From the NCBI RefSeq assembly GCF_019599145.1, contig NZ_CP080647.1, forward strand, positions 1,240,001-1,304,000: a stretch of DNA of 64,000 bases, read 5' to 3'. Made by a program: the position numbers and the translations under genes. Shown here in pieces: positions 1-64,000 of this stretch. How positions within the stretch are numbered: the first letter of the stretch is position 1; each line of letters begins with the position of its first letter. The stretch is from Streptomyces akebiae (GTDB taxonomy: Bacteria > Actinomycetota > Actinomycetes > Streptomycetales > Streptomycetaceae). Below the pieces are notes generated by a model. That model was given only the letters and a program-made list of their open reading frames with translations. It had not been told where the DNA came from and ran no database searches.

Positions 1-581
1 TCGAGGCCGACGCGGTGGCCGACGGAGACGAAGACCGGCTTGACGCCGTCACGGGTGCGCAGGGCGCGGCCGACCTCCTCGGTGCCCGCGAGGAGCGGGG
101 ACGCGCTGCCGCGTACGGCGCCCGGGGCGTCGTAGGTGAAGGTGAAGGGGTTCTTGGCGACGCCGATCGTGGGCAGGCCGGTGAGGACGCCGAGGTGCGC
201 GGCGAGGCCGAAGCGGCGCGGATGAGCGAGGCCGTAGCCGTCACAGACGACGAGACCGGGGTCGCACGGCAGCGCGTCGAGCGCGGCCAGCACCGTCGGG
301 ATCTCGCGGAAGGCGAGCAGACCGGGGACGTAGGGGAAGGAGACCTGCCCGGTCGCCGTGGCCTCGGCGACCACGTCGAGGGTGGCCGCGTCCAGCACCA
401 CGGCCGCCGCCACGACCACGTCCCGCTCGTCGTCGTACGCCACGTCGACGCCGGTGACCCGTCCGGTGCCCGGCGGCGGTCCGCCCTCGTCGAGGACGAC
501 CCTGCCCCGCAACTCGTCCTGCACGGCCAGGGCTTGTTCTTCGGTGGCGGGCCAGCCCGCGGGGATGCGTACGGTCGTCAT
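1..581 (-). CDS. nfi: Endonuclease V (deoxyinosine 3'-endonuclease), C-terminus beyond window
   Basis: Reads leftward from the ATG at 579-581 off the window edge, giving about 193 residues of a family normally 220-230 long, so only the C-terminal end is missing. The N-terminal part carries the family signature GVDVAYDD, which holds a catalytic metal-binding Asp, followed by the conserved FPYVPGLLAFRE block and the VVCDGYG and GVAKNPF segments expected in order. Endonuclease V nicks DNA (or RNA) one phosphodiester 3' of deoxyinosine and begins repair of deaminated adenine. The gene is convergent with nothing visible; its start lies 47 bases from the stop of the next leftward gene, so a shared transcript is possible. 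Confidence 0.9.
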   Translation of the reverse strand, partial: MTTVRIPAGWPATEEQALAVQDELRGRVVLDEGGPPPGTGRVTGVDVAYDDERDVVVAAAVVLDAATLDVVAEATATGQVSFPYVPGLLAFREIPTVLAALDALPCDPGLVVCDGYGLAHPRRFGLAAHLGVLTGLPTIGVAKNPFTFTYDAPGAVRGSASPLLAGTEEVGRALRTRDGVKPVFVSVGHRVGL

Positions 582-627
582 GGTGTCGACGAGCGTACGC
601 ATCCCCGCGCGGACGCGCGGCCCCGGG

Positions 628-954
628 CTACTTGTCGCCGAGGGCGCGCTTGAGCTGGCTCTTGTTCATGTCCGAACGGCCCTGGATGTTCCGTCGCTTG
701 GCCTCGGCGTAGAGCTGGTCGTACGTGGGCCCCTCGGATCCCTTGTGCGAACGTTGCCCGCCGCGCTTGCTCGACGACATGTCCTGGGTCGAGCTGCGGC
801 TCGCGGTCTTCGACTCGCCGGAGCGGGCGCGCTCCTTGTTCACGGTCCGGGCGGCTATCTCCTTGGCGCGGGACTCGCTCTCACCGCGGTCCTCGGCGCT
901 CTCCTTGATGTGCTCGTACTGGCGTTCCCTCTTCGGGCTCGAACCGCGTGGCAT
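628..954 (-). CDS. Small charged protein with Rho-N/SAP-like C-terminus
   Basis: A 108-residue very basic, Ser/Arg/Lys-rich protein beginning MPRGSSPKRERQYEHIKES. The last ~35 residues (YDQLYAEAKRRNIQGRSDM, then KSQLKRAL) look like the Rho-termination-factor N-terminal or SAP-like helix-extended-helix found in many actinobacterial proteins labelled plasmid stabilisation protein. No catalytic motif is visible; nucleic-acid binding is an inference from charge and fold resemblance. The start is well supported: AAGGAG sits 9 bases before the ATG. Homologues are widespread in streptomycetes as single genes, so the plasmid label should not be taken as function. Confidence 0.75.
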   Translation of the reverse strand: MPRGSSPKRERQYEHIKESAEDRGESESRAKEIAARTVNKERARSGESKTASRSSTQDMSSSKRGGQRSHKGSEGPTYDQLYAEAKRRNIQGRSDMNKSQLKRALGDK

Positions 955-1052
955 GACCGATCACTCCTTTCGTGACTCGAACACGCCACAAGTACCCCTC
1001 CCGGCCGGACCAACCCCGTACGCGCCCACCTGCCGGAACGCCCCCGCGCGGG

Positions 1053-2120
1053 TCACTTCTCCAGCCGGGCCACCCGCCCCCGCTCCCCCGCCGCCCAGCA
1101 GCCCCGGTCCGGGGTGCAGTCGACCGTGTCGTACGACCCGGTGTCGACCGTGCGCCAGGTGCGGCCGCCGTCGGTGGTCAGATCGGTGCCGGTGGGGCCG
1201 ACGGCGAGAGCGGTCGTCCGGCTGTGCGGGAGCCAGGCGACGCCCGACCGGTAGGCGGGCGGCGGCTGCGCGGCCGTCGTCCAGGCGCGGCCCGCGTCGC
1301 CCGTGGTGGCCGCGGCCCGCGGGGACGGCTGGTCGGCGCGGTAGTCGCCGCCGACGGCGATGCCGTGCTTCCGGTCGCGGAAGGCCAGCGCGAAGACGCC
1401 CCGGGCCGGATCGCCGGCCGGCACGGGCGTGTCGGCGACCGTCCAGGTGAGCCCCCGGTCGGCGGAGTGCAGCACGCGCGCGCGTGCCGCCCCTCCGGTC
1501 GCCAGCCAGACGTCGCGCGGCCCCGAACGGACCAGGCACTGCCCGCTCGCCGCGAAGCCCGCCTCACCCTCCAGGGCCGGGGGCATGCCCTCGTTCGGCA
1601 GGACCTTCCAGGAGCGGCCGCCGTCCTCGGTGGCCAGGATGCGGAATCTCCCGTCCACCGGGTCGCTCATGGCGAGCCCATGGCGGGGGTCGAAGAAGGT
1701 GAGGCAGTCGTAGAAGGCGCGCGGATCGGTGTTGCGGAAGGACTCGGTCCACGTCGCACCGCCGTCGTCCGTGCGGTACACGCGGGAGGCCTCGCCCTCG
1801 CCGATGGCCAGGACGACCGCCCTGCGTGCGTCGAATGCCTCGATGTCCCGGAACTGCAGATCCTGTGCGCCGGGCGGTGAGACGTTGCGCCAGGTCCTGC
1901 CCCCGTCGCCGGTGCGGAGCACGGTGCCGGCGGAACCCGCCAGCCACGCGTGGTTCCGGCTGACCGCGGCCAGACCGCGAAAGCGCACGTCAGTGCCGGT
2001 CTCCTTCAGTTCCCAGTGCGGTGGACGGGCGTCCCCCCGCGCCTGTGCGGGCACTGCCAGGGCGGCGGCGAGTGCCACCGCGGCCAGGCCCGTCGTCATC
2101 GTCCGACTCGTCCGACTCAT
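1053..2120 (-). CDS. Secreted YCF48/BNR-repeat beta-propeller protein
   Basis: About 355 residues from the ATG at 2118-2120 (MSRTSRTMTTGL); ATG 2099 is an alternative. A signal peptide is clear (hydrophobic AAVALAAALAVPAQA). The mature protein repeats the Asp-box-like pattern T-x-DGGxTW (for example RTGDGGRTW, RTDDGGATW, ATEDGGRSW, TTDGGRTW), so it should fold as a six- or seven-bladed propeller of the photosystem-II-stability/YCF48 or sialidase-like class. No sialidase catalytic triad is evident. Probably extracytoplasmic; binding partner unknown. It is often annotated as an oxidoreductase without basis. The longer upstream extension to 2267 has no signal-peptide logic and is not adopted. 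Confidence 0.8.
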   Translation of the reverse strand: MSRTSRTMTTGLAAVALAAALAVPAQARGDARPPHWELKETGTDVRFRGLAAVSRNHAWLAGSAGTVLRTGDGGRTWRNVSPPGAQDLQFRDIEAFDARRAVVLAIGEGEASRVYRTDDGGATWTESFRNTDPRAFYDCLTFFDPRHGLAMSDPVDGRFRILATEDGGRSWKVLPNEGMPPALEGEAGFAASGQCLVRSGPRDVWLATGGAARARVLHSADRGLTWTVADTPVPAGDPARGVFALAFRDRKHGIAVGGDYRADQPSPRAAATTGDAGRAWTTAAQPPPAYRSGVAWLPHSRTTALAVGPTGTDLTTDGGRTWRTVDTGSYDTVDCTPDRGCWAAGERGRVARLEK

Positions 2121-2394
2121 CCGCCTCGACTGCCCCAAGCCCCTCATGGCGGGCGAAGCTAGTGCAGCGACGAGGTGGCGTCCAGATGGCCTCGGCCGGG
2201 AACCACCGGGCGGCGTGCGGTGTCCTCTCCCATGTCCCGGAACACGGGATGAGAAATCGATCACCACAGTGATTGGGCCCGGTGACAGAGGTCACTCGAC
2301 CCTCATGTGCACGGATCGGCTCGATCCGGCGTCTTTGCAATTGCCCGGCCTCAGTCAACCGGAATCCGTCCACCCGTCACAAGGGAGCAAGGCG

Positions 2395-2811
2395 TTGTCC
2401 ATCGTCATCGAGCAGCCCGTCGAGGCCCGTCTCGTCGCCGCCGCGCCGCGGATGCCGAGCATTCCCGCAACGCTCCACTACGACCGTCGCGATCCCTTCG
2501 CCGTCCGTATGACCTTCCCCGCCCCGGCCACGCTGGAGGGCGTCGAGGTCTGCTGGACCTTCGCCCGCGAGCTGCTCGTCACCGGCATGGAGGACTCGGT
2601 CGGCTTCGGCGACGTACGGGTCCGCCCGTACGGCTACGACCGGCTGGTCCTGGAGTTCCACGCCCCCGAGGGCACGGCCGTGGTGCACGTCCACGCCGAT
2701 GAGGTACGCCGCTTCCTGGAGCGTTCGATGGATCTGGTGCCGCTCGGGCTGGAACACCACCAGGTCGACCTGGACCACGACCTGGCGGAACTGATGCGCG
2801 ACGCCTGCTGA
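2395..2811 (+). CDS. SsgA-like sporulation and cell-division regulator (SALP)
   Basis: A 138-residue protein starting at TTG 2395, behind AAGGGAG at 2380-2387. It has the SALP family core: the YDRRDPFAVRMTF block, FARELL, GDVRVRP and VPLG near the C-terminus, and the usual length of about 135-140. SALPs are restricted to sporulating actinomycetes; SsgA and SsgB localise FtsZ, others act in wall remodelling and spore separation. By sequence and by the flanking ABC-F gene this could be SsgD, but the paralogue assignment is from memory and uncertain. A GC hairpin lies just after the stop. Confidence 0.85.
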   Translation: MSIVIEQPVEARLVAAAPRMPSIPATLHYDRRDPFAVRMTFPAPATLEGVEVCWTFARELLVTGMEDSVGFGDVRVRPYGYDRLVLEFHAPEGTAVVHVHADEVRRFLERSMDLVPLGLEHHQVDLDHDLAELMRDAC

Positions 2812-2826
2812 GGCCACACCCCAGGC

Positions 2827-2851
2827 GCCGCCCCGCTCCGCCGGGGGCGGC
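2827..2851 (+). terminator. Hairpin after the SsgA-like gene
   Basis: GCCGCCCC and GGGGCGGC arms separated by 9 bases, starting 15 bases after the stop codon. No T-run follows, which is usual for streptomycete terminators. Confidence 0.55.
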
Positions 2852-2895
2852 CGGTCCGGGTGCCGGCCCGGAAGCCGGTCGGGCCGTTAATCGCG

Positions 2896-2924
2896 TTGAC
2901 ACCCTTCCGGCCCCTCCGTACGTT
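2896..2924 (+). promoter_or_regulatory. Consensus housekeeping promoter for the ABC-F gene
   Basis: TTGACA at 2896-2901, a 17-base spacer, then TACGTT at 2919-2924. This is a near-perfect HrdB-type promoter. Transcription should begin near 2931 and give a leader of about 225 nucleotides before the ABC-F start, long enough for attenuation. Confidence 0.7.
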
Positions 2925-2930
2925 GTTCCA

Positions 2931-3156
2931 CGGTCCTGTTGCCGTCGATTGGAGAAGGACGTTGCTCGTCTGAGGTCCTGAGACACCGCGTCACACACCC
3001 CGCCGCATCCCGGCGTCCCTGTGTGCGTTGCGTGCGACCTCGGCGTACGAGCCGTCCCTTCGGCAGCGGGCTTTTCTCTTGCCCTCGTCGTATGTCGCCC
3101 TCGCGGTGTTTCGAACGCGTCGCCCCTGGCCGCTTCCCGCACCCGCGAGGTTCCTC
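2931..3156 (+). promoter_or_regulatory. Structured 5' leader, possible antibiotic-responsive attenuator
   Basis: The leader contains a strong Shine-Dalgarno (GGAGAAGG, 2951-2958) followed by a minimal ORF TTG-CTC-GTC-TGA. Downstream, GAGGTC and GACCTC can enclose a long imperfect stem that includes CACAC/GTGTG and GCCG/CGGC. Then AGCC...GGCT with a TTCG loop is followed by CTTTTCTCTT (about 3051-3082), a plausible intrinsic terminator. ABC-F resistance genes such as vmlR and msr-type genes are known to use ribosome-mediated attenuation; application here is inference. Confidence 0.4.
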
Positions 3157-4788
3157 ATGTCTACTCCCCTTTCCCTCACCTGCGCCTCCCTGTCCTTCGC
3201 CTGGCCCGACGGCACCCCCGTCTTCGACGATCTGCAGATCGCCTTCGGCCCCGGTCGGACCGGGCTGGTCGGCGTCAACGGGTCGGGGAAATCGACCCTG
3301 TTGAAGCTGATGGCCGGTGAACTCACCCCGTCCGACGGCACCGTCCGGGTGGCCGGCGAGGTCGGCTACCTCCCGCAGAACGTCACGCTCGACACCGGCC
3401 TCAAGGTCGACGAGGCGCTCGGCATCGCCACCGCCCGCGCCGCGCTGCACGCCATCGAGGCGGGTGACGTGGCCGAGGAGCACTTCGCGACGGTCGGCGA
3501 CGACTGGGACGTCGAGGAGCGCGCACTGGCGACCCTCGGCCAACTCGGGCTGGGCCACGTCGACCTGGACCGCACCATCGGTGAGGTCTCCGGCGGCGAG
3601 TCGGTGCTGCTGCGGCTGGCCGCACTGCTGCTGCGCCGCCCGGACGTCCTCCTCCTGGACGAGCCGACCAACAACCTCGACCTGTACGCGCGGCGCCGGC
3701 TGTACGACGCGGTCGAGGCGTGGTCCGGGGTGATGGTCGTGGTCAGCCACGACCGCGAACTCCTGGACCTGGTCGACCAGATCGCCGATCTGCACGCCGG
3801 CGAGGTCACCTGGTACGGCGGCAACTTCACCGCGTACGAGGAGGCGCTCGCCACCGAACAGGAGGCGGCCGAGCGGATGGTCCGGGTCGCCGAGTCCGAT
3901 CTGAAGAAGCAGAAGCGCGAACTCGTCGACGCACAGGTCAAGTTGGCCCGGCGCAAACGGTTCGGGCAGAAGATGCAGGACCAGAAGCGGGTACCGAAGA
4001 TCGTCGCGGGCGCACGCAAGCGGGCCGCCCAGGAGTCCGCGGGCAAACACCGCATCCTGCACGAGGAGCGGCTCGCCGGGGCGAAGGAACGTCTGGACGA
4101 GGCGGTGGAGGCCGTACGGGACGAGGACGAGATCCGCGTCGAGCTGCCGTACACGGCCGTGCCGCCGGGCCGTGGCGTCCTCACCCTGCTGGACCTGGAA
4201 CTGAAGTACGGCGCCCGGGTGAAGGGCGGCCTCGACCTGCGCGGCCCGGAGCGGATCGCCCTGGTCGGCCGCAACGGCTCGGGCAAGACCACGCTGCTGC
4301 GGACGATCGCGGGCGAGCTGGAGCCGGTGAGCGGCGAGACGAAGGCGCACGTGCCGATGCGGTTCCTGCCGCAGCGGCTCGACGTCCTCGACGACGAGCT
4401 GACGGTCGCCGAGAACGTGGCCCGGTTCGCGCCGGACGCCACCAACAACCGGATCCGGGCGCGCCTGGCCCGCTTCCTGTTCCGTGGCGCCCGTGCCGAC
4501 CAGCAGGCGGCCACGCTCTCGGGCGGGGAGCGCTTCCGGGCCGCCCTCGCCGCCCTGATGCTCGCCGAGCCCGCCCCGCAGCTGCTGATGCTGGACGAGC
4601 CGACGAACAACCTGGACATGGCGAGCGTGCGACAGCTGACGACCGCGCTGGAGGGGTACGAGGGCGCCCTGATCGTGGCCAGCCACGACCTGCCGTTCCT
4701 GGAGTCGATCGGGATCACCCGGTGGCTGCTGATGGAGGAGGGAGAGCTGCGGGCGACCACGCCGGAGGAGATCGGGACGGCGGGCTGA
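3157..4788 (+). CDS. ABC-F family ATPase (ribosome protection/translation factor type)
   Basis: A 543-residue soluble protein with two ABC ATPase domains and no membrane segments, so it is not a transporter. Domain 1 has Walker A GVNGSGKST, signature VSGGE and Walker B LLLDEPTNNLD; domain 2 has GRNGSGKTT, LSGGE and LMLDEPTNNLD. Between them is the charged interdomain arm (about residues 235-330, rich in KKQKRE, RRKRFGQK) that reaches into the ribosomal P/E-site region in ABC-F proteins. The ATG at 3157 follows GCGAGG. The closest function is antibiotic-resistance ABC-F against peptidyl-transferase drugs; S. coelicolor has such a gene in this context. The inducible-looking leader fits that role, but substrate range cannot be read from sequence. 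Confidence 0.88.
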   Translation: MSTPLSLTCASLSFAWPDGTPVFDDLQIAFGPGRTGLVGVNGSGKSTLLKLMAGELTPSDGTVRVAGEVGYLPQNVTLDTGLKVDEALGIATARAALHAIEAGDVAEEHFATVGDDWDVEERALATLGQLGLGHVDLDRTIGEVSGGESVLLRLAALLLRRPDVLLLDEPTNNLDLYARRRLYDAVEAWSGVMVVVSHDRELLDLVDQIADLHAGEVTWYGGNFTAYEEALATEQEAAERMVRVAESDLKKQKRELVDAQVKLARRKRFGQKMQDQKRVPKIVAGARKRAAQESAGKHRILHEERLAGAKERLDEAVEAVRDEDEIRVELPYTAVPPGRGVLTLLDLELKYGARVKGGLDLRGPERIALVGRNGSGKTTLLRTIAGELEPVSGETKAHVPMRFLPQRLDVLDDELTVAENVARFAPDATNNRIRARLARFLFRGARADQQAATLSGGERFRAALAALMLAEPAPQLLMLDEPTNNLDMASVRQLTTALEGYEGALIVASHDLPFLESIGITRWLLMEEGELRATTPEEIGTAG

Positions 4789-5317
4789 GGCGGGCGGCCG
4801 GCGGTGGCGGCGACCGACCGCTCGGCTACCGCCGATTATCTCAGGAGGGCCACAGCCTGCCCGCGGGGTTGGCAATTGCTCGCGAGGAGGGCACATAAGG
4901 CCGCTTAACTCGATCGTGTGATGGTCGGCTTCCGGGCTTGCGACGCCCTGGGCCGTCCGGGTTAACGTGATCGCGCGATCTGGGACGCCGGATACGGCGC
5001 CAGCATACGGGGCCCCCGGTCCACCAGAGGGATGGTTCGGGGCCTCCCCGTCGCCACTGGCCGTACCCACCTGGCCAGATCGCACAGGGAACTGGCCTCC
5101 CAGGATCGGACCACGCACAGGATGCGTGTCGCCACCCGGGGTCGAGTTCGCCGGGGACCAGTACGCTCAAGACCGTTCGGGGCGTGCGGCTGGGTCAGGC
5201 TCACTCCTGCTCAGTCTCCAGGAACGGTTTTGTCCTGGTGGGCCGGGACTGCATGATGGCGGACCGGCGTCGCTTCACGGACGCCGGAAAACCGTCGTTC
5301 GATTCGGAGTCACCCAC
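4789..5317. other. 529-base gap with no convincing gene
   Basis: Lies between two rightward genes. Open frames here on either strand lack ribosome-binding sites and family resemblance. It presumably holds the ABC-F transcript end and the DDAH promoter; AGGAGGG at 4841 and GAGGAGGG at 4877 precede no good start codon. Confidence 0.5.
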
Positions 5318-6094
5318 GTGCCCAGCAAGAAGGCCCTCGTCCGCCGCCCCAGCCCCCGCCTGGCCGAAGGCCTCGTCACGCACGTCGAGCGCACGGAGGT
5401 GGACGTCGACCTCGCGGTCGAGCAGTGGGAGGCGTACGGCGAAGCCCTGCGTGACCACGGCTGGGAGACGATCGAGGTGGAGCCGGCCGACGACTGCCCG
5501 GACTCGGTGTTCGTCGAGGACACCGTCGTCATGTACAAGAACGTGGCGCTGATCGCACGCCCCGGAGCCGAGTCCCGGCGGGACGAGACCGAGGGGATCG
5601 AGGAGGCCGTGGCCGCGCTCGGCTGCTCGGTGAACTGGGTCTGGGCCCCGGGCACGCTGGAGGGCGGTGACGTCCTCAAGGTCGGCGACACCGTGTTCGT
5701 GGGGCGGGGCGGGCGCACCAACGCGGCCGGGATCCAGCAGCTGCGGGCCGCGTTCGAGCCGCTCGGCGCGCGGGTGGTCTCCGCGCCGGTGAGCAAGGTG
5801 CTGCATCTGAAGTCGGCGGTCACGGCGCTGCCCGACGGCACGGTCGTCGGGCACATCCCGAAGATGGACACCCCGTCGCTGTTCGGGCGTTTCCTGCCGG
5901 TGCCGGAGGAGGCCGGGGCCCATGTCGTGCTCCTCGGCGGCGACAAGCTGCTGATGGCGGCGAGTGCGCCGAAGACGGCCGAGCTGTACTCCGACCTCGG
6001 CTACGAGCCCGTCGTGGTCGACATCAGCGAGTTCGAGAAGCTCGAGGGCTGTGTGACATGCCTCTCGGTGCGGCTGCGCGGACTGTACGCCTGA
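5318..6094 (+). CDS. ddaH: Dimethylarginine dimethylaminohydrolase
   Basis: A 258-residue enzyme starting at GTG 5318 (VPSKKALVRRPSPRLAEGL) with GGAG eight bases upstream. It hydrolyses N-omega-methylarginines to citrulline and methylamines. The pentein-fold residues are present: the substrate loop near CPDSVFVED, the catalytic His in KVLHLKSAVT and the nucleophilic Cys in EGCVTCLS near the C-terminus. Length and sequence agree closely with the S. coelicolor enzyme as I remember it. It stands alone between a long gap and a GC-rich terminator hairpin. Confidence 0.93.
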   Translation: MPSKKALVRRPSPRLAEGLVTHVERTEVDVDLAVEQWEAYGEALRDHGWETIEVEPADDCPDSVFVEDTVVMYKNVALIARPGAESRRDETEGIEEAVAALGCSVNWVWAPGTLEGGDVLKVGDTVFVGRGGRTNAAGIQQLRAAFEPLGARVVSAPVSKVLHLKSAVTALPDGTVVGHIPKMDTPSLFGRFLPVPEEAGAHVVLLGGDKLLMAASAPKTAELYSDLGYEPVVVDISEFEKLEGCVTCLSVRLRGLYA

Positions 6095-6116
6095 CGGGCG
6101 ATCGCATCGTCTCTTC

Positions 6117-6145
6117 GGCCCCGGGACCTGCTGGTCCACGGGGCC
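6117..6145 (+). terminator. Terminator after DDAH
   Basis: GGCCCCGgGACC and GGTCcaCGGGGCC form a 12-pair stem with a 4-base loop, followed by TTC, 22 bases past the stop codon. Confidence 0.75.
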
Positions 6146-6206
6146 TTCGGCATGCCGCCGATCACTTCCCGGGAACTCGCTGATCAGCGGTCTTTACAGC
6201 ACGCTT

Positions 6207-6256
6207 AACCTACGGCATCGTAACCTACGGATTCGTAGCCTACGATGCCGTAGGTT
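6207..6256. promoter_or_regulatory. Triple tandem operator array upstream of the desaturase
   Basis: Three boxes beginning CCTACG start at 6209, 6224 and 6239, an exact 15-base period: CCTACGGCATCGTA, CCTACGGATTCGTAG and CCTACGATGCCGTAGG. Each is palindromic (CTACG-N4-CGTAG type), and the outer boxes form perfect 16-base arms AACCTACGGCATCGTA and TACGATGCCGTAGGTT. A TTTACA at 6193 suggests the promoter overlaps the array. The pattern fits a TetR-family repressor operator; no such regulator is adjacent. Confidence 0.75.
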
Positions 6257-6318
6257 CAGGTCGCCCGCCCGTGGCAGCACCGAACGTCCCGTTCCCTGTA
6301 CGTCCCCCTGGAGCCTCT

Positions 6319-7296
6319 GTGTCGATCACTTCTCCCCACCTCGGCAGCCCGTCCGGCGAATGGACCGACGCGCGGCTGCTGTACGCACTGGAGGAAGTCG
6401 TCGAGAAGGAACTCAACCGGCATCTGAAGGTCACCAAGGACTGGATGCCGCACGAGTACGTGCCGTGGAGCGACGGCCGCAACTTCCCCGGTTTCTTCGA
6501 GGACGGCGAGGCCTGGGAGAAGGGGCAGTCGAAGGTCTCCGAGGTGGGCCGGATCGCCCTCGTGGTGAACCTGCTGACCGAGGACAACCTGCCGAGCTAC
6601 CACCACGAGATCGCCACCCTCTTCGGCCGTGACGGCGCCTGGGGTACCTGGGTGCACCGCTGGACCGCGGAGGAGGGCCGGCACGGCATCGTGATGCGCG
6701 ACTACCTGCTCGCCTCGCGCGCGGTGGACCCGGACAAGCTCGAAGAGTTCCGGATGTCCCACATGAGCGAGGGCTTCGAGTCGGACAACCGCCACTCGAT
6801 GCTCCACACGGTCGCGTACGTCGCCTTCCAGGAGCTCGCCACCCGTGTCTCGCACCGCAACACCGGCCACCACTCCGGTGACCCCGTGTGCGACCGCATG
6901 CTGGCGCGCATCGCGACCGACGAGAACCTCCACATGATCTTCTACCGGAACCTGCTGAAGGCCGCGTTCGAGTTCGCCCCCGACCTCACCATGCAGGCCG
7001 TCCGCGATGTCGTCGTCGGCTTCCGGATGCCCGGCCACGGCATGCCCGGCTTCGAGCGCGCCGCCGCGCAGATGGCCATCGGCGAGGTCTACAACATGCG
7101 CATCCACCACGACGACGTCCTCGCGCCCGTCATCCGCTTCCTGAAGATCATGGAGATCGACGGCCTCGGCCCCGAGGGCATGAAGGCGCAGGAGGAGCTC
7201 GGCCTCTACATGGGCGGTCTCGACGCGGAGGCCCGCAAGTTCGACGAGAAGCTGGCCGCGCGCAAGGCCCGGATGGCGGCGCGCGCCGGGGCGTGA
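6319..7296 (+). CDS. Acyl-ACP desaturase (stearoyl-ACP 9-desaturase family)
   Basis: A 325-residue soluble di-iron enzyme; GTG 6319 (VSITSPHLG) follows GGAG by six bases and is preferred to the longer frame. It introduces a cis double bond into ACP-bound fatty acids, tuning membrane fluidity. Iron ligands are visible: E in LLTEDNLPSYHHE, the E-E-x-x-H motif in WTAEEGRHG, and the second EN-x-H motif in ATDENLHMIFYRN. DesA-type desaturases of mycobacteria and streptomycetes are the nearest relatives. The 15-base-period operator array ends about 60 bases upstream, so tight, probably lipid- or temperature-linked repression is expected. Confidence 0.92.
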   Translation: MSITSPHLGSPSGEWTDARLLYALEEVVEKELNRHLKVTKDWMPHEYVPWSDGRNFPGFFEDGEAWEKGQSKVSEVGRIALVVNLLTEDNLPSYHHEIATLFGRDGAWGTWVHRWTAEEGRHGIVMRDYLLASRAVDPDKLEEFRMSHMSEGFESDNRHSMLHTVAYVAFQELATRVSHRNTGHHSGDPVCDRMLARIATDENLHMIFYRNLLKAAFEFAPDLTMQAVRDVVVGFRMPGHGMPGFERAAAQMAIGEVYNMRIHHDDVLAPVIRFLKIMEIDGLGPEGMKAQEELGLYMGGLDAEARKFDEKLAARKARMAARAGA

Positions 7297-7346
7297 CGGC
7301 CGCGAGCCTCGGGTGCTGCGCGGCGCGGGGCCGTGCGGCGCGGGGG

Positions 7347-7419
7347 GCGGGGCGGCTGGATTCGAACCAGCGTGTTCCGGTTTTGGAGACCGGCGCGCCT
7401 GCCTCTGCGCTACGCCCCG
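7347..7419 (-). tRNA. tRNA-Trp-like (anticodon CCA), atypical
   Basis: A 73-nucleotide cloverleaf: acceptor CGGGGCG/CGCCCCG, TA at positions 8-9, D-stem GCGC/GCGC, anticodon stem CCGGT/ACCGG with loop CTCCAAA, and T-arm GCTGG-TTCGAAT-CCAGC. The discriminator is C rather than the G expected for bacterial tRNA-Trp, no CCA is encoded, and the D-loop AGAGGCAG is unusual. The 5' part is identical to that of the second tRNA at 8938. It may be a divergent accessory tRNA rather than the housekeeping tRNA-Trp. Confidence 0.8.
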
Positions 7420-7447
7420 CCCTTGGGCGCAAGCCCAGCCGTTCTCC

Positions 7448-8824
7448 TCACCACTCGGCCTCCCGGTAGTCCTTGAGGAACACTCCCGAGACCGGGTCGC
7501 CCGCCTCGCCGCGCACGATCGGGTCGTAGACGCGGGCCGCGCCGTCGACGATGTCGAGCGGGGTCCGGAAGCCGGCGCCGGCCATGCGGTGTTTCTTGGG
7601 GGCGGGGTTCTCGTCGGTGATCCAGCCGGTGTCGACGGCGCACATGTGGACGCCCTGGTCCGCGAGTTCGGCGGCGCTGGTACGGGTGAGCATGTTGAGG
7701 GCGGCCTTGGCCATGTTGGTGTGCGGATGCCCGGCCGTCTTGTTGCGCACGGCGAAACGGCCCTCTACGGCGGTCACGTTGACCACGTAACGGCGGGGGC
7801 GTGGGGAAGCGAGCAGCAGCGGCAGCAGGCGGTCGCAGAGGAGCGCCGGGGCGAGGGAGTTGACCAGCTGGGTCTCCAGGACCTCCGCCGGGTCGAGCTC
7901 CCCCAGCCGCGCCGACCAGGAGTTCTCCGGGGCGGGGTCGGGCAGCAGCCCGGCCTCGTCGGCCTCGCGCAACACGACGGGCAGGGTGGCGGCCCCGGCC
8001 CCCAGCATCCGCATCGGCGTGAACCCCGGTGCCTGCCGCGCCCCTTCGGGCAGCGTGTCGTACTCCCCGGCGGCCAGCAGCGCGTACGACTCCGGCGGCC
8101 GCCTCACCGTCTGGGCCGCGTTGTTGACCAGGATGTCGAGCGGCTCACCCTCCTGCCTCAACTGCTCGCACAGGCCCAGTACTTGGCGCGGGTCCCGCAG
8201 GTCCACGGCGACGACGGTCAGCCGGTCGAGCCACTTCGCGCTGCCGGGCTCGGCGCGGAAGCGGCGCACGGTGTCGTGCGGGAAGCGACTGGTGACGAGC
8301 AGCTCGGCGCCGTCGCGCAGCATCATCAGGGCCAGCTGGAAGCCGATCTTCACCCGGCCGCCGGTGAGCAGCGCGCGGCGCCCGCTCAGGTCGGTGCCGA
8401 GGGCGCGGCGGGCGGTGTTGTCGGCGGCGCAGTCCGGGCACAGCCGGTGGTAGAACGGGTCGACGTGTCGATAGGACGTCTTGCAGACATAGCAGTGACG
8501 CGACTTCAGAAGGACTCCCCCGCCGCCCGCCGCCCGCTCCGGCAGCGGGGCGTCCTCGCGCCGGTCCAGGGCTCCGGTGGCTGTCGCGGCCATCACGGCG
8601 GCGTCCGCGGCGGACTTCCGGGCGCTGAGCGCTTTACGGCGCCGCTTCCAACCGTCGCGCGCGAAGGACGCGGCGACCCGCTCGGCCCGTAGCCGCACGG
8701 GGTCGTCGACGGGCAGCGCCCGCAGCCGGCCGACCGTACGGTGGAAGGCCGCCAGTTCGTCCTCGGTGATGCCGCCGTCCTCGGCGATGCCGCCGTCCTC
8801 GGCGATGCCGCCGTCGTCGCTCAT
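7448..8824 (-). CDS. Zinc-ribbon plus SDR-fold protein, atypical catalytic site
   Basis: About 458 residues from the ATG at 8822-8824; ATG 8854 is a possible earlier start and neither has a strong ribosome site. The N-terminus has a short repeat (GGIAED twice, then GGITED). Mid-protein a four-cysteine knuckle (CYVC...CPDC) suggests zinc binding. The C-terminal ~300 residues are a short-chain dehydrogenase fold with a TGGRVKIG nucleotide loop and NNAA, but the usual YxxxK reads TNMAK, so the catalytic Tyr is absent. Cofactor binding without classical redox chemistry, or a shifted catalytic residue, is possible. It sits between two related tRNA genes on the same strand. Confidence 0.75.
   Translation of the reverse strand: MSDDGGIAEDGGIAEDGGITEDELAAFHRTVGRLRALPVDDPVRLRAERVAASFARDGWKRRRKALSARKSAADAAVMAATATGALDRREDAPLPERAAGGGGVLLKSRHCYVCKTSYRHVDPFYHRLCPDCAADNTARRALGTDLSGRRALLTGGRVKIGFQLALMMLRDGAELLVTSRFPHDTVRRFRAEPGSAKWLDRLTVVAVDLRDPRQVLGLCEQLRQEGEPLDILVNNAAQTVRRPPESYALLAAGEYDTLPEGARQAPGFTPMRMLGAGAATLPVVLREADEAGLLPDPAPENSWSARLGELDPAEVLETQLVNSLAPALLCDRLLPLLLASPRPRRYVVNVTAVEGRFAVRNKTAGHPHTNMAKAALNMLTRTSAAELADQGVHMCAVDTGWITDENPAPKKHRMAGAGFRTPLDIVDGAARVYDPIVRGEAGDPVSGVFLKDYREAEW
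8767..8815. repeat. Three in-frame ~15-base repeats in the SDR gene
   Basis: The unit GATGCCGCCGTCCTC(GGC) repeats nearly exactly and encodes the GGIAED series. The number of copies could vary by slippage. Confidence 0.7.
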
Positions 8825-8937
8825 GAGTGCCCCGCCCCGCGTGTCCCGTGTCATGTCGCGGCTGCCCCGCCGGCCCACGCGGCCTTCGGAGCAGCAAACG
8901 CCATGCGTCGGGCGCGGTGCGCCACCGTGGAGAGCGG

Positions 8938-9009
8938 TCCGGACGACCGGATTCGAACCGGCGTTTCCGCCCTGACAAGGCGGTGCGCCTGCCTCTGCGC
9001 TACGTCCGG
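8938..9009 (-). tRNA. tRNA-Asp-like (anticodon GTC), atypical
   Basis: A 72-nucleotide cloverleaf: acceptor CCGGACG/CGTCCGG, TA, D-stem GCGC/GCGC with loop AGAGGCAG, anticodon stem CCGCC/GGCGG with loop TTGTCAG, T-arm GCCGG-TTCGAAT-CCGGT, discriminator A. Bacterial tRNA-Asp normally has G73, so charging is uncertain. The stretch CGTAGCGCAGAGGCAGGCGC is shared exactly with the tRNA-Trp-like gene 1.5 kb away, implying common origin followed by anticodon-arm change. Confidence 0.8.
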
Positions 9010-9064
9010 ACCGCGTCCCCGGATCCTATGCGCCCGTGCCGGCCGCGGCCCACCGATTTATGAC

Positions 9065-9095
9065 CGGACCGGAGGGCGACGACCCGACCGGTCCG
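9065..9095 (-). terminator. Hairpin downstream of the WhiB-like gene
   Basis: CGGACCGG and CCGGTCCG arms around a 15-base loop, 64 bases past the leftward wbl stop. Confidence 0.45.
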
Positions 9096-9158
9096 ACACC
9101 GAACAGGCCTGCGGAGCCAACAGGTTCGCCGCTGTGGGACCTGTGCGCCACCGGCCGG

Positions 9159-9407
9159 TCAGCCGTTGTCGCTGCGGCGGAGTCGCAGTCTCTCCTTCTC
9201 GGAGAGTCCGCCCCAGACGCCGAACCGTTCGTCGTTGGACAGCGCGTACTCGAGACATGCGGTACGCATCTCGCACATGCCGCAGATGCGCTTCGCCTCA
9301 CGCACCGAGCTGCCGGGCTCGGGAAAGAAGAAGTCTGCCCCCGTCTGCGCACACAGCGCCCGCTCCTGCCAGGCACGGTCGATCGGGGTGATCGTGTCGT
9401 TGTGCAT
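9159..9407 (-). CDS. WhiB-like iron-sulfur regulator
   Basis: An 82-residue Wbl protein from ATG 9407 (MHNDTITPIDRAWQER); ATG 9416 is an alternative and neither has a clear ribosome site. Four cysteines (ALCAQT, then C-x2-C-x5-C in RICGMCEMRTAC) bind a [4Fe-4S] cluster, followed by the GVWGG turn and a basic tail (KERLRLRR). Wbl proteins bind the sigma factor and respond to redox, NO or drugs. From memory S. coelicolor WblJ lies in an equivalent neighbourhood, so this may be WblJ. It is about 6 kb from the ABC-F gene, but no link is shown by sequence. Confidence 0.88.
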   Translation of the reverse strand: MHNDTITPIDRAWQERALCAQTGADFFFPEPGSSVREAKRICGMCEMRTACLEYALSNDERFGVWGGLSEKERLRLRRSDNG

Positions 9408-9639
9408 GCACGGCATCGTGCCGAGTGCCGAAAAACGTTCGATCAACGTGACATCAACACGACGCTCCCGGCCTCCATGGTCCCCTCGCCCACCGGGGTG
9501 ACACACGGCGGCGCACGGGAGGGGCGCGCACCTCTTTCCGTGGCGCGTCCGGCCGATGCTCGGGCGGTCACGCGGACGCGGTGCCAGACTCGGCAGTACC
9601 GGCAACGGACCCCTCGGACCTCTTCAGAGGAGCGCAGCC

Positions 9640-10431
9640 ATGCTCACCACCCGCTATGTCACCGGCGCCCCGAACTGGATCGACCTCGGCACCCCCGACA
9701 TCGAAGGCGCCGCCTCCTTCTACCGGCACCTCTTCGGCTGGCAGTTCGAGTCGGCCGGCCCCGAGATGGGCGGGTACGGGTTCTTCCGGCTCGACGGCCG
9801 TACCGCCGCTGCCGGTATGCAGAACCCCCCGGAGCAGGGCCCTCCGTCCTGGAACATCTACTTCCGGACCCCGGACGCCGACGCCACGGCCAAGGCGGTC
9901 GAGCAGGCCCACGGCTCCGTGCTGATGCGGCCCATGGACGTGGCGGACGAGGGCCGGATGGCGATCCTCGCCGACCGGGCGGGGGTGCCCTTCGGCGTGT
10001 GGCAGCCCCAGCGCATCACCGGGCTCGACGTCGTCATGGACCCGGGCGCGCTGTGCTGGCTGGAGCTGTACACGCCGGATCTGCCCGCGGCGGCCGGGTT
10101 CTTCAACTCCGTGTTCGGCTGGGAGACCTCCGCGATCGACATCGCCGGCGGCAGCTACACCTGTGTGAACCCGGCGGGGACCGAGCCGGAGTCGATGTTC
10201 GCCGGCATCGTTCCGCTCGACGAGGACCCGAGCGAGGCGGGGTCCGGACCGTACTGGCTGCCGTACTTCGAGGTCCCGGACACGGACGCGGCGGTGAGCA
10301 GGGCGCTGGAGCACGGCGGCGGTGTCCGGCTGCCCGCCACCGACCTCGCGGGCGCGGGGCGCTTCGCCAAACTCACCGATCCGTACGGAGCCCGGTTCGC
10401 GGTGATCAGGAGCGAACGGCCGCAGGGTTAG
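9640..10431 (+). CDS. Two-domain VOC (glyoxalase-like) protein
   Basis: A 263-residue protein; ATG 9640 follows GAGGAGC. It contains two tandem vicinal-oxygen-chelate domains, residues about 10-125 (NWIDLGTPDIEGAASFY, GVPFGVWQP) and 140-258 (CWLELYTPDLPAAAGFF, DPYGARFAVI). Such proteins include bleomycin-type binding proteins, epimerases and dioxygenases; the typical His/Glu metal ligands are not clearly placed, so no reaction is assigned. It stands alone between the WhiB-like gene and the glucanase. Confidence 0.85.
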   Translation: MLTTRYVTGAPNWIDLGTPDIEGAASFYRHLFGWQFESAGPEMGGYGFFRLDGRTAAAGMQNPPEQGPPSWNIYFRTPDADATAKAVEQAHGSVLMRPMDVADEGRMAILADRAGVPFGVWQPQRITGLDVVMDPGALCWLELYTPDLPAAAGFFNSVFGWETSAIDIAGGSYTCVNPAGTEPESMFAGIVPLDEDPSEAGSGPYWLPYFEVPDTDAAVSRALEHGGGVRLPATDLAGAGRFAKLTDPYGARFAVIRSERPQG

Positions 10432-10525
10432 CGCCCTCGGCATCCTCACCATCCCCGGCGTCCTCGGCGAACAGGGCCCGAACACCGTTCGACTTGCCGT
10501 CACCTCATGAACTCACCCGCCTTCT

Positions 10526-10539
10526 TGAGAGCGCTCTCA
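10526..10539. promoter_or_regulatory. LacI-type operator upstream of GH64 gene
   Basis: TGAGAGCGCTCTCA is a perfect 14-base palindrome of the kind bound by CebR/LacI-family repressors. It lies just before a TTGACG -35-like element (10550) and about 105 bases upstream of the glucanase start. A near copy precedes the LacI-family gene at 12987. Confidence 0.75.
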
Positions 10540-10642
10540 GTCATAAGTCTTGACGCCTCAACTTCCCCTGGGAACAGTGGGGGAACCACAGCAGGGGCCC
10601 CGTCCGCTGTGCCTCCACTCCCCCACGTCCCAGGAGGCCATC

Positions 10643-11860
10643 GTGATCTCCCGCCGTACGTTCCTGTCCACGACCGCCGCCGCGGTCGGCGCCACCGCCG
10701 TCGGAGGTGCCCTCGGCTCTCCGGCCCAAGCTGCGCCGGCGACCTGTCAACTCGCCCTCCGCAACGCCTCGTTGCCGGGTACGGTCCGGGCTTACGTCAC
10801 CGGGCACGAGCAGTCGACGGGCGCCTGGGTGCTGCTGCGGGCCGACGGAAGCGTCTACCGGCCGGCCTCGCCCTCGGCACCCCAGACGCCGCTGCCTGTC
10901 GACTGTGCGATCCCGCTCGGCGCGGCGGGCTCGGCACCCAAGGTGCTGACGCTCCCCCAGATGTTCGGCGCACGCGTCTACTTCGTACGGGACAGCACCC
11001 TGGAGTTCTTCCTCAACCCGGGCCCCGCGCTGGTCGAGCCCGCCTTCGCGACACCCGCCGACGCCAACTACGGCAAGACGTGGTCGTTCTGCGAGTTCAC
11101 GTTCAACACCACCCAACTGTTCGCCAACATCAGCTATGTCGACCTGGTGACGGCCCTGCCGATCGGGCTGACACTGGAAGGCGACGGCACGCACACGGTC
11201 GCCCCGCTGCCCGATGGCGCGGTGGACCGGATCGCCGCGGATCTGGTGGCGCAGTCGGCGCGGGACGGTCAGCCCTGGGACCGGCTCGTCATCCGGGGCG
11301 GCGACGGCAGGGTGCTGCGGGTCGTCTCACCGCAGAACCTGATGGCGCCCTACTTCGACCGACCGGACCAGATGCCGTTCCGCGCCTACTGGAACTCCTA
11401 CATCGACCAGGTGTGGGAGAAGTACCGGTCGACGGATCTGAGGATCGACCTCCAGGGCGGCCGGGGCGTCCTGGCGGGGCGGGTCTCGGGCGACACCCTC
11501 ACCTTCGCCGGCGGCCACTCCTTCGCCAAGCCCACCTCGAAGGACATCTTCACCTGCAACCACGGACCGTTCACCAACAACCCCGGTGACCCCGACGACA
11601 AGAAGGCCCTCCTCGCCCGCCTCGCGGCCGGCTTCAACCGCTCGATCATGCTCACCCACCCCACCCAGCCGAACGGCGCGACGGCCGCCGACTACTACCG
11701 GGGGACGGTGACGAACCACTGGTCACGCGTGGTGCACGCCAACTCGCCCATCGGGTACGCCTTTCCGTACGACGACGTACGGCCGGACGGGCAGCCCGAT
11801 GTGTCGGGCGCGGCCCACGACGGCAATCCGCGCCGGTTCACGGTGACGGTGGGCGCCTGA
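10643..11860 (+). CDS. Secreted GH64 beta-1,3-glucanase
   Basis: A 405-residue protein starting GTG 10643, six bases after AGGAGG. The N-terminus is a twin-arginine signal (SRRTFLSTTAAAVGA... ending SPAQAAP), so it is exported folded. The mature part matches the glycoside hydrolase 64 / thaumatin-like beta-1,3-glucanase family: WSFCEFTFN, NISYVDLVTALPIGLTL, YWNSYIDQVWEKY and the C-terminal NHWSRVVHANSPIGYAFPYDD. It should act on fungal-type beta-1,3-glucan. The catalytic acids are not individually assigned. The operator upstream and the convergent LacI-family gene with the same box indicate local sugar-responsive control. Confidence 0.88.
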   Translation: MISRRTFLSTTAAAVGATAVGGALGSPAQAAPATCQLALRNASLPGTVRAYVTGHEQSTGAWVLLRADGSVYRPASPSAPQTPLPVDCAIPLGAAGSAPKVLTLPQMFGARVYFVRDSTLEFFLNPGPALVEPAFATPADANYGKTWSFCEFTFNTTQLFANISYVDLVTALPIGLTLEGDGTHTVAPLPDGAVDRIAADLVAQSARDGQPWDRLVIRGGDGRVLRVVSPQNLMAPYFDRPDQMPFRAYWNSYIDQVWEKYRSTDLRIDLQGGRGVLAGRVSGDTLTFAGGHSFAKPTSKDIFTCNHGPFTNNPGDPDDKKALLARLAAGFNRSIMLTHPTQPNGATAADYYRGTVTNHWSRVVHANSPIGYAFPYDDVRPDGQPDVSGAAHDGNPRRFTVTVGA

Positions 11861-11871
11861 GCGCTCGGCTG

Positions 11872-12930
11872 CTACGCGGAGGCGCGTCGTACCAGTGTGG
11901 TCGGCAGGACCACACTGGACGGCGTGCCGGCCGGGCCCTGATCGCCCGGCTCGTCGGGGGCTCGCCGTTCGAGGCCCCGGAGCAGGAGCCGGGCCATCAA
12001 ACGTCCCATCTCCTCTATGTCCTGACGGACCGTCGTCAACGGAGGGTCGGACTGCTCGGCCACCGGCAGCATGTCGTCGAAGCCCACCACGGCGACGTCC
12101 TCGGGAACCCGTCGCCCGAGCTCCCGCAGCACCCGGAGCGCGCCGGACGCGGACACGTCGTTGGCGGCGAACACCGCGTCCAACTCGGGGCAGCGGCCGA
12201 GCAGTTCCCGCATCGCCCGCTCCCCGCCCGCCGGGGTGAAGTCGCCCTCCACGATCAGCCGGGGGTCGGCGTCCACCATGACGTCCCGGAACCCGTCGAG
12301 CCGGTCCACGGCGGAGGTCTGGTCGAGGGGCCCGGTGATGTGGGCGATCCGGGTGCGGCCGAGGCCGACGAGATGGCGTACGGCGTCCCGCGCGCCGCCC
12401 CGGTTGTCACTGTCGACGTACACGGTGGTGGCGTCGCCGCGCGTGCCGTCGGCCCAGCCGGGACGGCCGCCGAACACGGTGGGTACGCCCGCGCCCTGGA
12501 TCAGCGCGGGCAGCGGATCGTCGAGGTGCAGCGAGAACACGAGTGCCCCGTCGACGTGTCCGCCGGCCAGATACCGTCCCACCCGGGCGTAGTCCTCGGG
12601 TCCTTCGGTGAGCAGCAGCACGAGCTGTGAGTCGTGCGCGGTCAGCTCCTTGCTGATGCCGCGGAGTTGCAGGGCGAAGAAGGGGTCGGCGAAGACCCTG
12701 GTCTCCGGCTCGGCGATCACCACGGCCACGGCGTCGTGCCGCCGGGTGACGAGGCTGCGGGCCGCCTGGTTGGGCACGTACCCGAGCTCCTCGACCGCCT
12801 TCCGCACCCGCTCGACGAGGGGCTCCCGAACGCCCTCGCCCCCGTTGACGACCCGCGACACCGTCGCCCGGGACACCCCGGCCCGCGCGGCCACGGCCTC
12901 CAACGTGGGACGCGACGCTGTCTCGGTCAC
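11872..12930 (-). CDS. LacI-family transcriptional regulator
   Basis: A 352-residue repressor starting at GTG 12930, with GAGGAG nine bases upstream. The N-terminal HTH and hinge are standard (TLEAVAARAGVSRATVSRVVNG, then LGYVPNQAARSLVTRR); the rest is a periplasmic-binding-type sugar sensor (IAHITGPLD, DAVFAANDVSA, VAVVGFDD, PLTTVRQD). It ends 11 bases from the convergent GH64 gene. Its own upstream region carries TGAGAGCGCTCCCC, almost the same box as before GH64, so I infer autoregulation plus repression of the glucanase until a laminari-oligosaccharide inducer is present. Confidence 0.93.
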   Translation of the reverse strand: MTETASRPTLEAVAARAGVSRATVSRVVNGGEGVREPLVERVRKAVEELGYVPNQAARSLVTRRHDAVAVVIAEPETRVFADPFFALQLRGISKELTAHDSQLVLLLTEGPEDYARVGRYLAGGHVDGALVFSLHLDDPLPALIQGAGVPTVFGGRPGWADGTRGDATTVYVDSDNRGGARDAVRHLVGLGRTRIAHITGPLDQTSAVDRLDGFRDVMVDADPRLIVEGDFTPAGGERAMRELLGRCPELDAVFAANDVSASGALRVLRELGRRVPEDVAVVGFDDMLPVAEQSDPPLTTVRQDIEEMGRLMARLLLRGLERRAPDEPGDQGPAGTPSSVVLPTTLVRRASA

Positions 12931-12986
12931 TGCGGAACACTCCTCGGGGGCGGCTCCGCTCAGGATAGCCCTGGAGGAGAGCCCTC

Positions 12987-13000
12987 TGAGAGCGCTCCCC
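12987..13000. promoter_or_regulatory. LacI-type operator upstream of the regulator
   Basis: TGAGAGCGCTCCCC matches the GH64 operator in the first 11 positions and lies 57 bases upstream of the LacI-family start. Confidence 0.65.
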
Positions 13001-13124
13001 GGAGCCCGGCCGGGACGCGTACGGCGACCCGCTCCGTTGCGCGATCGACGAGGTGGCCGAAGCCGTCGGGCGGCGGGACGCGGCCGAGCGGGCGCGGCCC
13101 GGTCGGCCTTTCCCCTCGGTGACC

Positions 13125-14132
13125 TCAGTGAGCGTGGGACGCCCCGGACTCCTCGGTGGTGTGGGGCTCGTGCGGCTCGTACCCCGGGATCGTCCCGTCC
13201 GTCCTGCGCACCAGGAACAGGCCCACCATGCCCATGTCGGAGTGGCTCTGGACGTGGCAGTGGTACATCCAGGCGCCCGCTCCCACCCCTTCGCCCGCGA
13301 CGACCTGGAAGCCGAAGGAGTCGGCGGGGCCGACGATCTTGTTGTCGACGACCTGGCTGGGGTCGTCGGGGCCGGTCAGCATGCCGGTGCGGTTGTCGGC
13401 CCAGCGGTGACCGTGCAGGTGGAAGGTGTGGTAGTACTCGCCGTGCGTGATGACGACGAACTCGACCCGGTCGCCCACGGTCGCGTCGAAGTGGGGGCCC
13501 GAGTGCGCGGGCTTGTTGTTGATCAGCAGGTCGTTGAAGACGACGGTGACGGTCTTGTCGGGCAGCACGTCGCCCTTGCGGCGGACGATGACGGGACCGT
13601 AGAGACCCTTGCGGACGCCGACCGTGCCGTGTTCGGTGCCGACGACATGGTCGTGGTAGTGCCAGTAACCGGCGCTGCCCGCACGCCAGGTGCCGTCCTT
13701 GCGGAGGCCGGGGGCGTGGGTGCGCCAGGTGTAGGTGCGGGTGCCTCCGGGTTCGACGTCGCTCCGGCTCAGCCTGGTGCCGTCGCTGGAGATCTCGTAG
13801 TCCAGGCCGTGGACGTGGAGGCTGGCCGCCACGTCCATCGTGTTCTCGAACTCGATGTGCAGGGTGTCGCCTTCGTTGAGCTCGATCAGTGGGCCCGGTA
13901 TCGAGGCCTTGCCCTTCTCGAAGCCGTAGCCCATCTGCCCGTCGGGCAGCTTCTCGGCGTACATCTTGATGTGCCGGACCTGGCCGCCCGCCGGGGCCGT
14001 CCTCGCCTGCGTGGCGGCGCTCGCGGCCCCGGAGGTGCCGACGGTCTCGATGGCCACGGACAACGATGTCGCGGCGGCCGCGCCACCCAGCAGCATCCGC
14101 CGGTTGAACCCTCGTCTGTCCATCCCGTCCAT
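13125..14132 (-). CDS. slac: Two-domain small laccase (multicopper oxidase)
   Basis: A 335-residue enzyme from ATG 14132 ([12 protein letters not shown]), with GGGGAG six bases upstream. A Tat signal precedes the mature protein. Copper ligands are complete: HVHG, WHYHDH (first His cluster), then [10 protein letters not shown] and [12 protein letters not shown] near the C-terminus, giving T1 Cys/His/His/Met and the trinuclear site. Two-domain laccases work as trimers and oxidise phenols; the sequence is very close to the S. coelicolor small laccase as I recall it. The divergent secreted redox operon 190 bases away suggests a shared extracellular oxidative role. Confidence 0.95.
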
Positions 14133-14322
14133 GCGGAACTCCCCACGCTGATAAGGATCTTGCGGAGACGCATCTGTGATCAACCTGTGAGACGGTAGCG
14201 GCCGTACGTCGGTTTATCCACACCCAGGACAAAGTTCAGACCATTCCGGTCATAGCTCTTGGCGAGTCGCGCCAAAGCGGGCTAGCTTCCTTGGCGCTGT
14301 TGCTGTGACCGAGGAGGTGCCC

Positions 14323-16803
14323 ATGTACTTACGAGGGTTGAGCGACGCGAAGAGACGGGCCTGGGCGGCCACCCTGACCGCCTCGGTCGTCACCGCGGGA
14401 CTTCTGTCGGGCCCCGCGGCCCAGGCGCGACCGGCGCCGGAACCACCGCTGACAACGATGTCGATCAAGTCGCCGCCGGGCGGCTCCGGCCCTCATGTGC
14501 TGATCTTCCACGGCTCCGCGGCAGCCGGGGACGAGTCCCCCGTCGTGAACGCCGGGATCGAGGCGATCGAACGGATCGGGCTGTCCGGCCCGGCCGCCGA
14601 GCGGTTCGGGGTCGTGGCCACCGACGACGCCTCCGTCTTCACCGACGAGACCCGCCTGAGCGGCTTCAACGCCGTCGTCTTCCTGACCGGCGGTGGTGAC
14701 GTCCTGGATCCCGAGCAGGAGGCCGGCCTCGAAACCTATATGGAGGCGGGCGGCGGTTTCGTGGGCGTCCACGACGCGGCCCGCGCCGAACCGTACTCGG
14801 ACTGGTTCACCGGTCTGATCGGCGCGCGGCCGGCCGCGTCCAGCCCGACGACCGTGCAGCGGGCGACCGTCGAGGTCGGTGACCGGCGGCACCCGGCGAC
14901 CAAGGACCTGCCGGTGCAGTGGAAGCGGCCCGACAAGTGGCTCAACTGGACCAAGAACCCGTCCGGCACCGTGCACACCGTGGCCCGGGTCCGCGAGTCG
15001 ACCTACCAGCCGGGCACCGGCGCCAACGGCTGGGACCACCCGGTGAGTTGGTGCCGCGACTACGACGGCGGCCGTTCCTTCTACACGGGCATGGGCGGGA
15101 CCGTCTCCGCCTACGACGAGACCGACTTCCGTACGCATCTGCGCGGCGCCCTGCTCTGGACCTCCCGCCTCGCACAGGCGGACTGCAAGGCGACCATCAA
15201 CGCGCACTACAAGGCGGAGCGGCTGACCCAGCCCAACCAGCCGGGGCAGAACGACCAGATCGGTGAACCGCACGGCCTGGTCACCGCACCCGACGGACGG
15301 GTCCTGTACATCGGCCGGGGCGGCGCGGACTCGTCCCAGCCGGTGGTCACCGACTGGAACAACCCCGACATCGGCAAGGGCAAGGGCGAGATCCACGTCT
15401 ACGACCCGAGGACGAAGAAGGTCACCCTCGCGGGTGCCCTCACCGTCTTCGGCAACAAGGGCGGCGGCGACGAGCTGATCAAGGTCGAAGAGGGCCTGCT
15501 GGGCATCGAGTTGGACCCCGGCTTCCAGCAGAACGGCTGGGTGTACCTGCACTACACGCCGCACTCGCGGATCGACCGTGACACCCGGATGGCCGAGCGC
15601 CGCGTCTCGCGCTTCACCCTCGACCTCACGAGCAACAAGCTGGACCTGGGCAGCGAGAAGGTACTGCTCAAGTGGCCGGTGCAGATCCACAGTTGCTGCC
15701 ACGCGGGTGGCGGCATGAGCTTCGACTCCAAGGGCAACCTGTACATCGCGACCGGCGACAACAACTCCAGTGGCTTCAGCGCCGGTTACTCGGGCAACAA
15801 CCCCGAACCGAACCACAAGGGCGTCTCCTTCGCCGACGCGCGCCGCACCGCCGGCAACACCAACAACCTCAACGGCAAGATCCTCCGCATCCACCCGGAG
15901 CCGGACGGCACCTACACCCTGCCCGCGGGGAACCTCTTCACCGGCAAGGAGACCGCCGAGGGCGGCGGCAAGACCCGCGGCGAGATCTATGTGATGGGGG
16001 TCAGGAACCCGGCCCGCATCTTCGTCGACCGGCAGACCGACGTCCTCTACGCCGGCTGGGTCGGCCCGGACGCCTCGACACCCTCCACGGCCTGGGGCCC
16101 GGCCAAGTACGACACCTTCGCCGCCATCACCGAGGCGGGGAACCGGGGTTGGCCGTACTGCATGGGCAACAAGCAGCCCTACCGGGACCGCAACCTGCCG
16201 GACCCCTCGAAGCCGCTCGGCTGGTACGACTGCGACCACCCGAAGAACGAGTCCCCGAACAACGACGGACTCGTCAACCTGCCCCCGGTGACCGGCAACA
16301 ACATCTGGTACTCACCGCAGGGCGGCGCCCCCGACTTCCCCCGGGACGCGAGCGGCATCCCCTCGTACAAGAACGAGGAGGCCACGTACCTGCTGCCGTG
16401 GCTCAAGGGCGGCGGTCAGGCGACCATGAACGGGCCGGTCTACCGGTACTCCGCGTCCGGCGACGACTCCGGCCGGTGGCCGGCCTACTGGGACGGCAAG
16501 TGGTTCGTCGGCGACTTCTACGACGCCGACCAGCCGCGCCACGCGGTGGTCATGGACCCGAAGAACCAGGGCAACGGCGGACTCCCGGTCCACGCGGAGT
16601 CCCTGAAGAAGATCGTGCCGGTCGGGGCCGACGGCATCAGGAACCTCATGGACTGGAAGTTCGGTCCGGACGGCGCGCTGTACGTCCTCGACTACGGACG
16701 CGGCTTCTTCACCTCGGACGCCAAGTCGGCGTTGTGGCGCGTCACCTACACGGGCGGCGGCCCGACCCCGGCGGCCGACGAGCTGGCGAGGAAGGCGGAG
16801 TGA
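14323..16803 (+). CDS. Secreted ThuA - glucose/sorbosone dehydrogenase fusion
   Basis: An 826-residue secreted protein; ATG 14323 follows GAGGAGGTG. After a signal peptide (LSGPAAQARPAP), residues ~50-280 form a ThuA-like (trehalose-utilisation, glutamine-amidotransferase-like) domain with GGGFVGVHDAAR and WTKNPSGTVH. Residues ~310-810 form a beta-propeller of the PQQ-dependent glucose/sorbosone dehydrogenase family (EEGLLGIELDPGF, HAGGGMSFDSKGNLYIATGDN, GVRNPARI, DGALYVLDYGRGFF). Such fusions are linked to carbohydrate oxidation outside the cell. It overlaps the next gene by one base (TGATG), so the two are translationally coupled. Confidence 0.9.
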   Translation: MYLRGLSDAKRRAWAATLTASVVTAGLLSGPAAQARPAPEPPLTTMSIKSPPGGSGPHVLIFHGSAAAGDESPVVNAGIEAIERIGLSGPAAERFGVVATDDASVFTDETRLSGFNAVVFLTGGGDVLDPEQEAGLETYMEAGGGFVGVHDAARAEPYSDWFTGLIGARPAASSPTTVQRATVEVGDRRHPATKDLPVQWKRPDKWLNWTKNPSGTVHTVARVRESTYQPGTGANGWDHPVSWCRDYDGGRSFYTGMGGTVSAYDETDFRTHLRGALLWTSRLAQADCKATINAHYKAERLTQPNQPGQNDQIGEPHGLVTAPDGRVLYIGRGGADSSQPVVTDWNNPDIGKGKGEIHVYDPRTKKVTLAGALTVFGNKGGGDELIKVEEGLLGIELDPGFQQNGWVYLHYTPHSRIDRDTRMAERRVSRFTLDLTSNKLDLGSEKVLLKWPVQIHSCCHAGGGMSFDSKGNLYIATGDNNSSGFSAGYSGNNPEPNHKGVSFADARRTAGNTNNLNGKILRIHPEPDGTYTLPAGNLFTGKETAEGGGKTRGEIYVMGVRNPARIFVDRQTDVLYAGWVGPDASTPSTAWGPAKYDTFAAITEAGNRGWPYCMGNKQPYRDRNLPDPSKPLGWYDCDHPKNESPNNDGLVNLPPVTGNNIWYSPQGGAPDFPRDASGIPSYKNEEATYLLPWLKGGGQATMNGPVYRYSASGDDSGRWPAYWDGKWFVGDFYDADQPRHAVVMDPKNQGNGGLPVHAESLKKIVPVGADGIRNLMDWKFGPDGALYVLDYGRGFFTSDAKSALWRVTYTGGGPTPAADELARKAE

Positions 16804-19007
16804 TGCGGGAAAGACGTTTGTGGGCGGCCCTGCTGGCGGCCCTGCTGATGGTCCTCGGGCTCACGTCGACGCCCGCCTCCGGCCGTACGGACGGGGCGCG
16901 GGAGAAGGCCGCCGCCCAGGTGCTCACCTGGACCGCCGGTGACGACATCACCAAGTACCTGACCGCGCCGCAGACCGCCGTCGCGGGTCCGGCCACCCTG
17001 GTGTTCGAGAACAGCAAGGCGACCGGCAACACCATGGGGATGCCGCACACGTTGACGTTCGACGTCTCCGACCCGGAGTACAACAACGACGTGCCGCTCA
17101 ACATCCTGGCCAACCCGGGCGACGACCAGGGCGGCCGGCACACCGCCGAGGTCACGCTCGCCCCCGGCCGCTACCGCTACTACTGCACGATCCCCGGGCA
17201 CGGCCAGATGCAGGGCATCCTCGTGGTGACCGAGGGCACCGGCGAGGACACCACCGCGCCGGAGACCTCGGCGGAGATCACCGGGACGCAGAACAGCGCG
17301 GGCGCGTACGTCGGTTCGGCCTTGGTGACGGTGAAGGCGAGCGACCCGGGCGGCTCGGGTGTCGAGCGGATCGAGTACGCCGTCGGTGACGCCGGAGCCT
17401 GGCTGCCGTACACCACGCCGGTGGTGGTCAACCAGGTCGGCACGCACAGGGTCCGCTACCGTGCGGTCGACAAGGCGGGCAACACGGCGGCGGAGAAGAG
17501 CGTCGCGTTCACCGTCGTCGCCCCGCCGACCGACGACACGACCGCGCCGGAGACCTCGGCGACGGTGGCCGGCGAGAAGAACCCCCAGGGCGACTACGTG
17601 TCCATGGCGACGGTCACCGTCTCCGCGTCGGACACCGGGTCGGGGGTCAACACCATCGAGTACGCCCTCGGCGACTCGGGGGCCTGGCAGACATACACGG
17701 CGCCCGTGATGGTGCACGAGGTCGGCACGCACAAGGTGCGGTACCGGGCCACGGACAAGGCGGGCAACGTCGCCGCCGAGAAGAGCGTCGGCTTCACCGT
17801 CGTCGCACCGCCCGTCGACGACACCACGCCCCCGGTGACGGGCGTGACCGTCGAGGGCGACCGGAACTCCGCCGGCGCGTACCTGAAGAGCGCCAAGGTC
17901 ACCGTCAGCGCCACGGACCACGGCGGCTCGGGTGTCGCCGCCGTCGAGTACTCGCTGGACGGCGGCCCCTACCTCGCGTACACCGCGCCCGTGGTGGTCG
18001 ACCGGGCGGGCACCCACACGGTCGCGTACCGGGCGAGCGACAAGGCGGGCAACACGGCCGCCGCGCGCTCGGTCAGCTTCACCGTGGTGGCGGGCGGTGG
18101 GGTTCCCGCGCCCAACTGCGCCGAGTACGACGAGAGGTTGACGGTCTTCGTCGGCACGGTCGACTCGGGGGTGCCGAACCGGGTCACGAACAACCGGTGC
18201 CGGATCAACGAGTTGATCGAGGACGAGAAGGAGTGGACGTCCCACGCGCTGTTCCTGAAGCACGTGGACGCCGTCCTCGACAAGCTGTTCCGGGAAGGGG
18301 TCGTCGACCTGCGCGAGTACACGGCCGTGAAGGAGGCGGCGGAGGAGTCCGGCATCGGCAGGCCCGGTCAGACGGAGGGCTACCGCACGATCCTGGACGG
18401 CACGGCCGAGTCGTTCGCCAAGTGGCAGCAGGTGGGCGGCGGTTCGTTCGGGCTGAACACCGACGGCTCGATCACCTCGGGGACGACGAAGGCCGGGCTC
18501 GGCATGCTGTGGTTCCCCGAGCGGAAGTACGGCGACTTCTCGCTGCGCCTGCAGTGGCGTGACGACGCGCCCGGCACGTCGAACGCCAACTCCGGTGTGT
18601 TCGTGCGCTTCCCCTCGGTCCACGACCATCCGGAGGAGTCGCGGCCGGAGTGGGTGGCCATCAAGTACGGCCATGAGGTGCAGGTCCTCGACCGGCCCGA
18701 CGGCGACATGTACAAGACGGGGTCGGTCTACGGCTTCGACCGGGTGGGGCTCGCCGGTGCGGGCGTCACCCAGAAGGGCACCTGGAACGACTACGAGATC
18801 AGGGTGGTCGACCAGCACTACTCGGTCTACCGCAACGGAATCCTGATCAACGAGTTCGACAACATCGGCGGGCAGGACTTCACCCCGCCCCGCTCGGACG
18901 ACCCGGGCACGGACGGGCGACGGTTCGCCTCCGGCCACATCGGGCTCCAGGTGCACGGCACGACGGATGTCGTCTCCTACCGCGACATCCGGATCAAGGA
19001 ACTGTAG
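16803..19007 (+). CDS. Secreted plastocyanin-like, Ig-repeat, DUF1080 protein
   Basis: A 734-residue multidomain secreted protein. A signal peptide (AALLAALLMVLGLTSTPASG) leads to a cupredoxin domain (residues ~35-145) whose type 1 copper site is visible: His in MPHTL, then C-x4-H-x4-M in CTIPGHGQM. Three Ig-like OmpL47/chitobiase-type repeats follow, each with DTTAPETS, YVS/YVG, YRA-DKAGN and AAEKSV motifs. The C-terminal ~200 residues are a DUF1080/3-keto-disaccharide hydrolase concanavalin-like fold (GMLWFPERKYGDFSLRLQW, NSGVFVRFP). With the upstream dehydrogenase this looks like a copper-linked extracellular sugar-oxidation pair. Confidence 0.9.
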   Translation: MRERRLWAALLAALLMVLGLTSTPASGRTDGAREKAAAQVLTWTAGDDITKYLTAPQTAVAGPATLVFENSKATGNTMGMPHTLTFDVSDPEYNNDVPLNILANPGDDQGGRHTAEVTLAPGRYRYYCTIPGHGQMQGILVVTEGTGEDTTAPETSAEITGTQNSAGAYVGSALVTVKASDPGGSGVERIEYAVGDAGAWLPYTTPVVVNQVGTHRVRYRAVDKAGNTAAEKSVAFTVVAPPTDDTTAPETSATVAGEKNPQGDYVSMATVTVSASDTGSGVNTIEYALGDSGAWQTYTAPVMVHEVGTHKVRYRATDKAGNVAAEKSVGFTVVAPPVDDTTPPVTGVTVEGDRNSAGAYLKSAKVTVSATDHGGSGVAAVEYSLDGGPYLAYTAPVVVDRAGTHTVAYRASDKAGNTAAARSVSFTVVAGGGVPAPNCAEYDERLTVFVGTVDSGVPNRVTNNRCRINELIEDEKEWTSHALFLKHVDAVLDKLFREGVVDLREYTAVKEAAEESGIGRPGQTEGYRTILDGTAESFAKWQQVGGGSFGLNTDGSITSGTTKAGLGMLWFPERKYGDFSLRLQWRDDAPGTSNANSGVFVRFPSVHDHPEESRPEWVAIKYGHEVQVLDRPDGDMYKTGSVYGFDRVGLAGAGVTQKGTWNDYEIRVVDQHYSVYRNGILINEFDNIGGQDFTPPRSDDPGTDGRRFASGHIGLQVHGTTDVVSYRDIRIKEL

Positions 19008-19015
19008 GGAACCCC

Positions 19016-19050
19016 GGTGGCCCGCGCCCCGTGCGGGGGCGCGGGCCACC
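19016..19050. terminator. Strong bidirectional terminator
   Basis: A perfect 15-pair stem (GGTGGCCCGCGCCCC with its complement) and 5-base loop exactly between two convergent genes. Confidence 0.85.
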
Positions 19051-19051
19051 G

Positions 19052-20062
19052 TCATGTCTTCTTCGCCCTGCTCGGCTGCACCCGCTTCGGCTCCCCCGGC
19101 ATCTTCGGGTACTCCGGCGGATACGGCAGGTCCCCCAGCCCGTGGTCGTGTTCGTCCCGCGCCGCCAGCTCCAGCAGCGCCTCCAGGGAGAACGCGTGCT
19201 CGTCCATGTCCGCGTGGACGTCACCGACCTCGGCGAAACGCCCCGGCATGGTCCCCAGATCGAAGTCGCGCGGCACGGCGACTCCCACCTCGTCCCAGGT
19301 GAGGGGCGCGGAGACGGGGGCGTGCGGGCGGGGTCGTACGGAGTAGGCGGAGGCGATGGTGCGGTCGCGGGCGGTCTGGTTGTAGTCGACGAAGATCTTC
19401 GCGCCGCGTTCTTCCTTCCACCAGGCCGTGGTCACCTGATCCGGCATCCGGCGCTCCAGTTCACGGGCGACGGCGATGGCCGAGCGGCGTACCTGGGCGA
19501 AGGTCCAGTCGGGCCGGATCGGCACGAAGACGTGCAGGCCACGGCCGCCGGAGGTCTTGGGCCAGCCGCGCAGACCGCCGTACTCGTGGAGGACCTCGCG
19601 CAGCTCGTGCGCGGCGCGCACCGCGTCGGCGTAGTCGGTGCCGGGCTGCGGGTCGAGGTCGATGCGGAGTTCGTCGGGCCGGTCGACGTCGTCGCGGCGG
19701 ACGGGCCACGGGTGGAAGGTGAGTGTGCCGAACTGGGCGGCCCAGACGACGGCGGCGACCTCGGTGGGGCACATCTCGTCCGCGCTGCGGCCGCTGGGGA
19801 AGGTGATGTGCGCGGTGGGGATCCAGTCGGGCATGTTCTTGGGGGCGCGCTTCTGGAAGAAGTTCTCGCCCGTCACGCCCTCCGGGTAGCGCTCCAGGGT
19901 GGTGGGCCGGTCGCGCAGGGCCCGCAGGATGCCGGGGCCGACGGCGATGTAGTACCGGGCGAGGTCCAGCTTGGTGAAGCCGCGCTCCGGGAAGAAGATC
20001 CTGTCGGGGCTGGACAGCCGGACCGTCCGCCCCGCCGCCTCCAGTTCCACCGCTTCACCCAT
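19052..20062 (-). CDS. LigD-type polymerase/primase (NHEJ LigPol)
   Basis: A 336-residue protein from ATG 20062 (MGEAVELEAAGRTVRLSS). It is the archaeo-eukaryotic-primase-type polymerase domain of LigD as a stand-alone protein: LERYPEGVTGENFFQKRAP, the catalytic RIDLDPQPGT (Asp pair), SGGRGLHVFVPI with the conserved His, and VDYNQTARDRTIASAYSVRP. In bacterial non-homologous end joining it fills gaps at ends bound by Ku. It is divergent from the matching ligase gene 90 bases away; Ku is not in the window. Confidence 0.93.
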   Translation of the reverse strand: MGEAVELEAAGRTVRLSSPDRIFFPERGFTKLDLARYYIAVGPGILRALRDRPTTLERYPEGVTGENFFQKRAPKNMPDWIPTAHITFPSGRSADEMCPTEVAAVVWAAQFGTLTFHPWPVRRDDVDRPDELRIDLDPQPGTDYADAVRAAHELREVLHEYGGLRGWPKTSGGRGLHVFVPIRPDWTFAQVRRSAIAVARELERRMPDQVTTAWWKEERGAKIFVDYNQTARDRTIASAYSVRPRPHAPVSAPLTWDEVGVAVPRDFDLGTMPGRFAEVGDVHADMDEHAFSLEALLELAARDEHDHGLGDLPYPPEYPKMPGEPKRVQPSRAKKT

Positions 20063-20151
20063 GCGAGCCACGGTAGGCGGAACGACAGAATGCCGCATAC
20101 CGGACGAAGCTCGGCGCGCGGCGGCGGAATCGCGGTCGCAGAATCGGAGGC

Positions 20152-21228
20152 ATGGATCTTCCGGTGATGCCGCCCGTGAAACCGATGCTCGCCAAGTCCG
20201 TGGCGAAGATCCCGCCGGACATGCACTACGAGGCGAAGTGGGACGGGTTCCGGGCGATCGTGTTCCGCGACGGGCCCGAGGTGGAGATCGGCAGCCGCAC
20301 CGGAAAGACGCTGACCAGGTACTTCCCCGAGCTGGTGGCGGCCCTGCGGGAGCGGTTGCCCGAGCGCTGTGTGATGGACGGCGAGGTCGTGATCGTCCGG
20401 GACGGGCGACTGGACTTCGACGCGCTCACCGAGCGCATCCACCCCGCGGACTCCCGCGTCCGGATGCTGGCGGGGACGACCCCCGCCTCCTTCGTCGCCT
20501 TCGACATGCTCGCGCTGAACGACGAGTCGCTGCTCGACGTCCCCCTCACCGATCGGCGCGCCCTGCTGGAACTGGCCCTGTCCGGGGTGACCGCGCCGGT
20601 CCATCTCGCGCCGGCGACCACGGACCGCGAGCTGGCCGAGCAGTGGTTCGAACAGTACGAGGGCGCGGGCCTGGACGGGGTGATCGCCAAGCCGCTCACC
20701 CTGCTCTACCGGCAGGACGAGCGGGCCATGTTCAAGATCAAGCACGAGCGGACGGCGGACGTGGTGGTCGCCGGGTACCGCCTCCACAAGAGCGGGCCGG
20801 TGGTCGGCTCGCTGCTGCTGGGCCTCTACGACGACGGGGGCACGCTCCAGCACGTCGGCGTGTGCGCCGCCTTTCCCATGAAGCGGCGCGCGGAACTGGT
20901 GCGGGAGCTGGAGCCACTGCGGCTGGAGGACGTCGCGGAGCACCCTTGGGCCGCCTGGCCCGACGAGGCGGCGCACGAGACGGCACGGTTGCCGGGCGCG
21001 CCGAGCCGCTGGTCCTCGAAGAAGGACTTCTCCTGGGTGCCGCTGCGCCCCGACCAGGTCGCCGAGGTGGCGTACGACCACATGGAGAACGGGGTCCGCT
21101 TCCGCCACACGGCCCGTTTCCGGCGCTGGCGCCCGGACCGCACGGCGGAGAGCTGCACCTACGCGCAGTTGGAGGAGCCGGTGAGGTACGACCTGACGGA
21201 GATCCTCGGCCCCGATGCGGACCGGTGA
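20152..21228 (+). CDS. ATP-dependent DNA ligase, LigD ligase-domain type
   Basis: A 358-residue ligase. Motif I is KWDGFRA with the adenylated Lys in YEAKWDG; later motifs are SRTGKTLT, MDGEVVI, FVAFDMLAL, GVIAKPL and MFKIKHERTADVVVAGY, followed by an OB domain. It seals breaks in NHEJ together with the divergently encoded polymerase. Start choice is uncertain: GGAGG ends one base before ATG 20152, which is too close, so GTG 20164 or ATG 20167 may be used (four or five residues shorter). The NHEJ activities are split over two genes here, as in other streptomycetes. Confidence 0.93.
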   Translation: MDLPVMPPVKPMLAKSVAKIPPDMHYEAKWDGFRAIVFRDGPEVEIGSRTGKTLTRYFPELVAALRERLPERCVMDGEVVIVRDGRLDFDALTERIHPADSRVRMLAGTTPASFVAFDMLALNDESLLDVPLTDRRALLELALSGVTAPVHLAPATTDRELAEQWFEQYEGAGLDGVIAKPLTLLYRQDERAMFKIKHERTADVVVAGYRLHKSGPVVGSLLLGLYDDGGTLQHVGVCAAFPMKRRAELVRELEPLRLEDVAEHPWAAWPDEAAHETARLPGAPSRWSSKKDFSWVPLRPDQVAEVAYDHMENGVRFRHTARFRRWRPDRTAESCTYAQLEEPVRYDLTEILGPDADR

Positions 21229-21268
21229 CGGCCGCCGGGACGGAACGGCGCGGTCCGCTCGTCGGCGC

Positions 21269-22459
21269 TCAGGGCCGCATCAGCACCTTGACGGCCCCGT
21301 CCTGCTTCCGCTGGAACATCTCGTAGGCGTGCGCGGCGTCGGTGAGCGGCACGTGGTGGGTGGCGAAGTCGTCGACACCCAGGGGGTCGTCGTCCGTGAG
21401 GAGGGGCAGGATCTCGTCGGTCCAGGTGCGGACGTTGGCCTGGCCCATGCGCAGCCGTATCTGCTTGTCGAACAGGGTGAGCAGGGGCAGCGGGTCGACC
21501 TTGCCGCCGTAGACACCGGAGAGGGAGATCGTGCCGCCGCGTCGTACGAGTTCGATGGCGGCGTGGAGGGCGGCGAGCCGGTCCACGCCGAGGCGTTCCG
21601 TGAGCCGTGAGCCGATGGCCCGGGGCAGCCGTCCGGTCGCGTTCTGGGCGAGCCGGGCGGCCGCGCTGCCATGGGCCTCGGTGCCGACGGCGTCGATCAC
21701 GGAGTCGGGGCCGCGTCCGGCGGTCCGGTCCTGGATGGCGCCGACCAGTTCCTTCTCGTGGTCGAAGTCCCTGAGGTCGAAGGTCTGTACGCCCCGCTCG
21801 CGCGCCCGGCTCAGCCGCTCGGGCACCAGGTCGACCCCGAACACCTGCTCGGCGCCGCGTTGCAGGGCCACCCGGCAGGCCATGTCACCGATGGGTCCGA
21901 GGCCGAGCACGGCGACGCTGCCGCCGGGCGGGATGTGCGCGTACTCGACCGCCTGCCAGGCGGTGGGGAGCACGTCGGAGAGGTAGAGGTACCGGTCGTC
22001 GGGCGGCCCCTCCGGCACCTTGATCGGCCCGAACTGGGCCTGCGGGACGCGCAGGTACTCGGCCTGGGCCCCCGGGACCGAGCCGTACAGCCGGGTGTAG
22101 CCGAAAAGGGCCGCGCCCATGCCCTCGCTGGTGCACTGGGTGGTCTCGCACTGGGTGGGGAGCCCGGTGAGACACATCCAGCAGCTGCCGCAGGCGATCT
22201 GGAACGGCACGACGACCCGGTCCCCGGCCGCCAGGTCGGGGACGCCGGCGCCGACCTCCTCGACGATGCCCATGGGTTCGTGGCCGAGGATGTCGCCCGG
22301 CGTCATGAACGGGGTGAGCACCTCGTACAGGTGCAGATCGGAGCCGCAGAGCCCGGTGGAGGTGATCCGGATGATCGCGTCGGTCGGCTCCTTCAGCTCC
22401 GGATCGGGCACGGTCTCCACGCGCACGTCCCGCTTGCCCTGCCACGTCACTGCCTTCAT
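21269..22459 (-). CDS. Zinc-dependent alcohol dehydrogenase (formaldehyde dehydrogenase-like)
   Basis: A 396-residue medium-chain dehydrogenase from ATG 22459 (MKAVTWQGKRDVRVE), GGAG ten bases upstream. Catalytic zinc residues are in STGLCGSDLHLY and GHEPMGIVEEVG; the Rossmann loop is VLGLGPIGDMACR. The structural zinc lobe reads CGSCWMCLTGLPTQC, with the expected four cysteines. Substrate is not predictable; relatives are annotated as glutathione-independent formaldehyde or threonine-type dehydrogenases. It is divergent from the DUF3048 lipoprotein. Confidence 0.9.
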   Translation of the reverse strand: MKAVTWQGKRDVRVETVPDPELKEPTDAIIRITSTGLCGSDLHLYEVLTPFMTPGDILGHEPMGIVEEVGAGVPDLAAGDRVVVPFQIACGSCWMCLTGLPTQCETTQCTSEGMGAALFGYTRLYGSVPGAQAEYLRVPQAQFGPIKVPEGPPDDRYLYLSDVLPTAWQAVEYAHIPPGGSVAVLGLGPIGDMACRVALQRGAEQVFGVDLVPERLSRARERGVQTFDLRDFDHEKELVGAIQDRTAGRGPDSVIDAVGTEAHGSAAARLAQNATGRLPRAIGSRLTERLGVDRLAALHAAIELVRRGGTISLSGVYGGKVDPLPLLTLFDKQIRLRMGQANVRTWTDEILPLLTDDDPLGVDDFATHHVPLTDAAHAYEMFQRKQDGAVKVLMRP

Positions 22460-22590
22460 CGTGCCCACACTCCGTTCCCTCGCCTCGGTCAGCAGGTGCC
22501 GCCCGAGTACCCGGCGCCTCACCCCCGAACCAGTCAGGAACAATCCACTATGGCTATTCATGAACGGATAAGTGCACAATCGGATGCATC

Positions 22591-23625
22591 ATGAGCGACT
22601 TGAGCACGGTGAGCGACAGATCGCGGATGCGGCGGGTCCGAAGAGCGCGGATACGGCGGATCCGGCGCGGCTCGACGCGGGGGGCGCTGCTCGCCGCCGT
22701 GGTCGCGGGCGTGCTGCTGGCGGGCTGCACCTCGACCGGCACGGACGGCGACGACGGACGCGGGCGGGAAGACACTCGCCGGGACGACCGGAGCAGCGCT
22801 CCGCCGGTCGGACCGGTACTCGCCGTGAAGATCGACAACGCCTCCGCCGCCCGCCCCCAGACCGGCCTCGACGCCGCGGACATCGTCTACGCCGAGCAGG
22901 TCGAGGGTGGCCTCAGTCGACTGATGGCCGTGTACGCCACACGGTTCCCGGAGGCGGTCGGCCCCGTACGCAGCGCCCGGGAGTCCGACCTGGAGCTGCT
23001 GCGCCAGTTCGACGAGCCGACCCTGGCCTTCTCGGGCGCGCAGGGCAAGCTCCTTCCGCTGATCGACGGGGCGCCGCTGCAGGCGAAGACCCCCGAGGAC
23101 GCCGGCGACGCCTACTTCCGGGGCGACGAGAAGCCCGCACCGCACAACCTGTACCTGCGCCCCGGTGAACTGATGGGTTCCGCGCCGGGCGCCGACGCCC
23201 TCACCACCGGCTTCCGCTACGGCCCCGCGCCCTCGGGCGGCACCCCCGAGGACTCCCGTACCGTGCGCTACCCGGCGGCCCGTTTCACCTTCACGTGGTC
23301 CGACGACAGCCGCCGCTGGGAGGTCTCGATGGACGGCCGCCCGACGATCACCACCGACGACGTCCGCGTCGCCCCGGCCACGGTGGTGGTCCAGTACGTG
23401 ACCGTCCGCGAGTCCCGGTTCCGCGACTTCCTCGGCAACAACACCCCGTACACGGAGACGGTCGGCTCGGGCCGGGCGGAGGTACTGCGGGACGGCAGGG
23501 TCTTCGAGGCCGACTGGGCGCGGAAGACCGCGACGGACGGCACGGCCTTCACGACGACGGACGGCGAACCGATGAACTTCGCCGAGGGCCAGGTATGGGT
23601 GGTGTACGCCGCCGACTCCCCGTAG
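22591..23625 (+). CDS. DUF3048 (YerB-like) lipoprotein
   Basis: A 344-residue protein with a highly basic N-terminus, a membrane segment and the lipobox LLAGC (Cys ~45), so it is anchored outside the cell. The DUF3048 core is evident: VLAVKIDNASAARPQTGL, ADIVYAEQVEGGLSR, VGPVRSARESDLELL, then YTETVGSGRAEVLRDGRV and WARKTATDGT. The function of this family is unknown; wall-associated roles are suspected. ATG 22627 is an alternative start. Its stop is 20 bases before the convergent MarR gene. Confidence 0.88.
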   Translation: MSDLSTVSDRSRMRRVRRARIRRIRRGSTRGALLAAVVAGVLLAGCTSTGTDGDDGRGREDTRRDDRSSAPPVGPVLAVKIDNASAARPQTGLDAADIVYAEQVEGGLSRLMAVYATRFPEAVGPVRSARESDLELLRQFDEPTLAFSGAQGKLLPLIDGAPLQAKTPEDAGDAYFRGDEKPAPHNLYLRPGELMGSAPGADALTTGFRYGPAPSGGTPEDSRTVRYPAARFTFTWSDDSRRWEVSMDGRPTITTDDVRVAPATVVVQYVTVRESRFRDFLGNNTPYTETVGSGRAEVLRDGRVFEADWARKTATDGTAFTTTDGEPMNFAEGQVWVVYAADSP

Positions 23626-23645
23626 CGGTGCGCCGGGCAGAGCGC

Positions 23646-24101
23646 CTAGCGGAGCGCCTCCGCCGGGCTGCGCAGTTCCTCCGCCGCGTCGGCCACCCGT
23701 CGGATCAGCTCGAAGAACACGTCCTGCTCCTCGGCCGACAACGGAGCCAGGAACACCTGGTTCATCCGCGCCGTCCGCACCGTGAGCCTGCGGTGCGTCC
23801 GCACCCCGTCGTCCGTGAGCCGCAGCAGGAACCGTCGCCCGTCCTGCGGATCGCGCACCTTGTCGAGGAGCCCCCGGCGCCCGAGCCGGGTGATGACCTC
23901 GGACATCGTCGACCGGTCGAGCCCCACCCGCTCCCCGACCGTGCGCTGGTCGAGCCCCGGTTCGGCGACGAGGGTGTTGAGGACCGCGAACTGCGGCGAG
24001 GTGATCTCCTCGGAGACCATCACGTTCCACAGCAGGTAGTGGGCCTGCTGCAGCCGTCGGGCCAGGTGCCCGGGGTGGGTGGAGAGGTCCACCGCGGCCA
24101 T
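23646..24101 (-). CDS. pcaV: MarR-family regulator of protocatechuate genes (PcaV-like)
   Basis: A 151-residue winged-helix protein from ATG 24101 with GAGGAG eight bases upstream. The MarR core is clear: TSPQFAVLNTLVAEPGLDQRTVGERVGLDRSTMSEVITRLGRRGLL and the wing KVRDPQDGRRFLLRLT. It is divergent from pcaH. In S. coelicolor, PcaV, a MarR protein in the same position, represses the pca operon and is released by protocatechuate; orthology is inferred from context and sequence. Confidence 0.8.
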   Translation of the reverse strand: MAAVDLSTHPGHLARRLQQAHYLLWNVMVSEEITSPQFAVLNTLVAEPGLDQRTVGERVGLDRSTMSEVITRLGRRGLLDKVRDPQDGRRFLLRLTDDGVRTHRRLTVRTARMNQVFLAPLSAEEQDVFFELIRRVADAAEELRSPAEALR

Positions 24102-24120
24102 GTGCGCTCCTCGGCTCGAC

Positions 24121-24143
24121 AATTCGTCCGTGCACTGAACGAT
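24121..24143. promoter_or_regulatory. Candidate MarR operator in the pca divergent region
   Basis: An imperfect inverted repeat TCGTCC-N8-GAACGA surrounding GTGCAC lies 20 bases upstream of the MarR start. It is the best dyad I see in this intergenic region, but the match is weak. Confidence 0.25.
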
Positions 24144-24374
24144 ACCCGCCACCCCTTGGCCCGTGTCCATAACCCGTACCCCTGCGATCTGGCTCTTTTC
24201 GCAGGCCTTGACGACGGAGCCGACGAGTGGCAGCGTGAAAGAAACTTCACTGGAATGCTCAGTGCCCTGATTAACTGGTCACCGGGTGCGCGGACGGGAT
24301 GGGGCCTCACGCCGCCGTGGGGCGCGATCCGGACCCCCTACTTCCACGAGACCCCCGACACCTCAGGAATCCCC

Positions 24375-25148
<774 letters not shown>

Positions 25149-25154
25149 CCTGCC

Positions 25155-25760
25155 ATGACGAAGATCGACACCAGCCGCCCTGAGACGGTGCTCCCGACCC
25201 CCTCGCACACGGTCGGTCCCTTCTACGGCCACGCCCTGCCCTTCCCCGGCGGCGGCGACATCGCTCCCCTCGGCCACCCCGACACCATCTCCCTCCAGGG
25301 CCACATCCGCGACGGCGAGGGCAACCCGCTGCCGGACGCCTTCCTGGAGCTGTGGGGCCCCGACCCGGACGGCAACGTCTCCCGGGTCGACGGTTCCATG
25401 CGCCGCGACCCCGCGAGCGGCGGCTTCCTGGGCCGCAACGGCGTGGAGTTCACCGGCTGGGGCCGCGTCCAGACCGACGCCAGCGGTCACTGGACCGCGC
25501 GTACGCTGCGGCCCGGCGCACGCGGGCGGAACGCGCCGTACCTCAGCGTGTGCGTCTTCGCGCGGGGCCTGCTGGTCCACCTGTTCACCCGGATCTACCT
25601 GCCGGGCGACGACGCCGCGCTGGCCGCCGACCCGCTGCTCTCCCGCGTGGACGAGGCGCGCCGGGGCACGTTGATCGCCGAGGACCAGGGCAACGGCACC
25701 TACCGTTTCGACATCCGCCTTCAGGGCGAAGGCGAAACGGTCTTCCTGGAGTTCCAGTGA
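25155..25760 (+). CDS. pcaG: Protocatechuate 3,4-dioxygenase alpha subunit
   Basis: A 201-residue alpha subunit, homologous to PcaH but lacking iron ligands; it shapes the active site. Typical segments are PTPSHTVGPFYGHALPF, DAFLELWGPDPDG and HLFTRIYLPGDD. It begins six bases after pcaH and its stop overlaps the pcaB start (GTGA). Confidence 0.95.
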   Translation: MTKIDTSRPETVLPTPSHTVGPFYGHALPFPGGGDIAPLGHPDTISLQGHIRDGEGNPLPDAFLELWGPDPDGNVSRVDGSMRRDPASGGFLGRNGVEFTGWGRVQTDASGHWTARTLRPGARGRNAPYLSVCVFARGLLVHLFTRIYLPGDDAALAADPLLSRVDEARRGTLIAEDQGNGTYRFDIRLQGEGETVFLEFQ

Positions 25761-27088
25761 CTTCTGCTGACGCCGACACCGGTCTGCTCGCCCCCGGGTG
25801 GACCGGTTCCCCGGCCGCGGCCGCGACCAGCGACGCCGCCTATCTGCGGGCGCTGCTCGACGCCGAGGCCGCGCTGACCCGCGCCCAGGCTGCCCTGGGG
25901 CTGGTCCCCGCCGCGGCCGGACCCGCGGTGACCTCGGCGGCCGACGCCGCCACGCTGGACGTACGCTCCCTCGCGGAACGCGCGCGGGGCGGCGGCAACC
26001 CGGTGATCCCGCTGGTCGCGGACCTCACCGAGGCGGTCGGCCCGGAGTACGGTCCGTACGTCCACCGGGGCGCCACCAGCCAGGACATCCTGGACACGGC
26101 GACGATGCTGGTCGCCGCGCGCACCCTCGACCTGGTCCTGGCCGACCTAGGCCGTACGGAGTCCGCGCTGGCCGTGCTCGCCGCCGCGCACCGGAACACC
26201 GCGATGCCCGGCCGCACCCTCACCCAGCACGCCGTGCCGACGACCTTCGGCCTGAAAGCGGCCGGCTGGCGCTCACTGCTGCTGGACGCCCGGGACCGAC
26301 TCGCCGTCGTACGGGCGACGCTGCCCGCCCAACTCGGGGGCGCGGCAGGCACAGCGGCGGCGTTCACCGTCTTCGGGGCGACCGACACCCATGCCCTGAG
26401 TGCCGCCTACGCCCGTGAACTCGGCCTCCACACACCCGAGTTGCCCTGGCACACCCTGCGTACCCCGATCGCGGACCTGGCCGGAGCGCTGGCGTTCGCC
26501 GCCGGGGCCCTGGGGAAGATCGCGGCGGACGTGCTCACCCTGGCCCGTACCGAGATCGCGGAGGTCGCCGAGGGCAGCGGGGGCGGCTCGTCGGCGATGC
26601 CGCACAAGGCGAACCCGGTACGGTCGACGCTGATCGCGGCGGCGGCCCGGCGGGCGCCCCACCTGGCGGCGACGCTGTACGGGTCGCTGGCCGCCGAGGA
26701 CGAACGGCCGGCCGGGGCGTGGCACGCCGAGTGGGAGCCGCTGCGCGAACTGCTCCGCCTGGTCGGGGGCGCCGCCCGGGACGCGGTCGAACTCACGCGA
26801 GGGCTCCGGGTCGACACCGACGCGATGCGCCGGCACCTGGACCTCACCCACGGGTTGATCGTCTCGGAGCGGCTGGCCGCCGAGCTGGCCCCGGTGCTGG
26901 GCAGAGCCCGCGCCAGGGAGCTGCTCACCCGTACCGCCGAGCGCGTCTACGCCGAAGGGCGCTCGCTGGGCGAACTGCTGGTCGAGGAAACGGAGTTGAA
27001 GGACCTGGACCTCGCCGACCTCACGGACCCCACCCGCTACACCGGCTCCGCCGGAGCCCTCACCGACCGTGCCCTGGAGCGACGTTGA
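25757..27088 (+). CDS. pcaB: 3-Carboxy-cis,cis-muconate cycloisomerase
   Basis: A 443-residue fumarase/aspartase-superfamily enzyme starting at GTG 25757, inside the pcaG stop. It lactonises 3-carboxymuconate to gamma-carboxymuconolactone. Superfamily signatures are HRGATSQDILDTATM, QHAVPTTFGLKAAGW and the mobile-loop GGSSAMPHKANPV with catalytic Ser. The stop overlaps the next start (TTGA). Confidence 0.95.
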   Translation: MTSADADTGLLAPGWTGSPAAAATSDAAYLRALLDAEAALTRAQAALGLVPAAAGPAVTSAADAATLDVRSLAERARGGGNPVIPLVADLTEAVGPEYGPYVHRGATSQDILDTATMLVAARTLDLVLADLGRTESALAVLAAAHRNTAMPGRTLTQHAVPTTFGLKAAGWRSLLLDARDRLAVVRATLPAQLGGAAGTAAAFTVFGATDTHALSAAYARELGLHTPELPWHTLRTPIADLAGALAFAAGALGKIAADVLTLARTEIAEVAEGSGGGSSAMPHKANPVRSTLIAAAARRAPHLAATLYGSLAAEDERPAGAWHAEWEPLRELLRLVGGAARDAVELTRGLRVDTDAMRRHLDLTHGLIVSERLAAELAPVLGRARARELLTRTAERVYAEGRSLGELLVEETELKDLDLADLTDPTRYTGSAGALTDRALERR

Positions 27089-28242
27089 CCGACAAACTGC
27101 TCAACCACCGTGCGGAGGGCCCCTCTTCCGCTCCCCCGCTGCTGCTCGGCCCCTCCCTCGGTACGTCCACCCGGCTGTGGGACAAGGTGGCGCCCGAGCT
27201 GTCGATCACACACCGGGTGGTCCGCTGGGACCTGCCGGGCCACGCCGACTCCCCGGCCGGGCTCATCGCGGCGGGGGCGACGGTGGGTGACCTGGCCGCC
27301 CTGGTGCTGGACCTGGCGGACGCGCTGGGCGTCGAACGGTTCGCGTACGCGGGGGTGTCCCTGGGCGGCGCGGTCGGTCTGTGGCTGGCCGCGCACCACC
27401 CGGAGCGGATCTCCTCGCTGGCCGTGCTCTGTTCCTCGGCCCACTTCAACGGCGCCAAGCCGTGGCGGGAACGGGCGGAGCTGGTGCGCCGGGAGGGGCG
27501 GGAGGGACTGGCCGGGCTCGCGGAGACCGCCGACTCGCGGTGGTTCACACCCGGTTTCACCGTGCCGGAGCTGGTGGAGGACCACCGCCGGGCCGACCCG
27601 GGTGCGTATGCCGCCTGCTGCGACGCGCTCGCCGCGTTCGACGTTCGCGAGGAGCTGTCCGGGATCACCGCGCCCACGCTTCTCGTCGCCGGCCGCCAGG
27701 ACCCGGCGACGCCGCCCGCGCATCTGCGGGAGATCGCGGACGCGGTGCCCGGTGCGACGCTGATCGAGATCGCGGGGGCGTCCCACCTCGCCCCCGCGGA
27801 GCGGCCGGAGGCCGTACTGGCCGCGCTGCGCGGGCACTTCGACGGATACGCGAAGCGCGGGATGGAGGTGCGCCGCCAGGTCCTCGGCAACACACACGTG
27901 GACCGTGCCCAGTCCCGGCAGACGCCCTTCACCGCGCGCTTCCAGGACTTCATCTCCCGCTACGCCTGGGGCGAGATCTGGACCGATCCGACGCTGTCCC
28001 GCCGCGAACGCAGCATGATCACGCTGACCGCGCTGGTCGCCCACGGCCACTACGACGAACTGGCCATGCACGTCCGCGCCGCCCGCCTCAACGGCCTCAC
28101 CCCGGAGGACATCGGCGCCGTCCTCCTCCAGACGGCCGTCTACTGCGGCGTCCCGGCGGCGAACTCGGCGTTCGCGGCCGCGCAGCGGGTGTTGGCGGAG
28201 GAGGAAGAGGAGCAGGAAGAGGAGACAGCAGGACAGGGCTGA
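27085..28242 (+). CDS. pcaL: Fused enol-lactone hydrolase / carboxymuconolactone decarboxylase
   Basis: A 385-residue two-domain protein from TTG 27085. Residues ~1-255 are an alpha/beta hydrolase (PcaD) with GVSLGGAVG nucleophile elbow, Asp in LLVAGRQDPATPP and His in GASHLAPAE. Residues ~262-375 are the PcaC decarboxylase (GMEVRRQVLGNTHVDRAQ, RYAWGEIWTDP, SMITLTALVAHGHYDELAMH). This PcaL fusion is typical of streptomycetes and rhodococci. The C-terminus is an unusual acidic tail of nine Glu with one Gln. Confidence 0.95.
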   Translation: MTDKLLNHRAEGPSSAPPLLLGPSLGTSTRLWDKVAPELSITHRVVRWDLPGHADSPAGLIAAGATVGDLAALVLDLADALGVERFAYAGVSLGGAVGLWLAAHHPERISSLAVLCSSAHFNGAKPWRERAELVRREGREGLAGLAETADSRWFTPGFTVPELVEDHRRADPGAYAACCDALAAFDVREELSGITAPTLLVAGRQDPATPPAHLREIADAVPGATLIEIAGASHLAPAERPEAVLAALRGHFDGYAKRGMEVRRQVLGNTHVDRAQSRQTPFTARFQDFISRYAWGEIWTDPTLSRRERSMITLTALVAHGHYDELAMHVRAARLNGLTPEDIGAVLLQTAVYCGVPAANSAFAAAQRVLAEEEEEQEEETAGQG

Positions 28243-28332
28243 CAGAGACCCTCGGCAGGAAGCCGTCAAGGCGGCGCCCGCGGCCAGGCGCGACACCGAT
28301 CCCGGTCGCCCGGCGTACGTCCGGCACGCGCC

Positions 28333-31005
28333 CTATCCGATCCGGGCGAGTTCCTCCCGCGCCTGCCTGACCAGGCCGTCGGCGCCGCAGGACTCGGCGA
28401 GCGTCAGACCCCGGCCGAGTTCGGAGACCGAGCGGTTGGCGATGCCGTATTCGACGCGGGCGGCGGCGTGCTCGTAGGCGGAGGGCGAGGCCGCCAGGTA
28501 GGTGACCGCCTGGGCGTAGAGGGAGGCCGCCTTGCGGCCGGTGGCGAGGGACGCCTCGACGCGCAGGGCCTCACCTATGGCGGTGTCCGTACCGAAGCGT
28601 TCGGCACGGCGGCGGACGGTCGCGGCGAGTTCGGCGGCGCGGCGCGGGTCCTCGGTGGCGAGGGCCCGTGCGAGGGCGCCGCCCCAGGTGGCGGTGACGG
28701 TGTTGTGGTGGCCCCGGGCCGCCGTCGCCTTCTCGGCGGCCTCCAGTTCGTTGATGCCGTCCTTGGTGCGCCCCACGGCGAGAAGCAGCCGCCCCCGTAC
28801 GGACCTGGGTTCGGGCAGCACGATGGTGGACGGGTACGGCGGCGCGAAGTTGTACTGCTCGGCGACCGCCCAGGCCTCCTCGACGTGGCCGCGGACGAGC
28901 AGGGTGTCGACGAGGTTGCAGGTCGTGCTCCAGTACAGGGGCAGGCCGCGACCGACGCCTTCGGCGAGCACGAGCGACCTGCGCAGGGAGGCCTCCGCGT
29001 CCCTGAGCCGGCCCCGCAAGCGATGTCCGAGCCCGACGTAGGCATGGGCCAGTGCGAGATGGCCTCCGCTCCAACCGGCTGACTCGTAGGTGCGCAGGGC
29101 CTCCGTGTACAGGCTCTCGGCCCGGTCGAGGCGGTCCGCGTAGGCGTACGCGGTGGCCAGCATCAGGAGCAGTTCGATGCCCCACTCGGTGTCGGTCCAG
29201 CCGAGCCCGGGTGCGAGGCGGCCGTTGACGAGGGCACGGTCGCAGAACTCGACCACCTCCTCGGCGTTCTCGCCCCGGGTCATCGCGTCGAAGCCCCGGA
29301 GGATGAGCAGCGCGCGTTCGGAGTTGTCCCTGCCGGTGCAGGTGGCCGCGAGGGCGGCGAGTTCCTGGGAGTGGGTCGGTGGGAGTTCCTCGCCGGCGTG
29401 GACGCCCTCCCACATGTAGCGCGCGGCCTGGAGACGCAACCGGGCGGGCCCGGGGTCCAGTCGGCCGATCTCCGCGTCGAGTGTGCGGACCGCCTCGTGC
29501 AACTGGTTGTTGTGGAGCAGCACCTGGGAGAGGCGGAAGACCGCGTCGACGCGCTCGTCGCTGTCGAGGCCCGGCTCGGCGAGTGCCGAGCGGAGGTATT
29601 CGATCGTGGTGGCGGGTGAGGTGAGCAGGGTGGCGCAGCCCAGTTCGTAGAGCACGCGGACCCGGATGTCCGGCTGCGGCGGCTCCTTCAGGGCTCGCTC
29701 CAGACAGCGGCGGGCGGCCTCGGGGGCGCCCACGGCCAGGTGTTCCGCCGCGGCGGCACGCAACTGCTCCACCAACTCGGCCTCGCCGTCCGGGTGCACC
29801 TCGATGAGGTGGCGGGAGGCCGCGGCCGCGCCGCGCCCGGATTCGGTGACGGCCGTCGCGGCGACTCCGTGGAACGCGGTACGGATGCCGGGCGGAATCG
29901 AGTCGTAGACGGCGGTGGCGATGAGGGGGTGGACGAACTCCAGCTCTCCTGCGTCCGCCTGACGGTTGGCCGGATCGGGCTCGGTGAGGATACGGGCCGA
30001 GGTCAGCAACTCGGCGCACTGCACCGCCGAGGCTCGGGGCAGGCTGGCGAGGCGTGCCACGATGTCGACGGTGATCCCGGTGTGGAGGATGGCCGCCGCC
30101 CACGCGAAACGCGTGGCCTCGACTCCCAGTTCTTCGAGGCGGGCGACGAGGCCGGTGCCTCGGGCGGAGCGGTTCAGGGCACGCAGTTCGCCGGCCGATT
30201 CCTCCACCGGTTCCAGTCCGCAGTCCTTCACCTTGGCGAGGAGTTCGACGGTGTTGTAGGCGTTGCCACCGGTGACCGCCCATACCTCGCGGCAGAAGGG
30301 GTCGTCGGCATGCCGGCCGACCGTGGCGCGGGTGAGCCCGGCGGTGGCCTTCGGGGTGAGCGCGTTGAGCGTGCTGACGGGGCGTGCCTTGGCGGCGATC
30401 CGGCTGAGATGGCGGGCGCGTTCGCCGGTGGCCTCGCCGGGGCGGCGTGCCACCACGACCAGTACGCACATCTCGGTCAGACGGTCGGCCAGGGCGGACA
30501 GCCAGTGCAGGGTCTCCTGGTCGGCCCAGTGGATGTCGTCGATCAGCAGAACGAGCGGCCAGGCGCGGCGCACGAGGCGGTTCACGGCGGCGACCAGGCC
30601 CTCGCACACCCCCTGCGGGTCCGCTTGGCCCTCGCCCGGTTCGGCGAGCCCGAGGGCGGGTCCGGCGATGTCGTACCAGTCGCCCAGGTACTCGCGGGTC
30701 TCCTCCTCCATCAGCCCCATGAGTCCGGGTTGCAGCAACTGCCGTACGACGTTGAAGGGGACGGAGGTGACGGTCTCGCCGCCCCGTGCGTACCAGACCC
30801 CGCAGCCCCGCTCCTCGGCGATTCGGCGGGCCTCGATGAGCAGAGCGGTCTTGCCGACACCCGCCTCGCCGGTGAAGACGAGCACGCTGCCGGGGGACGC
30901 CTTGTCGACGCACAGTTCGTCGATCGCCTCCGTGATGGCGGTGATCTCCGCGTCGCGCTCCCACAGGGAAGCCGAGGCTGCCGTGTCGGGCCGTGCCTCC
31001 GTCAT
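28333..31005 (-). CDS. Large LuxR/MalT-type ATPase lacking the LuxR HTH
   Basis: An 890-residue protein from ATG 31005 with GGGGAGG upstream. The N-terminal AAA/STAND module has Walker A TGEAGVGKTALL and Walker B LVLLIDDIHWADQETLHW; the remainder is helical TPR-like repeats. In the LAL family a LuxR HTH normally follows the motif RGLTLAESCGADGLVRQAREEL, but here a stop comes five residues later (ARIG), and no HTH frame is found downstream. It may therefore signal through another protein or be a truncated regulator. It is convergent with pcaL. Confidence 0.85.
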   Translation of the reverse strand: MTEARPDTAASASLWERDAEITAITEAIDELCVDKASPGSVLVFTGEAGVGKTALLIEARRIAEERGCGVWYARGGETVTSVPFNVVRQLLQPGLMGLMEEETREYLGDWYDIAGPALGLAEPGEGQADPQGVCEGLVAAVNRLVRRAWPLVLLIDDIHWADQETLHWLSALADRLTEMCVLVVVARRPGEATGERARHLSRIAAKARPVSTLNALTPKATAGLTRATVGRHADDPFCREVWAVTGGNAYNTVELLAKVKDCGLEPVEESAGELRALNRSARGTGLVARLEELGVEATRFAWAAAILHTGITVDIVARLASLPRASAVQCAELLTSARILTEPDPANRQADAGELEFVHPLIATAVYDSIPPGIRTAFHGVAATAVTESGRGAAAASRHLIEVHPDGEAELVEQLRAAAAEHLAVGAPEAARRCLERALKEPPQPDIRVRVLYELGCATLLTSPATTIEYLRSALAEPGLDSDERVDAVFRLSQVLLHNNQLHEAVRTLDAEIGRLDPGPARLRLQAARYMWEGVHAGEELPPTHSQELAALAATCTGRDNSERALLILRGFDAMTRGENAEEVVEFCDRALVNGRLAPGLGWTDTEWGIELLLMLATAYAYADRLDRAESLYTEALRTYESAGWSGGHLALAHAYVGLGHRLRGRLRDAEASLRRSLVLAEGVGRGLPLYWSTTCNLVDTLLVRGHVEEAWAVAEQYNFAPPYPSTIVLPEPRSVRGRLLLAVGRTKDGINELEAAEKATAARGHHNTVTATWGGALARALATEDPRRAAELAATVRRRAERFGTDTAIGEALRVEASLATGRKAASLYAQAVTYLAASPSAYEHAAARVEYGIANRSVSELGRGLTLAESCGADGLVRQAREELARIG

Positions 31006-31247
31006 TCCGCTACCTCCCCAGGCCGCCCGAACGATGCACCGGTCATTGAGCGTAGCCCCCTGGATGCCGAAGTGGAGGCTGGTCCGGGCACCTGTTGCCG
31101 TGTCGGGTGACACCGGGCGGCCGACGGGCGACGCACCCCGGTGCCCACCTGGCGCGTTGGAAGTGATGGACAGTCAACTTCCCGTGTCCGAGGGACGGTT
31201 TGCCGGCTCTCGGTGGCGGTGGGCCCCTACCCCTCGAAGGAGACGGC

Positions 31248-31370
31248 ATGACCGCACCCGACTTCGGCCGGAGCTACCGTTCCGTTCGGTCCGGACGGTC
31301 TCGACGCGCCCTGTTCGCGGGGGCCGTGGGGAATGTCATCGAGTAGTGGTACGAGTTCGGGGTGCTGGAC
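31248..31370 (+). pseudogene. Remnant of an MHS-type MFS transporter N-terminus
   Basis: Starts with a good GAAGGAGA ribosome site and ATG 31248, encoding MTAPDFGRSYRSVRSG... then AGAVGNVIE, a TAG stop (31344-31346), and WYEFGV. GNVIEWYEFG is the hallmark of metabolite:proton symporters of the MHS family, so an in-frame stop codon sits inside the first membrane segment. After GV the homology ends and an unrelated gene fragment begins. Confidence 0.7.
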
Positions 31371-31600
31371 GCCGAACTGGCGGACGTACCGCTGCGGCTG
31401 TCGGACGAGTCGGGGCTCCCTGCGGACGCGAAGGAGGCGTACGCCTTCGCCGTGCCGGGCTTCCTGACCGTCCACGGCCTGCCGGGCACCGCCCCGCGGA
31501 GCACGGGCGCCCGCCACCCCAGCGTGCTGGGATCGGTGACGCCGGGCCGCCGGGGTCTCCCCCGTCCGGGGCGGAACATCGGATCCGGGTTCCCATTGCC
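31362..31600 (+). pseudogene. anmK: C-terminal fragment of anhydro-N-acetylmuramic acid kinase
   Basis: Encodes DAELADVPLRLSDESGLPAD, then KEAYAFAVPGFLTVHGLPG and TGARHPSVLGSVTPG. The ordered blocks GLPADAKEAYAFA, GLPG, TGA and VLG are the AnmK C-terminus. The kinase and N-terminal domains are missing; the fragment is fused directly to the MFS remnant, so it is a deletion scar. Confidence 0.75.
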
Positions 31601-31790
31601 TTGGGGGCACTCGGATCCGTCCCGCGCCGCTCGACCCCCGGTGCGGCTCGTCATCGAGTGAGCCGCAGCGGGGGCTTGGGCCTCCGAACGGTCGGCGGGA
31701 ATGCCGCGGCGACGGGCAGAACAGCGTTGGGGCGCCGCGAATATCCGCCCCTCTCATCCGGTTTTCACTCCGGCCTCATACGGTTGCCCC

Positions 31791-32849
31791 ATGACGCAGG
31801 TGACTCCTCCCGGCTGGTACCCCGATCCCGGGCAGACAAGTGACGCGACCGCCACCGAGCGCTGGTGGGACGGCAAGGCGTGGACGGACCAGGTCCGACC
31901 CGTCGGCTCGGCCGCGGGGTTCGGTCCGCCGGCCTACCCGCCGGGCGCCGGGCCCTATCCGCCGGGGCCCGGGGGCCACCCCGGGTACCCCGGCCATCCC
32001 GGATACCCGCTCCCGGCTCCCACCCCCAAGCGCGGTCTGCGCACCGGGATAGCCGTCGCCGTGGCCGCCGCGGTACTGGCCAGCATCGGGGTCGGTGTGT
32101 ACGCGCTGACCGGCAACGACGGTGGCAGCGAGGGCAGTACGACGTCCCAGGGGCCCGGCGGGCAGAACGGCGGGCGCGGCGGGGACGGCGGACCGGGCGG
32201 CAACTCCGGCGGCCAGGGCGGCTCCGGGGGCACCGGGGGCACCGGGGGCTCCGGGGGCTCCGGGGGGCAGACGCCGGCGCCGGACGGGTCGGGGCAGCCG
32301 CCGCAGGAGGAGGGGTTCGCCACCGACACGACCAGCGGCATCAGCATCCCCGTACCCGAGGGCTGGGTCACCTCACCGCTGCAGGTCGGGGCACAGGTGA
32401 CGACCGAGGCGTCGTACGAGTGCCCGGCCGACCCCTCGAAGACGTGCACGCGCGGCGGTGCCTACTCGACCCCCGCCGAGCTGCTGAAGCTGAAGGCCAC
32501 GACGGCCGAGGCCGCCGCGAAGGAGGACATCGCCCAGAACGCCGAGGACGCCTACGGCAGCGAGGGCTACGGGAAGATCACCTCGCACGAGGAGCTGGCC
32601 TCCGGGTCGGTGACCGTGGCCGGCGAGAAGGGCTACCACGTCCGCTGGAAGGTGGTCACGGGCAAGGGCGACGACGGCTATGTCGAGTCGCTCGTCTTCC
32701 CCTCCCCGGCCGACTCCTCGCGGCTCGTCGTGGTCCGCTTCGGCATCGACGTGAGCGACGAAGCGCCCAAGCAGTCGGTCATCGACGAGATCACCAAGGG
32801 CATCAAGAAGGCGTCGATCAGCGGGGGTGGCAGCGGTCAGGACGTGTGA
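31791..32849 (+). CDS. DUF2510 membrane protein with Gly-rich linker and exported domain
   Basis: A 352-residue protein from ATG 31791. The N-terminal DUF2510 motif (PGWYPDPGQ...ERWWDGKAWT) is followed by a Pro/Gly/Tyr-rich stretch, one membrane helix (residues ~83-105), a ~50-residue Gly/Ser linker, and an extracytoplasmic domain of about 180 residues with two cysteines (YECPADPSKTC). The outer domain resembles substrate-carrying or lipoprotein-like domains but I assign no function. Confidence 0.82.
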   Translation: MTQVTPPGWYPDPGQTSDATATERWWDGKAWTDQVRPVGSAAGFGPPAYPPGAGPYPPGPGGHPGYPGHPGYPLPAPTPKRGLRTGIAVAVAAAVLASIGVGVYALTGNDGGSEGSTTSQGPGGQNGGRGGDGGPGGNSGGQGGSGGTGGTGGSGGSGGQTPAPDGSGQPPQEEGFATDTTSGISIPVPEGWVTSPLQVGAQVTTEASYECPADPSKTCTRGGAYSTPAELLKLKATTAEAAAKEDIAQNAEDAYGSEGYGKITSHEELASGSVTVAGEKGYHVRWKVVTGKGDDGYVESLVFPSPADSSRLVVVRFGIDVSDEAPKQSVIDEITKGIKKASISGGGSGQDV

Positions 32850-32908
32850 GGCCGACCGGACCCGTCGGCGTGATCGATCGGCACGCCCGGTCGGGTGCGG
32901 AAAGTCGG

Positions 32909-32949
32909 CCGGGTGGGATTCCTCTCCGCTCCAGAGGAACCCCACCCGG
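32909..32949. terminator. Bidirectional terminator
   Basis: A 17-base stem with one mismatch (CCGGGTGGGATTCCTCT paired with AGAGGAACCCCACCCGG) and 7-base loop between convergent genes. Confidence 0.85.
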
Positions 32950-33033
32950 CCGGGGTTACGCGCCGCCCCCGTCCCCACGGTGCGGCGCGATCAGGTCGTC
33001 GTCCGGTTCGACTCACGGACGGCGGCCTGAGCC

Positions 33034-33648
33034 TTACACGAGGCCGAGCGTCGGCAGCACGGCCGCCTCCATGAACTTGATGATGTACGTCTCGTCCGCG
33101 TCCTGGCCCTCCAGGACGGGCCGGGCCCGCAGGACGCCGAAGATCTGCGCCGGGACGAACTCCAGCGCCGGGTGGTCCGCGGGGACCTCGCCCCGCGCCA
33201 CCCCGCGGGCGATCATCGCCCGGAGCGCGTCGATCTCCGGCTCCACCAGCGCGTCGCGCAGAGCCGCCCGCAGCTCCTCGTCCTGCACGACGGCATTGCC
33301 GAGCGCCTGGAAGAGCCGCCCCTCCAGAACGTAGCCCTCTCCGGCGTGCCGGGCCACCTCGCGCAGGTCACCGGCGAGGGTGCCGGTGTCGATCCCCGCG
33401 AAGCGGACGCTGCGGCGCGCGCGCAGCGCGGCCGCCACGAACTGCGGTTTCGTCCGCCACTGCCGGTAGAGCGTCGATTTGCTGCACCGTGTGCTCGCGG
33501 CGACGCCCTCCATGGTCACCGAGTCATAACCGCACTCACGGATCTGTTCGAGCACAGCGTCGAAGAACTCCTGCTCGCGCTCGGGCGTGAGTTTGGAGCG
33601 GCGCGAGGCGACGGCCGTCTCCGGCCCGTCCGCGGCCTGCGACGTCAT
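33034..33648 (-). CDS. TetR-family regulator
   Basis: A 204-residue regulator; ATG 33648 follows GGAG. The N-terminal HTH is standard (VTMEGVAASTRCSKSTLYRQW preceded by FFDAVLEQIRECGYDS), with a C-terminal TetR_C-like ligand domain. It is divergent from the PAP2/EamA pair, and the intergenic region carries a long array of 16-base direct repeats containing GTATCGRTAC dyads starting 54 bases from its start, almost certainly its operator. Confidence 0.92.
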   Translation of the reverse strand: MTSQAADGPETAVASRRSKLTPEREQEFFDAVLEQIRECGYDSVTMEGVAASTRCSKSTLYRQWRTKPQFVAAALRARRSVRFAGIDTGTLAGDLREVARHAGEGYVLEGRLFQALGNAVVQDEELRAALRDALVEPEIDALRAMIARGVARGEVPADHPALEFVPAQIFGVLRARPVLEGQDADETYIIKFMEAAVLPTLGLV

Positions 33649-33701
33649 GGCTCGTGTCTCCTTCGGTCGTCCTCATGCCGAAAGGCCTGTCGAAACGCCA
33701 C

Positions 33702-33829
33702 TGTACCGGAACGGCTTCGTATCGGTACAGTGCCGTATCGATACCCTGCCGTTTCGGTACTGTGGCGTATCGGTACACTCTCGTATCGGTACCAGCACGT
33801 ATCGGTACTACGGCGTATCGATCGTCGGC
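33702..33829. repeat. Eight-unit 16-base operator array
   Basis: Units start at 33702 (degenerate), 33718, 33734, 33750, 33766, 33782, 33798 and 33814, each 16 bases: CGTATCGGTACNNNNN. The core GTATCGRTAC is a (near-)palindrome, perfect in the unit at 33734 (GTATCGATAC). The period is exact over seven steps, and the last five bases vary. It lies between the TetR gene and the divergent PAP2 gene. Confidence 0.88.
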
Positions 33830-33942
33830 CTTGCCCGCACTGCTGCCTGCCTCACCGCACTGCCCGCATCGCCGCACCGGCCGAACCGGCCGTACCGCCA
33901 AGGGAACCAGCGCCACCAGCGCCGTAAGTGAAAGGGCCGGGG

Positions 33943-34743
33943 ATGGAATGCCGCACCGCGCCTGCGGAAGAGCCGGCCGCCGCGATACCGCGACCGCCCC
34001 TCGTCCGTGAGCTCCTGCTCGTCGCAGGGCTCTTCCTCGTCTACAAGTTCGGCCGGCTGCTGGCCAACGGCCACACCGCCGAGGCCTTCGGCAACGCGCA
34101 CGACGTATGGAGCTGGGAGCGCGCCCTCGGCCTGCCGGGCGAGGGCTCCGTGCAGTCCGCGCTGCTGCACGGCGACGCGCTGGTCCACATCGCGAACGTC
34201 TACTACGCGACCGTCCACTTCCCCGCCACGGCGGCCTTCCTGGTCTGGCTGTACCTGCGGCGCCCCGGGCACTACGTCTGGGCACGGCGGGTCCTCGCCG
34301 CGCTCACCGCCGCCGCCCTGCTGCTGCACCTCGCGTTCCCGCTGGCCCCGCCGCGGATGCTGGACGGCGCGCACCTCCTCGACACCGGACAGGTGTACGG
34401 GCCGACGGTGTACTCGGCGACGCCGGCGACCGACTCGCTGGCGAACCAGTTCGCGGCGATGCCCTCGCTGCACTTCGGCTGGGCCCTGATGGTCGCGGTC
34501 GGCCTCATCGCCGCGACCCGCTCCCGCCGGCGCCTGCTGTGGCTGCTGCACCCGCTGGTCACCCTGGTGGTGATCGTCGGCACCGCGAACCACTACTGGC
34601 TGGACGCGATCGCGGCCGGTGTCCTCCTGGCCGCCGCCCTCGCCGTCATCCAGCCTCCGCACCGCACGGCCACCACCGCCGGGCAGCGCTCCAGGACCCT
34701 CGTTCCGGCCGAGGAGCCGGTCCTGGCGGGAGCGGGACGATGA
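33943..34743 (+). CDS. PAP2-superfamily membrane phosphatase
   Basis: A 266-residue integral membrane protein with about six helices, started at ATG 33943 (GTG 33928 possible). The PAP2 signature is partly visible: PSLHFGWAL and NHYWLDAIAAG supply the phosphatase His/Asp residues (SxH and HxxxD elements), while the first basic motif is less clear. The family dephosphorylates lipid phosphates or makes inositol-type phospholipids. Its stop overlaps the next start (ATGA), and the upstream repeat array implies TetR control. Confidence 0.85.
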   Translation: MECRTAPAEEPAAAIPRPPLVRELLLVAGLFLVYKFGRLLANGHTAEAFGNAHDVWSWERALGLPGEGSVQSALLHGDALVHIANVYYATVHFPATAAFLVWLYLRRPGHYVWARRVLAALTAAALLLHLAFPLAPPRMLDGAHLLDTGQVYGPTVYSATPATDSLANQFAAMPSLHFGWALMVAVGLIAATRSRRRLLWLLHPLVTLVVIVGTANHYWLDAIAAGVLLAAALAVIQPPHRTATTAGQRSRTLVPAEEPVLAGAGR

Positions 34744-35729
34744 ACGCCACCTTCGTCGCCGTCGCCCTGTCACTCGTCTCCGCCGTCGCCTACGCGGCTG
34801 CCGCCGTGGCCCAGGAACGGCTCGCCTCGCGCAGCGCCGGCGCGGGAGTACGGCGGATGCTCGCCAGCGGTGCCTGGTGGAGTTCGGTCGCGCTCAACGC
34901 GGGCGCCGCGCTGCTGCACGTAGTCGCCCTCAAGTACGGCCCCCTCACGGTGGTGCAGCCGCTGGGCGCGCTCACGCTCGTGGCCGCGGTGCCGCTGGGC
35001 GCGCGGGTTGCCGGACGCCGGGTCACCCGGGCGGAGTGGCGGGGCACCGCGCTCACGCTGGCCGGTCTCGCCGCGATCCTGGTCGTCGCGTCCGGGTCCG
35101 CCCCGGACGACGTGCTGAGTCTTCCGGAGGCCGTCGCCGTGGCCGGCGCGACCGTCGCCCTGGTCGGCCTGCTCTCGCGGCCCGGCGCCAAGCCCGGACT
35201 GCGCCACGCCGGCGCTTCCGGCATGGCCTCGGGTGTCGCCTCCGCGCTCACCCAGACCGTCACGGTCGCCGCGACGGACACCTCGGGGTCCCTCCTCGAC
35301 ATGGAGGTCGTGGTGGTGGCCCTGCTGGTCGCCGCGTTCGCCGTGGGCGGGCTGATGCTCTCCCAGACCGCGTACCAAGGGGGTCTGGGCGCTCCTCTCG
35401 CGGTCGTGACCCTGTCGAACCCGCTGGCCGCCGCCTTGATCGGCCTCTCCCTCCTCGGGGAGGGCCTGCGGGGCGGGGCGGCGGGGGCGCTGCTCGCGGC
35501 GGCGGGGGCCGTGGTGGCGGCGCGGGGTGTGGTGCTGCTGACCCGGGTGACGCCGGAGGCCGGTGTCCGGCCGATGGACCCGGCCCGGCTCCCGGGTCCC
35601 GCCCCGGCGGAGGACGACCACCCCGTGGCGGCCGTCCTCGCCCTCGAACCTCGCCGGGCCCCTACGGAGCCGTCGTTGCTGCCTCGCCGACCGGGCTCCC
35701 CGGCGCCCGGACACCTCACCCCGCTCTGA
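34740..35729 (+). CDS. EamA/DMT-family multi-spanning membrane protein
   Basis: A 329-residue protein with about ten hydrophobic helices arranged as two five-helix halves, as in drug/metabolite transporters (MNATFVAVALSLVSAVAYA; LSNPLAAALIGLSLLGEGL in the second half). The last ~60 residues are a Pro-rich cytoplasmic tail. Substrate unknown. Coupled by ATGA overlap to the PAP2 gene, suggesting joint work on lipid or envelope metabolites. Confidence 0.85.
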   Translation: MNATFVAVALSLVSAVAYAAAAVAQERLASRSAGAGVRRMLASGAWWSSVALNAGAALLHVVALKYGPLTVVQPLGALTLVAAVPLGARVAGRRVTRAEWRGTALTLAGLAAILVVASGSAPDDVLSLPEAVAVAGATVALVGLLSRPGAKPGLRHAGASGMASGVASALTQTVTVAATDTSGSLLDMEVVVVALLVAAFAVGGLMLSQTAYQGGLGAPLAVVTLSNPLAAALIGLSLLGEGLRGGAAGALLAAAGAVVAARGVVLLTRVTPEAGVRPMDPARLPGPAPAEDDHPVAAVLALEPRRAPTEPSLLPRRPGSPAPGHLTPL

Positions 35730-35831
35730 GGAGGCGGGGCTGGGAGGCGCTTTCCGGCGCTTGCAGGGTTGCCGCCTGCGCCCCTCCCCATCGCCCCAGC
35801 GGCACGACTGCCCGCGGCTACGACAGGCGGA

Positions 35832-35860
35832 TGCGCCCCAGGGGCGCGGGGAACCGCGCG
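35832..35860. repeat. Dispersed streptomycete intergenic hairpin element
   Basis: CAGGGGCGCGGGGAACCGCG is a familiar short repeat between streptomycete genes; GCGCGG-GGAA-CCGCGC (35844-35859) forms its hairpin. Here it separates two convergent genes and may terminate transcription. Confidence 0.65.
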
Positions 35861-35918
35861 ATCAGCCACGCACGACCGGTGGCCGCCCGACCACAGATCC
35901 CCCGAGCTCTTGGGCGCC

Positions 35919-37964
35919 CTACCGCCGCCCCAGCGCCGGATCGCTCACCCCGGCCCGCCCGTTCTCCACGTGTCCGGCGAACCTCCGGAGGAACCCCCCC
36001 TCGCCGGTGACCGTCAGGTCGTACCAGCGGCGGCTGGACCGCAGGTCAACGACCTGCCGGACGGTCGCCCCGGCCCGCACCCGGACCGTACGGGACCGGC
36101 CGCCGTACGCGCTGACAACCTTCAGGCTGACCGCCGCGGAGCCCCTGTTGGTGAAGGTCAGCTCCACGTCGTCACCGACGTACCGCGCGGTGACCTCCGG
36201 TCCACGCGTCTTCCCCGGCCCCTCGAAGACCCGCAGGAAGCCGTTCGGCCCGTGCACCGTCAGGTCGTACGAGCCACCGGAGGCCGCGGAGTCCCAGGTG
36301 TCCGACACGGCCCGGCCCGCCTCCGTGGTGTACGTCCACGGCCCGTCCGTACGGTTGCCCGAGGTGACGAGGAACGCCGCACCCGCCCTGCCGCCGGAGG
36401 CGAACGTGAGGGTGAGGGTTCCGGCCTTCGGGTCGGCCGAACCGTCCACCCGGGGCGCGTACTTGAGCGGCCGGGCGGGGCGCAGCCCCCGTTCCTGCCT
36501 CGGCATGCTCGGGTCCGCCGGCACGGTCGGCCGGTAGTCGGGGTGCCGTTCCCGGTCCTGCGGCTCGTACGCGTCGGTGCCCGGCAGCGCGGCGGGCCGG
36601 CTGTCCTTGCGGGAGAAGTCGAACGCCGAGGTCAGGTCACCGCAGACGGCCCGCCGCCACGGCGAGATGTTGGGCTCGCGCACCCCGAACCGCCGCTCCA
36701 TGAACCGCAGGATCGAGGTGTGGTCGAGGGTCTCCGAGCAGACGTAACCGCCCTTGCTCCAGGGGGAGACGACCAGCATCGGCACGCGCGGCCCGAGCCC
36801 GTACGGACCGGCGACATGGGTCGGGCTGCCCGCGAAGAGGTCCGGGCCGACCTCCACCGTGGACTTGCCGTCGGACGCGTCGCGCGGCGGCAGCGGGGGC
36901 ACGAGGTGGTCGAAGAAGCCGTCGTTCTCGTCGTACGTGATGAACAGCGCGGTCTTCGCCCAGACGGCCGGGTTGGAGGTGAGCGCGTCGAGAACCTGGG
37001 AGATGTACCAGGCGCCGTAGTTCGAGGGCCAGTTGGAGTGCTCGGAGAACGCCTCGGGCGCGGCGATCCAGGAGATCTGCGGGAGCTTCCCCGCCTTGAC
37101 GTCGGCCCGCAGCCGGTCGAAGTAGCCGTCGCCGGCCTTGGCGTTCGTCCCGGTGCGGGCCTTGTCGTACCAGGGGTCGCCGGGCTTGGCGTTCCGGTAC
37201 CTGTTGAAGTAGAGCAGCGAGTTGTCGCCGTAGTTGCCCCGGTAGGCGTCGGCTATCCAGCCCCAGGAGCCGGCCGCGTCCAGGCCGTCGCCGATGTCCT
37301 GGTAGATCTTCCAGGAGATCCCGGCCGCTTCGAGGCGCTCGGGGTAGGTGGTCCAGTCGTAGCCGACCTCGTCGTTGCCGAGGACGGGGCCGCCGCCCTT
37401 GCCGTCGTTGCCCGTGTACCCCGTCCACATGTAGTAGCGGTTGGGGTCCGTCGAGCCGATGAACGAGCAGTGGTAGGCGTCGCACACGGTGAACGTGTCG
37501 GCGAGGGCGTAGTGGAACGGGATGTCCTCACGCGTCAGGTACGCCATCGTCGTGGTGCCCTTGGCCGGCACCCACCTGTCGTACTTGCCGCCGTGGTACG
37601 CGGCGTGCCCGTCCGGCCAGCCGTGCGGCAGCCCCTCCAGGAACTGCATGCCGAGATCGTCGGCCTCGGGGTGGAACGGCAGCACGTCCTTCGTGCCGTC
37701 CGACTGGTGCCACACGCTCTTCCCGTTGTCCAGCGTCACCGGATGCGGGTCGCCGAAGCCCCGTACGCCTCTCAGTGAGCCGAAGTAGTGGTCGAAGGAC
37801 CGGTTCTCCTGCATGAGGACGACGATGTGCTCGACATCCTCGATCGTGCCGGAACGGTGGTGCGCGGGCAGCGCCGCGGCCCGCTCGATACTGGCCGACA
37901 GTGCGCTGAACGCCGTTGTGGCGCCCGCGACCTGGAGGAATCGCCGCCGGTTGACTTCAGGCAT
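35919..37964 (-). CDS. Secreted phospholipase C (phosphoesterase family)
   Basis: A 681-residue enzyme from ATG 37964 with a Tat signal (VNRRRFLQVAGATTAF). The phosphoesterase core has EHIVVLMQENRSFDHYFG, SDPNRYYMWTGY, TYDENDGFFDHLVPP and GPRVPMLVVSPWS, matching PlcC/non-haemolytic phospholipase C. The C-terminal ~200 residues hold two DUF756-type beta domains (GSYDLTVHGPNGFLRVFEG and WYDLTVTGEGGFLRRFAG). It should hydrolyse phospholipids outside the cell. Confidence 0.93.
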   Translation of the reverse strand: MPEVNRRRFLQVAGATTAFSALSASIERAAALPAHHRSGTIEDVEHIVVLMQENRSFDHYFGSLRGVRGFGDPHPVTLDNGKSVWHQSDGTKDVLPFHPEADDLGMQFLEGLPHGWPDGHAAYHGGKYDRWVPAKGTTTMAYLTREDIPFHYALADTFTVCDAYHCSFIGSTDPNRYYMWTGYTGNDGKGGGPVLGNDEVGYDWTTYPERLEAAGISWKIYQDIGDGLDAAGSWGWIADAYRGNYGDNSLLYFNRYRNAKPGDPWYDKARTGTNAKAGDGYFDRLRADVKAGKLPQISWIAAPEAFSEHSNWPSNYGAWYISQVLDALTSNPAVWAKTALFITYDENDGFFDHLVPPLPPRDASDGKSTVEVGPDLFAGSPTHVAGPYGLGPRVPMLVVSPWSKGGYVCSETLDHTSILRFMERRFGVREPNISPWRRAVCGDLTSAFDFSRKDSRPAALPGTDAYEPQDRERHPDYRPTVPADPSMPRQERGLRPARPLKYAPRVDGSADPKAGTLTLTFASGGRAGAAFLVTSGNRTDGPWTYTTEAGRAVSDTWDSAASGGSYDLTVHGPNGFLRVFEGPGKTRGPEVTARYVGDDVELTFTNRGSAAVSLKVVSAYGGRSRTVRVRAGATVRQVVDLRSSRRWYDLTVTGEGGFLRRFAGHVENGRAGVSDPALGRR

Positions 37965-38453
37965 GGGTGGATGACCTCTTGTCCTGACGTGGTGCGTCGG
38001 ATGTGACCTGCGCGCAAGGAATGGTCCAAGAGGAACGAACGCCGGGGAAGGGTCCGTGGCGCGGGTGTGACGCGCCGGGGACCGCCGCGCGAACAGCGGC
38101 CGGGCGGGCGCGCCACGGCCGGGCACAGCGGTCCTTCCGTCCGACGGACGCGGTATTGCCCGGTGCCGTGCGGCGGATGAGGCCGTGACCTGCCAGGACG
38201 GGTCACGCGCCCCGGACGGTGAGGGCGGAGAGCGGAGAGCGGAGAGGGCGGGGAGCGCGGGGAGCGCGGGGCTCCTCCGCTCTACTCCGCCTGTCCCACG
38301 GTCGGCGAACCCGTAGCCGACTTGAGGTCGCCGGAGAACGCGACCGCGATCGTGTGACCCCGTCGGTGCGTTCGGCGTCCGCCGGAACTCCCGGTCATCG
38401 GCCGCGACCAGCACGGGCGCCGGCGCCGGACCCCCTCGCACGCACCCGGTGGG
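37965..38453. other. 489-base gap with hairpin and a dispersed 28-base repeat
   Basis: No gene is supported. It contains one copy of a 28-base sequence that recurs at 46560, and tandem GGAGAGC/GGGGAGCGC units followed by TCCGCTCT that can pair with AGAGCGGA (about 38233-38285), a likely terminator for the leftward kinase operon. Confidence 0.5.
38176..38203 (+). repeat. 28-base dispersed repeat, copy 1
   Basis: Begins GATGAGGCCGTGACCTGCCA and ends GGACGGGT. It matches copy 2 at 46560-46587 with only two C/T differences, same orientation, 8.4 kb apart. Confidence 0.7.
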
Positions 38454-39896
38454 TCAGTCCGGACGCCGTCCCGCGGAACGCTCGGGTGTCGACCGCGTTC
38501 CCCGCGGGCCGGCGAGGTCCGGTTCCGGGCCCGGCAGGAGCCGGGAGGGGGCCACGGTGAACCCGACCGTGGCCCCGCCGCCCGATCGTGCCTTCGCGAA
38601 GACGGTCCCGTCGTGCGTCTCCGCCACGTCGCGGACGATGGCCAGACCGAGCCCGGAGCCGGGCAGGCCGTGGGCGGTGCCGGTCCGGTGGAAACGGTCG
38701 AACACCCGCTCCGCGTCCGCCGCGTCGATACCAGGTCCTCGGTCGGAGACGGTGATCGTGCCTCGGCGGATGTGCACCTCGACGGGTTCGTCGCCGTCGC
38801 CGTCGAACTTGGCGGCGTTCTCCAACAGGTTGCTCACGGCGCGTTCCAGTGCCTGGCGACGGCCGCGGACCACGCAGTGGTCGGCGTCGAGCAGAACGAT
38901 CCGGCCGGTACGCCGCTGCAGCCGCTGTGCGGCCCGGCCGGCCACCTCGGCCAGTTCCACGGGCTCCTCGGCCTCGTCTCGGCTCCGGGAGAGGGCCAGC
39001 CCGACCAGCTCGTCGACCAGGTCGCCGAGTGCGCGCGTCTCGTCCTCGACGTCGTCGAGAACCCGGTCCCGGTCGTCCGGGGAGAGTTCGGTGACATGGC
39101 GCAGCACGCTCGCGTTGGTGGTCAGGCTGGTCAGCGGGTTGCGGACTTCGTGGGCGGCGTCCTGCACCATCCTCTCCCGCGCGGCACGGGAGGCGGCGAG
39201 CCTGCGGAGCATCGTGTTGAAGGCCGCCGAGAGCCGGGCGACTTCGTCACGGCCGTCCACCGGGACCTCGCGCTCGACGTGGTCGTCGGCGCTGATCTCC
39301 TCGGCGGCCCCGGCCAGCCGCACCAGCGGCCGGGTGATGCGCCGCGCGAGCAGCCAGCCCGCGCCCGCCGCGGCCAGCATGACCGCGAGGACGGCTCCCG
39401 CGATCTCCTTGGCGATGCCGAACAGCACGTCACGTGTCGGCTCCAGGGGGATGGCCGCCTGGAGGGCCCCCCGGCCGTCGCCCAGGGCGATGGTGAGCTG
39501 GCAGTAGGTGTCGCCGCCCACCTCGATCATGGTGGCCTCCTCCTGCCCGGCGGCTCCGGAGGCGGCGAGGGCACGTCCGGTGTCGGACACCGGCAGCGGC
39601 ACGTCCGGGCCGCCCAGGTGAGTGGTCGTGCCGTCGGGGGCCACGGCGTGCACGATCGCCGGCTGCTCCGGTTCGTCGCCCGTGCCGGGGCGGCTCGCCG
39701 GGTCCCGGGTGACCGCGTCGGGGACGTGTGCCGTGTGCCGGTCCTCGGCCACGGCCAGCGCGACCAGTCGGACGGTCCGGTTGGCCCCGTCGACGACGCG
39801 GTCGGAGGCGGCACGGAAGCTCAGTGCACCGACGAGTACCGCCACCAGGGCTCCTACGGCGGTGAACGCGAGGGTGAAACGCAGACGCAGGCTCAT
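38454..39896 (-). CDS. Sensor histidine kinase (HAMP type)
   Basis: A 480-residue kinase. Two membrane helices (residues ~8-28 and ~170-195) flank an extracytoplasmic sensor domain; HAMP follows (RRITRPLVRLAGAAEEI), then the HisKA box DAAHEVRNPLTSL with the phospho-His, and HATPase motifs NLLENAAKF, DRGPGID, GSGLGLAIV. Its ATG overlaps the response-regulator stop (ATGA). The pair resembles MprAB/TcrYS-like systems. The adjacent divergent DUF3500 lipoprotein/HupE genes are plausible targets. Confidence 0.92.
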   Translation of the reverse strand: MSLRLRFTLAFTAVGALVAVLVGALSFRAASDRVVDGANRTVRLVALAVAEDRHTAHVPDAVTRDPASRPGTGDEPEQPAIVHAVAPDGTTTHLGGPDVPLPVSDTGRALAASGAAGQEEATMIEVGGDTYCQLTIALGDGRGALQAAIPLEPTRDVLFGIAKEIAGAVLAVMLAAAGAGWLLARRITRPLVRLAGAAEEISADDHVEREVPVDGRDEVARLSAAFNTMLRRLAASRAARERMVQDAAHEVRNPLTSLTTNASVLRHVTELSPDDRDRVLDDVEDETRALGDLVDELVGLALSRSRDEAEEPVELAEVAGRAAQRLQRRTGRIVLLDADHCVVRGRRQALERAVSNLLENAAKFDGDGDEPVEVHIRRGTITVSDRGPGIDAADAERVFDRFHRTGTAHGLPGSGLGLAIVRDVAETHDGTVFAKARSGGGATVGFTVAPSRLLPGPEPDLAGPRGTRSTPERSAGRRPD

Positions 39897-40600
39897 GGCC
39901 GCCGCACTCCGTAGCCCACGGCGCGCACCGTGTGGATCAGGTCGGGCGCGCCGGCGTCGGCGAGCTTGCGCCGCAGATAGCCGACGTAGCACGCCAGGTT
40001 GTTCGTGTGCGGCCCACAGTCGTAACCCCATATTCGACTGGAGATCGTCGAGTGGGCCAGCACGATCCCGTCGTTGCGCACCATCAGCTCCAGCAGATCG
40101 AACTCGGTCTTCGACAAGTGCAGTTCCTCGTCGGCCCACCAGGCTCGGCGAGCGTCCGGGTCGATGCGCAGGGAGGCGAACCGCAGCACGCCGCCGACAG
40201 GTTCCTGACCCCGGGACCCCGGCGAGAGCGCGGCCCGGCGCCGCAGCGCGCGCAGGCGAGCGAGCAGTTCGGGGACCTTGAAGGGTTTGGGCAGGTAGTC
40301 GTCGGCGCCCGCGTCGAGGCCGGCGACCCGATCCGCCGTGTCGCCAAGGGCGGTGAGCATCAGCACCGGGGTCCGGTCACCGTCGGCGCGCAGCACTCGG
40401 CACACCGCCACGCCGTCGACGTACGGCATCAGCACGTCGACCACGAGGACGTCGAACGACTCGTTACGGGCCCGGGTCACCGCCTCCACCCCGTCGGCGA
40501 CGGCGACGACCTCATACCCCTGCAGTTTCAGCACGCGTGCGAGGGACTCGCGGACCGCACGATCGTCGTCAGCGATGAGGACACGGTTCGGCACCTGCAC
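39893..40600 (-). CDS. OmpR-family response regulator
   Basis: A 235-residue regulator; GTG 40600 (VQVPNRVLIADDD) is chosen, GTG 40594 is an alternative. Receiver residues are ADDD, phospho-Asp in VVDVLMPYVDG, T in MLTALG and K in PKPFK. The C-terminal winged helix has SKTEFDLLELMVRNDG and the YVGYLRRKL recognition helix. It phosphorelays with the downstream kinase. Confidence 0.93.
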   Translation of the reverse strand: MQVPNRVLIADDDRAVRESLARVLKLQGYEVVAVADGVEAVTRARNESFDVLVVDVLMPYVDGVAVCRVLRADGDRTPVLMLTALGDTADRVAGLDAGADDYLPKPFKVPELLARLRALRRRAALSPGSRGQEPVGGVLRFASLRIDPDARRAWWADEELHLSKTEFDLLELMVRNDGIVLAHSTISSRIWGYDCGPHTNNLACYVGYLRRKLADAGAPDLIHTVRAVGYGVRRP

Positions 40601-40792
40601 ATGATGGCCCAGAACCGTCCGTCGTCCAGCGGCGGGTGCCCCTGGAAACCAGTTCCGCTCGAAGCCCTCCGGACGCTTTCGGCTCCTGCCCGGGTGACCC
40701 GGACTTTGCCCATTTCCCAGACAGCTCCCAAGGGAGTCCCATGTGGCTCGACCACGATGGGGGTCCCCTTCATGCACCGTTCCAGGAGCGCC

Positions 40793-41980
40793 ATGTCCAC
40801 CGTCACGCATTCCCCCGACGCCTCTCGTCCCGCCGACTCCGCCGCCCTCGGAAGGCCGCCGCACAGAGGCCGACGGGAACGGGCACTCGTGCACCGGGCC
40901 ATCGCTCTCGCCGCGTGTCTCGGTCTCGGCGTCACCGGCTGCGGCTCCGACGACTCCTCGTCCTCCTCCTCGTCGGAGACGTCGTCGAGCCAGAGCTCGT
41001 CCGCGACGGCGGGAACGGGAGCCGGGAAGGCGAACACGGCCGAGGTCGTGACCGCCGCCGAGGCGTTCCTCAAGACGCTCTCCGACGACCAGAAGGACAC
41101 CGCCCTCTACGACTTCGACGACGAGGCCAAGGCCAAGGGCTGGTCGAACTTCCCGACCTCGTTCGTGGAGCGCAACGGCATCGAGTTCGCCGACCTCGAC
41201 GACGACCAGAAGGCCGCGGCGCTGAAGGTCATGGAGGCCGCCCTCAGCGATCAGGGCTACGAGGAACTGGAGGAGATCCGCATCGCGGACGCGTACCTCG
41301 GCGAGGTCGGGTCGTCCGGCAGCGGGGGCGGGCCCGGCGGTGGTGACGACTACAGCGCGGACAAGTACTTCCTGGCCCTCTTCGGCGAGCCCAGCGAGAC
41401 CGAGCAGTTCATGGTCCAGTTCGGCGGCCACCACGCGGCGTACAACATCACGTACTTCGAGGACGACGTGAGCCTGTCCCCGACGCTGACCGCCATCGAA
41501 CCGTCGGAGTTCGAGACGGGCGGCACGTCGTACGCCCCGCTCCAGGACAAGCGGGACACCACCATCGCGGCCATCGGATCGCTCGGCGACAGCGAACTGG
41601 AGAAGGCCGAGATCGACGGCAGCTTCGACGACCTGCTGCTCGGCCCCGGCAACGACGGCCCCTTCCCCGACCCCGAGGGCGTCGTGGTCGGCGATCTCAC
41701 CGACAAGCAGCAGGCCAAGGTCACCGCGATGATCCGTACCTGGGTGGACGACCTGGACGAGGAGGCCGCGGAGGCGCTCGTCGCCAGGTACGTCTCCGAG
41801 TACGACGAGACGTACCTGGGCTGGAGCGGCGCGACGAGCATCGACGACAAGGAGACGTACGTGCGGGTCGACGGCCCGTCGGTCTGGATCGAGTTCTCCA
41901 ACCAGGGCGGCATCGTGGTCGAGGGAGTGCACCAGCACACGATCTTCCGTGACCAGACCGCCGACTACGGCTGGAACTGA
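40793..41980 (+). CDS. DUF3500 lipoprotein
   Basis: A 395-residue protein from ATG 40793, CAGGAG upstream. The N-terminus is basic with a hydrophobic helix ending in lipobox VTGC, followed by a Ser-rich linker. The body matches DUF3500: QFGGHHAAYNITYF, APLQDKRDTTIAAIGSL, VDGPSVWIEFSNQGGI and VEGVHQHTIFRD. Function is not known; several His residues suggest metal binding. It is followed 21 bases later by the HupE/UreJ gene. Confidence 0.87.
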   Translation: MSTVTHSPDASRPADSAALGRPPHRGRRERALVHRAIALAACLGLGVTGCGSDDSSSSSSSETSSSQSSSATAGTGAGKANTAEVVTAAEAFLKTLSDDQKDTALYDFDDEAKAKGWSNFPTSFVERNGIEFADLDDDQKAAALKVMEAALSDQGYEELEEIRIADAYLGEVGSSGSGGGPGGGDDYSADKYFLALFGEPSETEQFMVQFGGHHAAYNITYFEDDVSLSPTLTAIEPSEFETGGTSYAPLQDKRDTTIAAIGSLGDSELEKAEIDGSFDDLLLGPGNDGPFPDPEGVVVGDLTDKQQAKVTAMIRTWVDDLDEEAAEALVARYVSEYDETYLGWSGATSIDDKETYVRVDGPSVWIEFSNQGGIVVEGVHQHTIFRDQTADYGWN

Positions 41981-42001
41981 CCGGAGCGAGAGATCATCAC
42001 C

Positions 42002-43342
42002 GTGCCCCGTCTCCTGCCCGCACGTACACCGGCGGCGCGTCTGCTGCCGGTGTTCCTGCTCGCGGCGCTCGTGCTGGTCGGCGGCCTCGCGTCGCCGGCC
42101 GGCGCCCACCCCATGAGCACCTCCGCCGTCCTCCTCGACGTCCGCGACGACCGGGTCGAGGGGGAGGTGCAGCTGCCCGTCGACCGCCTGGCCGTCGCCG
42201 TGGACCGGCCCCTCACGCGGGAAAGCGTCCTCGGCGCCGACCGGACGTTCCTCAAGCGCTATACCGCCGCGCACATCGCCGCCCTCGGCGACGAGTCGGG
42301 CGACCGGCCCTGGGCCGTCACGCTCGGCAGCGGGTCGGTCCGCACGATCGACGGGGTGGCGCACCTCGTCTACCCGCTCGAACTCCGGCCCCCCGACGGC
42401 CGGGTCACCACCTTCCGTCTGCGCTACGACGTCATCGTCGAGGAACTGCTGACCCACAAGGTCGTCGTCACCGTCCGGTACGACTTCGACCGCGGCATCC
42501 TGAAGACCGACGACGCCGTGACCCTCGGGGTCGTCGACTTCGACACCGAGAGCCTCGAAGTCCCCGCGGGTGAGGGCTCGTGGCTACGAGGCTTCGCCAC
42601 CACCGCCGCCCTGGGCATCGAGCACGTGGGCGAGGGCGCCGACCACCTGCTGTTCCTGCTCATGCTGCTCATCCCGGCGCCCCTGGTGGCCGCGGGCGGT
42701 CGATGGCGCGCGGCCCCGTCAGCGCGCTGCGGCATCATCCGTGTCGTCCACGTCGTCACGGCCTTCGCCCTCGGCCACTCGCTCACCCTGGCACTGGCGG
42801 CCGCCGGGGTGATCGACCTGCCGGCCCGCCCGGTCGAGACCCTGATCGCCCTCTCGATCGCGGTGTCCGCGGTCCATGCCCTGCGTCCCCTGGTGGCCCG
42901 CGGCGAGGTGTTCATCGCAACCGGTTTCGGGCTCGTCCACGGCCTGGCGTTCGCCTCCCTGATCGGCGACCTCGGCCTCGACCGCGGCTCGCTCGTGATC
43001 ACGCTGCTGGGCTTCAACCTGGGCATCGAGCTGACCCAACTGCTCGTCGTCGCCCTGATGATGCCCTCCCTGATCGTCCTGGCCCGCACCGCCCTCTACC
43101 CCGCGTTCCGCGTCGGGGTAGCCCTGATCGGCCTGTTGTTCTCGGTCTCCTGGATGCTGGAGCGTGCCGCCCTGACCTCGTCCGATCCCTTCGAGGGCAT
43201 CCAGACGTGGCTGGTCGAGCACCCGCTGCTGATCGCCGTGACGGTCGCGGTGCTGGCCGTCGTCGCACACCGTCACTTCCAGCGCCCGGCCGTGGGTCAG
43301 GGCGACCGTCAGCGTCCGCGGCGTGCCGCCGTACGTTGGTGA
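42002..43342 (+). CDS. HupE/UreJ-like membrane protein with altered C-terminus
   Basis: A 446-residue protein from GTG 42002 with a signal peptide, an extracytoplasmic domain of ~170 residues and about seven helices. The HupE/UreJ_2 metal-site motif GIEHVGEGADHLLFLLMLL is present, with further His in VHVVTAFALGHSLTL and GLVHGLAFA; the family is implicated in nickel or cobalt movement. The last ~28 residues (from about 43256) are read antisense to a histidine-kinase remnant, so the native C-terminus has probably been replaced by a rearrangement. Confidence 0.85.
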   Translation: MPRLLPARTPAARLLPVFLLAALVLVGGLASPAGAHPMSTSAVLLDVRDDRVEGEVQLPVDRLAVAVDRPLTRESVLGADRTFLKRYTAAHIAALGDESGDRPWAVTLGSGSVRTIDGVAHLVYPLELRPPDGRVTTFRLRYDVIVEELLTHKVVVTVRYDFDRGILKTDDAVTLGVVDFDTESLEVPAGEGSWLRGFATTAALGIEHVGEGADHLLFLLMLLIPAPLVAAGGRWRAAPSARCGIIRVVHVVTAFALGHSLTLALAAAGVIDLPARPVETLIALSIAVSAVHALRPLVARGEVFIATGFGLVHGLAFASLIGDLGLDRGSLVITLLGFNLGIELTQLLVVALMMPSLIVLARTALYPAFRVGVALIGLLFSVSWMLERAALTSSDPFEGIQTWLVEHPLLIAVTVAVLAVVAHRHFQRPAVGQGDRQRPRRAAVRW

Positions 43343-43495
43343 GGGCCTCCTGGACGACCCGGTAGGCGGCGGCCGGCACCTCATGGGGCAGGCCGCCGGG
43401 TACCGAGGGATCGCGGCGCAACGCGGCTTTCGGGCCGACGGGCCCGCAAGAGCCCTCGACCAGTTCGGGGAGCGCGGCCAGATCGCCCGCCGGGT
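43256..43495 (-). pseudogene. Remnant of a NarL-type histidine kinase
   Basis: One leftward frame gives PHEVPAAAYRVVQEALTNVRRHA, the classic HATPase N-box region of HisKA_3 kinases; after RRHA the homology jumps frame to TLTVALTHGRALEVTVCDDG, the following G-box strand. Membrane and dimerisation domains are missing, and the fragment overlaps the HupE/UreJ end, so this is a frameshifted, truncated relic. Confidence 0.7.
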
Positions 43496-43529
43496 TGCGG
43501 TCGGTGTCCCCGGTCTCCGGCGCCTCGCG

Positions 43530-43749
43530 CATCAGGCCGACGGTGCTGGAACTGGGCCCGACCGGCTGGGCGCCCACGGTCGAACTCACGGTCCATGTCC
43601 GCTGTCGCCCCGCGCCGGGCCCGCTGCGCGTCTCGAAAACCACGCGCAATCTCGCCGCCGGCTTCCTGGACGAGGACGCCGAGGTCTGGGACAGCGCGGA
43701 CCGACTGGTGGCCCAGTCGCGGCAGCTGGCACGGATGCCACTGCAGTGA
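43530..43749 (+). pseudogene. C-terminal fragment of an acyl-CoA thioesterase-like protein
   Basis: Encodes VLELGPTGWAPTVELTVHV, then RPAPGPLRVSKTTRNLAAGF and LVAQSRQLARMP to a stop. This is the second hot-dog domain of TesB-like thioesterases common in actinobacteria. The N-terminal domain is absent and the fragment abuts the kinase relic. Confidence 0.65.
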
Positions 43750-44334
43750 CGCGGCCGCAGCCGACGGCAGCACGCAACGTACTCGAAAGCCGCCGCGCAC
43801 CGGCCTCGCGCCGTTGTCGCCACCGAGCTGCTGTCGCCTGGTCAACCGAGTGCGCAAGGCGGCGCGGATCCCCGAATCGGCGCGGTTCGCCACCCGTCCC
43901 CGCCTGGCCCGCAAGACGATCGCCGCTGAGCCGGACGCCGGGGTCGAGGCACCGCGGGTGACGGGCGACGAAGCCACCGGGCGGGGCAGGCCCGGAGCGT
44001 CGTGTCGCACTCGGCACGCGGGGCCGACCGCGTGATGACAGTCGCCTCCTCCCTGCCCTCGCCTGACGGTGACACAGCGCAGACCACCAGGCGAAGGGCC
44101 CGCGTCGCCGGGCATCACTCGCCGGCGACCGAACGGGGGCGTCACGAAGGCCTTCTACGACGAGCTCCGGCGACAACGACATGACGGGCCGCGCACGCCG
44201 ATTCCGGCGGCGGGGCCCGTCGTCGACCTCAGGCCAGGTCGGCGAGGTTTCTTCCTCGGCTGAAGGCATGCCACAGAACATGGTCCTCAACGGCGATCTT
44301 GAGTTCCGGGCACGCCTTCCTCCACCCTGATCGG
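43750..44334. other. 585-base gap of probable decayed DNA
   Basis: No intact gene. A leftward frame ending near 44232 gives ELKIAVEDHVLWHAFSRG then a stop, which looks protein-like, but I cannot assign it. Codon bias is lost in all frames. Confidence 0.45.
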
Positions 44335-44535
44335 CCACAGATCGACACTCAGGCCCGTGCGGTGCCGCACGCGCTGGGCTCCGGTGTGACCGACGCGGCA
44401 GCCGCACGAGAACTGGGCATGTCACTGCGCACCTACCGCCGCCGGGTCGCCGAACTCCTCGTCGTCGCCCTGGGCGCGGACTCACGCTTTCAGGCCGACA
44501 TGCGCGCAGGCGAGTCGGGCCCGAGGCGCGGGTGA
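44335..44535 (+). pseudogene. Orphan LuxR-like HTH fragment
   Basis: Encodes VTDAAAARELGMSLRTYRRR and VAELLVVALGADSRFQADMR, the C-terminal HTH and tail of a TrmB/LuxR-like streptomycete regulator. The sensor part is missing and there is no start signal, so it is a remnant. Confidence 0.65.
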
Positions 44536-44689
44536 GCGGCCTTCAGCCGAGTCACTGCCACAGGACATGTGCTTCCCGCCTCCGGCGGACGGTGGCGGCC
44601 TGCTCCGAGGGGCAGGCCGCCACCAGCAGCTGCGCGGCCGCAATCCGGCGTTCGTCGTCCGTGCCGGACACGCCCGGGCTTCAGGTGTA

Positions 44690-45385
44690 TCACCAGGCCA
44701 TCTCACCGTGACGGTCACGGAGGCTTCCCGTCGGGCCGTCGGCCCCGATGGTGGCGAGTTCGACGATCGCGTCGGTCCCCTCGGTCACGGTCTGCGGGCC
44801 GCTGTGCCCGTTGAAGTCGGTCGCCGTGTAGCCCGGGTCGACCGCGTTCACCTTCATGTCCGGCCAGGACTTCGCGTACTGCGTGGTCAGCATGGTCACG
44901 GCAGCCTTCGATGCCGTGTAGAGCGGCGCGATGGCCCGGCCCTCGACGCGCCCGGGGTCATGGGTGGCCGCGAACGACCCCATGCCGCTCGACACATTGA
45001 CGATGACGGGGTTCGCCGACTTGTGGAGCAGAGGCAGGAACGCGTGCGTCACCCGGACGATCCCCACGACATTGATCTCGAACACCTCACTGGCGTCAGC
45101 GGCCTTGATCTGGTCGGCGGGACTGTGTGTGCCGAACACACCCGCGTTGTTGATCAAGACGTCGATGCCGCCCTCGTGAGCGGCGACGTCGGCGGCGGCC
45201 GCGGCGACCGACGCGTCGTCGGTCACGTCGATCTGGACGAAGCGGCCACCGAGTGCCTCGGCCGCCGCCCGACCGCGCTCCGGATCACGAGCACCGACGA
45301 GCACGGTGTGGCCGGCCTCGATCAAGCGGCGGGCGGTCTCGTACCCGAGGGACTTGTTGGCACCTGTGATGAACGTGGTAGTCAT
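44690..45385 (-). CDS. Short-chain dehydrogenase/reductase
   Basis: A 231-residue classical SDR from ATG 45385. The cofactor loop is TGANKSLG, followed by NNAG, and catalytic Ser, Tyr and Lys are present in VNVSSGMGSF and PLYTASKAAV. Substrate is unknown. It is divergent from a broken XRE regulator of the type usually paired with such SDR genes, so its original control may be lost. Confidence 0.9.
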   Translation of the reverse strand: MTTTFITGANKSLGYETARRLIEAGHTVLVGARDPERGRAAAEALGGRFVQIDVTDDASVAAAAADVAAHEGGIDVLINNAGVFGTHSPADQIKAADASEVFEINVVGIVRVTHAFLPLLHKSANPVIVNVSSGMGSFAATHDPGRVEGRAIAPLYTASKAAVTMLTTQYAKSWPDMKVNAVDPGYTATDFNGHSGPQTVTEGTDAIVELATIGADGPTGSLRDRHGEMAW

Positions 45386-45487
45386 GCGTCCACTCTCGAC
45401 CCGTCACAAGAGGACAACCAGTGCCCTCGGCGACGGTAGGACCGCCGGTACCAGGCACAGCGACTCCCCCGCGGACACGACGGCCGA

Positions 45488-45655
45488 GTGGACGAGACCC
45501 TGGGCACCGCACCGCACCGCTGGCGCGACCGCCTTTCTCCCGCCGACGTAGGACTCACCTCACGGCCCGGACGACGCGCGGTGGGGCTGCGCCGCGAGGA
45601 ACTGGCCGAACTCGCCGGGTGTCGGTCGACTATGTGGTCCGCCTGGAGAAGCCGT
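45488..45655 (+). pseudogene. Frameshifted, truncated XRE (MmyB-like) regulator
   Basis: One frame reads LGTAPHRWRDRLSPADVGL...GLRREELAELAG, the start of MmyB-type HTH regulators; a one-base loss then shifts the continuation VSVDYVVRLE into another frame. The gene stops abruptly after EKPSR, where an inverted DUF6081 gene begins. Confidence 0.72.
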
Positions 45656-45983
45656 CGCGGTGGTCGTACGGCGTCGCGTTGATCGCCTCGGCCGCGATCG
45701 AGGCGGAGAAGGTGATGCTGCCGGCATCGGGCAGGGCGAAGTCCTCGTCGGACAGCACGAGGACCTTGCAGTTGTCGGCCATCTGGACGGGGCTCTGGGT
45801 GAACTTGTCGATGGTGATCCGCACCCCGCCATCGCGGAAGGCGATTCCGGCTCCGGGCTCATCGGCGACGAACGTGGTGCCGTCCGGGAGCGGGAAGCTC
45901 AGGTGGAACCAGCGGGTCATCTCCAGGGTCGGCCCTTCGAAGCCGTCGTGGACGGCCTTGTCTCCGAGGTTGCTGTTCGTCAT
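45630..45983 (-). pseudogene. DUF6081-type protein, C-terminally truncated
   Basis: A 117-residue frame from ATG 45983 whose first ~110 residues match DUF6081 proteins (GFEGPTLEMTRWFHLSFPL, VRITIDKFTQSPVQMADN, ITFSASIAAEAINATPYD). The family is about twice as long; here homology ends at HRDGFS and the last residues RRTT are read antisense to the broken XRE gene. Confidence 0.6.
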
Positions 45984-46559
45984 GGTCGCGTCTTCCTCTC
46001 ACGCCGCAGGTCCGGCTCGGGACGGAGGTCGAGGCTGCCGGTCTTCTCCGGCCGCCCGACCTCACGGTTCACCCCCGGTTCTCGGCGGGAGGCGAACCCG
46101 TGCCCTCTGCGACAGGGGGACGGCCGATACCAGGCTGCCGTCGCTTCCCGACTCCGCTTCTGTCGCCGCCGTCTCTTGCGCGGAGGATCACTGGCGGGCC
46201 ACCCGCAGCACGGGTGGCCCGCCACAAACAGCCGCCGACACGATGGCGGGTGCCACTCGTCCCGCCCTGCTCGAGAACCGGCAAGAAGTTGGCGCGTTCA
46301 CCAACAAGAATCCCGCTCCCGGGACAATGAGCAAGGCACGTGACAACGCCCTGACCAGCTCTTTCGTAGATACGCTTCCGCCTGGCAGAAGCCGCCTTGC
46401 GCGGCAGCCACAGCCGTCAGGAACCTGTTCCCAACCACGGCACGCGGGGCGAGGACGCCCCGCCGACAGGGACGGGAACCCCATGCCTCACATGACCGCC
46501 TTCGCCAGGAACCAGTGGTACAGCTAGCGCACCTTTCTGACCTGCGCTTGTGTGGGGGC

Positions 46560-46587
46560 GATGAGGCTGTGACCTGCTAGGACGGGT
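46560..46587 (+). repeat. 28-base dispersed repeat, copy 2
   Basis: GATGAGGCTGTGACCTGCTA followed by GGACGGGT, differing from copy 1 (38176) at two positions. It lies just outside the replication/partition module. Confidence 0.7.
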
Positions 46588-46600
46588 TGCAGAGGCGATC

Positions 46601-47008
46601 GGAGGCAGTCAGAGGGAAACACTCTGATTCGACCCCGGTTCGACCCGGGCCGCTCAGAGGCAGTCAGAGGCAGCGACCTCCGAAATTGGCTCTGAGGGAA
46701 CCAAGTCGGCCGGTGTAGATCACGAGTGGCAACTCTGGCGGGACCTCAGATTCGCCTCCGGTCGAGCCGCGGTAGGGACGCCTGCCTCCAACGAGGCCAG
46801 GCATACGAAAGCCCCCAGGACGGCCATCCTGGAGGCTTCGCTGGCACCGATTGGAGGTCGGTTCCGGGCACCACCCGTGGTTTTAGCGGGCCTAGGTGGC
46901 GTCCATGTCTTTGCGAGACGACCCCAGAATGCCATACGACGCACCCCCTCCGCACTACTCGCAGAAGGCTTCACGTCCAGCAAACTCCCAACCAGAGGCA
47001 GTCACAGG
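46601..47008 (+). repeat. Iteron-like 15-base repeats near the putative initiator
   Basis: GGAGGCAGTCAGAGG (46601-46615), AGAGGCAGTCAGAGG (46656-46670) and AGAGGCAGTCACAGG (46994-47008) share the consensus RGAGGCAGTCASAGG. Two precede the rep-like gene and one lies inside its 5' end, an arrangement reminiscent of iterons in streptomycete plasmid origins. Confidence 0.5.
46809..46838. terminator. Terminator-like hairpin upstream of the rep-like gene
   Basis: AAGCC-C-CCAGGA and TCCTGG-A-GGCTT pair over 11 bases with a single mismatch and a 6-base loop. Confidence 0.65.
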
Positions 47009-48461
47009 CACCCAAACCTCCCTGCAGGGACTCGCTAGCCTCCCCCGGGGTGCCGCTGATCTGGTTCTTCTCGGAGACCTCACCGGCCGGTACGCAGCGG
47101 GTAGCTATAGCAAGCTCGATCACGGCGGACGGGTCGTCCATCGCGAAGATCGGCAGGGGATGGCCGAGCACGGCCATCGAATCACCGCGGCCATCGCCTG
47201 TCACGTCGCCCGCGTCGGGGGCACCGTCGACCAGTTGACGCACCTGCTCATGCACCCGGATCACGAGGGCGGCAGGCATACGCGGAACATCGCGATGCGG
47301 TCTGGGCAGGCTCGCGCCCTCGCGTACGTCCGTCGAGTCTGGGACAGCGCCTGCGCAACGGTCCACGGCACGGCAGAGGTCGTGTCACGCCAGCACGCCC
47401 ACGAGGACCTCGCAGCTCTTCGCGACCGTATCGAGGTCACGCCGTGGCCTGGGAAGCGAGGACACACCGCCTTGCGAGTGCTGCTGGCCCATCTCAACTT
47501 CGCCGAGACCGCTGGCGGCCGTCTGCACGCTGCGAGCGAGCGCCAGGCCGCCGAAGAAGCCGGGATCTCCCGGCAGACGCTGCGCAACGCGTACGAGACC
47601 GTGCTGAAGCCAGGAGGGTGGCTGCGTCGGCTGCGGGCCGGCCGCGGCAAGGAGGGCTCGACCTGGTACCTCGGCAACGGCCCTGAGTCCTCCCGGCAGT
47701 CCCCGTCTTCTCGTCAGAAGACCACTCAGTTCCCCCCCGACCCGGCACTTGAGGAGTGGTCCACCTCCGAGACGGCAGTCTCGGCCGACCTCGACTCCAC
47801 TGTCATCAGCCACCTGATGGCCCACGATGCCTTCGCCCACCACGGCCTGGGCAGCTCCGCTCTCTTGATCATCGGCGCCTTGCACGCACGCTCTAACCAG
47901 ACCGTCAGTGAACTCGTCATCGCCTCCTCCGTCTCTCGGGCAACCGCCTATCGCGCCCTCCGCCGCCTCGCGCGCCACGGCCTGGTGCACCACGTCGGCG
48001 AGGTCTGGTCGCTGGCTCCCCGGGCCTTGGAAGGCCTCGGTAACAGCTACCCGGAGGCTGTTACCGACCGGCAAGTCATGCCCTCGCGCGGCTGGGACCA
48101 GATCGCCCATCAGTGCGGAACCTCAGGCACCTCTGCCAGCCGAAGGGCCCTCCACGCCGCCGAGCGAGCGGCGTATCGAGAGGCACTGGAGCGCCTGTCG
48201 GAGCACCGCAGCAAGGCCCTCGTCGTGGTCCGCGATGGCCGTCAGGTGCTGGTCCCCGCACCGCGTCCAGACGAGGTTCCCACGCCGTGGCGCGGGCCCG
48301 GCGGAGTTGTCCTCAACCCTGCGACAGGCCACGTCGATCCGGCCTGGCGGGTCGCCAGCGACGGGCGATTGATCCTCATCACCCCGCACGACCAGCGCTC
48401 ATACGACGAGCTGGCCGCCGCACATACGGAAGCACTCAGGGAATGGGAGTCCGCTGCATGA
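46896..48461 (+). CDS. Putative plasmid replication initiator / two-HTH DNA-binding protein
   Basis: A 521-residue protein, start uncertain (GTG 46896 has no ribosome site; ATG 47160, MAEHGHRITAAI, is a candidate). Two DNA-binding regions are visible: AAEEAGISRQTLRNAYETVL followed by a wing (residues ~220-255), and SELVIASSVSRATAYRALRR with HGLVHHVGEVWSL (~335-375). The C-terminal third is unassigned. Its place at the head of a coupled operon with parA and RHH genes, and iteron-like repeats around its start, suggest a replication initiator; sequence alone does not prove it. Its stop overlaps the next start (ATGA). Confidence 0.6.
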   Translation: MASMSLRDDPRMPYDAPPPHYSQKASRPANSQPEAVTGTQTSLQGLASLPRGAADLVLLGDLTGRYAAGSYSKLDHGGRVVHREDRQGMAEHGHRITAAIACHVARVGGTVDQLTHLLMHPDHEGGRHTRNIAMRSGQARALAYVRRVWDSACATVHGTAEVVSRQHAHEDLAALRDRIEVTPWPGKRGHTALRVLLAHLNFAETAGGRLHAASERQAAEEAGISRQTLRNAYETVLKPGGWLRRLRAGRGKEGSTWYLGNGPESSRQSPSSRQKTTQFPPDPALEEWSTSETAVSADLDSTVISHLMAHDAFAHHGLGSSALLIIGALHARSNQTVSELVIASSVSRATAYRALRRLARHGLVHHVGEVWSLAPRALEGLGNSYPEAVTDRQVMPSRGWDQIAHQCGTSGTSASRRALHAAERAAYREALERLSEHRSKALVVVRDGRQVLVPAPRPDEVPTPWRGPGGVVLNPATGHVDPAWRVASDGRLILITPHDQRSYDELAAAHTEALREWESAA

Positions 48462-49027
48462 GCACGCAATCATCGAGGCCGCACGAGGACGTACCGGTCA
48501 CGCCGGAGGCCTTGCGGACCCGCTACGAATCCGGTTCCACAGTCGACGAACTCGTGGCCAACAGTGGCCTGTCGTACGGCACGGTTCTCAACCGGCTGCA
48601 CGATGCCGGGACCGTGATGCGCACGTCGTGGCAGACCCGCAGGATGCGCCAGGATCCACAGGCGCGCCGGCGTCTCGCGGCTCACCTGCGCACCCTGTAC
48701 GAGGAGCACGGCGCGACCCTCACCGAGCTCGCCGCGGCTGCGGGAGGAACGAGGCGTGCTGCCCGACGCCTGCTGATCGAGGCTGGCGGCACCGTGCGCA
48801 CCACGCAGCAGACGCTGCGGATACGCGCAGCAGCGCGGGCCTCCGAGCGGCAGAAGCTGGCGGTGTCCCTGCGGGCACGATACGAGGCCGGAGCCAGGGT
48901 CCCGGAGCTCGCTGAGGACTGCAACTACTCCGTGGCCACGGTCTACCGGCTCCTGCAGCAGGCCCACACTCGCATGCGGCCCCGGCACCGTCACGGCCCC
49001 GCGGACCAGGTGAGGAAGCGGTCATGA
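48458..49027 (+). CDS. Triple helix-turn-helix repeat protein
   Basis: A 189-residue protein starting in the previous stop. It consists of three copies of a ~45-residue unit: LRTRYESGSTVDELVANSGL..., LRTLYEEHGATLTELAAAAG... and LRARYEAGARVPELAEDCNY..., each followed by a recognition-helix-like segment (SYGTVLNRLHDAG, TRRAARRLLIEAG, SVATVYRLLQQAH) and, in the first two, a basic MRT/VRT-x-QT tail. It is probably a multi-contact DNA-binding protein of the partition/replication module. I do not know a named family with three such units. Confidence 0.75.
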   Translation: MSTQSSRPHEDVPVTPEALRTRYESGSTVDELVANSGLSYGTVLNRLHDAGTVMRTSWQTRRMRQDPQARRRLAAHLRTLYEEHGATLTELAAAAGGTRRAARRLLIEAGGTVRTTQQTLRIRAAARASERQKLAVSLRARYEAGARVPELAEDCNYSVATVYRLLQQAHTRMRPRHRHGPADQVRKRS

Positions 49028-49227
49028 GCTGCCCGGCCCTCTGTGGTGGTCCCCGCGGTGCTGCTCGGCTCATTACCCCGCCCATGCAGCATCCCGGCTT
49101 CGGCTGCGCGGCAAGGGCGCCTCCGCTCGCCCGCAGGCAGCCAGGCCCAGAAGCAAGCGTCGACGCCGTCGACAACCCACGCCAAGTCAACGCACCCTTC
49201 CAGTTTCAGGAGATCAAGCACACGTGA
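49024..49227 (+). CDS. 67-residue translationally coupled small ORF
   Basis: Starts at ATG 49024 within the previous stop (ATGA), with GAGGAAG five bases before it, and stops inside the parA start (GTGA). The product (MSCPALCGGPRGAARLITPP..., ending FQFQEIKHT) has no recognisable domain. The double overlap and ribosome site argue that it is translated, though it could serve only to couple parA translation. Confidence 0.5.
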   Translation: MSCPALCGGPRGAARLITPPMQHPGFGCAARAPPLARRQPGPEASVDAVDNPRQVNAPFQFQEIKHT

Positions 49228-49937
49228 ACGAGAACACCCGTATCAAGACCCTGGCCGCGGCCACAGCCCGCGCCTGGGACGCCTTCGTGATCGTCGTCGG
49301 CATGCTCAAGGGCGGCACCGGCAAGACCACTTCCGCCTGGTTCATCGCCCTCTACTACGCCGTCGTCCTGGAGCTGCCGACGCTGCTGCTGGACGCCGAC
49401 GCGACCAGCCAGTCCGCCTACGACTGGTTCAAGGTTGCCCAGGCCGAGGGCTTCGAGATCCCCGAGAACCTGGTGGTCGAGCGGTACCCGTTCGACGACA
49501 TCGCCGAGTACATCCGTGAGAAGCGGTCCGAGTTCGGCGCGATCGTGGTCGACGCCGGCGGCGGCAGCTCCCGCATCTTCCACGAGGCTGTTACCGAGGC
49601 GAACCGGCTGATCGTGCCGGTCGCCCCCACCAAGATCGAGCGCCGCAAGCTCGTGGCCACCTTCGACGAGGCGGAGCGCGCCGCCGCCCGCAACGAACGC
49701 GACGTCACGGCCCATGTGGTGCTGGTCAAGGCCGACGACCGCACCAGCCTGCCCCGCACGGCGAAGGACAAGCTGCTGGAGCCCGCCGAGGGCGAGGGCA
49801 TCGGCCCGGAGCGCGACGAGCCGTTCCCGCTCGCCGAGACCGTCATCCACTCCTGGGTGCACTACATGGAGGCCTTCGGCGAGGTCCCGACCGAGCTGAG
49901 CGAGTACGCCGAACTGATGAAGGAGCTCACGGCATGA
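49224..49937 (+). CDS. parA: ParA-family partition ATPase
   Basis: A 237-residue ATPase from GTG 49224 with AGGAG upstream. The deviant Walker A is MLKGGTGKTTSAW, the A' region LLLDADATSQSAYDW, and Walker B AIVVDAGGG. The size is that of short plasmid-type (type Ib) ParA proteins, which pair with small RHH centromere-binding proteins rather than HTH ParB. That fits the RHH-like genes downstream. Its stop overlaps the next start (ATGA). Confidence 0.88.
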   Translation: MNENTRIKTLAAATARAWDAFVIVVGMLKGGTGKTTSAWFIALYYAVVLELPTLLLDADATSQSAYDWFKVAQAEGFEIPENLVVERYPFDDIAEYIREKRSEFGAIVVDAGGGSSRIFHEAVTEANRLIVPVAPTKIERRKLVATFDEAERAAARNERDVTAHVVLVKADDRTSLPRTAKDKLLEPAEGEGIGPERDEPFPLAETVIHSWVHYMEAFGEVPTELSEYAELMKELTA

Positions 49938-50791
49938 GCGAGCGTATGAAGCCCCCGGCACGCCGCGCCGGCCGCACCCTGGGCGGGGCCAAGAAGGCGA
50001 CCCCACCGCCCCCTCCCCCGGCCGCCGAGCTCACGCCCGAGCAGTTCGCCGCCGAACAGGCCGCCGCCCAGGGCGAAGGCCGTCCCGCTGCCAGCGAGCC
50101 GCACGTTCAGCCCGCTCCTGTCACCGTTCCCGCCGAGGCATCGGCACAGGGCCGGACCGAGGCGGTGCCCGAAGTGGCACAGAGCTCCGCCCAGCCGACT
50201 GCTGAGGCGACTGGCCCCGTGCCGGAGCCGACCGTCAGTCAGTCGGTTCGCCCGGCCATCGCCTCCCCCGAGTTGAGGACGGGGGCCGGTGGGGAGCCGA
50301 AGGAGCGGCAGGTGCCGCCTGTGGTCCCGGGTGTCGAGCCGGCTGTCCCTTCGGTCCAGCCCACGCAGCCGGCCGAACCTGCTGTGCAGCATGGACCGTC
50401 CCCTGCCACCTCCGCAGCTGCTGGCGCGGCTCCGGCTGCCGAAGTTGCGGTTCGCCCGGCTGTTCCTCCGGTGGCAGGCGGTACGGCGTTCCCGATAAGG
50501 AACGAGGGTCCGGGGGCTCACCAGGAACAGGACATTCGATCGCAGGAGGCGCCCAGCGAGGGGGCTCCCTACGCTCACGGTCCCGGCCGTCCCAAGGACA
50601 TTCCTGAGGTCGCCGTCGTTCTCAACCAGCGCATCATCGCGCGGGAGAGTCTCGACTCTTCGGTTCCCGCTGCGCTGAAGTTGAAGAAGCGGATCAAGCG
50701 CTTCGCGCTGGACAACGAACTCGATCACCTGCCCATCGGCGACATCGTCTCGGTCGCGCTGGACGAGTGGCTCAGCGCCCGCGGCTTTTGA
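49934..50791 (+). CDS. RHH-like centromere-binding protein with long disordered N-terminus
   Basis: A 285-residue protein: residues 1-~235 are Pro/Ala/Glu-rich and presumably disordered (opening with a basic MSERMKPPARRAGRTLGG that could contact ParA); the last ~45 residues form a compact domain (SVPAALKLKKRIKRFALDNE, then GDIVSVALDEWLSARGF) with the strand-helix-helix pattern of ribbon-helix-helix proteins. A paralogue of the C-terminal domain is encoded 126 bases downstream. Together with ParA this predicts a type Ib partition system. Confidence 0.72.
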   Translation: MSERMKPPARRAGRTLGGAKKATPPPPPPAAELTPEQFAAEQAAAQGEGRPAASEPHVQPAPVTVPAEASAQGRTEAVPEVAQSSAQPTAEATGPVPEPTVSQSVRPAIASPELRTGAGGEPKERQVPPVVPGVEPAVPSVQPTQPAEPAVQHGPSPATSAAAGAAPAAEVAVRPAVPPVAGGTAFPIRNEGPGAHQEQDIRSQEAPSEGAPYAHGPGRPKDIPEVAVVLNQRIIARESLDSSVPAALKLKKRIKRFALDNELDHLPIGDIVSVALDEWLSARGF

Positions 50792-50810
50792 CGCAGCGCT
50801 CATCTCTCAG

Positions 50811-50847
50811 GGGGTCCGCGAACGCTTCTCTCGGTCGCGGACCCCCA
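50811..50847 (+). terminator. Terminator after the first RHH gene
   Basis: Perfect 12-base arms GGGGGTCCGCGA and TCGCGGACCCCC with a 13-base loop, 19 bases past the stop. Confidence 0.85.
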
Positions 50848-50853
50848 TCCCCC

Positions 50854-50901
50854 CGACTATTCCACTAGTCCACTAGGCGGCTAGCTAGTCGACTAGTGGG
50901 C
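50854..50901. promoter_or_regulatory. CTAG octad array, candidate centromere/operator
   Basis: CTAG, normally very rare in such GC-rich DNA, occurs at 50865, 50873, 50881, 50885 and 50893, phased by 8. Octads read CGACTATT, CCACTAGT, CCACTAGG, CGGCTAGC, TAGTCGAC, TAGTGGGC, and the ends form the inverted repeat CCACTAGTC/GACTAGTGG. Phased 7-8-base repeats are typical binding sites for RHH partition proteins (omega, ParG). It lies between the two RHH genes. Confidence 0.75.
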
Positions 50902-50917
50902 CGCACTGGAGTACTCC

Positions 50918-51229
50918 ATGCCCGATCTCTCTCGCCACGCCCGTCAGCTGCGTGACCTGGCTGACGCTCTCGACGCTCAATCCGACCTGTCCGACGATCC
51001 GTTGGCGCCTCATCCGGACACATTGGAGGTCATCAATGGCCGCCATACCAGTCGTGGGCAGATCAACTACGCCGTCCCCGACGCTCTCCAACTCCAGCGG
51101 CGCATCCGCCGTTACCACGCGGACCATGGCGTGCAGCACGGAGACATCGTCGCGATAGCGCTCGACGCATTCCTTCGCGCCAAGGGCTATCCACCCGACC
51201 TCCCCTCTGCCAAGGCGGACGCGTCGTGA
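50918..51229 (+). CDS. Second RHH-like protein, paralogue of the partition protein
   Basis: A 103-residue protein; ATG 50918 has GGAG upstream. Its C-terminal domain (YAVPDALQLQRRIRRYHADH, GDIVAIALDAFLRAKGY) aligns with that of the 285-residue protein: VP-AL-L--RI-R and GDIV--ALD--L-A-G. The N-terminal half is short and acidic. It may autoregulate the array or compete for it. Its stop overlaps the start of the HNH gene (GTGA). Confidence 0.72.
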   Translation: MPDLSRHARQLRDLADALDAQSDLSDDPLAPHPDTLEVINGRHTSRGQINYAVPDALQLQRRIRRYHADHGVQHGDIVAIALDAFLRAKGYPPDLPSAKADAS

Positions 51230-51855
51230 GCAGAGCATCCGATCAGCTCCTGCTGGAAGACATCGCCCTCCACCAGCGTCCCTCAGACACGTATGCCGAG
51301 CAGCTTTCGCTCCTTGGGGAGCCGATACCGATTCGAATCCCCGCGGAACTTTGGCGTGCCTGGTTGCACAACGAGGATGTTGTCGCAAGGTTCGAAGCCA
51401 AGCGTTACGTCAGGTCGGCGGACCGATGTTGGCCGTGGACGGGAGCAGTCAGTTCGACGGGCCATGGGTCCTTCCGCGCGGCGAGCCTTCCTGGGCCGTC
51501 CCGTCGTGGAACCGTGCCGGCTCATCTGTTCGCCTACCAGCTCGCCAATGGAGTGATAGACCGAACTGGCTGGACCGGTGCCGAGGACCCGGTGGTGTGT
51601 CACACGTGCGATTTCCACGGTTGCACTAACCCTGCCCATCTCCGGCTCGGGACAGCAGCAGAGAACCGCGTGGAATGGTCGATGCGCCGGGGCAATCCCC
51701 ACGGTCCGCTTGCGGATACCCGTGGGGCTGCTGGGCGGACACGTGCCATTGCTGAGGCGATCCGTGCAGGACTCCGCGCGGGTGAGTCCGCCGACGAGAT
51801 TGAGCACCGCATCCAGGCCGCCGAGGAAGCAGGCCTCCCGCTCACTCTCTGGTGA
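51226..51855 (+). CDS. HNH endonuclease-like protein
   Basis: A 209-residue protein from GTG 51226. The middle has the HNH_3/homing-endonuclease pattern: CWPWTGAVSSTGHGSF, VPAHLFAYQLANG, VCHTCDFHGCTNPAHLRLGT and EN...RRGN, giving Cys and His ligands around the metal/zinc finger. The C-terminus (IRAGLRAGESADEIEHRIQA) looks like a small helical DNA-binding tail. Such genes are often mobile or phage-related; its coupling to the RHH gene is unusual. Confidence 0.78.
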   Translation: MSRASDQLLLEDIALHQRPSDTYAEQLSLLGEPIPIRIPAELWRAWLHNEDVVARFEAKRYVRSADRCWPWTGAVSSTGHGSFRAASLPGPSRRGTVPAHLFAYQLANGVIDRTGWTGAEDPVVCHTCDFHGCTNPAHLRLGTAAENRVEWSMRRGNPHGPLADTRGAAGRTRAIAEAIRAGLRAGESADEIEHRIQAAEEAGLPLTLW

Positions 51856-51902
51856 AGTGCTCGGGACTGCCGAGGTTTCCGTGCCGTCCTGCGTGGTCCG
51901 GC

Positions 51903-52577
51903 TCACGCCGTGTGGGCGTGAGCCACCGCAAGCGCTGCGGCTTCGGCGAGGGTCTCGGCGACAGGGACGCCGCTGCGGCGGAGGACGTCGGGGTGCGTCA
52001 GGCCGCCCGCGTACGGCACGGGGTGGACGTGATTGGCGAACGCAGCGCGAATGTCGTCAACCGTGTCGCCGATGAGGACGATCGGCCGGTCCCCGATGCT
52101 CTGCCGCAGCATCTTCACGTGTTTCGCAAGGGGCTGCTTCTTGCTCCTGGAGGACGGGCCTGTGCGTCCGTCGGCCCGCAGGAACAGGGAGGCGACGCCC
52201 AGGCCGGAGATGTGCTGGGTCAGGAAGGCGTGGGCGCTCAGGGACAGTACTGAATGGCTGCAGCCGCTTCGGATCAGCCTCGTAAGGAGTTCCTTGGTTC
52301 CAGGTATGAGCTGGGCCGGTGGCCGTCGGGAGTGGTAGGTCTGGAACGCCACGCTCGCCCGCGTCCGCTCTCGATCGGTCAGTGCGCGCCCGAGTATGGC
52401 GGCGCACATGGCGGGGACGGATGTGGCGAAATGACGCCGGACGGTTTCGAGATCGACCGGCTGGGCCCCCAGAGCAGTCAGTGCTGCGTTCACTGCATCG
52501 ACCTGGTGCTGGACGTCGTCGGCAAGCGTGCCTCTCCATCCCCAGACCAGGTGCGGCCGGCTGAAGTTCCGTGGCAC
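51903..52577 (-). CDS. HAD-superfamily protein lacking the nucleophilic Asp
   Basis: A 224-residue HAD-fold protein from GTG 52577. The family motif I, normally VWDWNGTLxDD, here reads VWGWRGTLADD: the nucleophilic Asp is Gly13 and the second position Arg15. Motif II (VLSLS), motif III Lys (SKKQPLAKH) and motif IV (VLIGDTVDDIRAA) remain. It is therefore probably not a phosphatase, but a binding or regulatory protein. It is the last gene of the EgtD/ATP-grasp operon, 22 bases after the preceding gene. Confidence 0.8.
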   Translation of the reverse strand: MPRNFSRPHLVWGWRGTLADDVQHQVDAVNAALTALGAQPVDLETVRRHFATSVPAMCAAILGRALTDRERTRASVAFQTYHSRRPPAQLIPGTKELLTRLIRSGCSHSVLSLSAHAFLTQHISGLGVASLFLRADGRTGPSSRSKKQPLAKHVKMLRQSIGDRPIVLIGDTVDDIRAAFANHVHPVPYAGGLTHPDVLRRSGVPVAETLAEAAALAVAHAHTA

Positions 52578-52599
52578 GGGGCGTTGCTTCCTCTCGTGA

Positions 52600-53910
52600 T
52601 CAAATGAAGGGTACGGCGGTGGAAGAGCAATCAGTAGTGCTGATTGCTGTGAACATCTCCATCAGGGCCCGGATATGCCGGTAGTCCGTCTCGATCGCCT
52701 CGGCCTCCGCGTGGGCAAGGACGATCTCGCAGGCCTCGCCGTCAAATGAGGGAAACCCATCGCTGGCTATGCACGAGTGCTGGTCTGCGGACACGCACAC
52801 TGCTGTGGGGAGCGCGGCAAGCTCGCCGCGTAGACCTGGCCAGGGCACTTCCCCCTGTGGTGCGTTCACGTAGATTCGGGCCACGCGGCAGCCAGTGCTG
52901 TCACGGCTGCTTCGGTAGGCGAAGAAGGCTCCGTCCAGGTGCGCGTCGATCGGGTCGCGGCCTGTGATCTTCCATACGGCTTCGTCGGCACGTGATCGGT
53001 GAGTGACGACGCTGGCGGACAGCAGGACCGGTCCGCGCTCAGGCTCGAACGCGACGTGGCATGAAAGGGGCCCCGATGTCACGCCCAGAGTGTCCAGAGC
53101 GCGGCACACGTACAGCGACAGTCGGCGGGCCAGAAGGCCGTGCCGGTGCAGGAGGTCGGTTCGGTCGAGCAGGCCTGTTGGAGCGTGATGGTGTGCCCAG
53201 ATGCCGGTAACAGCATGCCGAGGACCGTCGGGGCCGAGCTGCGTGACGGTGTCGACCACGTACTGCCGCCCCTCCACGAGCTCTCGCAGGACGAGGGAGG
53301 CATCCCCGCTGTGGTGGTAGGCAGCTTGCTGGATCTGCGGCCAGGCCGATGTGATCTGCTGCTCGGTATGGCAGTTGATCGGCCCTGCAGGAACGCCGAC
53401 TGCGGCGGAGGACAGCAGGTAGGCCGACGCCTGATGGCAGTCCGTCCACTCAAGAGCCTCGGCGAGACTGGTCGTCCGTAGAGTGCGGGGCACGGCAACC
53501 CCTGCCCGGGACAGGGCGCTTGCTTGAGCACCTCGGTCGGTTCGGAGCTGGGCGGAGCCGGGGATGCCGGTGCTGGGGAGGCAGAGTTGCCAGGCGATCC
53601 GCTCGGCCAGCTCAACGCCAGCTGGGCTTGCCGCCACGATTGCTTCCACGCCAGCCGTTCGCAGCTTCTTGACGGTGCGACGCAGATCGCCGTCGTACTC
53701 GATGACGTCGGTGTACGCCTGGTTATCCGCAACGCTGCGGTAGGCAGGGGGCCTTGCATCAGAGCCCAGGGTGACCGCGACAGTCTCGCGTCCCCGGCGC
53801 GCGAGCGCGTCCGGGTAGCCGGAGCTCGCTTGTGGGGCAATGACTGCGACGGTCGTCGTGCCGGCCGGATAGAGGGCCGGTGCCGCGAGTGCAGCACGGG
53901 CGGTGGCCAT
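52600..53910 (-). CDS. ATP-grasp-fold protein without catalytic residues
   Basis: A 436-residue protein from ATG 53910, GGAGG upstream. The overall ATP-grasp layout is recognisable (AVIAPQASSGYPDALARRG; SRAGVAVPRTLRTTSLAEAL; LVLRELVEGRQYVVD), but key positions are gone: the ATP lysine strand reads AYLLSSAAVGVP, and the Mg-binding block, normally ExxxRxxx...E-x-N-x-R, reads CHVAFEPERGPVLLSASVV. It follows a canonical ATP-grasp gene by 41 bases. I infer a non-catalytic partner or a protein with altered function. Confidence 0.72.
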   Translation of the reverse strand: MATARAALAAPALYPAGTTTVAVIAPQASSGYPDALARRGRETVAVTLGSDARPPAYRSVADNQAYTDVIEYDGDLRRTVKKLRTAGVEAIVAASPAGVELAERIAWQLCLPSTGIPGSAQLRTDRGAQASALSRAGVAVPRTLRTTSLAEALEWTDCHQASAYLLSSAAVGVPAGPINCHTEQQITSAWPQIQQAAYHHSGDASLVLRELVEGRQYVVDTVTQLGPDGPRHAVTGIWAHHHAPTGLLDRTDLLHRHGLLARRLSLYVCRALDTLGVTSGPLSCHVAFEPERGPVLLSASVVTHRSRADEAVWKITGRDPIDAHLDGAFFAYRSSRDSTGCRVARIYVNAPQGEVPWPGLRGELAALPTAVCVSADQHSCIASDGFPSFDGEACEIVLAHAEAEAIETDYRHIRALMEMFTAISTTDCSSTAVPFI

Positions 53911-53951
53911 CGGGCAGCCTCCAAAGATCGGTACGGGGGGGGAGGGAGAGA

Positions 53952-55259
53952 TCACCGTGTGCAGCTCGTGGTGTGCACGGGGTGGGCAACGCGCACGGAG
54001 AGGTGGTCGGCGACCAGGGACCGGCGTTTGGCGCAGTCTGCGGCCGTGGCGCCGGTGACGACCCAGTGCGCGATGCGGTCGTCGATGCTGGCGCGAGGTG
54101 GCGCGGTCACCTGAGTGCCGACATCACGTGTCCAGACGAGCCGTTCAAGCCACAGCTGATCGTGTAGGGCTCCGTGCACGTCTAGCCGTTCGATGTACCC
54201 GCTGTGCTCGGGATACAGGAAGCCGATCGCGGCGGCTTCCGAGCGAGTGGGGGCCAGGTCGGGTATCCCTCCGGCGGCGAGTGTCGCCAGTGCCTGTGCC
54301 AGGTTGACGCCGGTAGCCCGCTCGACGAGGAGCGGGATGAGGTCTCCTGCGGGGCGGCCGTTGACCTCGATCACCCGGGGACCGTCGGCCGTCAGCCGCA
54401 GCTCGACGTGTAGGACACCCCGGCTGAGCCCAAGGGCGCGGACTGCCGCGGTCACGACAGCGGCGAGGACGGGGTCGCAGAGCAGGGGGTCCGCTGCGTC
54501 GACGCTGTGTCCGATCTCCTGGAACTGCGGTTCGCGGCCGAGGGACTTGCGGGTGACCGCCACAATCCGCACCTGTCCGGGACCCAGCACCACGGTTTCC
54601 ACACTGATTTCGGGACCTCGTAGGTACTCCTCGACCAGGACGCCGGCCACGGACCAGGCCTCTAGCCCCAGCACGCTGTCCACTAGGGCGCGGTGGAAGA
54701 CCGCGCGTACGTCCTCGTCGCTATCGGCCCGCAGGACCCCCGCGCTTCCCGCCCGACCTCGCGGTTTGACGACGACGGGATAGCCCAGTCGACGGGCGAT
54801 GGTCACCGCCTGGTCGGCGTCCTGCGCAAGGTACGAACTGGCGGAGGGAACACCGTGCTCGGCCAGGAGGCGCCTCGTGACAGCCTTGTCACGGCAGGCG
54901 GCAGCCGCTGCCGGGGAGTTGCCCGGCAGGCCAAGCCGGTGCGTGAGTCGGGCGGCGAGTTCGACGAAGTGCTCCATGTAGGTGGTCACGCCGGCCACGC
55001 CGAGTTGGACGGCGGCACTCATGAGGAACGCCTCTGCGGCCTCGGGGTCGTGCAGGTCGACGGCCGCCTGGGCGGCCAGGTAGGGGCGGGCCCACTTGGG
55101 TGGGGTCTGGTCGATGAGCACCACGGGCCGGACGCGGGCGATCTGGCGCAGCACGTACTCCCTGAATTCCGGTGTCCCGGCGCCCAACAACAGGATGGGA
55201 CGGACGGCCGAGAGGTCGTCCTGGCCGGAATGCGCGTCGAATGGTGTGAGGTCCTTCAT
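53952..55259 (-). CDS. ATP-grasp carboxylate-amine ligase
   Basis: A 435-residue enzyme from ATG 55259 (MKDLTPFDAHSGQDD). N-terminal Rossmann-like domain (PILLLGAGTPEFREYVLRQI), then ATP-grasp domain with Lys165 and the glycine loop (GYPVVVKPRGRAGSAGV), VLVEEYLRGPEISVETVVLG, and the metal/catalytic set E286, E298, N300, R302 (GVLHVELRLT...VIEVNGRPAGD). Relatives such as L-amino-acid ligases join a carboxylate to an amine via an acyl phosphate. Being next to an EgtD-type methyltransferase, it may ligate hercynine or another betaine to an amino acid or amine. Confidence 0.85.
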   Translation of the reverse strand: MKDLTPFDAHSGQDDLSAVRPILLLGAGTPEFREYVLRQIARVRPVVLIDQTPPKWARPYLAAQAAVDLHDPEAAEAFLMSAAVQLGVAGVTTYMEHFVELAARLTHRLGLPGNSPAAAAACRDKAVTRRLLAEHGVPSASSYLAQDADQAVTIARRLGYPVVVKPRGRAGSAGVLRADSDEDVRAVFHRALVDSVLGLEAWSVAGVLVEEYLRGPEISVETVVLGPGQVRIVAVTRKSLGREPQFQEIGHSVDAADPLLCDPVLAAVVTAAVRALGLSRGVLHVELRLTADGPRVIEVNGRPAGDLIPLLVERATGVNLAQALATLAAGGIPDLAPTRSEAAAIGFLYPEHSGYIERLDVHGALHDQLWLERLVWTRDVGTQVTAPPRASIDDRIAHWVVTGATAADCAKRRSLVADHLSVRVAHPVHTTSCTR

Positions 55260-55327
55260 TGCCGCATGACCCTTCACATCGAGGAACCGGGGAGTGCTTG
55301 GTCCTGTGGGGGCAGTTGTCGACCACG

Positions 55328-56350
55328 TCATGACGGCCTGCCACTGGGGGAAGGCCGCAGCGACGTGTACGGCCTGGCACCAGCCCGTGGAGGCAGGGGG
55401 CGTGCGAGTGCGAGGCCGTAGAGCGGTCCGGAAGTCCACCACCGCGTCAGTTCCAGGCCTGAGTGAGCCAGTTCATGGCGTACGCCCTGCTCGCGGAACT
55501 TCGCCGAAACCTCCGTCCGCAGGTCCTCGCCCGCCGCAAAGTCGATCGCCAGGTCGAGCGCGGGAATCTTGACGGTCTGATCCGTGCGGGACCTCAGCCG
55601 CATCTCGATCCACTCGTTCGTCGCGTCCCACCGGGCGACGTGCTCGAAGGCATCGAGATCGAAGTCGGCGCCCAGCGCCCGGTTCACCACGCTGAGCACG
55701 TTCTTGTTGAACGCCGCTGTTACGCCGGCTGCATCGCTGTAGGCGGCGACGAGTACCTGCTCGTCTTTGACCAGGTCAGCGCCGAGGAGGAGGGCGTCGC
55801 CGGGCGAGAGCAAGGAGCGTATGGAGGACAGCAACCTGGCGCGCTCAGCAGGCACGAGGTTGCCGATCGTGCTTCCCAAGAACGCCAGGAGTCGCGGTCC
55901 TGGCGTGCCCGGCAGGGCGAGGCCGGTGGTGAAGTCGGTGATAAGGGCATGGATGTTCAGGCCGGGCCGCTGCGCGACCAGCCTGTGCCCGGCCTCGGTG
56001 AGCGCGCTCTCGCTGACGTCCACCGGCACGTACGTGTCCAGGTCCGGCATGGCGTCCAGCAGGTACCGCGTCTTCTCGGACGAGCCGGAGCCCAGTTCGA
56101 TCAGGGTGCGGGCCCCGGTCACTTCGGCGATGTCGGCCGAGCTGGCCATCAGCAACTCGCGCTCGGCGCGGGCGGGGTAGTACTCGGGCAGCTCAGTGAT
56201 CTTCTCGAACAGCTCGCTGCCGTGTGCGTCGTAGAACCACTTCGGCGGCAGTGTTTTCGGTGTGCGCGTGAGGCCGCGCAGGACGTCGGCGCGCAGGGCG
56301 GCGTCCGCGGCCTCCTCGGGCAGGGTGCGGGTAATCAGGAATGGGCTCAC
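55328..56350 (-). CDS. EgtD-type L-histidine N-alpha-methyltransferase
   Basis: A 340-residue SAM-dependent enzyme from GTG 56350, with AGAGGAG nine bases upstream. The family opening KWFYDAHGSELFEKITELPE is followed by the SAM loop LIELGSGSSEKT. Residues that bind histidine in mycobacterial EgtD appear conserved: Asn164 in GSTIGNL, Tyr204 in AAYSDAAGVTAAFNKN, and Glu285/Ser287 in LRTEVSAKF. It should trimethylate histidine to hercynine or act on a close analogue. A ~25-residue Pro/Arg/Ser-rich tail extends past the usual end. No egtA, egtB, egtC or egtE gene is nearby, so this is not an ergothioneine operon. Confidence 0.85.
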   Translation of the reverse strand: MSPFLITRTLPEEAADAALRADVLRGLTRTPKTLPPKWFYDAHGSELFEKITELPEYYPARAERELLMASSADIAEVTGARTLIELGSGSSEKTRYLLDAMPDLDTYVPVDVSESALTEAGHRLVAQRPGLNIHALITDFTTGLALPGTPGPRLLAFLGSTIGNLVPAERARLLSSIRSLLSPGDALLLGADLVKDEQVLVAAYSDAAGVTAAFNKNVLSVVNRALGADFDLDAFEHVARWDATNEWIEMRLRSRTDQTVKIPALDLAIDFAAGEDLRTEVSAKFREQGVRHELAHSGLELTRWWTSGPLYGLALARPLPPRAGARPYTSLRPSPSGRPS

Positions 56351-56376
56351 AGAATGGGCTCCTCTTGTGCTTGCGG

Positions 56377-57621
56377 TCAGGCGTGGGCGGCAGCGAGTGC
56401 AGGAACGTCGGGGGTAAGGCGCCTTCGGGCGGTGGCGAGAATCAGCGCCGCGGCGGCTCCTCCGGCTGGTAGGAGGAGCTGGGTGTGGGTGATGCCTGCG
56501 GCGGCTGTGCCGATCGCGCACCCGATGTCCAGGAAGGCGACCAGCAGGGCGTGGGCCTCTGTGGTGTGCCCACGTGGTGCGAAGGTGCTGGTCATGACGA
56601 ACGCCGCGCTGAGCAGGGGGGCCATGGCCAAGCCGGGGACGGCCGCGGCGTACAGCGTCGTCGTGGGGGTTGCTGCGGTGATCACGGGAATCCAGCCGGC
56701 AGCGAATCCGGCGGACAGGACGATCAGGTGCCCGGCTGTGCTTCCTCGCCAGGCTCGCGCCCCGTAGGCGAGCCCGCCCAGGAGGGCGCCGCAAGACAGA
56801 GCTGTGGGAAGGCCTCCGGACAGTTCCGGGGCATTGAACTGGTCAGCCGCCTCAACTGCCAGGGGGGTAAGGGCACCGATGGTGACCCCGACACACACCA
56901 TCGCCAGGTACAGCGCCCGAAGGCGAGGCGACCTGATCGGGCCGAGCCAATCGGGATGCGTGGGACCGGAGTCGCCGGTGTGAGCACGGGTGACTGGGGT
57001 GCTCACGAATAGGGCGGTGCCAAGGACTCCGACGGCCGCGGTCGCCACGAGGGCCCACGAAGCGGACGTCGCCGTGACGATCGTGGCCACCAGCAGCGGG
57101 CCGACGACGTAAATGAGCTCTTCAGTCCCGGAGTCCAGGGCCAGCGCGACCCGCTGGTGGGCGGACGAAGGCATCATCCCCCGGGCGCCCCACAGCGTTC
57201 TGAGCGCTGCGTCAAGCGGGGGCCGGGTTGCTCCTGCGACCGCCACGGCGGCGAATGCCCACCAGCCCTTACCTGGCCCGGCAGCCAGGGCGACGAATGC
57301 TGTACTGCTCAGGGCGGCGCCCACGGTGAGCGCATGCTTCTGTCCGTAGTGGTCGATCAAGCGGGCGCTGAGTGGGCCTCCGATGGCGTTGGCCACCAGG
57401 TACACCGCGGCGAGCGGGCCAGCCGATGTTCCGTACTGAGCGCCGTGGTCGGCGCTGAGGAGTATTGCCAGCGGGGCCATCCCTGTGGGCAGTCGCCCGA
57501 TGAGCGACCCGACCAGCAGTTGTGCCGCGTGGGGCACACGCAGGACATCGCGGTACCGGACTGCGGAGGGCGATCCGGTGGCGGTCGCCGGCGCATCTTT
57601 GAGTACCGTCACGGCTGCCAT
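56377..57621 (-). CDS. MFS transporter 1
   Basis: A 414-residue, 12-helix major-facilitator protein from ATG 57621. Typical features are ARLIDHYGQKHAL after helix 2 and a hydrophilic mid-loop. It overlaps the upstream 137-residue gene by 13 bases and precedes the methyltransferase by 26, so it belongs to the same operon, most likely exporting the product (or importing the substrate). Confidence 0.88.
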   Translation of the reverse strand: MAAVTVLKDAPATATGSPSAVRYRDVLRVPHAAQLLVGSLIGRLPTGMAPLAILLSADHGAQYGTSAGPLAAVYLVANAIGGPLSARLIDHYGQKHALTVGAALSSTAFVALAAGPGKGWWAFAAVAVAGATRPPLDAALRTLWGARGMMPSSAHQRVALALDSGTEELIYVVGPLLVATIVTATSASWALVATAAVGVLGTALFVSTPVTRAHTGDSGPTHPDWLGPIRSPRLRALYLAMVCVGVTIGALTPLAVEAADQFNAPELSGGLPTALSCGALLGGLAYGARAWRGSTAGHLIVLSAGFAAGWIPVITAATPTTTLYAAAVPGLAMAPLLSAAFVMTSTFAPRGHTTEAHALLVAFLDIGCAIGTAAAGITHTQLLLPAGGAAAALILATARRRLTPDVPALAAAHA

Positions 57622-58022
57622 GCCTGGACGTTTCCGCCGCGGCTAGCGGTGGGCGAGACGGGCGCCGTGGCCGCGGGATGGAAGGCCGACTCCCATCCGG
57701 GGGTGTTCCACCAGGCACTGTGTGCAAGGCAGCGAAGAGCCCAGCCGATGGCGCTGACCTGGCCGTTGAAGAAGTCTTTCTCGGTGGCCGCGGCGAGTTC
57801 GCGCTTCTGGTTCCACTCGGTGTAGAGATCGAGCATTCCCGCTGCGAGCTTCCGCTCGGCGAGGCAGCCGGTCGCTTCGACTTGGGCGAGGCGCTGGGCA
57901 AGGAACTGCGCGAAGCGAGCGTCGCGCTCGCGTGCCCAGGTCTCGTCGCGGAGTGTGGGCGTGAACCGAAGGGTCGCCTGTGGGTAACCGCTGGTTTGCC
58001 TCGGCCGGTGCGGCGTGCTCAT
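57609..58022 (-). CDS. Unknown 137-residue protein in the EgtD operon
   Basis: ATG 58022 follows AAGGAGA. The protein is helical with a conserved-looking core (FTPTLRDETWARERDARFAQ; AERKLAAGMLDLYTEWNQKR; GWALRCLAHSAWWNTPGWES) and a polar C-terminal tail. No domain is recognised. The overlap with MFS transporter 1 indicates co-translation. Confidence 0.7.
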   Translation of the reverse strand: MSTPHRPRQTSGYPQATLRFTPTLRDETWARERDARFAQFLAQRLAQVEATGCLAERKLAAGMLDLYTEWNQKRELAAATEKDFFNGQVSAIGWALRCLAHSAWWNTPGWESAFHPAATAPVSPTASRGGNVQAWQP

Positions 58023-58143
58023 TGTGCGGTGTTCTCCTTGTGCGTCGGTGGGATGTGACGGTCTGTGGGCATGACCCGGATTGCCTGCCGATGTGCGGCT
58101 GGGGCGTAGGCGCCGACGGCGTGCTCGGCCGCAGTGAGGCCCG

Positions 58144-59391
58144 TCATGCGGATGCTCTGGGTGTGCGTACTGGGCGGTGCAGGAGCGCGGTCAACGGCAG
58201 GCAGAGAGCTGCGCCGAGGAGGCCGGTCATGAGGGTCGTCAGGGCAACGAGGTGGTGGCCGCCGTGGGCGAGGGCCCATCCGCCGAGTGCGGGGGCGCAA
58301 AGAACCGCGGCCGCGAGCGTTGTGCCCCAGATGCCCGCGTACACGCCTCGGCTCGACGGGGGCGCGATCCTGTTCAGGATGTCGGTGGCGGCGACGAAGG
58401 CAACGATCTCGCCTGGTACCGCCAGCGCTGCGGCGGCGCCGTAGCCGGCGGTCGAGGAGGCCAGGCCGGCGAGGCCCATCCCTGCGCCGAGGATGATCCC
58501 GCTGGCGCTGAGCAGCCCCACCATGGGGGCGGGGCGCTTGGCCCGGCGTACAAGCCAGGGGTTGAGGAGGGGGGACAGCCCGATCACGGCGGCGGCGCTG
58601 GCTACCTGAGTCCACCCGTAGGCCGTCGGCGGCAGACCGTCCTGGGCCATCATCATCGGGAGGACGGAGAACAGGGCAGCGACCGGTGTCAGGATCAGAA
58701 GGCTCGCCAGCCACAGGAGCCACAGGAGAGGGTCGGTGAAGGCTTCCCGGTGCCCTCTGCGCCCGGGTGCGTGTGCCGGGACGGACGGTGGGATGACTCG
58801 CAGTGCGACGACGGCGAATGCGGCGCACACCAGTGCGTTGAACCAGAACAGCACGGGGATACCGACCGGCTCTGCCAGGACTCCGCCGACAAGCCCAGTG
58901 GTTGCGGCGCCGAGGTTGACGGCAAAGTGCCGCCAGCCAGTGAGGTATGCGCGACCCGGTTCGTCTGGGATGGTGTCGGCGACCACCGCGGACACGATCG
59001 GGCGTGGCGCGTCGTAGACGAGGCCGGAGACGGCAGCCGCGACAGCGAGGGCCGTTGGGGTGTGGGCCTCGGCGAGGAGTGGAAAGCCCACGGCGGCGAC
59101 CGCCATGGCGCTCGCGAGGGTGGCCCGGCGGCCGATCCTGTCGGCCAGCCACCCGCATAGCAGCTGGCCGGTGAACCAGCCGGCGCCCCAAAGCGCCAGA
59201 ACGGTACTCGCAGCCGCCGTGTCCAGATGCAGTTCGTCCAGACGGTAGGGCAAGTACGGATAGACGAATCCGGCGGCGCGCACGGCGAACGTGCCGATGA
59301 GCAACGCCCAGATGACCGGAGGCCACCGCTTCGGCGCCGGGGATGAGGGTGGGTCGCTCAGTGTCTGGGGGGATGTGGCTGTGGCAGGCAC
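58144..59391 (-). CDS. MFS transporter 2
   Basis: A 415-residue, 12-helix protein; GTG 59391 has GGAG five bases upstream. The MFS signature GWLADRIGRRATL lies between helices 2 and 3. It differs from transporter 1, so the operon carries two distinct carriers, one perhaps for export and one for uptake or precursor exchange. A 121-base gap separates it from the next gene. Confidence 0.88.
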   Translation of the reverse strand: MPATATSPQTLSDPPSSPAPKRWPPVIWALLIGTFAVRAAGFVYPYLPYRLDELHLDTAAASTVLALWGAGWFTGQLLCGWLADRIGRRATLASAMAVAAVGFPLLAEAHTPTALAVAAAVSGLVYDAPRPIVSAVVADTIPDEPGRAYLTGWRHFAVNLGAATTGLVGGVLAEPVGIPVLFWFNALVCAAFAVVALRVIPPSVPAHAPGRRGHREAFTDPLLWLLWLASLLILTPVAALFSVLPMMMAQDGLPPTAYGWTQVASAAAVIGLSPLLNPWLVRRAKRPAPMVGLLSASGIILGAGMGLAGLASSTAGYGAAAALAVPGEIVAFVAATDILNRIAPPSSRGVYAGIWGTTLAAAVLCAPALGGWALAHGGHHLVALTTLMTGLLGAALCLPLTALLHRPVRTPRASA

Positions 59392-59462
59392 GCAAACTCC
59401 AGGAGCCAGAGGCTGCGGCGCTTCTCGGCGCCGGGGCGGGGAATTGGAATGGACCCGGCCGG

Positions 59463-59816
59463 TCAGCTCCCGTAGTCACGAGCAGAACTCGCGCGGGGGT
59501 GAACTGCGTAAGCAGCAAGGGCAATTGGCCTGTTGATCACCAGATCGCCTCGGTGCTCGGCTTCGGCCAGGGCGCGCACGGACGACTGCCCGCGCGGAAA
59601 GTCGGCTGCTGGTCCGGGGCGGTCGCCGCAGCCGGGCACCGCACAGTCGCCTGTCACGGTCACCGGCACCCCATTCACCGACCGCACCCGCTCTCCGTGA
59701 TCGGACAACGTCTGCAGGGGGACGCCAGGTCGTTCGCGAAAGAGCTGGGGCCGCCGATGCCGAAGTCGTGCGAACGCCTTCAAGCGAGTCGTGCGCCGGT
59801 GTCGAAGGATGTCCAC
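59463..59816 (-). CDS. Unknown 117-residue protein at the operon head
   Basis: GTG 59816 follows GGAG by six bases, and it lies 71 bases upstream of transporter 2 on the same strand. The product is basic at first (VDILRHRRTTRLKAFARLRH), with a CAVPGC pair and DFPRGQSSVRALAEAEHRGD near the end. No family is recognised. A regulator, a small partner or a precursor peptide are all possible; coding status itself rests on the ribosome site and position. Confidence 0.45.
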   Translation of the reverse strand: MDILRHRRTTRLKAFARLRHRRPQLFRERPGVPLQTLSDHGERVRSVNGVPVTVTGDCAVPGCGDRPGPAADFPRGQSSVRALAEAEHRGDLVINRPIALAAYAVHPRASSARDYGS

Positions 59817-59956
59817 GGTTGTCTCCGTCTAAATGAGGAAGCGCAGCGTCTCGGCGGCTGCTACCGGTCAGGTGCGGTCGTCTGCGGCTCGGCTGGGCGG
59901 GCGCATCCCGGCGCCGCCCACCGTTGCGTCGAGGGCAGACGGTGAACGGGACGGCG

Positions 59957-59990
59957 GAGGGGCGCCACCGCAGCTGCGGTGGCGCCCCTC
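59957..59990. terminator. Perfect 34-base palindrome terminator
   Basis: Two 17-base arms without spacer (GAGGGGCGCCACCGCAG and its complement), downstream of the leftward secreted-protein gene. Confidence 0.85.
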
Positions 59991-59994
59991 TAGG

Positions 59995-60029
59995 AGTCGA
60001 GGACCGTACGGGGGGTGGGATCCTCGACT
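59995..60029. terminator. Second hairpin next to the palindrome
   Basis: AGTCGAGGA and TCCTCGACT arms with a 17-base loop; forms a tandem terminator with 59957-59990. Confidence 0.6.
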
Positions 60030-60104
60030 GGTCCGTGCGGCCGACGGGTCCTTCAGCTCACGCCAAGAGGTGCACCGGCCTGATCGGGTGGCGCCGCGGG
60101 TGGG

Positions 60105-60464
60105 CTACGGCCGCTTCGGATAGGCCGGGGGCGGGGAGACCTCGTAGGGGTTGACGCAGTAATAGATGGCGTACCCGCGCACGCGCTTTCCGTCCGAGCG
60201 GCGCGTCACGGTCCCGCGCGAGTACCAGGTCTTCTCCCTGACCTTGTATGCGAACTGGTCGACCCGGACCTTGTCTCCCTTGTATCCGATGCCGACGACC
60301 GTGCTGCTCTTGCTCGGGCTCTTGTGGAACTTCACCGCGCTGCACGAAACCTTCATGGTTGCGGTGTCGTAGGCCTGCGCTGCCGGCGCAGCGGCCAGGG
60401 CCCCACCGGCGAGCGCGAGGCCGAGTGCTCCTGCCGCGATCCTGCGGCGGTTCCGGACGATCAA
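60105..60464 (-). CDS. Small secreted SH3-like protein
   Basis: A 119-residue protein from TTG 60464, with GAGGGG seven bases upstream. A signal peptide (IVRNRRRIAAGALGLALAGG...APAAQA) leads to a ~80-residue beta-rich domain with two cysteines (KVSCSAVKFHKSPSKSSTVV; YAIYYCVNPYEV) of bacterial SH3 type, probably disulfide-linked. Role in wall binding is inferred from the fold only. Confidence 0.75.
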   Translation of the reverse strand: MIVRNRRRIAAGALGLALAGGALAAAPAAQAYDTATMKVSCSAVKFHKSPSKSSTVVGIGYKGDKVRVDQFAYKVREKTWYSRGTVTRRSDGKRVRGYAIYYCVNPYEVSPPPAYPKRP

Positions 60465-61012
60465 GGTGGTCCCCTCACTGCTGCTCGGGCGGCATTCGTG
60501 GATGCGGACCCTCAGAGCCCGCCACAGCGCCGGTCGCACGGCGGTTGGCGGCATGCGAGCACCCCAAGCTCCACATCCATAAACACCTGTAGATGACAAG
60601 TCACGACCATAGCCGCCGGGCCGCGATGGGTCGACCCCCTTTCATAAACACATGACGAGATATGCAGGGAGTGGGGGCCGAGGGCACGGCCGGCCGGATG
60701 GACTGAGCGCACAGGCCCCGACCCATGACCACCGGTCGGGCGCACTGCCCATTAGCCCGATATGTGCTAGATTCAAATAAACACCTGTTGAGAAAAAGGC
60801 AAGGTCAACCCACGACTTCTCAGTGTGTGAGAGGGTCTCGGGAAAGCGGGAGTCGAGCCAGTGGCCTAGACCTGTCTCCCGGTTGCGAGCTGCATTGCAT
60901 GACTGCTTGACGCGACCTGCCTGCGAAGTGATATTCACGTGCGTGGATGGCGACAGCGTTCGCGCATCACCCATAATGATCAAGCTGCACAGGAGAGGAG
61001 GAGGGGCCCACG
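60465..61012. other. 548-base divergent region with three ATAAACAC repeats
   Basis: AT-richer than its surroundings and without a supported gene. ATAAACACCTGTAGA (60579), ATAAACACATGACGA (60644) and ATAAACACCTGTTGA (60777) are direct repeats. TGCTAGATT (60765-60773) is an extended -10 candidate for rightward transcription. Confidence 0.6.
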
Positions 61013-61771
61013 ATGCCGGGAACCGGCGGTGACGGCGCGAACAAGCCGCCGCGCACGCTCGCGGAGAAACTGTCAAGGCTCCGTGAAGCACGCGCACCTG
61101 AAGGCGGGAAGCCGCCGTCCTGGGACGCGCTGGCAAAGCAGATCTCCGACAAGACCGGAGTTGCCGTCTCGGGCGCGTACCTGTGGGAGCTGGGAACCGG
61201 CAAGCCGGGAACCAACGTAACCCTGAAGCACCTGAAGGCCTTCAAGGAGTTCTTCGGCCGCAGCATCTCCTACTTCGTCGACGACGAGGTGGCCTTCGAG
61301 GACGATGAGCAGGCGCAACTGGCCCTCCTGAAGGAGCTGAGCCGCCTGGGGATCAAGCAGATCCGGCTGCAGAACATGGAGGGTGACGCCAGCCAGGAGA
61401 CGGTCACGGACCTTCTCGGGCGGCTGCAGACGCTCGACACCCTGCGCAACACAGACGTCCGGGAGATTGCCCTGCAGGTGACCGACTTGACGGCCAAGCA
61501 GCGGGAGGCGCTCACCAGCCTCATCGGCAAGCCCTCACTGCTGGACGTTCTCCCGCGAACGGTTGGCCTTCTCGAAGCAGCGGCTGGACTCGATGACGAG
61601 CAGATTGCTTCGACCGCCCGCGCTCTTGGTCAACCCGATGTTCTCCAAGCGCTCCAGGACGAGGGGGTGTGCGAGATCGCGCGGCAGTGCCGCGAATTGC
61701 TGCCATCGAGCAGGGAGGCAGTCCTGTCGATGATTGCGCAGCTCGGGCGACTGGAAACCGGCAAGGCTTAG
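61013..61771 (+). CDS. XRE-family regulator, EspR-like
   Basis: A 252-residue protein with GGAGAGGAGGAGG before ATG 61013. The N-terminal ~85 residues are an EspR-type HTH (LAEKLSRLREARAPEGG, SGAYLWELGTGKPGTNVTLK, then FFGRSISYFVDDE). The remaining 160 residues are acidic, Leu-rich and helical, possibly a dimerisation or sensor domain. The ATAAACAC repeats upstream are candidate operators. Confidence 0.85.
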   Translation: MPGTGGDGANKPPRTLAEKLSRLREARAPEGGKPPSWDALAKQISDKTGVAVSGAYLWELGTGKPGTNVTLKHLKAFKEFFGRSISYFVDDEVAFEDDEQAQLALLKELSRLGIKQIRLQNMEGDASQETVTDLLGRLQTLDTLRNTDVREIALQVTDLTAKQREALTSLIGKPSLLDVLPRTVGLLEAAAGLDDEQIASTARALGQPDVLQALQDEGVCEIARQCRELLPSSREAVLSMIAQLGRLETGKA

Positions 61772-61776
61772 GAGTT

Positions 61777-61801
61777 GGGCCGTTCCCCGGAGGGACGGCC
61801 C
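61777..61801. terminator. Terminator between convergent genes
   Basis: GGGCCGTtCCC and GGGACGGCCC pair with a one-base bulge and 4-base loop directly after the XRE stop. Confidence 0.75.
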
Positions 61802-61817
61802 GGCACTCCGACATCGC

Positions 61818-62234
61818 CTAAGAAGCGTCGCCGCCATCGCGGAAGGGGCCCAACTGAAGGTACTCCGCGATCAGTTCACGCGGAAGCAGGGGCATCAGTC
61901 GGCTTGCTGCATCGAGAGTCATCTCATCCGCTTCTTCCACGGAGTCAGGCTCGGGCGCCGACCAGCGCTGGAGCCCCTCGGCACCTGCGGAGACCGGATG
62001 GAAGAGCACGGTTCCGTCCTCGGCTGAGAGCCATACCCCGCTCGGAGTATCGCGCTTACTCTCCTCGCCGCCGTGAACGAGGCCGCCTCCCCGTTTGCCA
62101 TTACGACGGACCTCGCCTTTTCCGGCAGCGTCTGTGAATTCGTGGGAAATATCCAGAGAGGGTTCCGCACCTTGCGGCTCCCTACCCAGTACTCCGTTCC
62201 GATTTTCCCGCCGGCTCCCGCCCGGCACCGTCAT
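61818..62234 (-). CDS. Hypothetical 138-residue protein
   Basis: A polar protein from ATG 62234, with no recognised domain. A C-terminal part (VWLSAEDGTVLFHPVSAGAE; AASRLMPLLPRELIAEYLQL) looks coding by composition; the N-terminal half is Gly/Arg/Glu-rich. Convergent with the XRE gene across a terminator. The ribosome site is poor, so the start may be internal. Confidence 0.5.
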   Translation of the reverse strand: MTVPGGSRRENRNGVLGREPQGAEPSLDISHEFTDAAGKGEVRRNGKRGGGLVHGGEESKRDTPSGVWLSAEDGTVLFHPVSAGAEGLQRWSAPEPDSVEEADEMTLDAASRLMPLLPRELIAEYLQLGPFRDGGDAS

Positions 62235-62695
62235 TGCTATCGCCCCCGCGGTCTATTTTCACCTTCTGTGCATTGCGTGCCTGCGGCTCGTTCCCCGATA
62301 AGTACACGCGTTTCGTCTCCTGTCATGACGGGGCGATACCTCGCTCGGCCTGGAGGTCAGCTGCCCGCCCTGGTGCAGAGTCCCAGGCACGGCACCATCG
62401 AGCCATCCGGCGCGCGGTGTCCCGGCCGATGCGGAGGATCGCCCTCCCCGCGCCTTGATTCCTACCCTTGCAAATATGCCTACGTCAACGAGGAAACACA
62501 GAGAGTCGCACACGGCCCTGTGTTTCTCACAGAGTGAGAAACGGGCCTACTGGGCGCTTCTCATGTGGTGAGAATGGGGTTTCATTTCTCACTCGCTGAG
62601 AAGCGGAGGGTCTTTGCAGGGTCTTTGCGGAGGCGTCAACTCCATCGCATAGCCTGGCGAGGAAGAGATGCCAAACCACAACCGCAGGGAGAAAT
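62235..62695. other. 461-base regulatory region of the quinone oxidoreductase
   Basis: No gene is supported. The right half contains three dyads of identical architecture and the tandem pair AGGGTCTTTGC AGGGTCTTTGC (62606-62629). Confidence 0.6.
62522..62602. promoter_or_regulatory. Three TTCTCA-N5-TGAGAA operators
   Basis: Dyads at 62524-62540 (extended to perfect 9-base arms), 62558-62574 and 62586-62602, all with TTCTCA, a 5-base spacer and TGAGAA. Centres are 34 and 28 bases apart. They lie ~95-170 bases upstream of the oxidoreductase start, typical of a dimeric repressor or activator. Confidence 0.82.
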
Positions 62696-63640
62696 GTGCG
62701 CGCCATCAGGATGGACCAGTTCGGTGGCCCGGAGGTGCTGCAGGTGGTCGAGGTTCCCGACCTTGAACCGCGGGGCGGCCATCACCTATTGCAGGTGAGT
62801 CGTGCAGGCGTGAACTACGCAGACATGCACGTACGGGGAGACACCTATCTCGCGCCGGTGACGCTGCCCTACATTCCCGGGAACGAAGTGGTCGGCCGCA
62901 CGGGGGACGGCAAGCGCTTCGTCGGCCTCACTCAGGGCGGCGGCTACGCCGAGCAGGCCCATGTCCATCGCCGCACTTCTTGGGAGGTGCCCGACGGTGT
63001 GAGCGATGAGCAGGCCGTGGCACTGTGCCTCCAGGGCAACTCGGCCTACCACCTGCTCCACACCGTCGCTGGCGTCCAGGAGGGCCAGACCGTGGTCATT
63101 CCGGCCGCCGCGGGCGGCGTGGGCTCCATAGCCGTTCAGCTGGCCAAGGCCATCGGTGCCAAAGTGATCGCGCTGGCGAGCAGCAAGGCAAAGCGCCAAC
63201 TCGCGGAAGAACTCGGTGCGGACGCCGTCGTCGACTCCACCAGTGAGAACCTCAGCGAGGAGATCAAGGAGGCGGCAGGCGGACCGGTCCAAGTTGCCCT
63301 GGAGATGACCGGCGGACCGACCTTCCATTCCACTGTCGCTGCCCTCGCCCCTCGCGGCCGGCTTGCTGTGTACGGATACGCATCGGGTGAGACGACAGAC
63401 GTGTCGACCAAGGTGCTGATGGAGCGGTCGATCACCGTCTCCGGATTCTGGCTTCCGTCGTTGTACAGCGACCGAAACGCCCTGCCCACCAGCATGAACG
63501 CCCTGTTCGACGCCGTACGCTCAGGCTCGCTTCGCCCCGTCCTCGGGCAGGTCTACCCGCTGAGCGAGGCAAGTGCTGCCCACGCCGCCCTGGCAGCCCG
63601 CGCACACACCGGGAAGCTCTGCCTGGATACCGCTGGGTAG
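62696..63640 (+). CDS. NADPH:quinone oxidoreductase (zeta-crystallin-like MDR)
   Basis: A 314-residue zinc-free medium-chain reductase from GTG 62696 with AGGGAG upstream. It has the quinone-reductase opening MRAIRMDQFGGPEVLQVVEV, GVNYADMHVRGD, and the NADPH loop AAAGGVGSIAVQLAKAIGA. No zinc-binding cysteines are present. Probably detoxifies quinones or enones; the three operators upstream suggest stress-inducible expression. Confidence 0.92.
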   Translation: MRAIRMDQFGGPEVLQVVEVPDLEPRGGHHLLQVSRAGVNYADMHVRGDTYLAPVTLPYIPGNEVVGRTGDGKRFVGLTQGGGYAEQAHVHRRTSWEVPDGVSDEQAVALCLQGNSAYHLLHTVAGVQEGQTVVIPAAAGGVGSIAVQLAKAIGAKVIALASSKAKRQLAEELGADAVVDSTSENLSEEIKEAAGGPVQVALEMTGGPTFHSTVAALAPRGRLAVYGYASGETTDVSTKVLMERSITVSGFWLPSLYSDRNALPTSMNALFDAVRSGSLRPVLGQVYPLSEASAAHAALAARAHTGKLCLDTAG

Positions 63641-63787
63641 TTAAAACCTCAAGTTTCCCTCAAATTGCCTCTCGATCGGAACAAGAGTGCGACGTGAGAC
63701 GTCGTTCAACTTGTCGTCTATGTGAGGGACTCGGTGGGCCGCTCTCCGGCGGGGGTTGCGGCCCACCCGACGGGAGGTAGCGGCTGC

Positions 63788-64000
63788 ATGACCGGCAACG
63801 AAATCTCGAACACCTCAGAGACGAGGTCACGCCTCGTCGACCGATTCATCCGTGTCCAGAGAGCCTTCGCTGAACTGGGAGGCGAGGTGCACGGCACCGG
63901 TGAGATAGCCAGGGCAGCTGGTCTGGACGACGCCACCACCTCCCGCATTCTGCAGTCCGGCGTATACGGCGGCTTTTTCGAGCGCATCAGCCACGGCAAA
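63788..64000 (+). CDS. IclR-like HTH regulator, N-terminal part
   Basis: Starts at ATG 63788 (GGGAGG upstream) and runs off the window after 71 codons. The visible part has a winged-helix N-terminus of IclR type: FIRVQRAFAELGGEVHGTGE, IARAAGLDDATTSRILQSGV. The ligand-binding part is outside the window. Confidence 0.7.
   Translation, partial: MTGNEISNTSETRSRLVDRFIRVQRAFAELGGEVHGTGEIARAAGLDDATTSRILQSGVYGGFFERISHGK

Follow-up and report, generated by a model that had tools for sequence, protein, structure and literature searches.

Gene content of the locus

The window, i.e. the whole stretch of DNA analysed here, comprises 64,000 nucleotides of the soil bacterium Streptomyces akebiae (contig NZ_CP080647.1). 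Eight leftward open reading frames, proposed in a first-pass annotation to form an operon at 51903..59816, were all recovered at these coordinates (Table 1). The longest frames of AG2 and AG1 begin at 53955 and 55442, and their ATG starts were refined to 53910 and 55259. With refined starts, the distances from U117 to the HAD-like gene were 71, 121, -13, 26, 68, 41 and 22 bases. The proposed spacing, mostly overlaps or gaps of at most 70 bases, is thus clearly exceeded at MFS1-U137 (121) and, by one base, at U117-MFS1 (71). Scans for promoters, terminators and Rfam families across the operon gave nothing usable.

Table 1. Genes of the operon and its flank, in window coordinates.
Gene or product	Position	Strand	Basis or remark
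HAD-like protein, 224 aa, pseudo-HAD	51903..52577	-	Pfam HAD_2, 30.3 bits
AG2, degenerate ATP-grasp (pseudo L-amino-acid ligase), 436 aa	52600..53910	-	ATG start set by homologues
AG1, canonical ATP-grasp ligase, 435 aa	53952..55259	-	ATP-grasp_4, 66.6 bits
EgtD-type histidine N-alpha-methyltransferase, 340 aa	55328..56350	-	GTG start; TIGR03438
MFS2, EgtD-linked MFS type	56377..57621	-	MFS_1, 54.1 bits
U137 (label without function)	57609..58022	-	13-base overlap with MFS2 start
MFS1, leading MFS gene of the cluster family	58144..59391	-	MFS_1, 146.6 bits
U117, 117-aa frame, weak constraint	59463..59816	-	dN/dS
Small secreted-looking protein	60105..60599	-	Synteny in L018, L019 and L027; dN/dS 0.15-0.21
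Divergent regulator, presumably XRE-like	61013..61771	+	Synteny in L018 and L027

Loci are given by our own numbers (L). Comparison with L018, L019 and L027 yielded dN/dS values of 0.16-0.42 for seven of the eight operon genes, including AG2 (0.32-0.37) and the HAD-like gene (0.17-0.20). U117 gave 0.55-0.73 and may therefore be less constrained or misdelimited; it matched neither Pfam nor NCBIfam. U137 aligned with residues 340-428 of the TrpA-like protein of L149 (28/89 identical, BLASTP E 9e-14 in a three-sequence comparison) and is, judging from this alignment, related to the C-terminal extension of that protein from another cluster. The products of the two flanking genes had no Pfam match. 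Proteins resembling the small secreted-looking one are annotated as SH3 domain-containing beside some relatives, and its gene is probably part of the cluster neighbourhood. The regulator gene, which we take to be XRE-like from the look of its sequence, possibly belongs to the cluster.

The EgtD-type methyltransferase

The EgtD of the window scored 366 bits against TIGR03438, the NCBI equivalog for L-histidine N-alpha-methyltransferase (cut-off 290.9 bits); the EgtDs of L146, L152, L153 and L155 were likewise above the cut-off. All nine pocket residues were kept in the alignment (Tyr39, Phe47, Tyr56, Thr163, Asn166, Tyr206, Met252, Glu282 and Ser284). Among them are the histidine contacts Tyr56, Asn166, Tyr206, Glu282 and Ser284, in agreement with the annotated retention of histidine-binding Asn, Tyr, Glu and Ser. 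Roles for most of the nine residues are given in PMC8593015. By score and pocket residues, histidine is the likely substrate, as had been proposed. Tryptophan and histamine were considered as altered substrates on account of TrpA-like and decarboxylase neighbours, and were rejected since the pocket residues of the window protein argue against them.

Among 11 cluster EgtDs (the window and ten others) the pocket was intact save for E282G in L029, Y56P in L155 and F47Y in L153. In Streptomyces aureus NRRL B-1941 the other EgtD (L117), which comes after a frame resembling EgtC by eye, shares Y56P with L155; the replacement therefore looks lineage-typical.

Elsewhere in the host genome (C1, ~0.88 Mb) egtA, egtC and egtD lie together, with no egtB call at that locus. 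The window EgtD is thus a second EgtD, 78% identical to the other one. No match to EgtA, EgtB, EgtC or EgtE was found among the eight operon proteins with Pfam and NCBIfam, so the combination of EgtD with EgtB and EgtA, EgtC or EgtE expected of an ergothioneine cluster is missing from the operon. This bears out both the reported absence of these genes and the separation of the operon from the ergothioneine locus, where egtA and egtC adjoin the other EgtD.

ATP-grasp and HAD-like proteins

The assignments of the three remaining enzyme-like proteins were reproduced. AG1, annotated as canonical, matched Pfam ATP-grasp_4 and kept the Lys and the E/E-x-N metal ligands, with the motif EVN; its best PDB relative was the L-amino acid ligase BL00235 (3vot, E 1.5e-25). 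AG2, annotated as degenerate, matched the L-amino acid ligase 30vh by profile (E 2.1e-28), and the Lys and the metal ligands were missing from all ten sequences aligned. In the HAD-like protein, also called degenerate, both Asp of the motif-I DxD were replaced (WGWRGT), and the same motif was found in its three orthologues in L018, L019 and L027.

Linkage of MFS2 to EgtD

The MFS2 type was present in all ten AG1 loci with EgtD and in none of the 18 without it. Three loci devoid of an AG1 orthologue (L198, L199 and L200) carry an MFS gene directly upstream of EgtD with a 4-base overlap in each case; it is of the MFS2 type in L198 and L199, which extends the linkage beyond AG1 loci, and of the MFS1 type in L200. 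The L200 transporter was counted against a dedicated EgtD-MFS2 pair, as was the EgtD of L155, which has no MFS gene directly upstream. In L029 the MFS2-type gene ahead of EgtD is broken into two frames.

In each genome the six best candidates were scored: MFS2 exceeded 390 bits in five of 295 genomes of the genus, each with an adjoining EgtD, and kin of MFS2 matched at E 1e-30 or better in 286 of 295. Outside the five genomes, the kin among the matches listed were 38-43% identical. Three such places were examined and gave no substrate clue: L192 and L193 adjoin a pafA-like gene, which we take to be pafA from its sequence, and L194 does not.

In a second MFS tree, from which L155_12862 and L029_5090 were omitted, the MFS2 clade consisted of EgtD-linked rows only (11 rows); with the long row L152 included, its support was moderate in two trees (92/83 and 89). 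The partner labels EgtD, TrpA and HAD required two changes on the MFS tree, the minimum, with a shuffled mean of 9.6. Cluster EgtDs did not form one clade in a tree with 24 non-cluster EgtDs, a subset of those collected (p-AU 1.7e-5); an earlier EgtD tree omitted L115 and L116 (duplicates) and L118 and L119 (short fragments). The EgtD of L020 groups with its own host's EgtD (97/88; 96 in a second tree). MFS2 is thus a single lineage and the adjoining EgtDs have several origins, some near ergothioneine EgtDs, which suggests that an EgtD of the ergothioneine type fits the slot beside MFS2.

AG1 loci and the surrounding cluster family

Eleven neighbourhoods were taken from the 97 plasmid records matching AG1, and four from the 19 matching AG2. 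MFS1, AG1 and AG2 recur across the cluster family of the operon, which is carried both by giant plasmids and by chromosomes of Streptomyces. Genes for EgtD, histidine decarboxylase, aminotransferase, TrpA-like protein, HAD, P450 and GNAT are present in some of its loci and missing from others. The MFS1 type occurred in 25 of the 32 loci inspected and also before L155. Of 28 AG1 loci, ten had EgtD and the other 18 had AG1 without EgtD. EgtD presence switches five times on the AG1 tree, and all five switches are forced by well supported branches.

Ten of the 14 EgtD loci had AG1, a frequency that a coupled pathway would produce as well. In the clade of the window, EgtD and AG1 occurred together in all five loci, and AG1 was the next recognised gene after EgtD in four; a GNAT gene intervenes in L029. 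AG1 was not found in loci L155-L158, and the whole plasmids of L198, L199, L200 and L155 held no match of the AG1 tier (best 133 bits). The description of L199 as MFS2-EgtD without any ligase was abandoned, as the 133-bit relative lies ~7 kb upstream; it has 30% identity to AG1 and replaced metal ligands, and is separated from EgtD by other genes and a transposase-family gene. AG2 was retained in L198 and L155.

Other enzyme genes, too, tend to have their own type of transporter. The HAD-linked MFS type forms one group (4/4). Overlaps of four bases were seen in 10 of 13 MFS-partner pairs (EgtD, TrpA, HAD) that were picked from annotated plasmid loci and measured, among them MFS-TrpA in L149, L153, L154 and L156 and MFS-HAD in L153, L155 and L203. 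The TrpA-linked type is less tidy: L201 falls outside the main group, and the MFS genes of L024 and L157 fall within it, yet are not followed by TrpA. The TrpA signature with both catalytic acids was present in 11 of 18 TrpA-labelled hits or proteins (ten with the strict pattern; L198 needed a looser one) and missing from L020, L095, L155, L159, L201 and second pieces in L150 and L156. An indole product is therefore uncertain for several loci. A count of TrpA changes on the AG1 tree was set aside, since the L020 match is a U137-like domain only. Strict exclusion between EgtD and histidine decarboxylase was likewise dropped: L155 has both, and the decarboxylase of L196 adjoins a broken EgtD.

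Interpretation

It appears somewhat probable that EgtD and MFS2 constitute a cassette for hercynine synthesis and transport within a modular cluster, and that the product of AG1 and MFS1 is a separate one. EgtD would trimethylate L-histidine to hercynine, and MFS2 would carry it across the membrane, most likely outward. The cassette would be housed in a plasmid-type modular cluster headed by MFS1 and small secreted proteins, with AG1/AG2 and other enzyme-MFS pairs (MFS-TrpA, MFS-HAD) gained and lost around it. AG1 and MFS1 would probably make and export an amide resembling a dipeptide, and AG2 would accompany AG1 as a partner without catalysis of its own. Gene content, residues, linkage, phylogeny and constraint are seen in the sequences themselves. 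The score and pocket of EgtD strongly argue for hercynine as its product; we have moderate confidence that MFS2, the candidate transporter, moves hercynine, and the outward direction, the chemistry of AG1 and the role of AG2 are only weakly suggested. Since the extra EgtD lies nearly always beside one transporter type in a swappable cluster, it is probable that the cell produces and transports hercynine as such and does not pass it to the neighbouring ligase.

The pathway proposed initially ran from histidine through hercynine and the ligase to export; its histidine step and transport are likely, but hercynine as AG1 substrate is not supported. In that linear scheme AG1 would activate the carboxylate of hercynine for coupling with an amine or an amino acid, and the resulting amide would leave through MFS1, MFS2 or both. 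AG1 is intact and related to L-amino-acid ligases, it accompanies EgtD throughout the clade of the window and in most EgtD loci, and L199 has a ligase relative at some distance. Hercynine is nevertheless not supported as an ATP-grasp substrate, because the plasmids of L198, L199 and L200 carry MFS-EgtD pairs but no AG1 orthologue, AG1 is frequent without EgtD, and the switches on its tree are well supported; we regard the scheme as unlikely. Still less probable is a single composite natural product with a common AG1/AG2 assembly and building blocks swapped between strains, for which EgtD, histidine decarboxylase, TrpA-like protein, isopentenyl transferase and P450 would, just as improbably, be alternative pieces. 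The recurrence of MFS1, AG1 and AG2 with exchangeable tailoring genes would fit, as would the ScbR-family autoregulator and P450 that accompany one cluster, an arrangement familiar from secondary metabolism; against it, each of EgtD, TrpA and HAD tends to go with an MFS type of its own, often overlapping it by four bases, and AG1 was not found in L155-L158 or L198-L200.

MFS transporters are frequently efflux pumps and many relatives sit on plasmids, so MFS2 and EgtD might also be protective, detoxifying or expelling an imported histidine analogue. The window EgtD, however, has the same pocket as the housekeeping type, and EgtD is already present in 282 of 295 genomes of the genus; we consider protection very improbable. 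The degenerate and distant ligase relative in L199 and the AG2 genes kept in L198 and L155 were, like the frequency of AG1 near EgtD, counted against the EgtD-MFS2 cassette. A broader version of the cassette reading is tentative and rather doubtful: a mobile emission island on Streptomyces giant linear plasmids and chromosomes, composed of swappable cassettes of a one-step enzyme with its own exporter, EgtD-MFS2 being the hercynine cassette, with the first dedicated hercynine exporter. In each cassette a central metabolite would be converted to a small molecule able to diffuse (hercynine, histamine, indole, isopentenyl-adenine nucleotide or amides), and the island would be headed by common secreted proteins and MFS1.

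Hercynine is commonly regarded as an intermediate. If the EgtD-MFS2 cassette is real, the repeated recruitment of a hercynine synthase together with a bound transporter would imply an extracellular role for the betaine as such.

Comparison with known systems

A literature search over titles and abstract openings found no characterised pathway with this gene set, in line with the first-pass annotation, and no description of the AG1/MFS1 clusters, which look like a cluster family spread across many Streptomyces plasmids. The scl cluster for scleric acid of Streptomyces sclerotialus likewise combines an essential ATP-grasp enzyme with one transporter gene, and activated benzoic acid is coupled there with a proline derivative; it differs in that the partial description used for the comparison mentions no EgtD (PMC13307308). 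With the L-amino-acid ligases BL00235 (3vot) and 30vh, AG1 shares the Lys and metal ligands and AG2 a full-length profile alignment (30vh); AG1, however, belongs to a divergent Streptomyces family, and AG2 has lost the catalytic residues.

According to PMC9732360, EgtU is a bacterial ABC importer and human ETT/SLC22A4 an MFS protein like MFS2. Both move a histidine betaine, but they import ergothioneine, EgtU binding hercynine ~10,000-fold more weakly (PMC9732360), whereas the linkage of MFS2 is to EgtD alone. According to PMC12689799, an exporter specific for ergothioneine has yet to be identified in any organism, which makes MFS2 a concrete candidate for the export of a histidine betaine. 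As such it could be of use for ergothioneine production. The actinobacterial ergothioneine locus egtABCDE shares with the operon the EgtD step from histidine to hercynine, and the two EgtDs of the host are 78% identical; the operon differs from it in having no egtA, egtB, egtC or egtE match, and the partner of EgtD here is an MFS gene.

Operon layout and neighbourhood

The eight leftward ORFs of the first-pass annotation were recovered where it had placed them. With refined starts the order was U117 (unknown ORF), MFS1 (transporter), U137 (unknown ORF), MFS2 (transporter), EgtD (histidine N-alpha-methyltransferase type), AG1 (canonical ATP-grasp ligase), AG2 (degenerate ATP-grasp) and HAD (pseudo-HAD), with gaps of 71, 121, -13, 26, 68, 41 and 22 bases. 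EgtD, AG1, the HAD-like protein and the two MFS proteins were backed by Pfam and NCBIfam; AG2, U137 and U117 gave no Pfam match. The window spans C1:1240001-1304000 of the host genome (G000), which comprises 10.55 Mb, and the nearest relatives of the window were from Streptomyces. Synteny with L018 (S. canus) and L027 (Streptomyces sp. TRM68367) extended beyond the operon to two further genes (see table). The genes immediately downstream of the operon resemble those of plasmids. U137 resembled the C-terminal extension of a TrpA-like protein of locus L149 (28/89 identical), so the window would hold a TrpA-associated domain alone, without TrpA.

Coordinates of the operon and of related features (L, fetched loci; C1, contig of the host genome)
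Feature	Location	Remark
ParA/MipZ-like ATPase, small unknown ORF, weak-HNH-match protein	window 49224-51855	just downstream of operon
Operon of eight genes	window 51903-59816	leftward
U137	window 57609-58022	
Small secreted-looking protein	window 60105-60599	syntenic in L018, L027
Divergent regulator-like gene	window 61013-61771	syntenic in L018, L027
Second EgtD of the host	C1:880658-881578	beside egtA and egtC
TrpA-like protein	L149:13609-14919	
Histidine decarboxylase-DUF6875 fusion, isopentenyl transferase (PF01745), EgtD	L155:89-3881	consecutive; linear plasmid of Streptomyces sp. NBC_00445
MFS about 40% like MFS2	L192:7457-8716	
MFS about 40% like MFS2	L193:7050-8363	
Two-frame broken EgtD near histidine decarboxylase and DUF6875 gene	L196:14438-15410 and 16320-18032	genome G128
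Divergent ATP-grasp protein	L199:112-1326	adjoins aminotransferase on opposite strand

Conservation of the operon proteins

The window EgtD scored 366 bits against an equivalog cut-off of 290.9 bits. Tyr56, Asn166, Tyr206, Glu282 and Ser284 (numbering of the M. smegmatis chain) were all present, in agreement with the earlier statement that the histidine-binding residues are kept; according to PMC8593015, Tyr56, Tyr206 and Ser284 contact the carboxylate and Asn166 the alpha-amino group, Glu282 being a further contact. The second EgtD of the genome was 78% identical. At a threshold of E 1e-50, 282 of 295 genus members had an EgtD match. Of 16 genomes searched, 10 had one EgtD match, five had two (the host G000, G141, G095, G284 and G131), and G128 had one together with a broken copy in two fragments.

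The dN/dS values of window genes against L018, L019 and L027 were 0.19-0.20 for EgtD, 0.21-0.22 for AG1, 0.16-0.21 for MFS1, 0.33-0.38 for MFS2, 0.32-0.37 for AG2, 0.17-0.20 for HAD and 0.33-0.42 for U137, and higher for U117 (0.55-0.73). The degeneracy noted for two proteins was confirmed: the ATP-grasp Lys and metal ligands of AG2 were absent from 10/10 aligned sequences, and the motif-I Asp residues of HAD were missing in the window protein and 3/3 orthologues. Given their dN/dS values, both catalytically degenerate products are kept as proteins.

Cluster family

Relatives of AG1 scoring above 470 bits occurred in 13/392 genus genomes. Neighbourhoods were drawn from these, from named genome contigs and from plasmid records, the plasmid annotation being used as deposited; the loci are a chosen, non-independent sample with close pairs (L018/L027, L024/L088, L149/L154, L023/L153). 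SH3-type proteins, MFS1, AG1 and AG2 recurred (MFS1 type in 25, AG1 in 28 and AG2 in 20 of 32 loci compared), surrounded by variable genes for EgtD, histidine decarboxylase, aminotransferase, TrpA-like, GNAT_6, P450, PTS EIIC, DUF6875 and isopentenyl transferase (PF01745) proteins. Histidine decarboxylase NF002748 was above cut-off in L149, L151 and L154 and below it in L094 and L155, TIGR00262 was above cut-off for the TrpA-like protein of L151 and L153, and the aminotransferase fell under every cut-off.

Genes resembling trpA were seen on Streptomyces plasmids (L149, L151, L153, L154, L156, L198 and L201); several retain the Glu/Asp signature of tryptophan synthase alpha, and those of L149, L153, L154 and L156 share a 4-base overlap with an MFS gene. 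In a further subtype (L090, L096, L148), AG1 is followed by a PTS EIIC permease, a p130-like protein and a glycosyltransferase-like gene.

Association between EgtD and MFS2

At AG1 loci, with types assigned by best tblastn match, MFS2 was present in 10/10 with EgtD versus 0/18 without. EgtD presence required five changes on the 28-protein AG1 tree, and branches with good support force every one of them. Of 295 genomes, five had MFS2-type proteins scoring above 390 bits; these are the five that have two EgtD matches, and MFS2 adjoins EgtD in each.

All rows of the MFS2 group in the MFS trees were EgtD-linked (support 92/83 with L152, 94/94 without it; 89 in the larger quick tree), and in the larger tree the HAD-linked type formed a single group of four (support 100). 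The TrpA-linked type was less tidy: the L201 row lay outside the main group, and the next gene of the L024 and L157 rows within it was not TrpA. Partner labels on the larger tree required two changes together, the minimum (shuffled mean 9.6); taken by itself, the EgtD label also requires two, owing to L200. At annotated plasmid loci, 10/13 MFS-partner distances were 4-base overlaps (EgtD 3, TrpA 4, HAD 3); the other three were MFS2-EgtD gaps of 7, 47 and 133 bases. The MFS genes of L192 and L193 directly precede a gene read as pafA, presumably of a Pup-proteasome region.

Fourteen EgtD loci were seen outside ergothioneine loci (window, L018, L019, L020, L023, L027, L029, L146, L152, L153, L155, L198, L199, L200), the broken L196 copy being left out. 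An MFS gene was immediately upstream of EgtD in 13 (MFS2 type in 12, MFS1 type in L200); the exception, L155, has the isopentenyl transferase there.

Origin of the cluster EgtDs

The cluster EgtDs did not form a single clade (p-AU 1.7e-5, quick tree). Those of the window, L018, L019, L027 and L029 formed one branch (support 100/100 in a first tree). The L020 EgtD branched with the copy native to its host (97/88 in the first tree, 96 in the quick tree), while in the quick tree those of L023, L146, L152 and L153 clustered together (83) and that of L155 paired with L117, the other EgtD of Streptomyces aureus NRRL B-1941 (100). Long branches make the placing of L023 (first tree) and L152 (quick tree) less sure. 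Since MFS2 is one lineage beside several EgtD clades, ergothioneine-type EgtDs appear to have taken the place of the EgtD next to it, an argument for the cluster EgtDs catalysing the same reaction as these. The L029 locus has an MFS2 broken into two frames and an EgtD with Gly instead of Glu282, as if the pair were decaying together; a sequencing error may also be involved.

Predicted function

The first-pass annotation had proposed a linear route in which hercynine made by EgtD is joined by the ATP-grasp ligase to an amine or amino acid, followed by export. AG1 lies within 10 of the 14 EgtD-bearing stretches; the whole plasmids of the other four (L198, L199, L200, L155) gave no AG1-tier match (above 470 bits), the best scores being 59, 133 and 81 bits and none, respectively. 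The 59-bit match was AG2 of L198. The 133-bit protein of L199 is 30% identical to AG1 and weakly similar to AG2, with the Lys kept and the metal ligands lost. Its gene is found some 7 kb upstream of MFS2, and the intervening stretch carries an aminotransferase, a second MFS and a transposase-family gene; L199 therefore does hold a relative of the ligase. Only L198 (358 bits) and L199 (374.5 bits) among these four carry the MFS2 type. EgtD and MFS2 behave as a unit without need for an intact adjacent AG1, and the linear route is retained as a less likely rival.

From these sequence comparisons, the most likely function of the EgtD-MFS2 pair is to make hercynine and to transport it. MFS2 would more probably work as an exporter than as an importer, since a strain that makes the compound should gain little from taking it up. 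AG1 and MFS1 are read as a separate putative amide-forming unit. In the literature searched, mostly outside subscription journals, no title or opening of an abstract described the cluster or an EgtD-MFS pair. An entry in the reference list of PMC12689799 names mfsT1, a transport gene employed to increase ergothioneine in Mycolicibacterium neoaurum.
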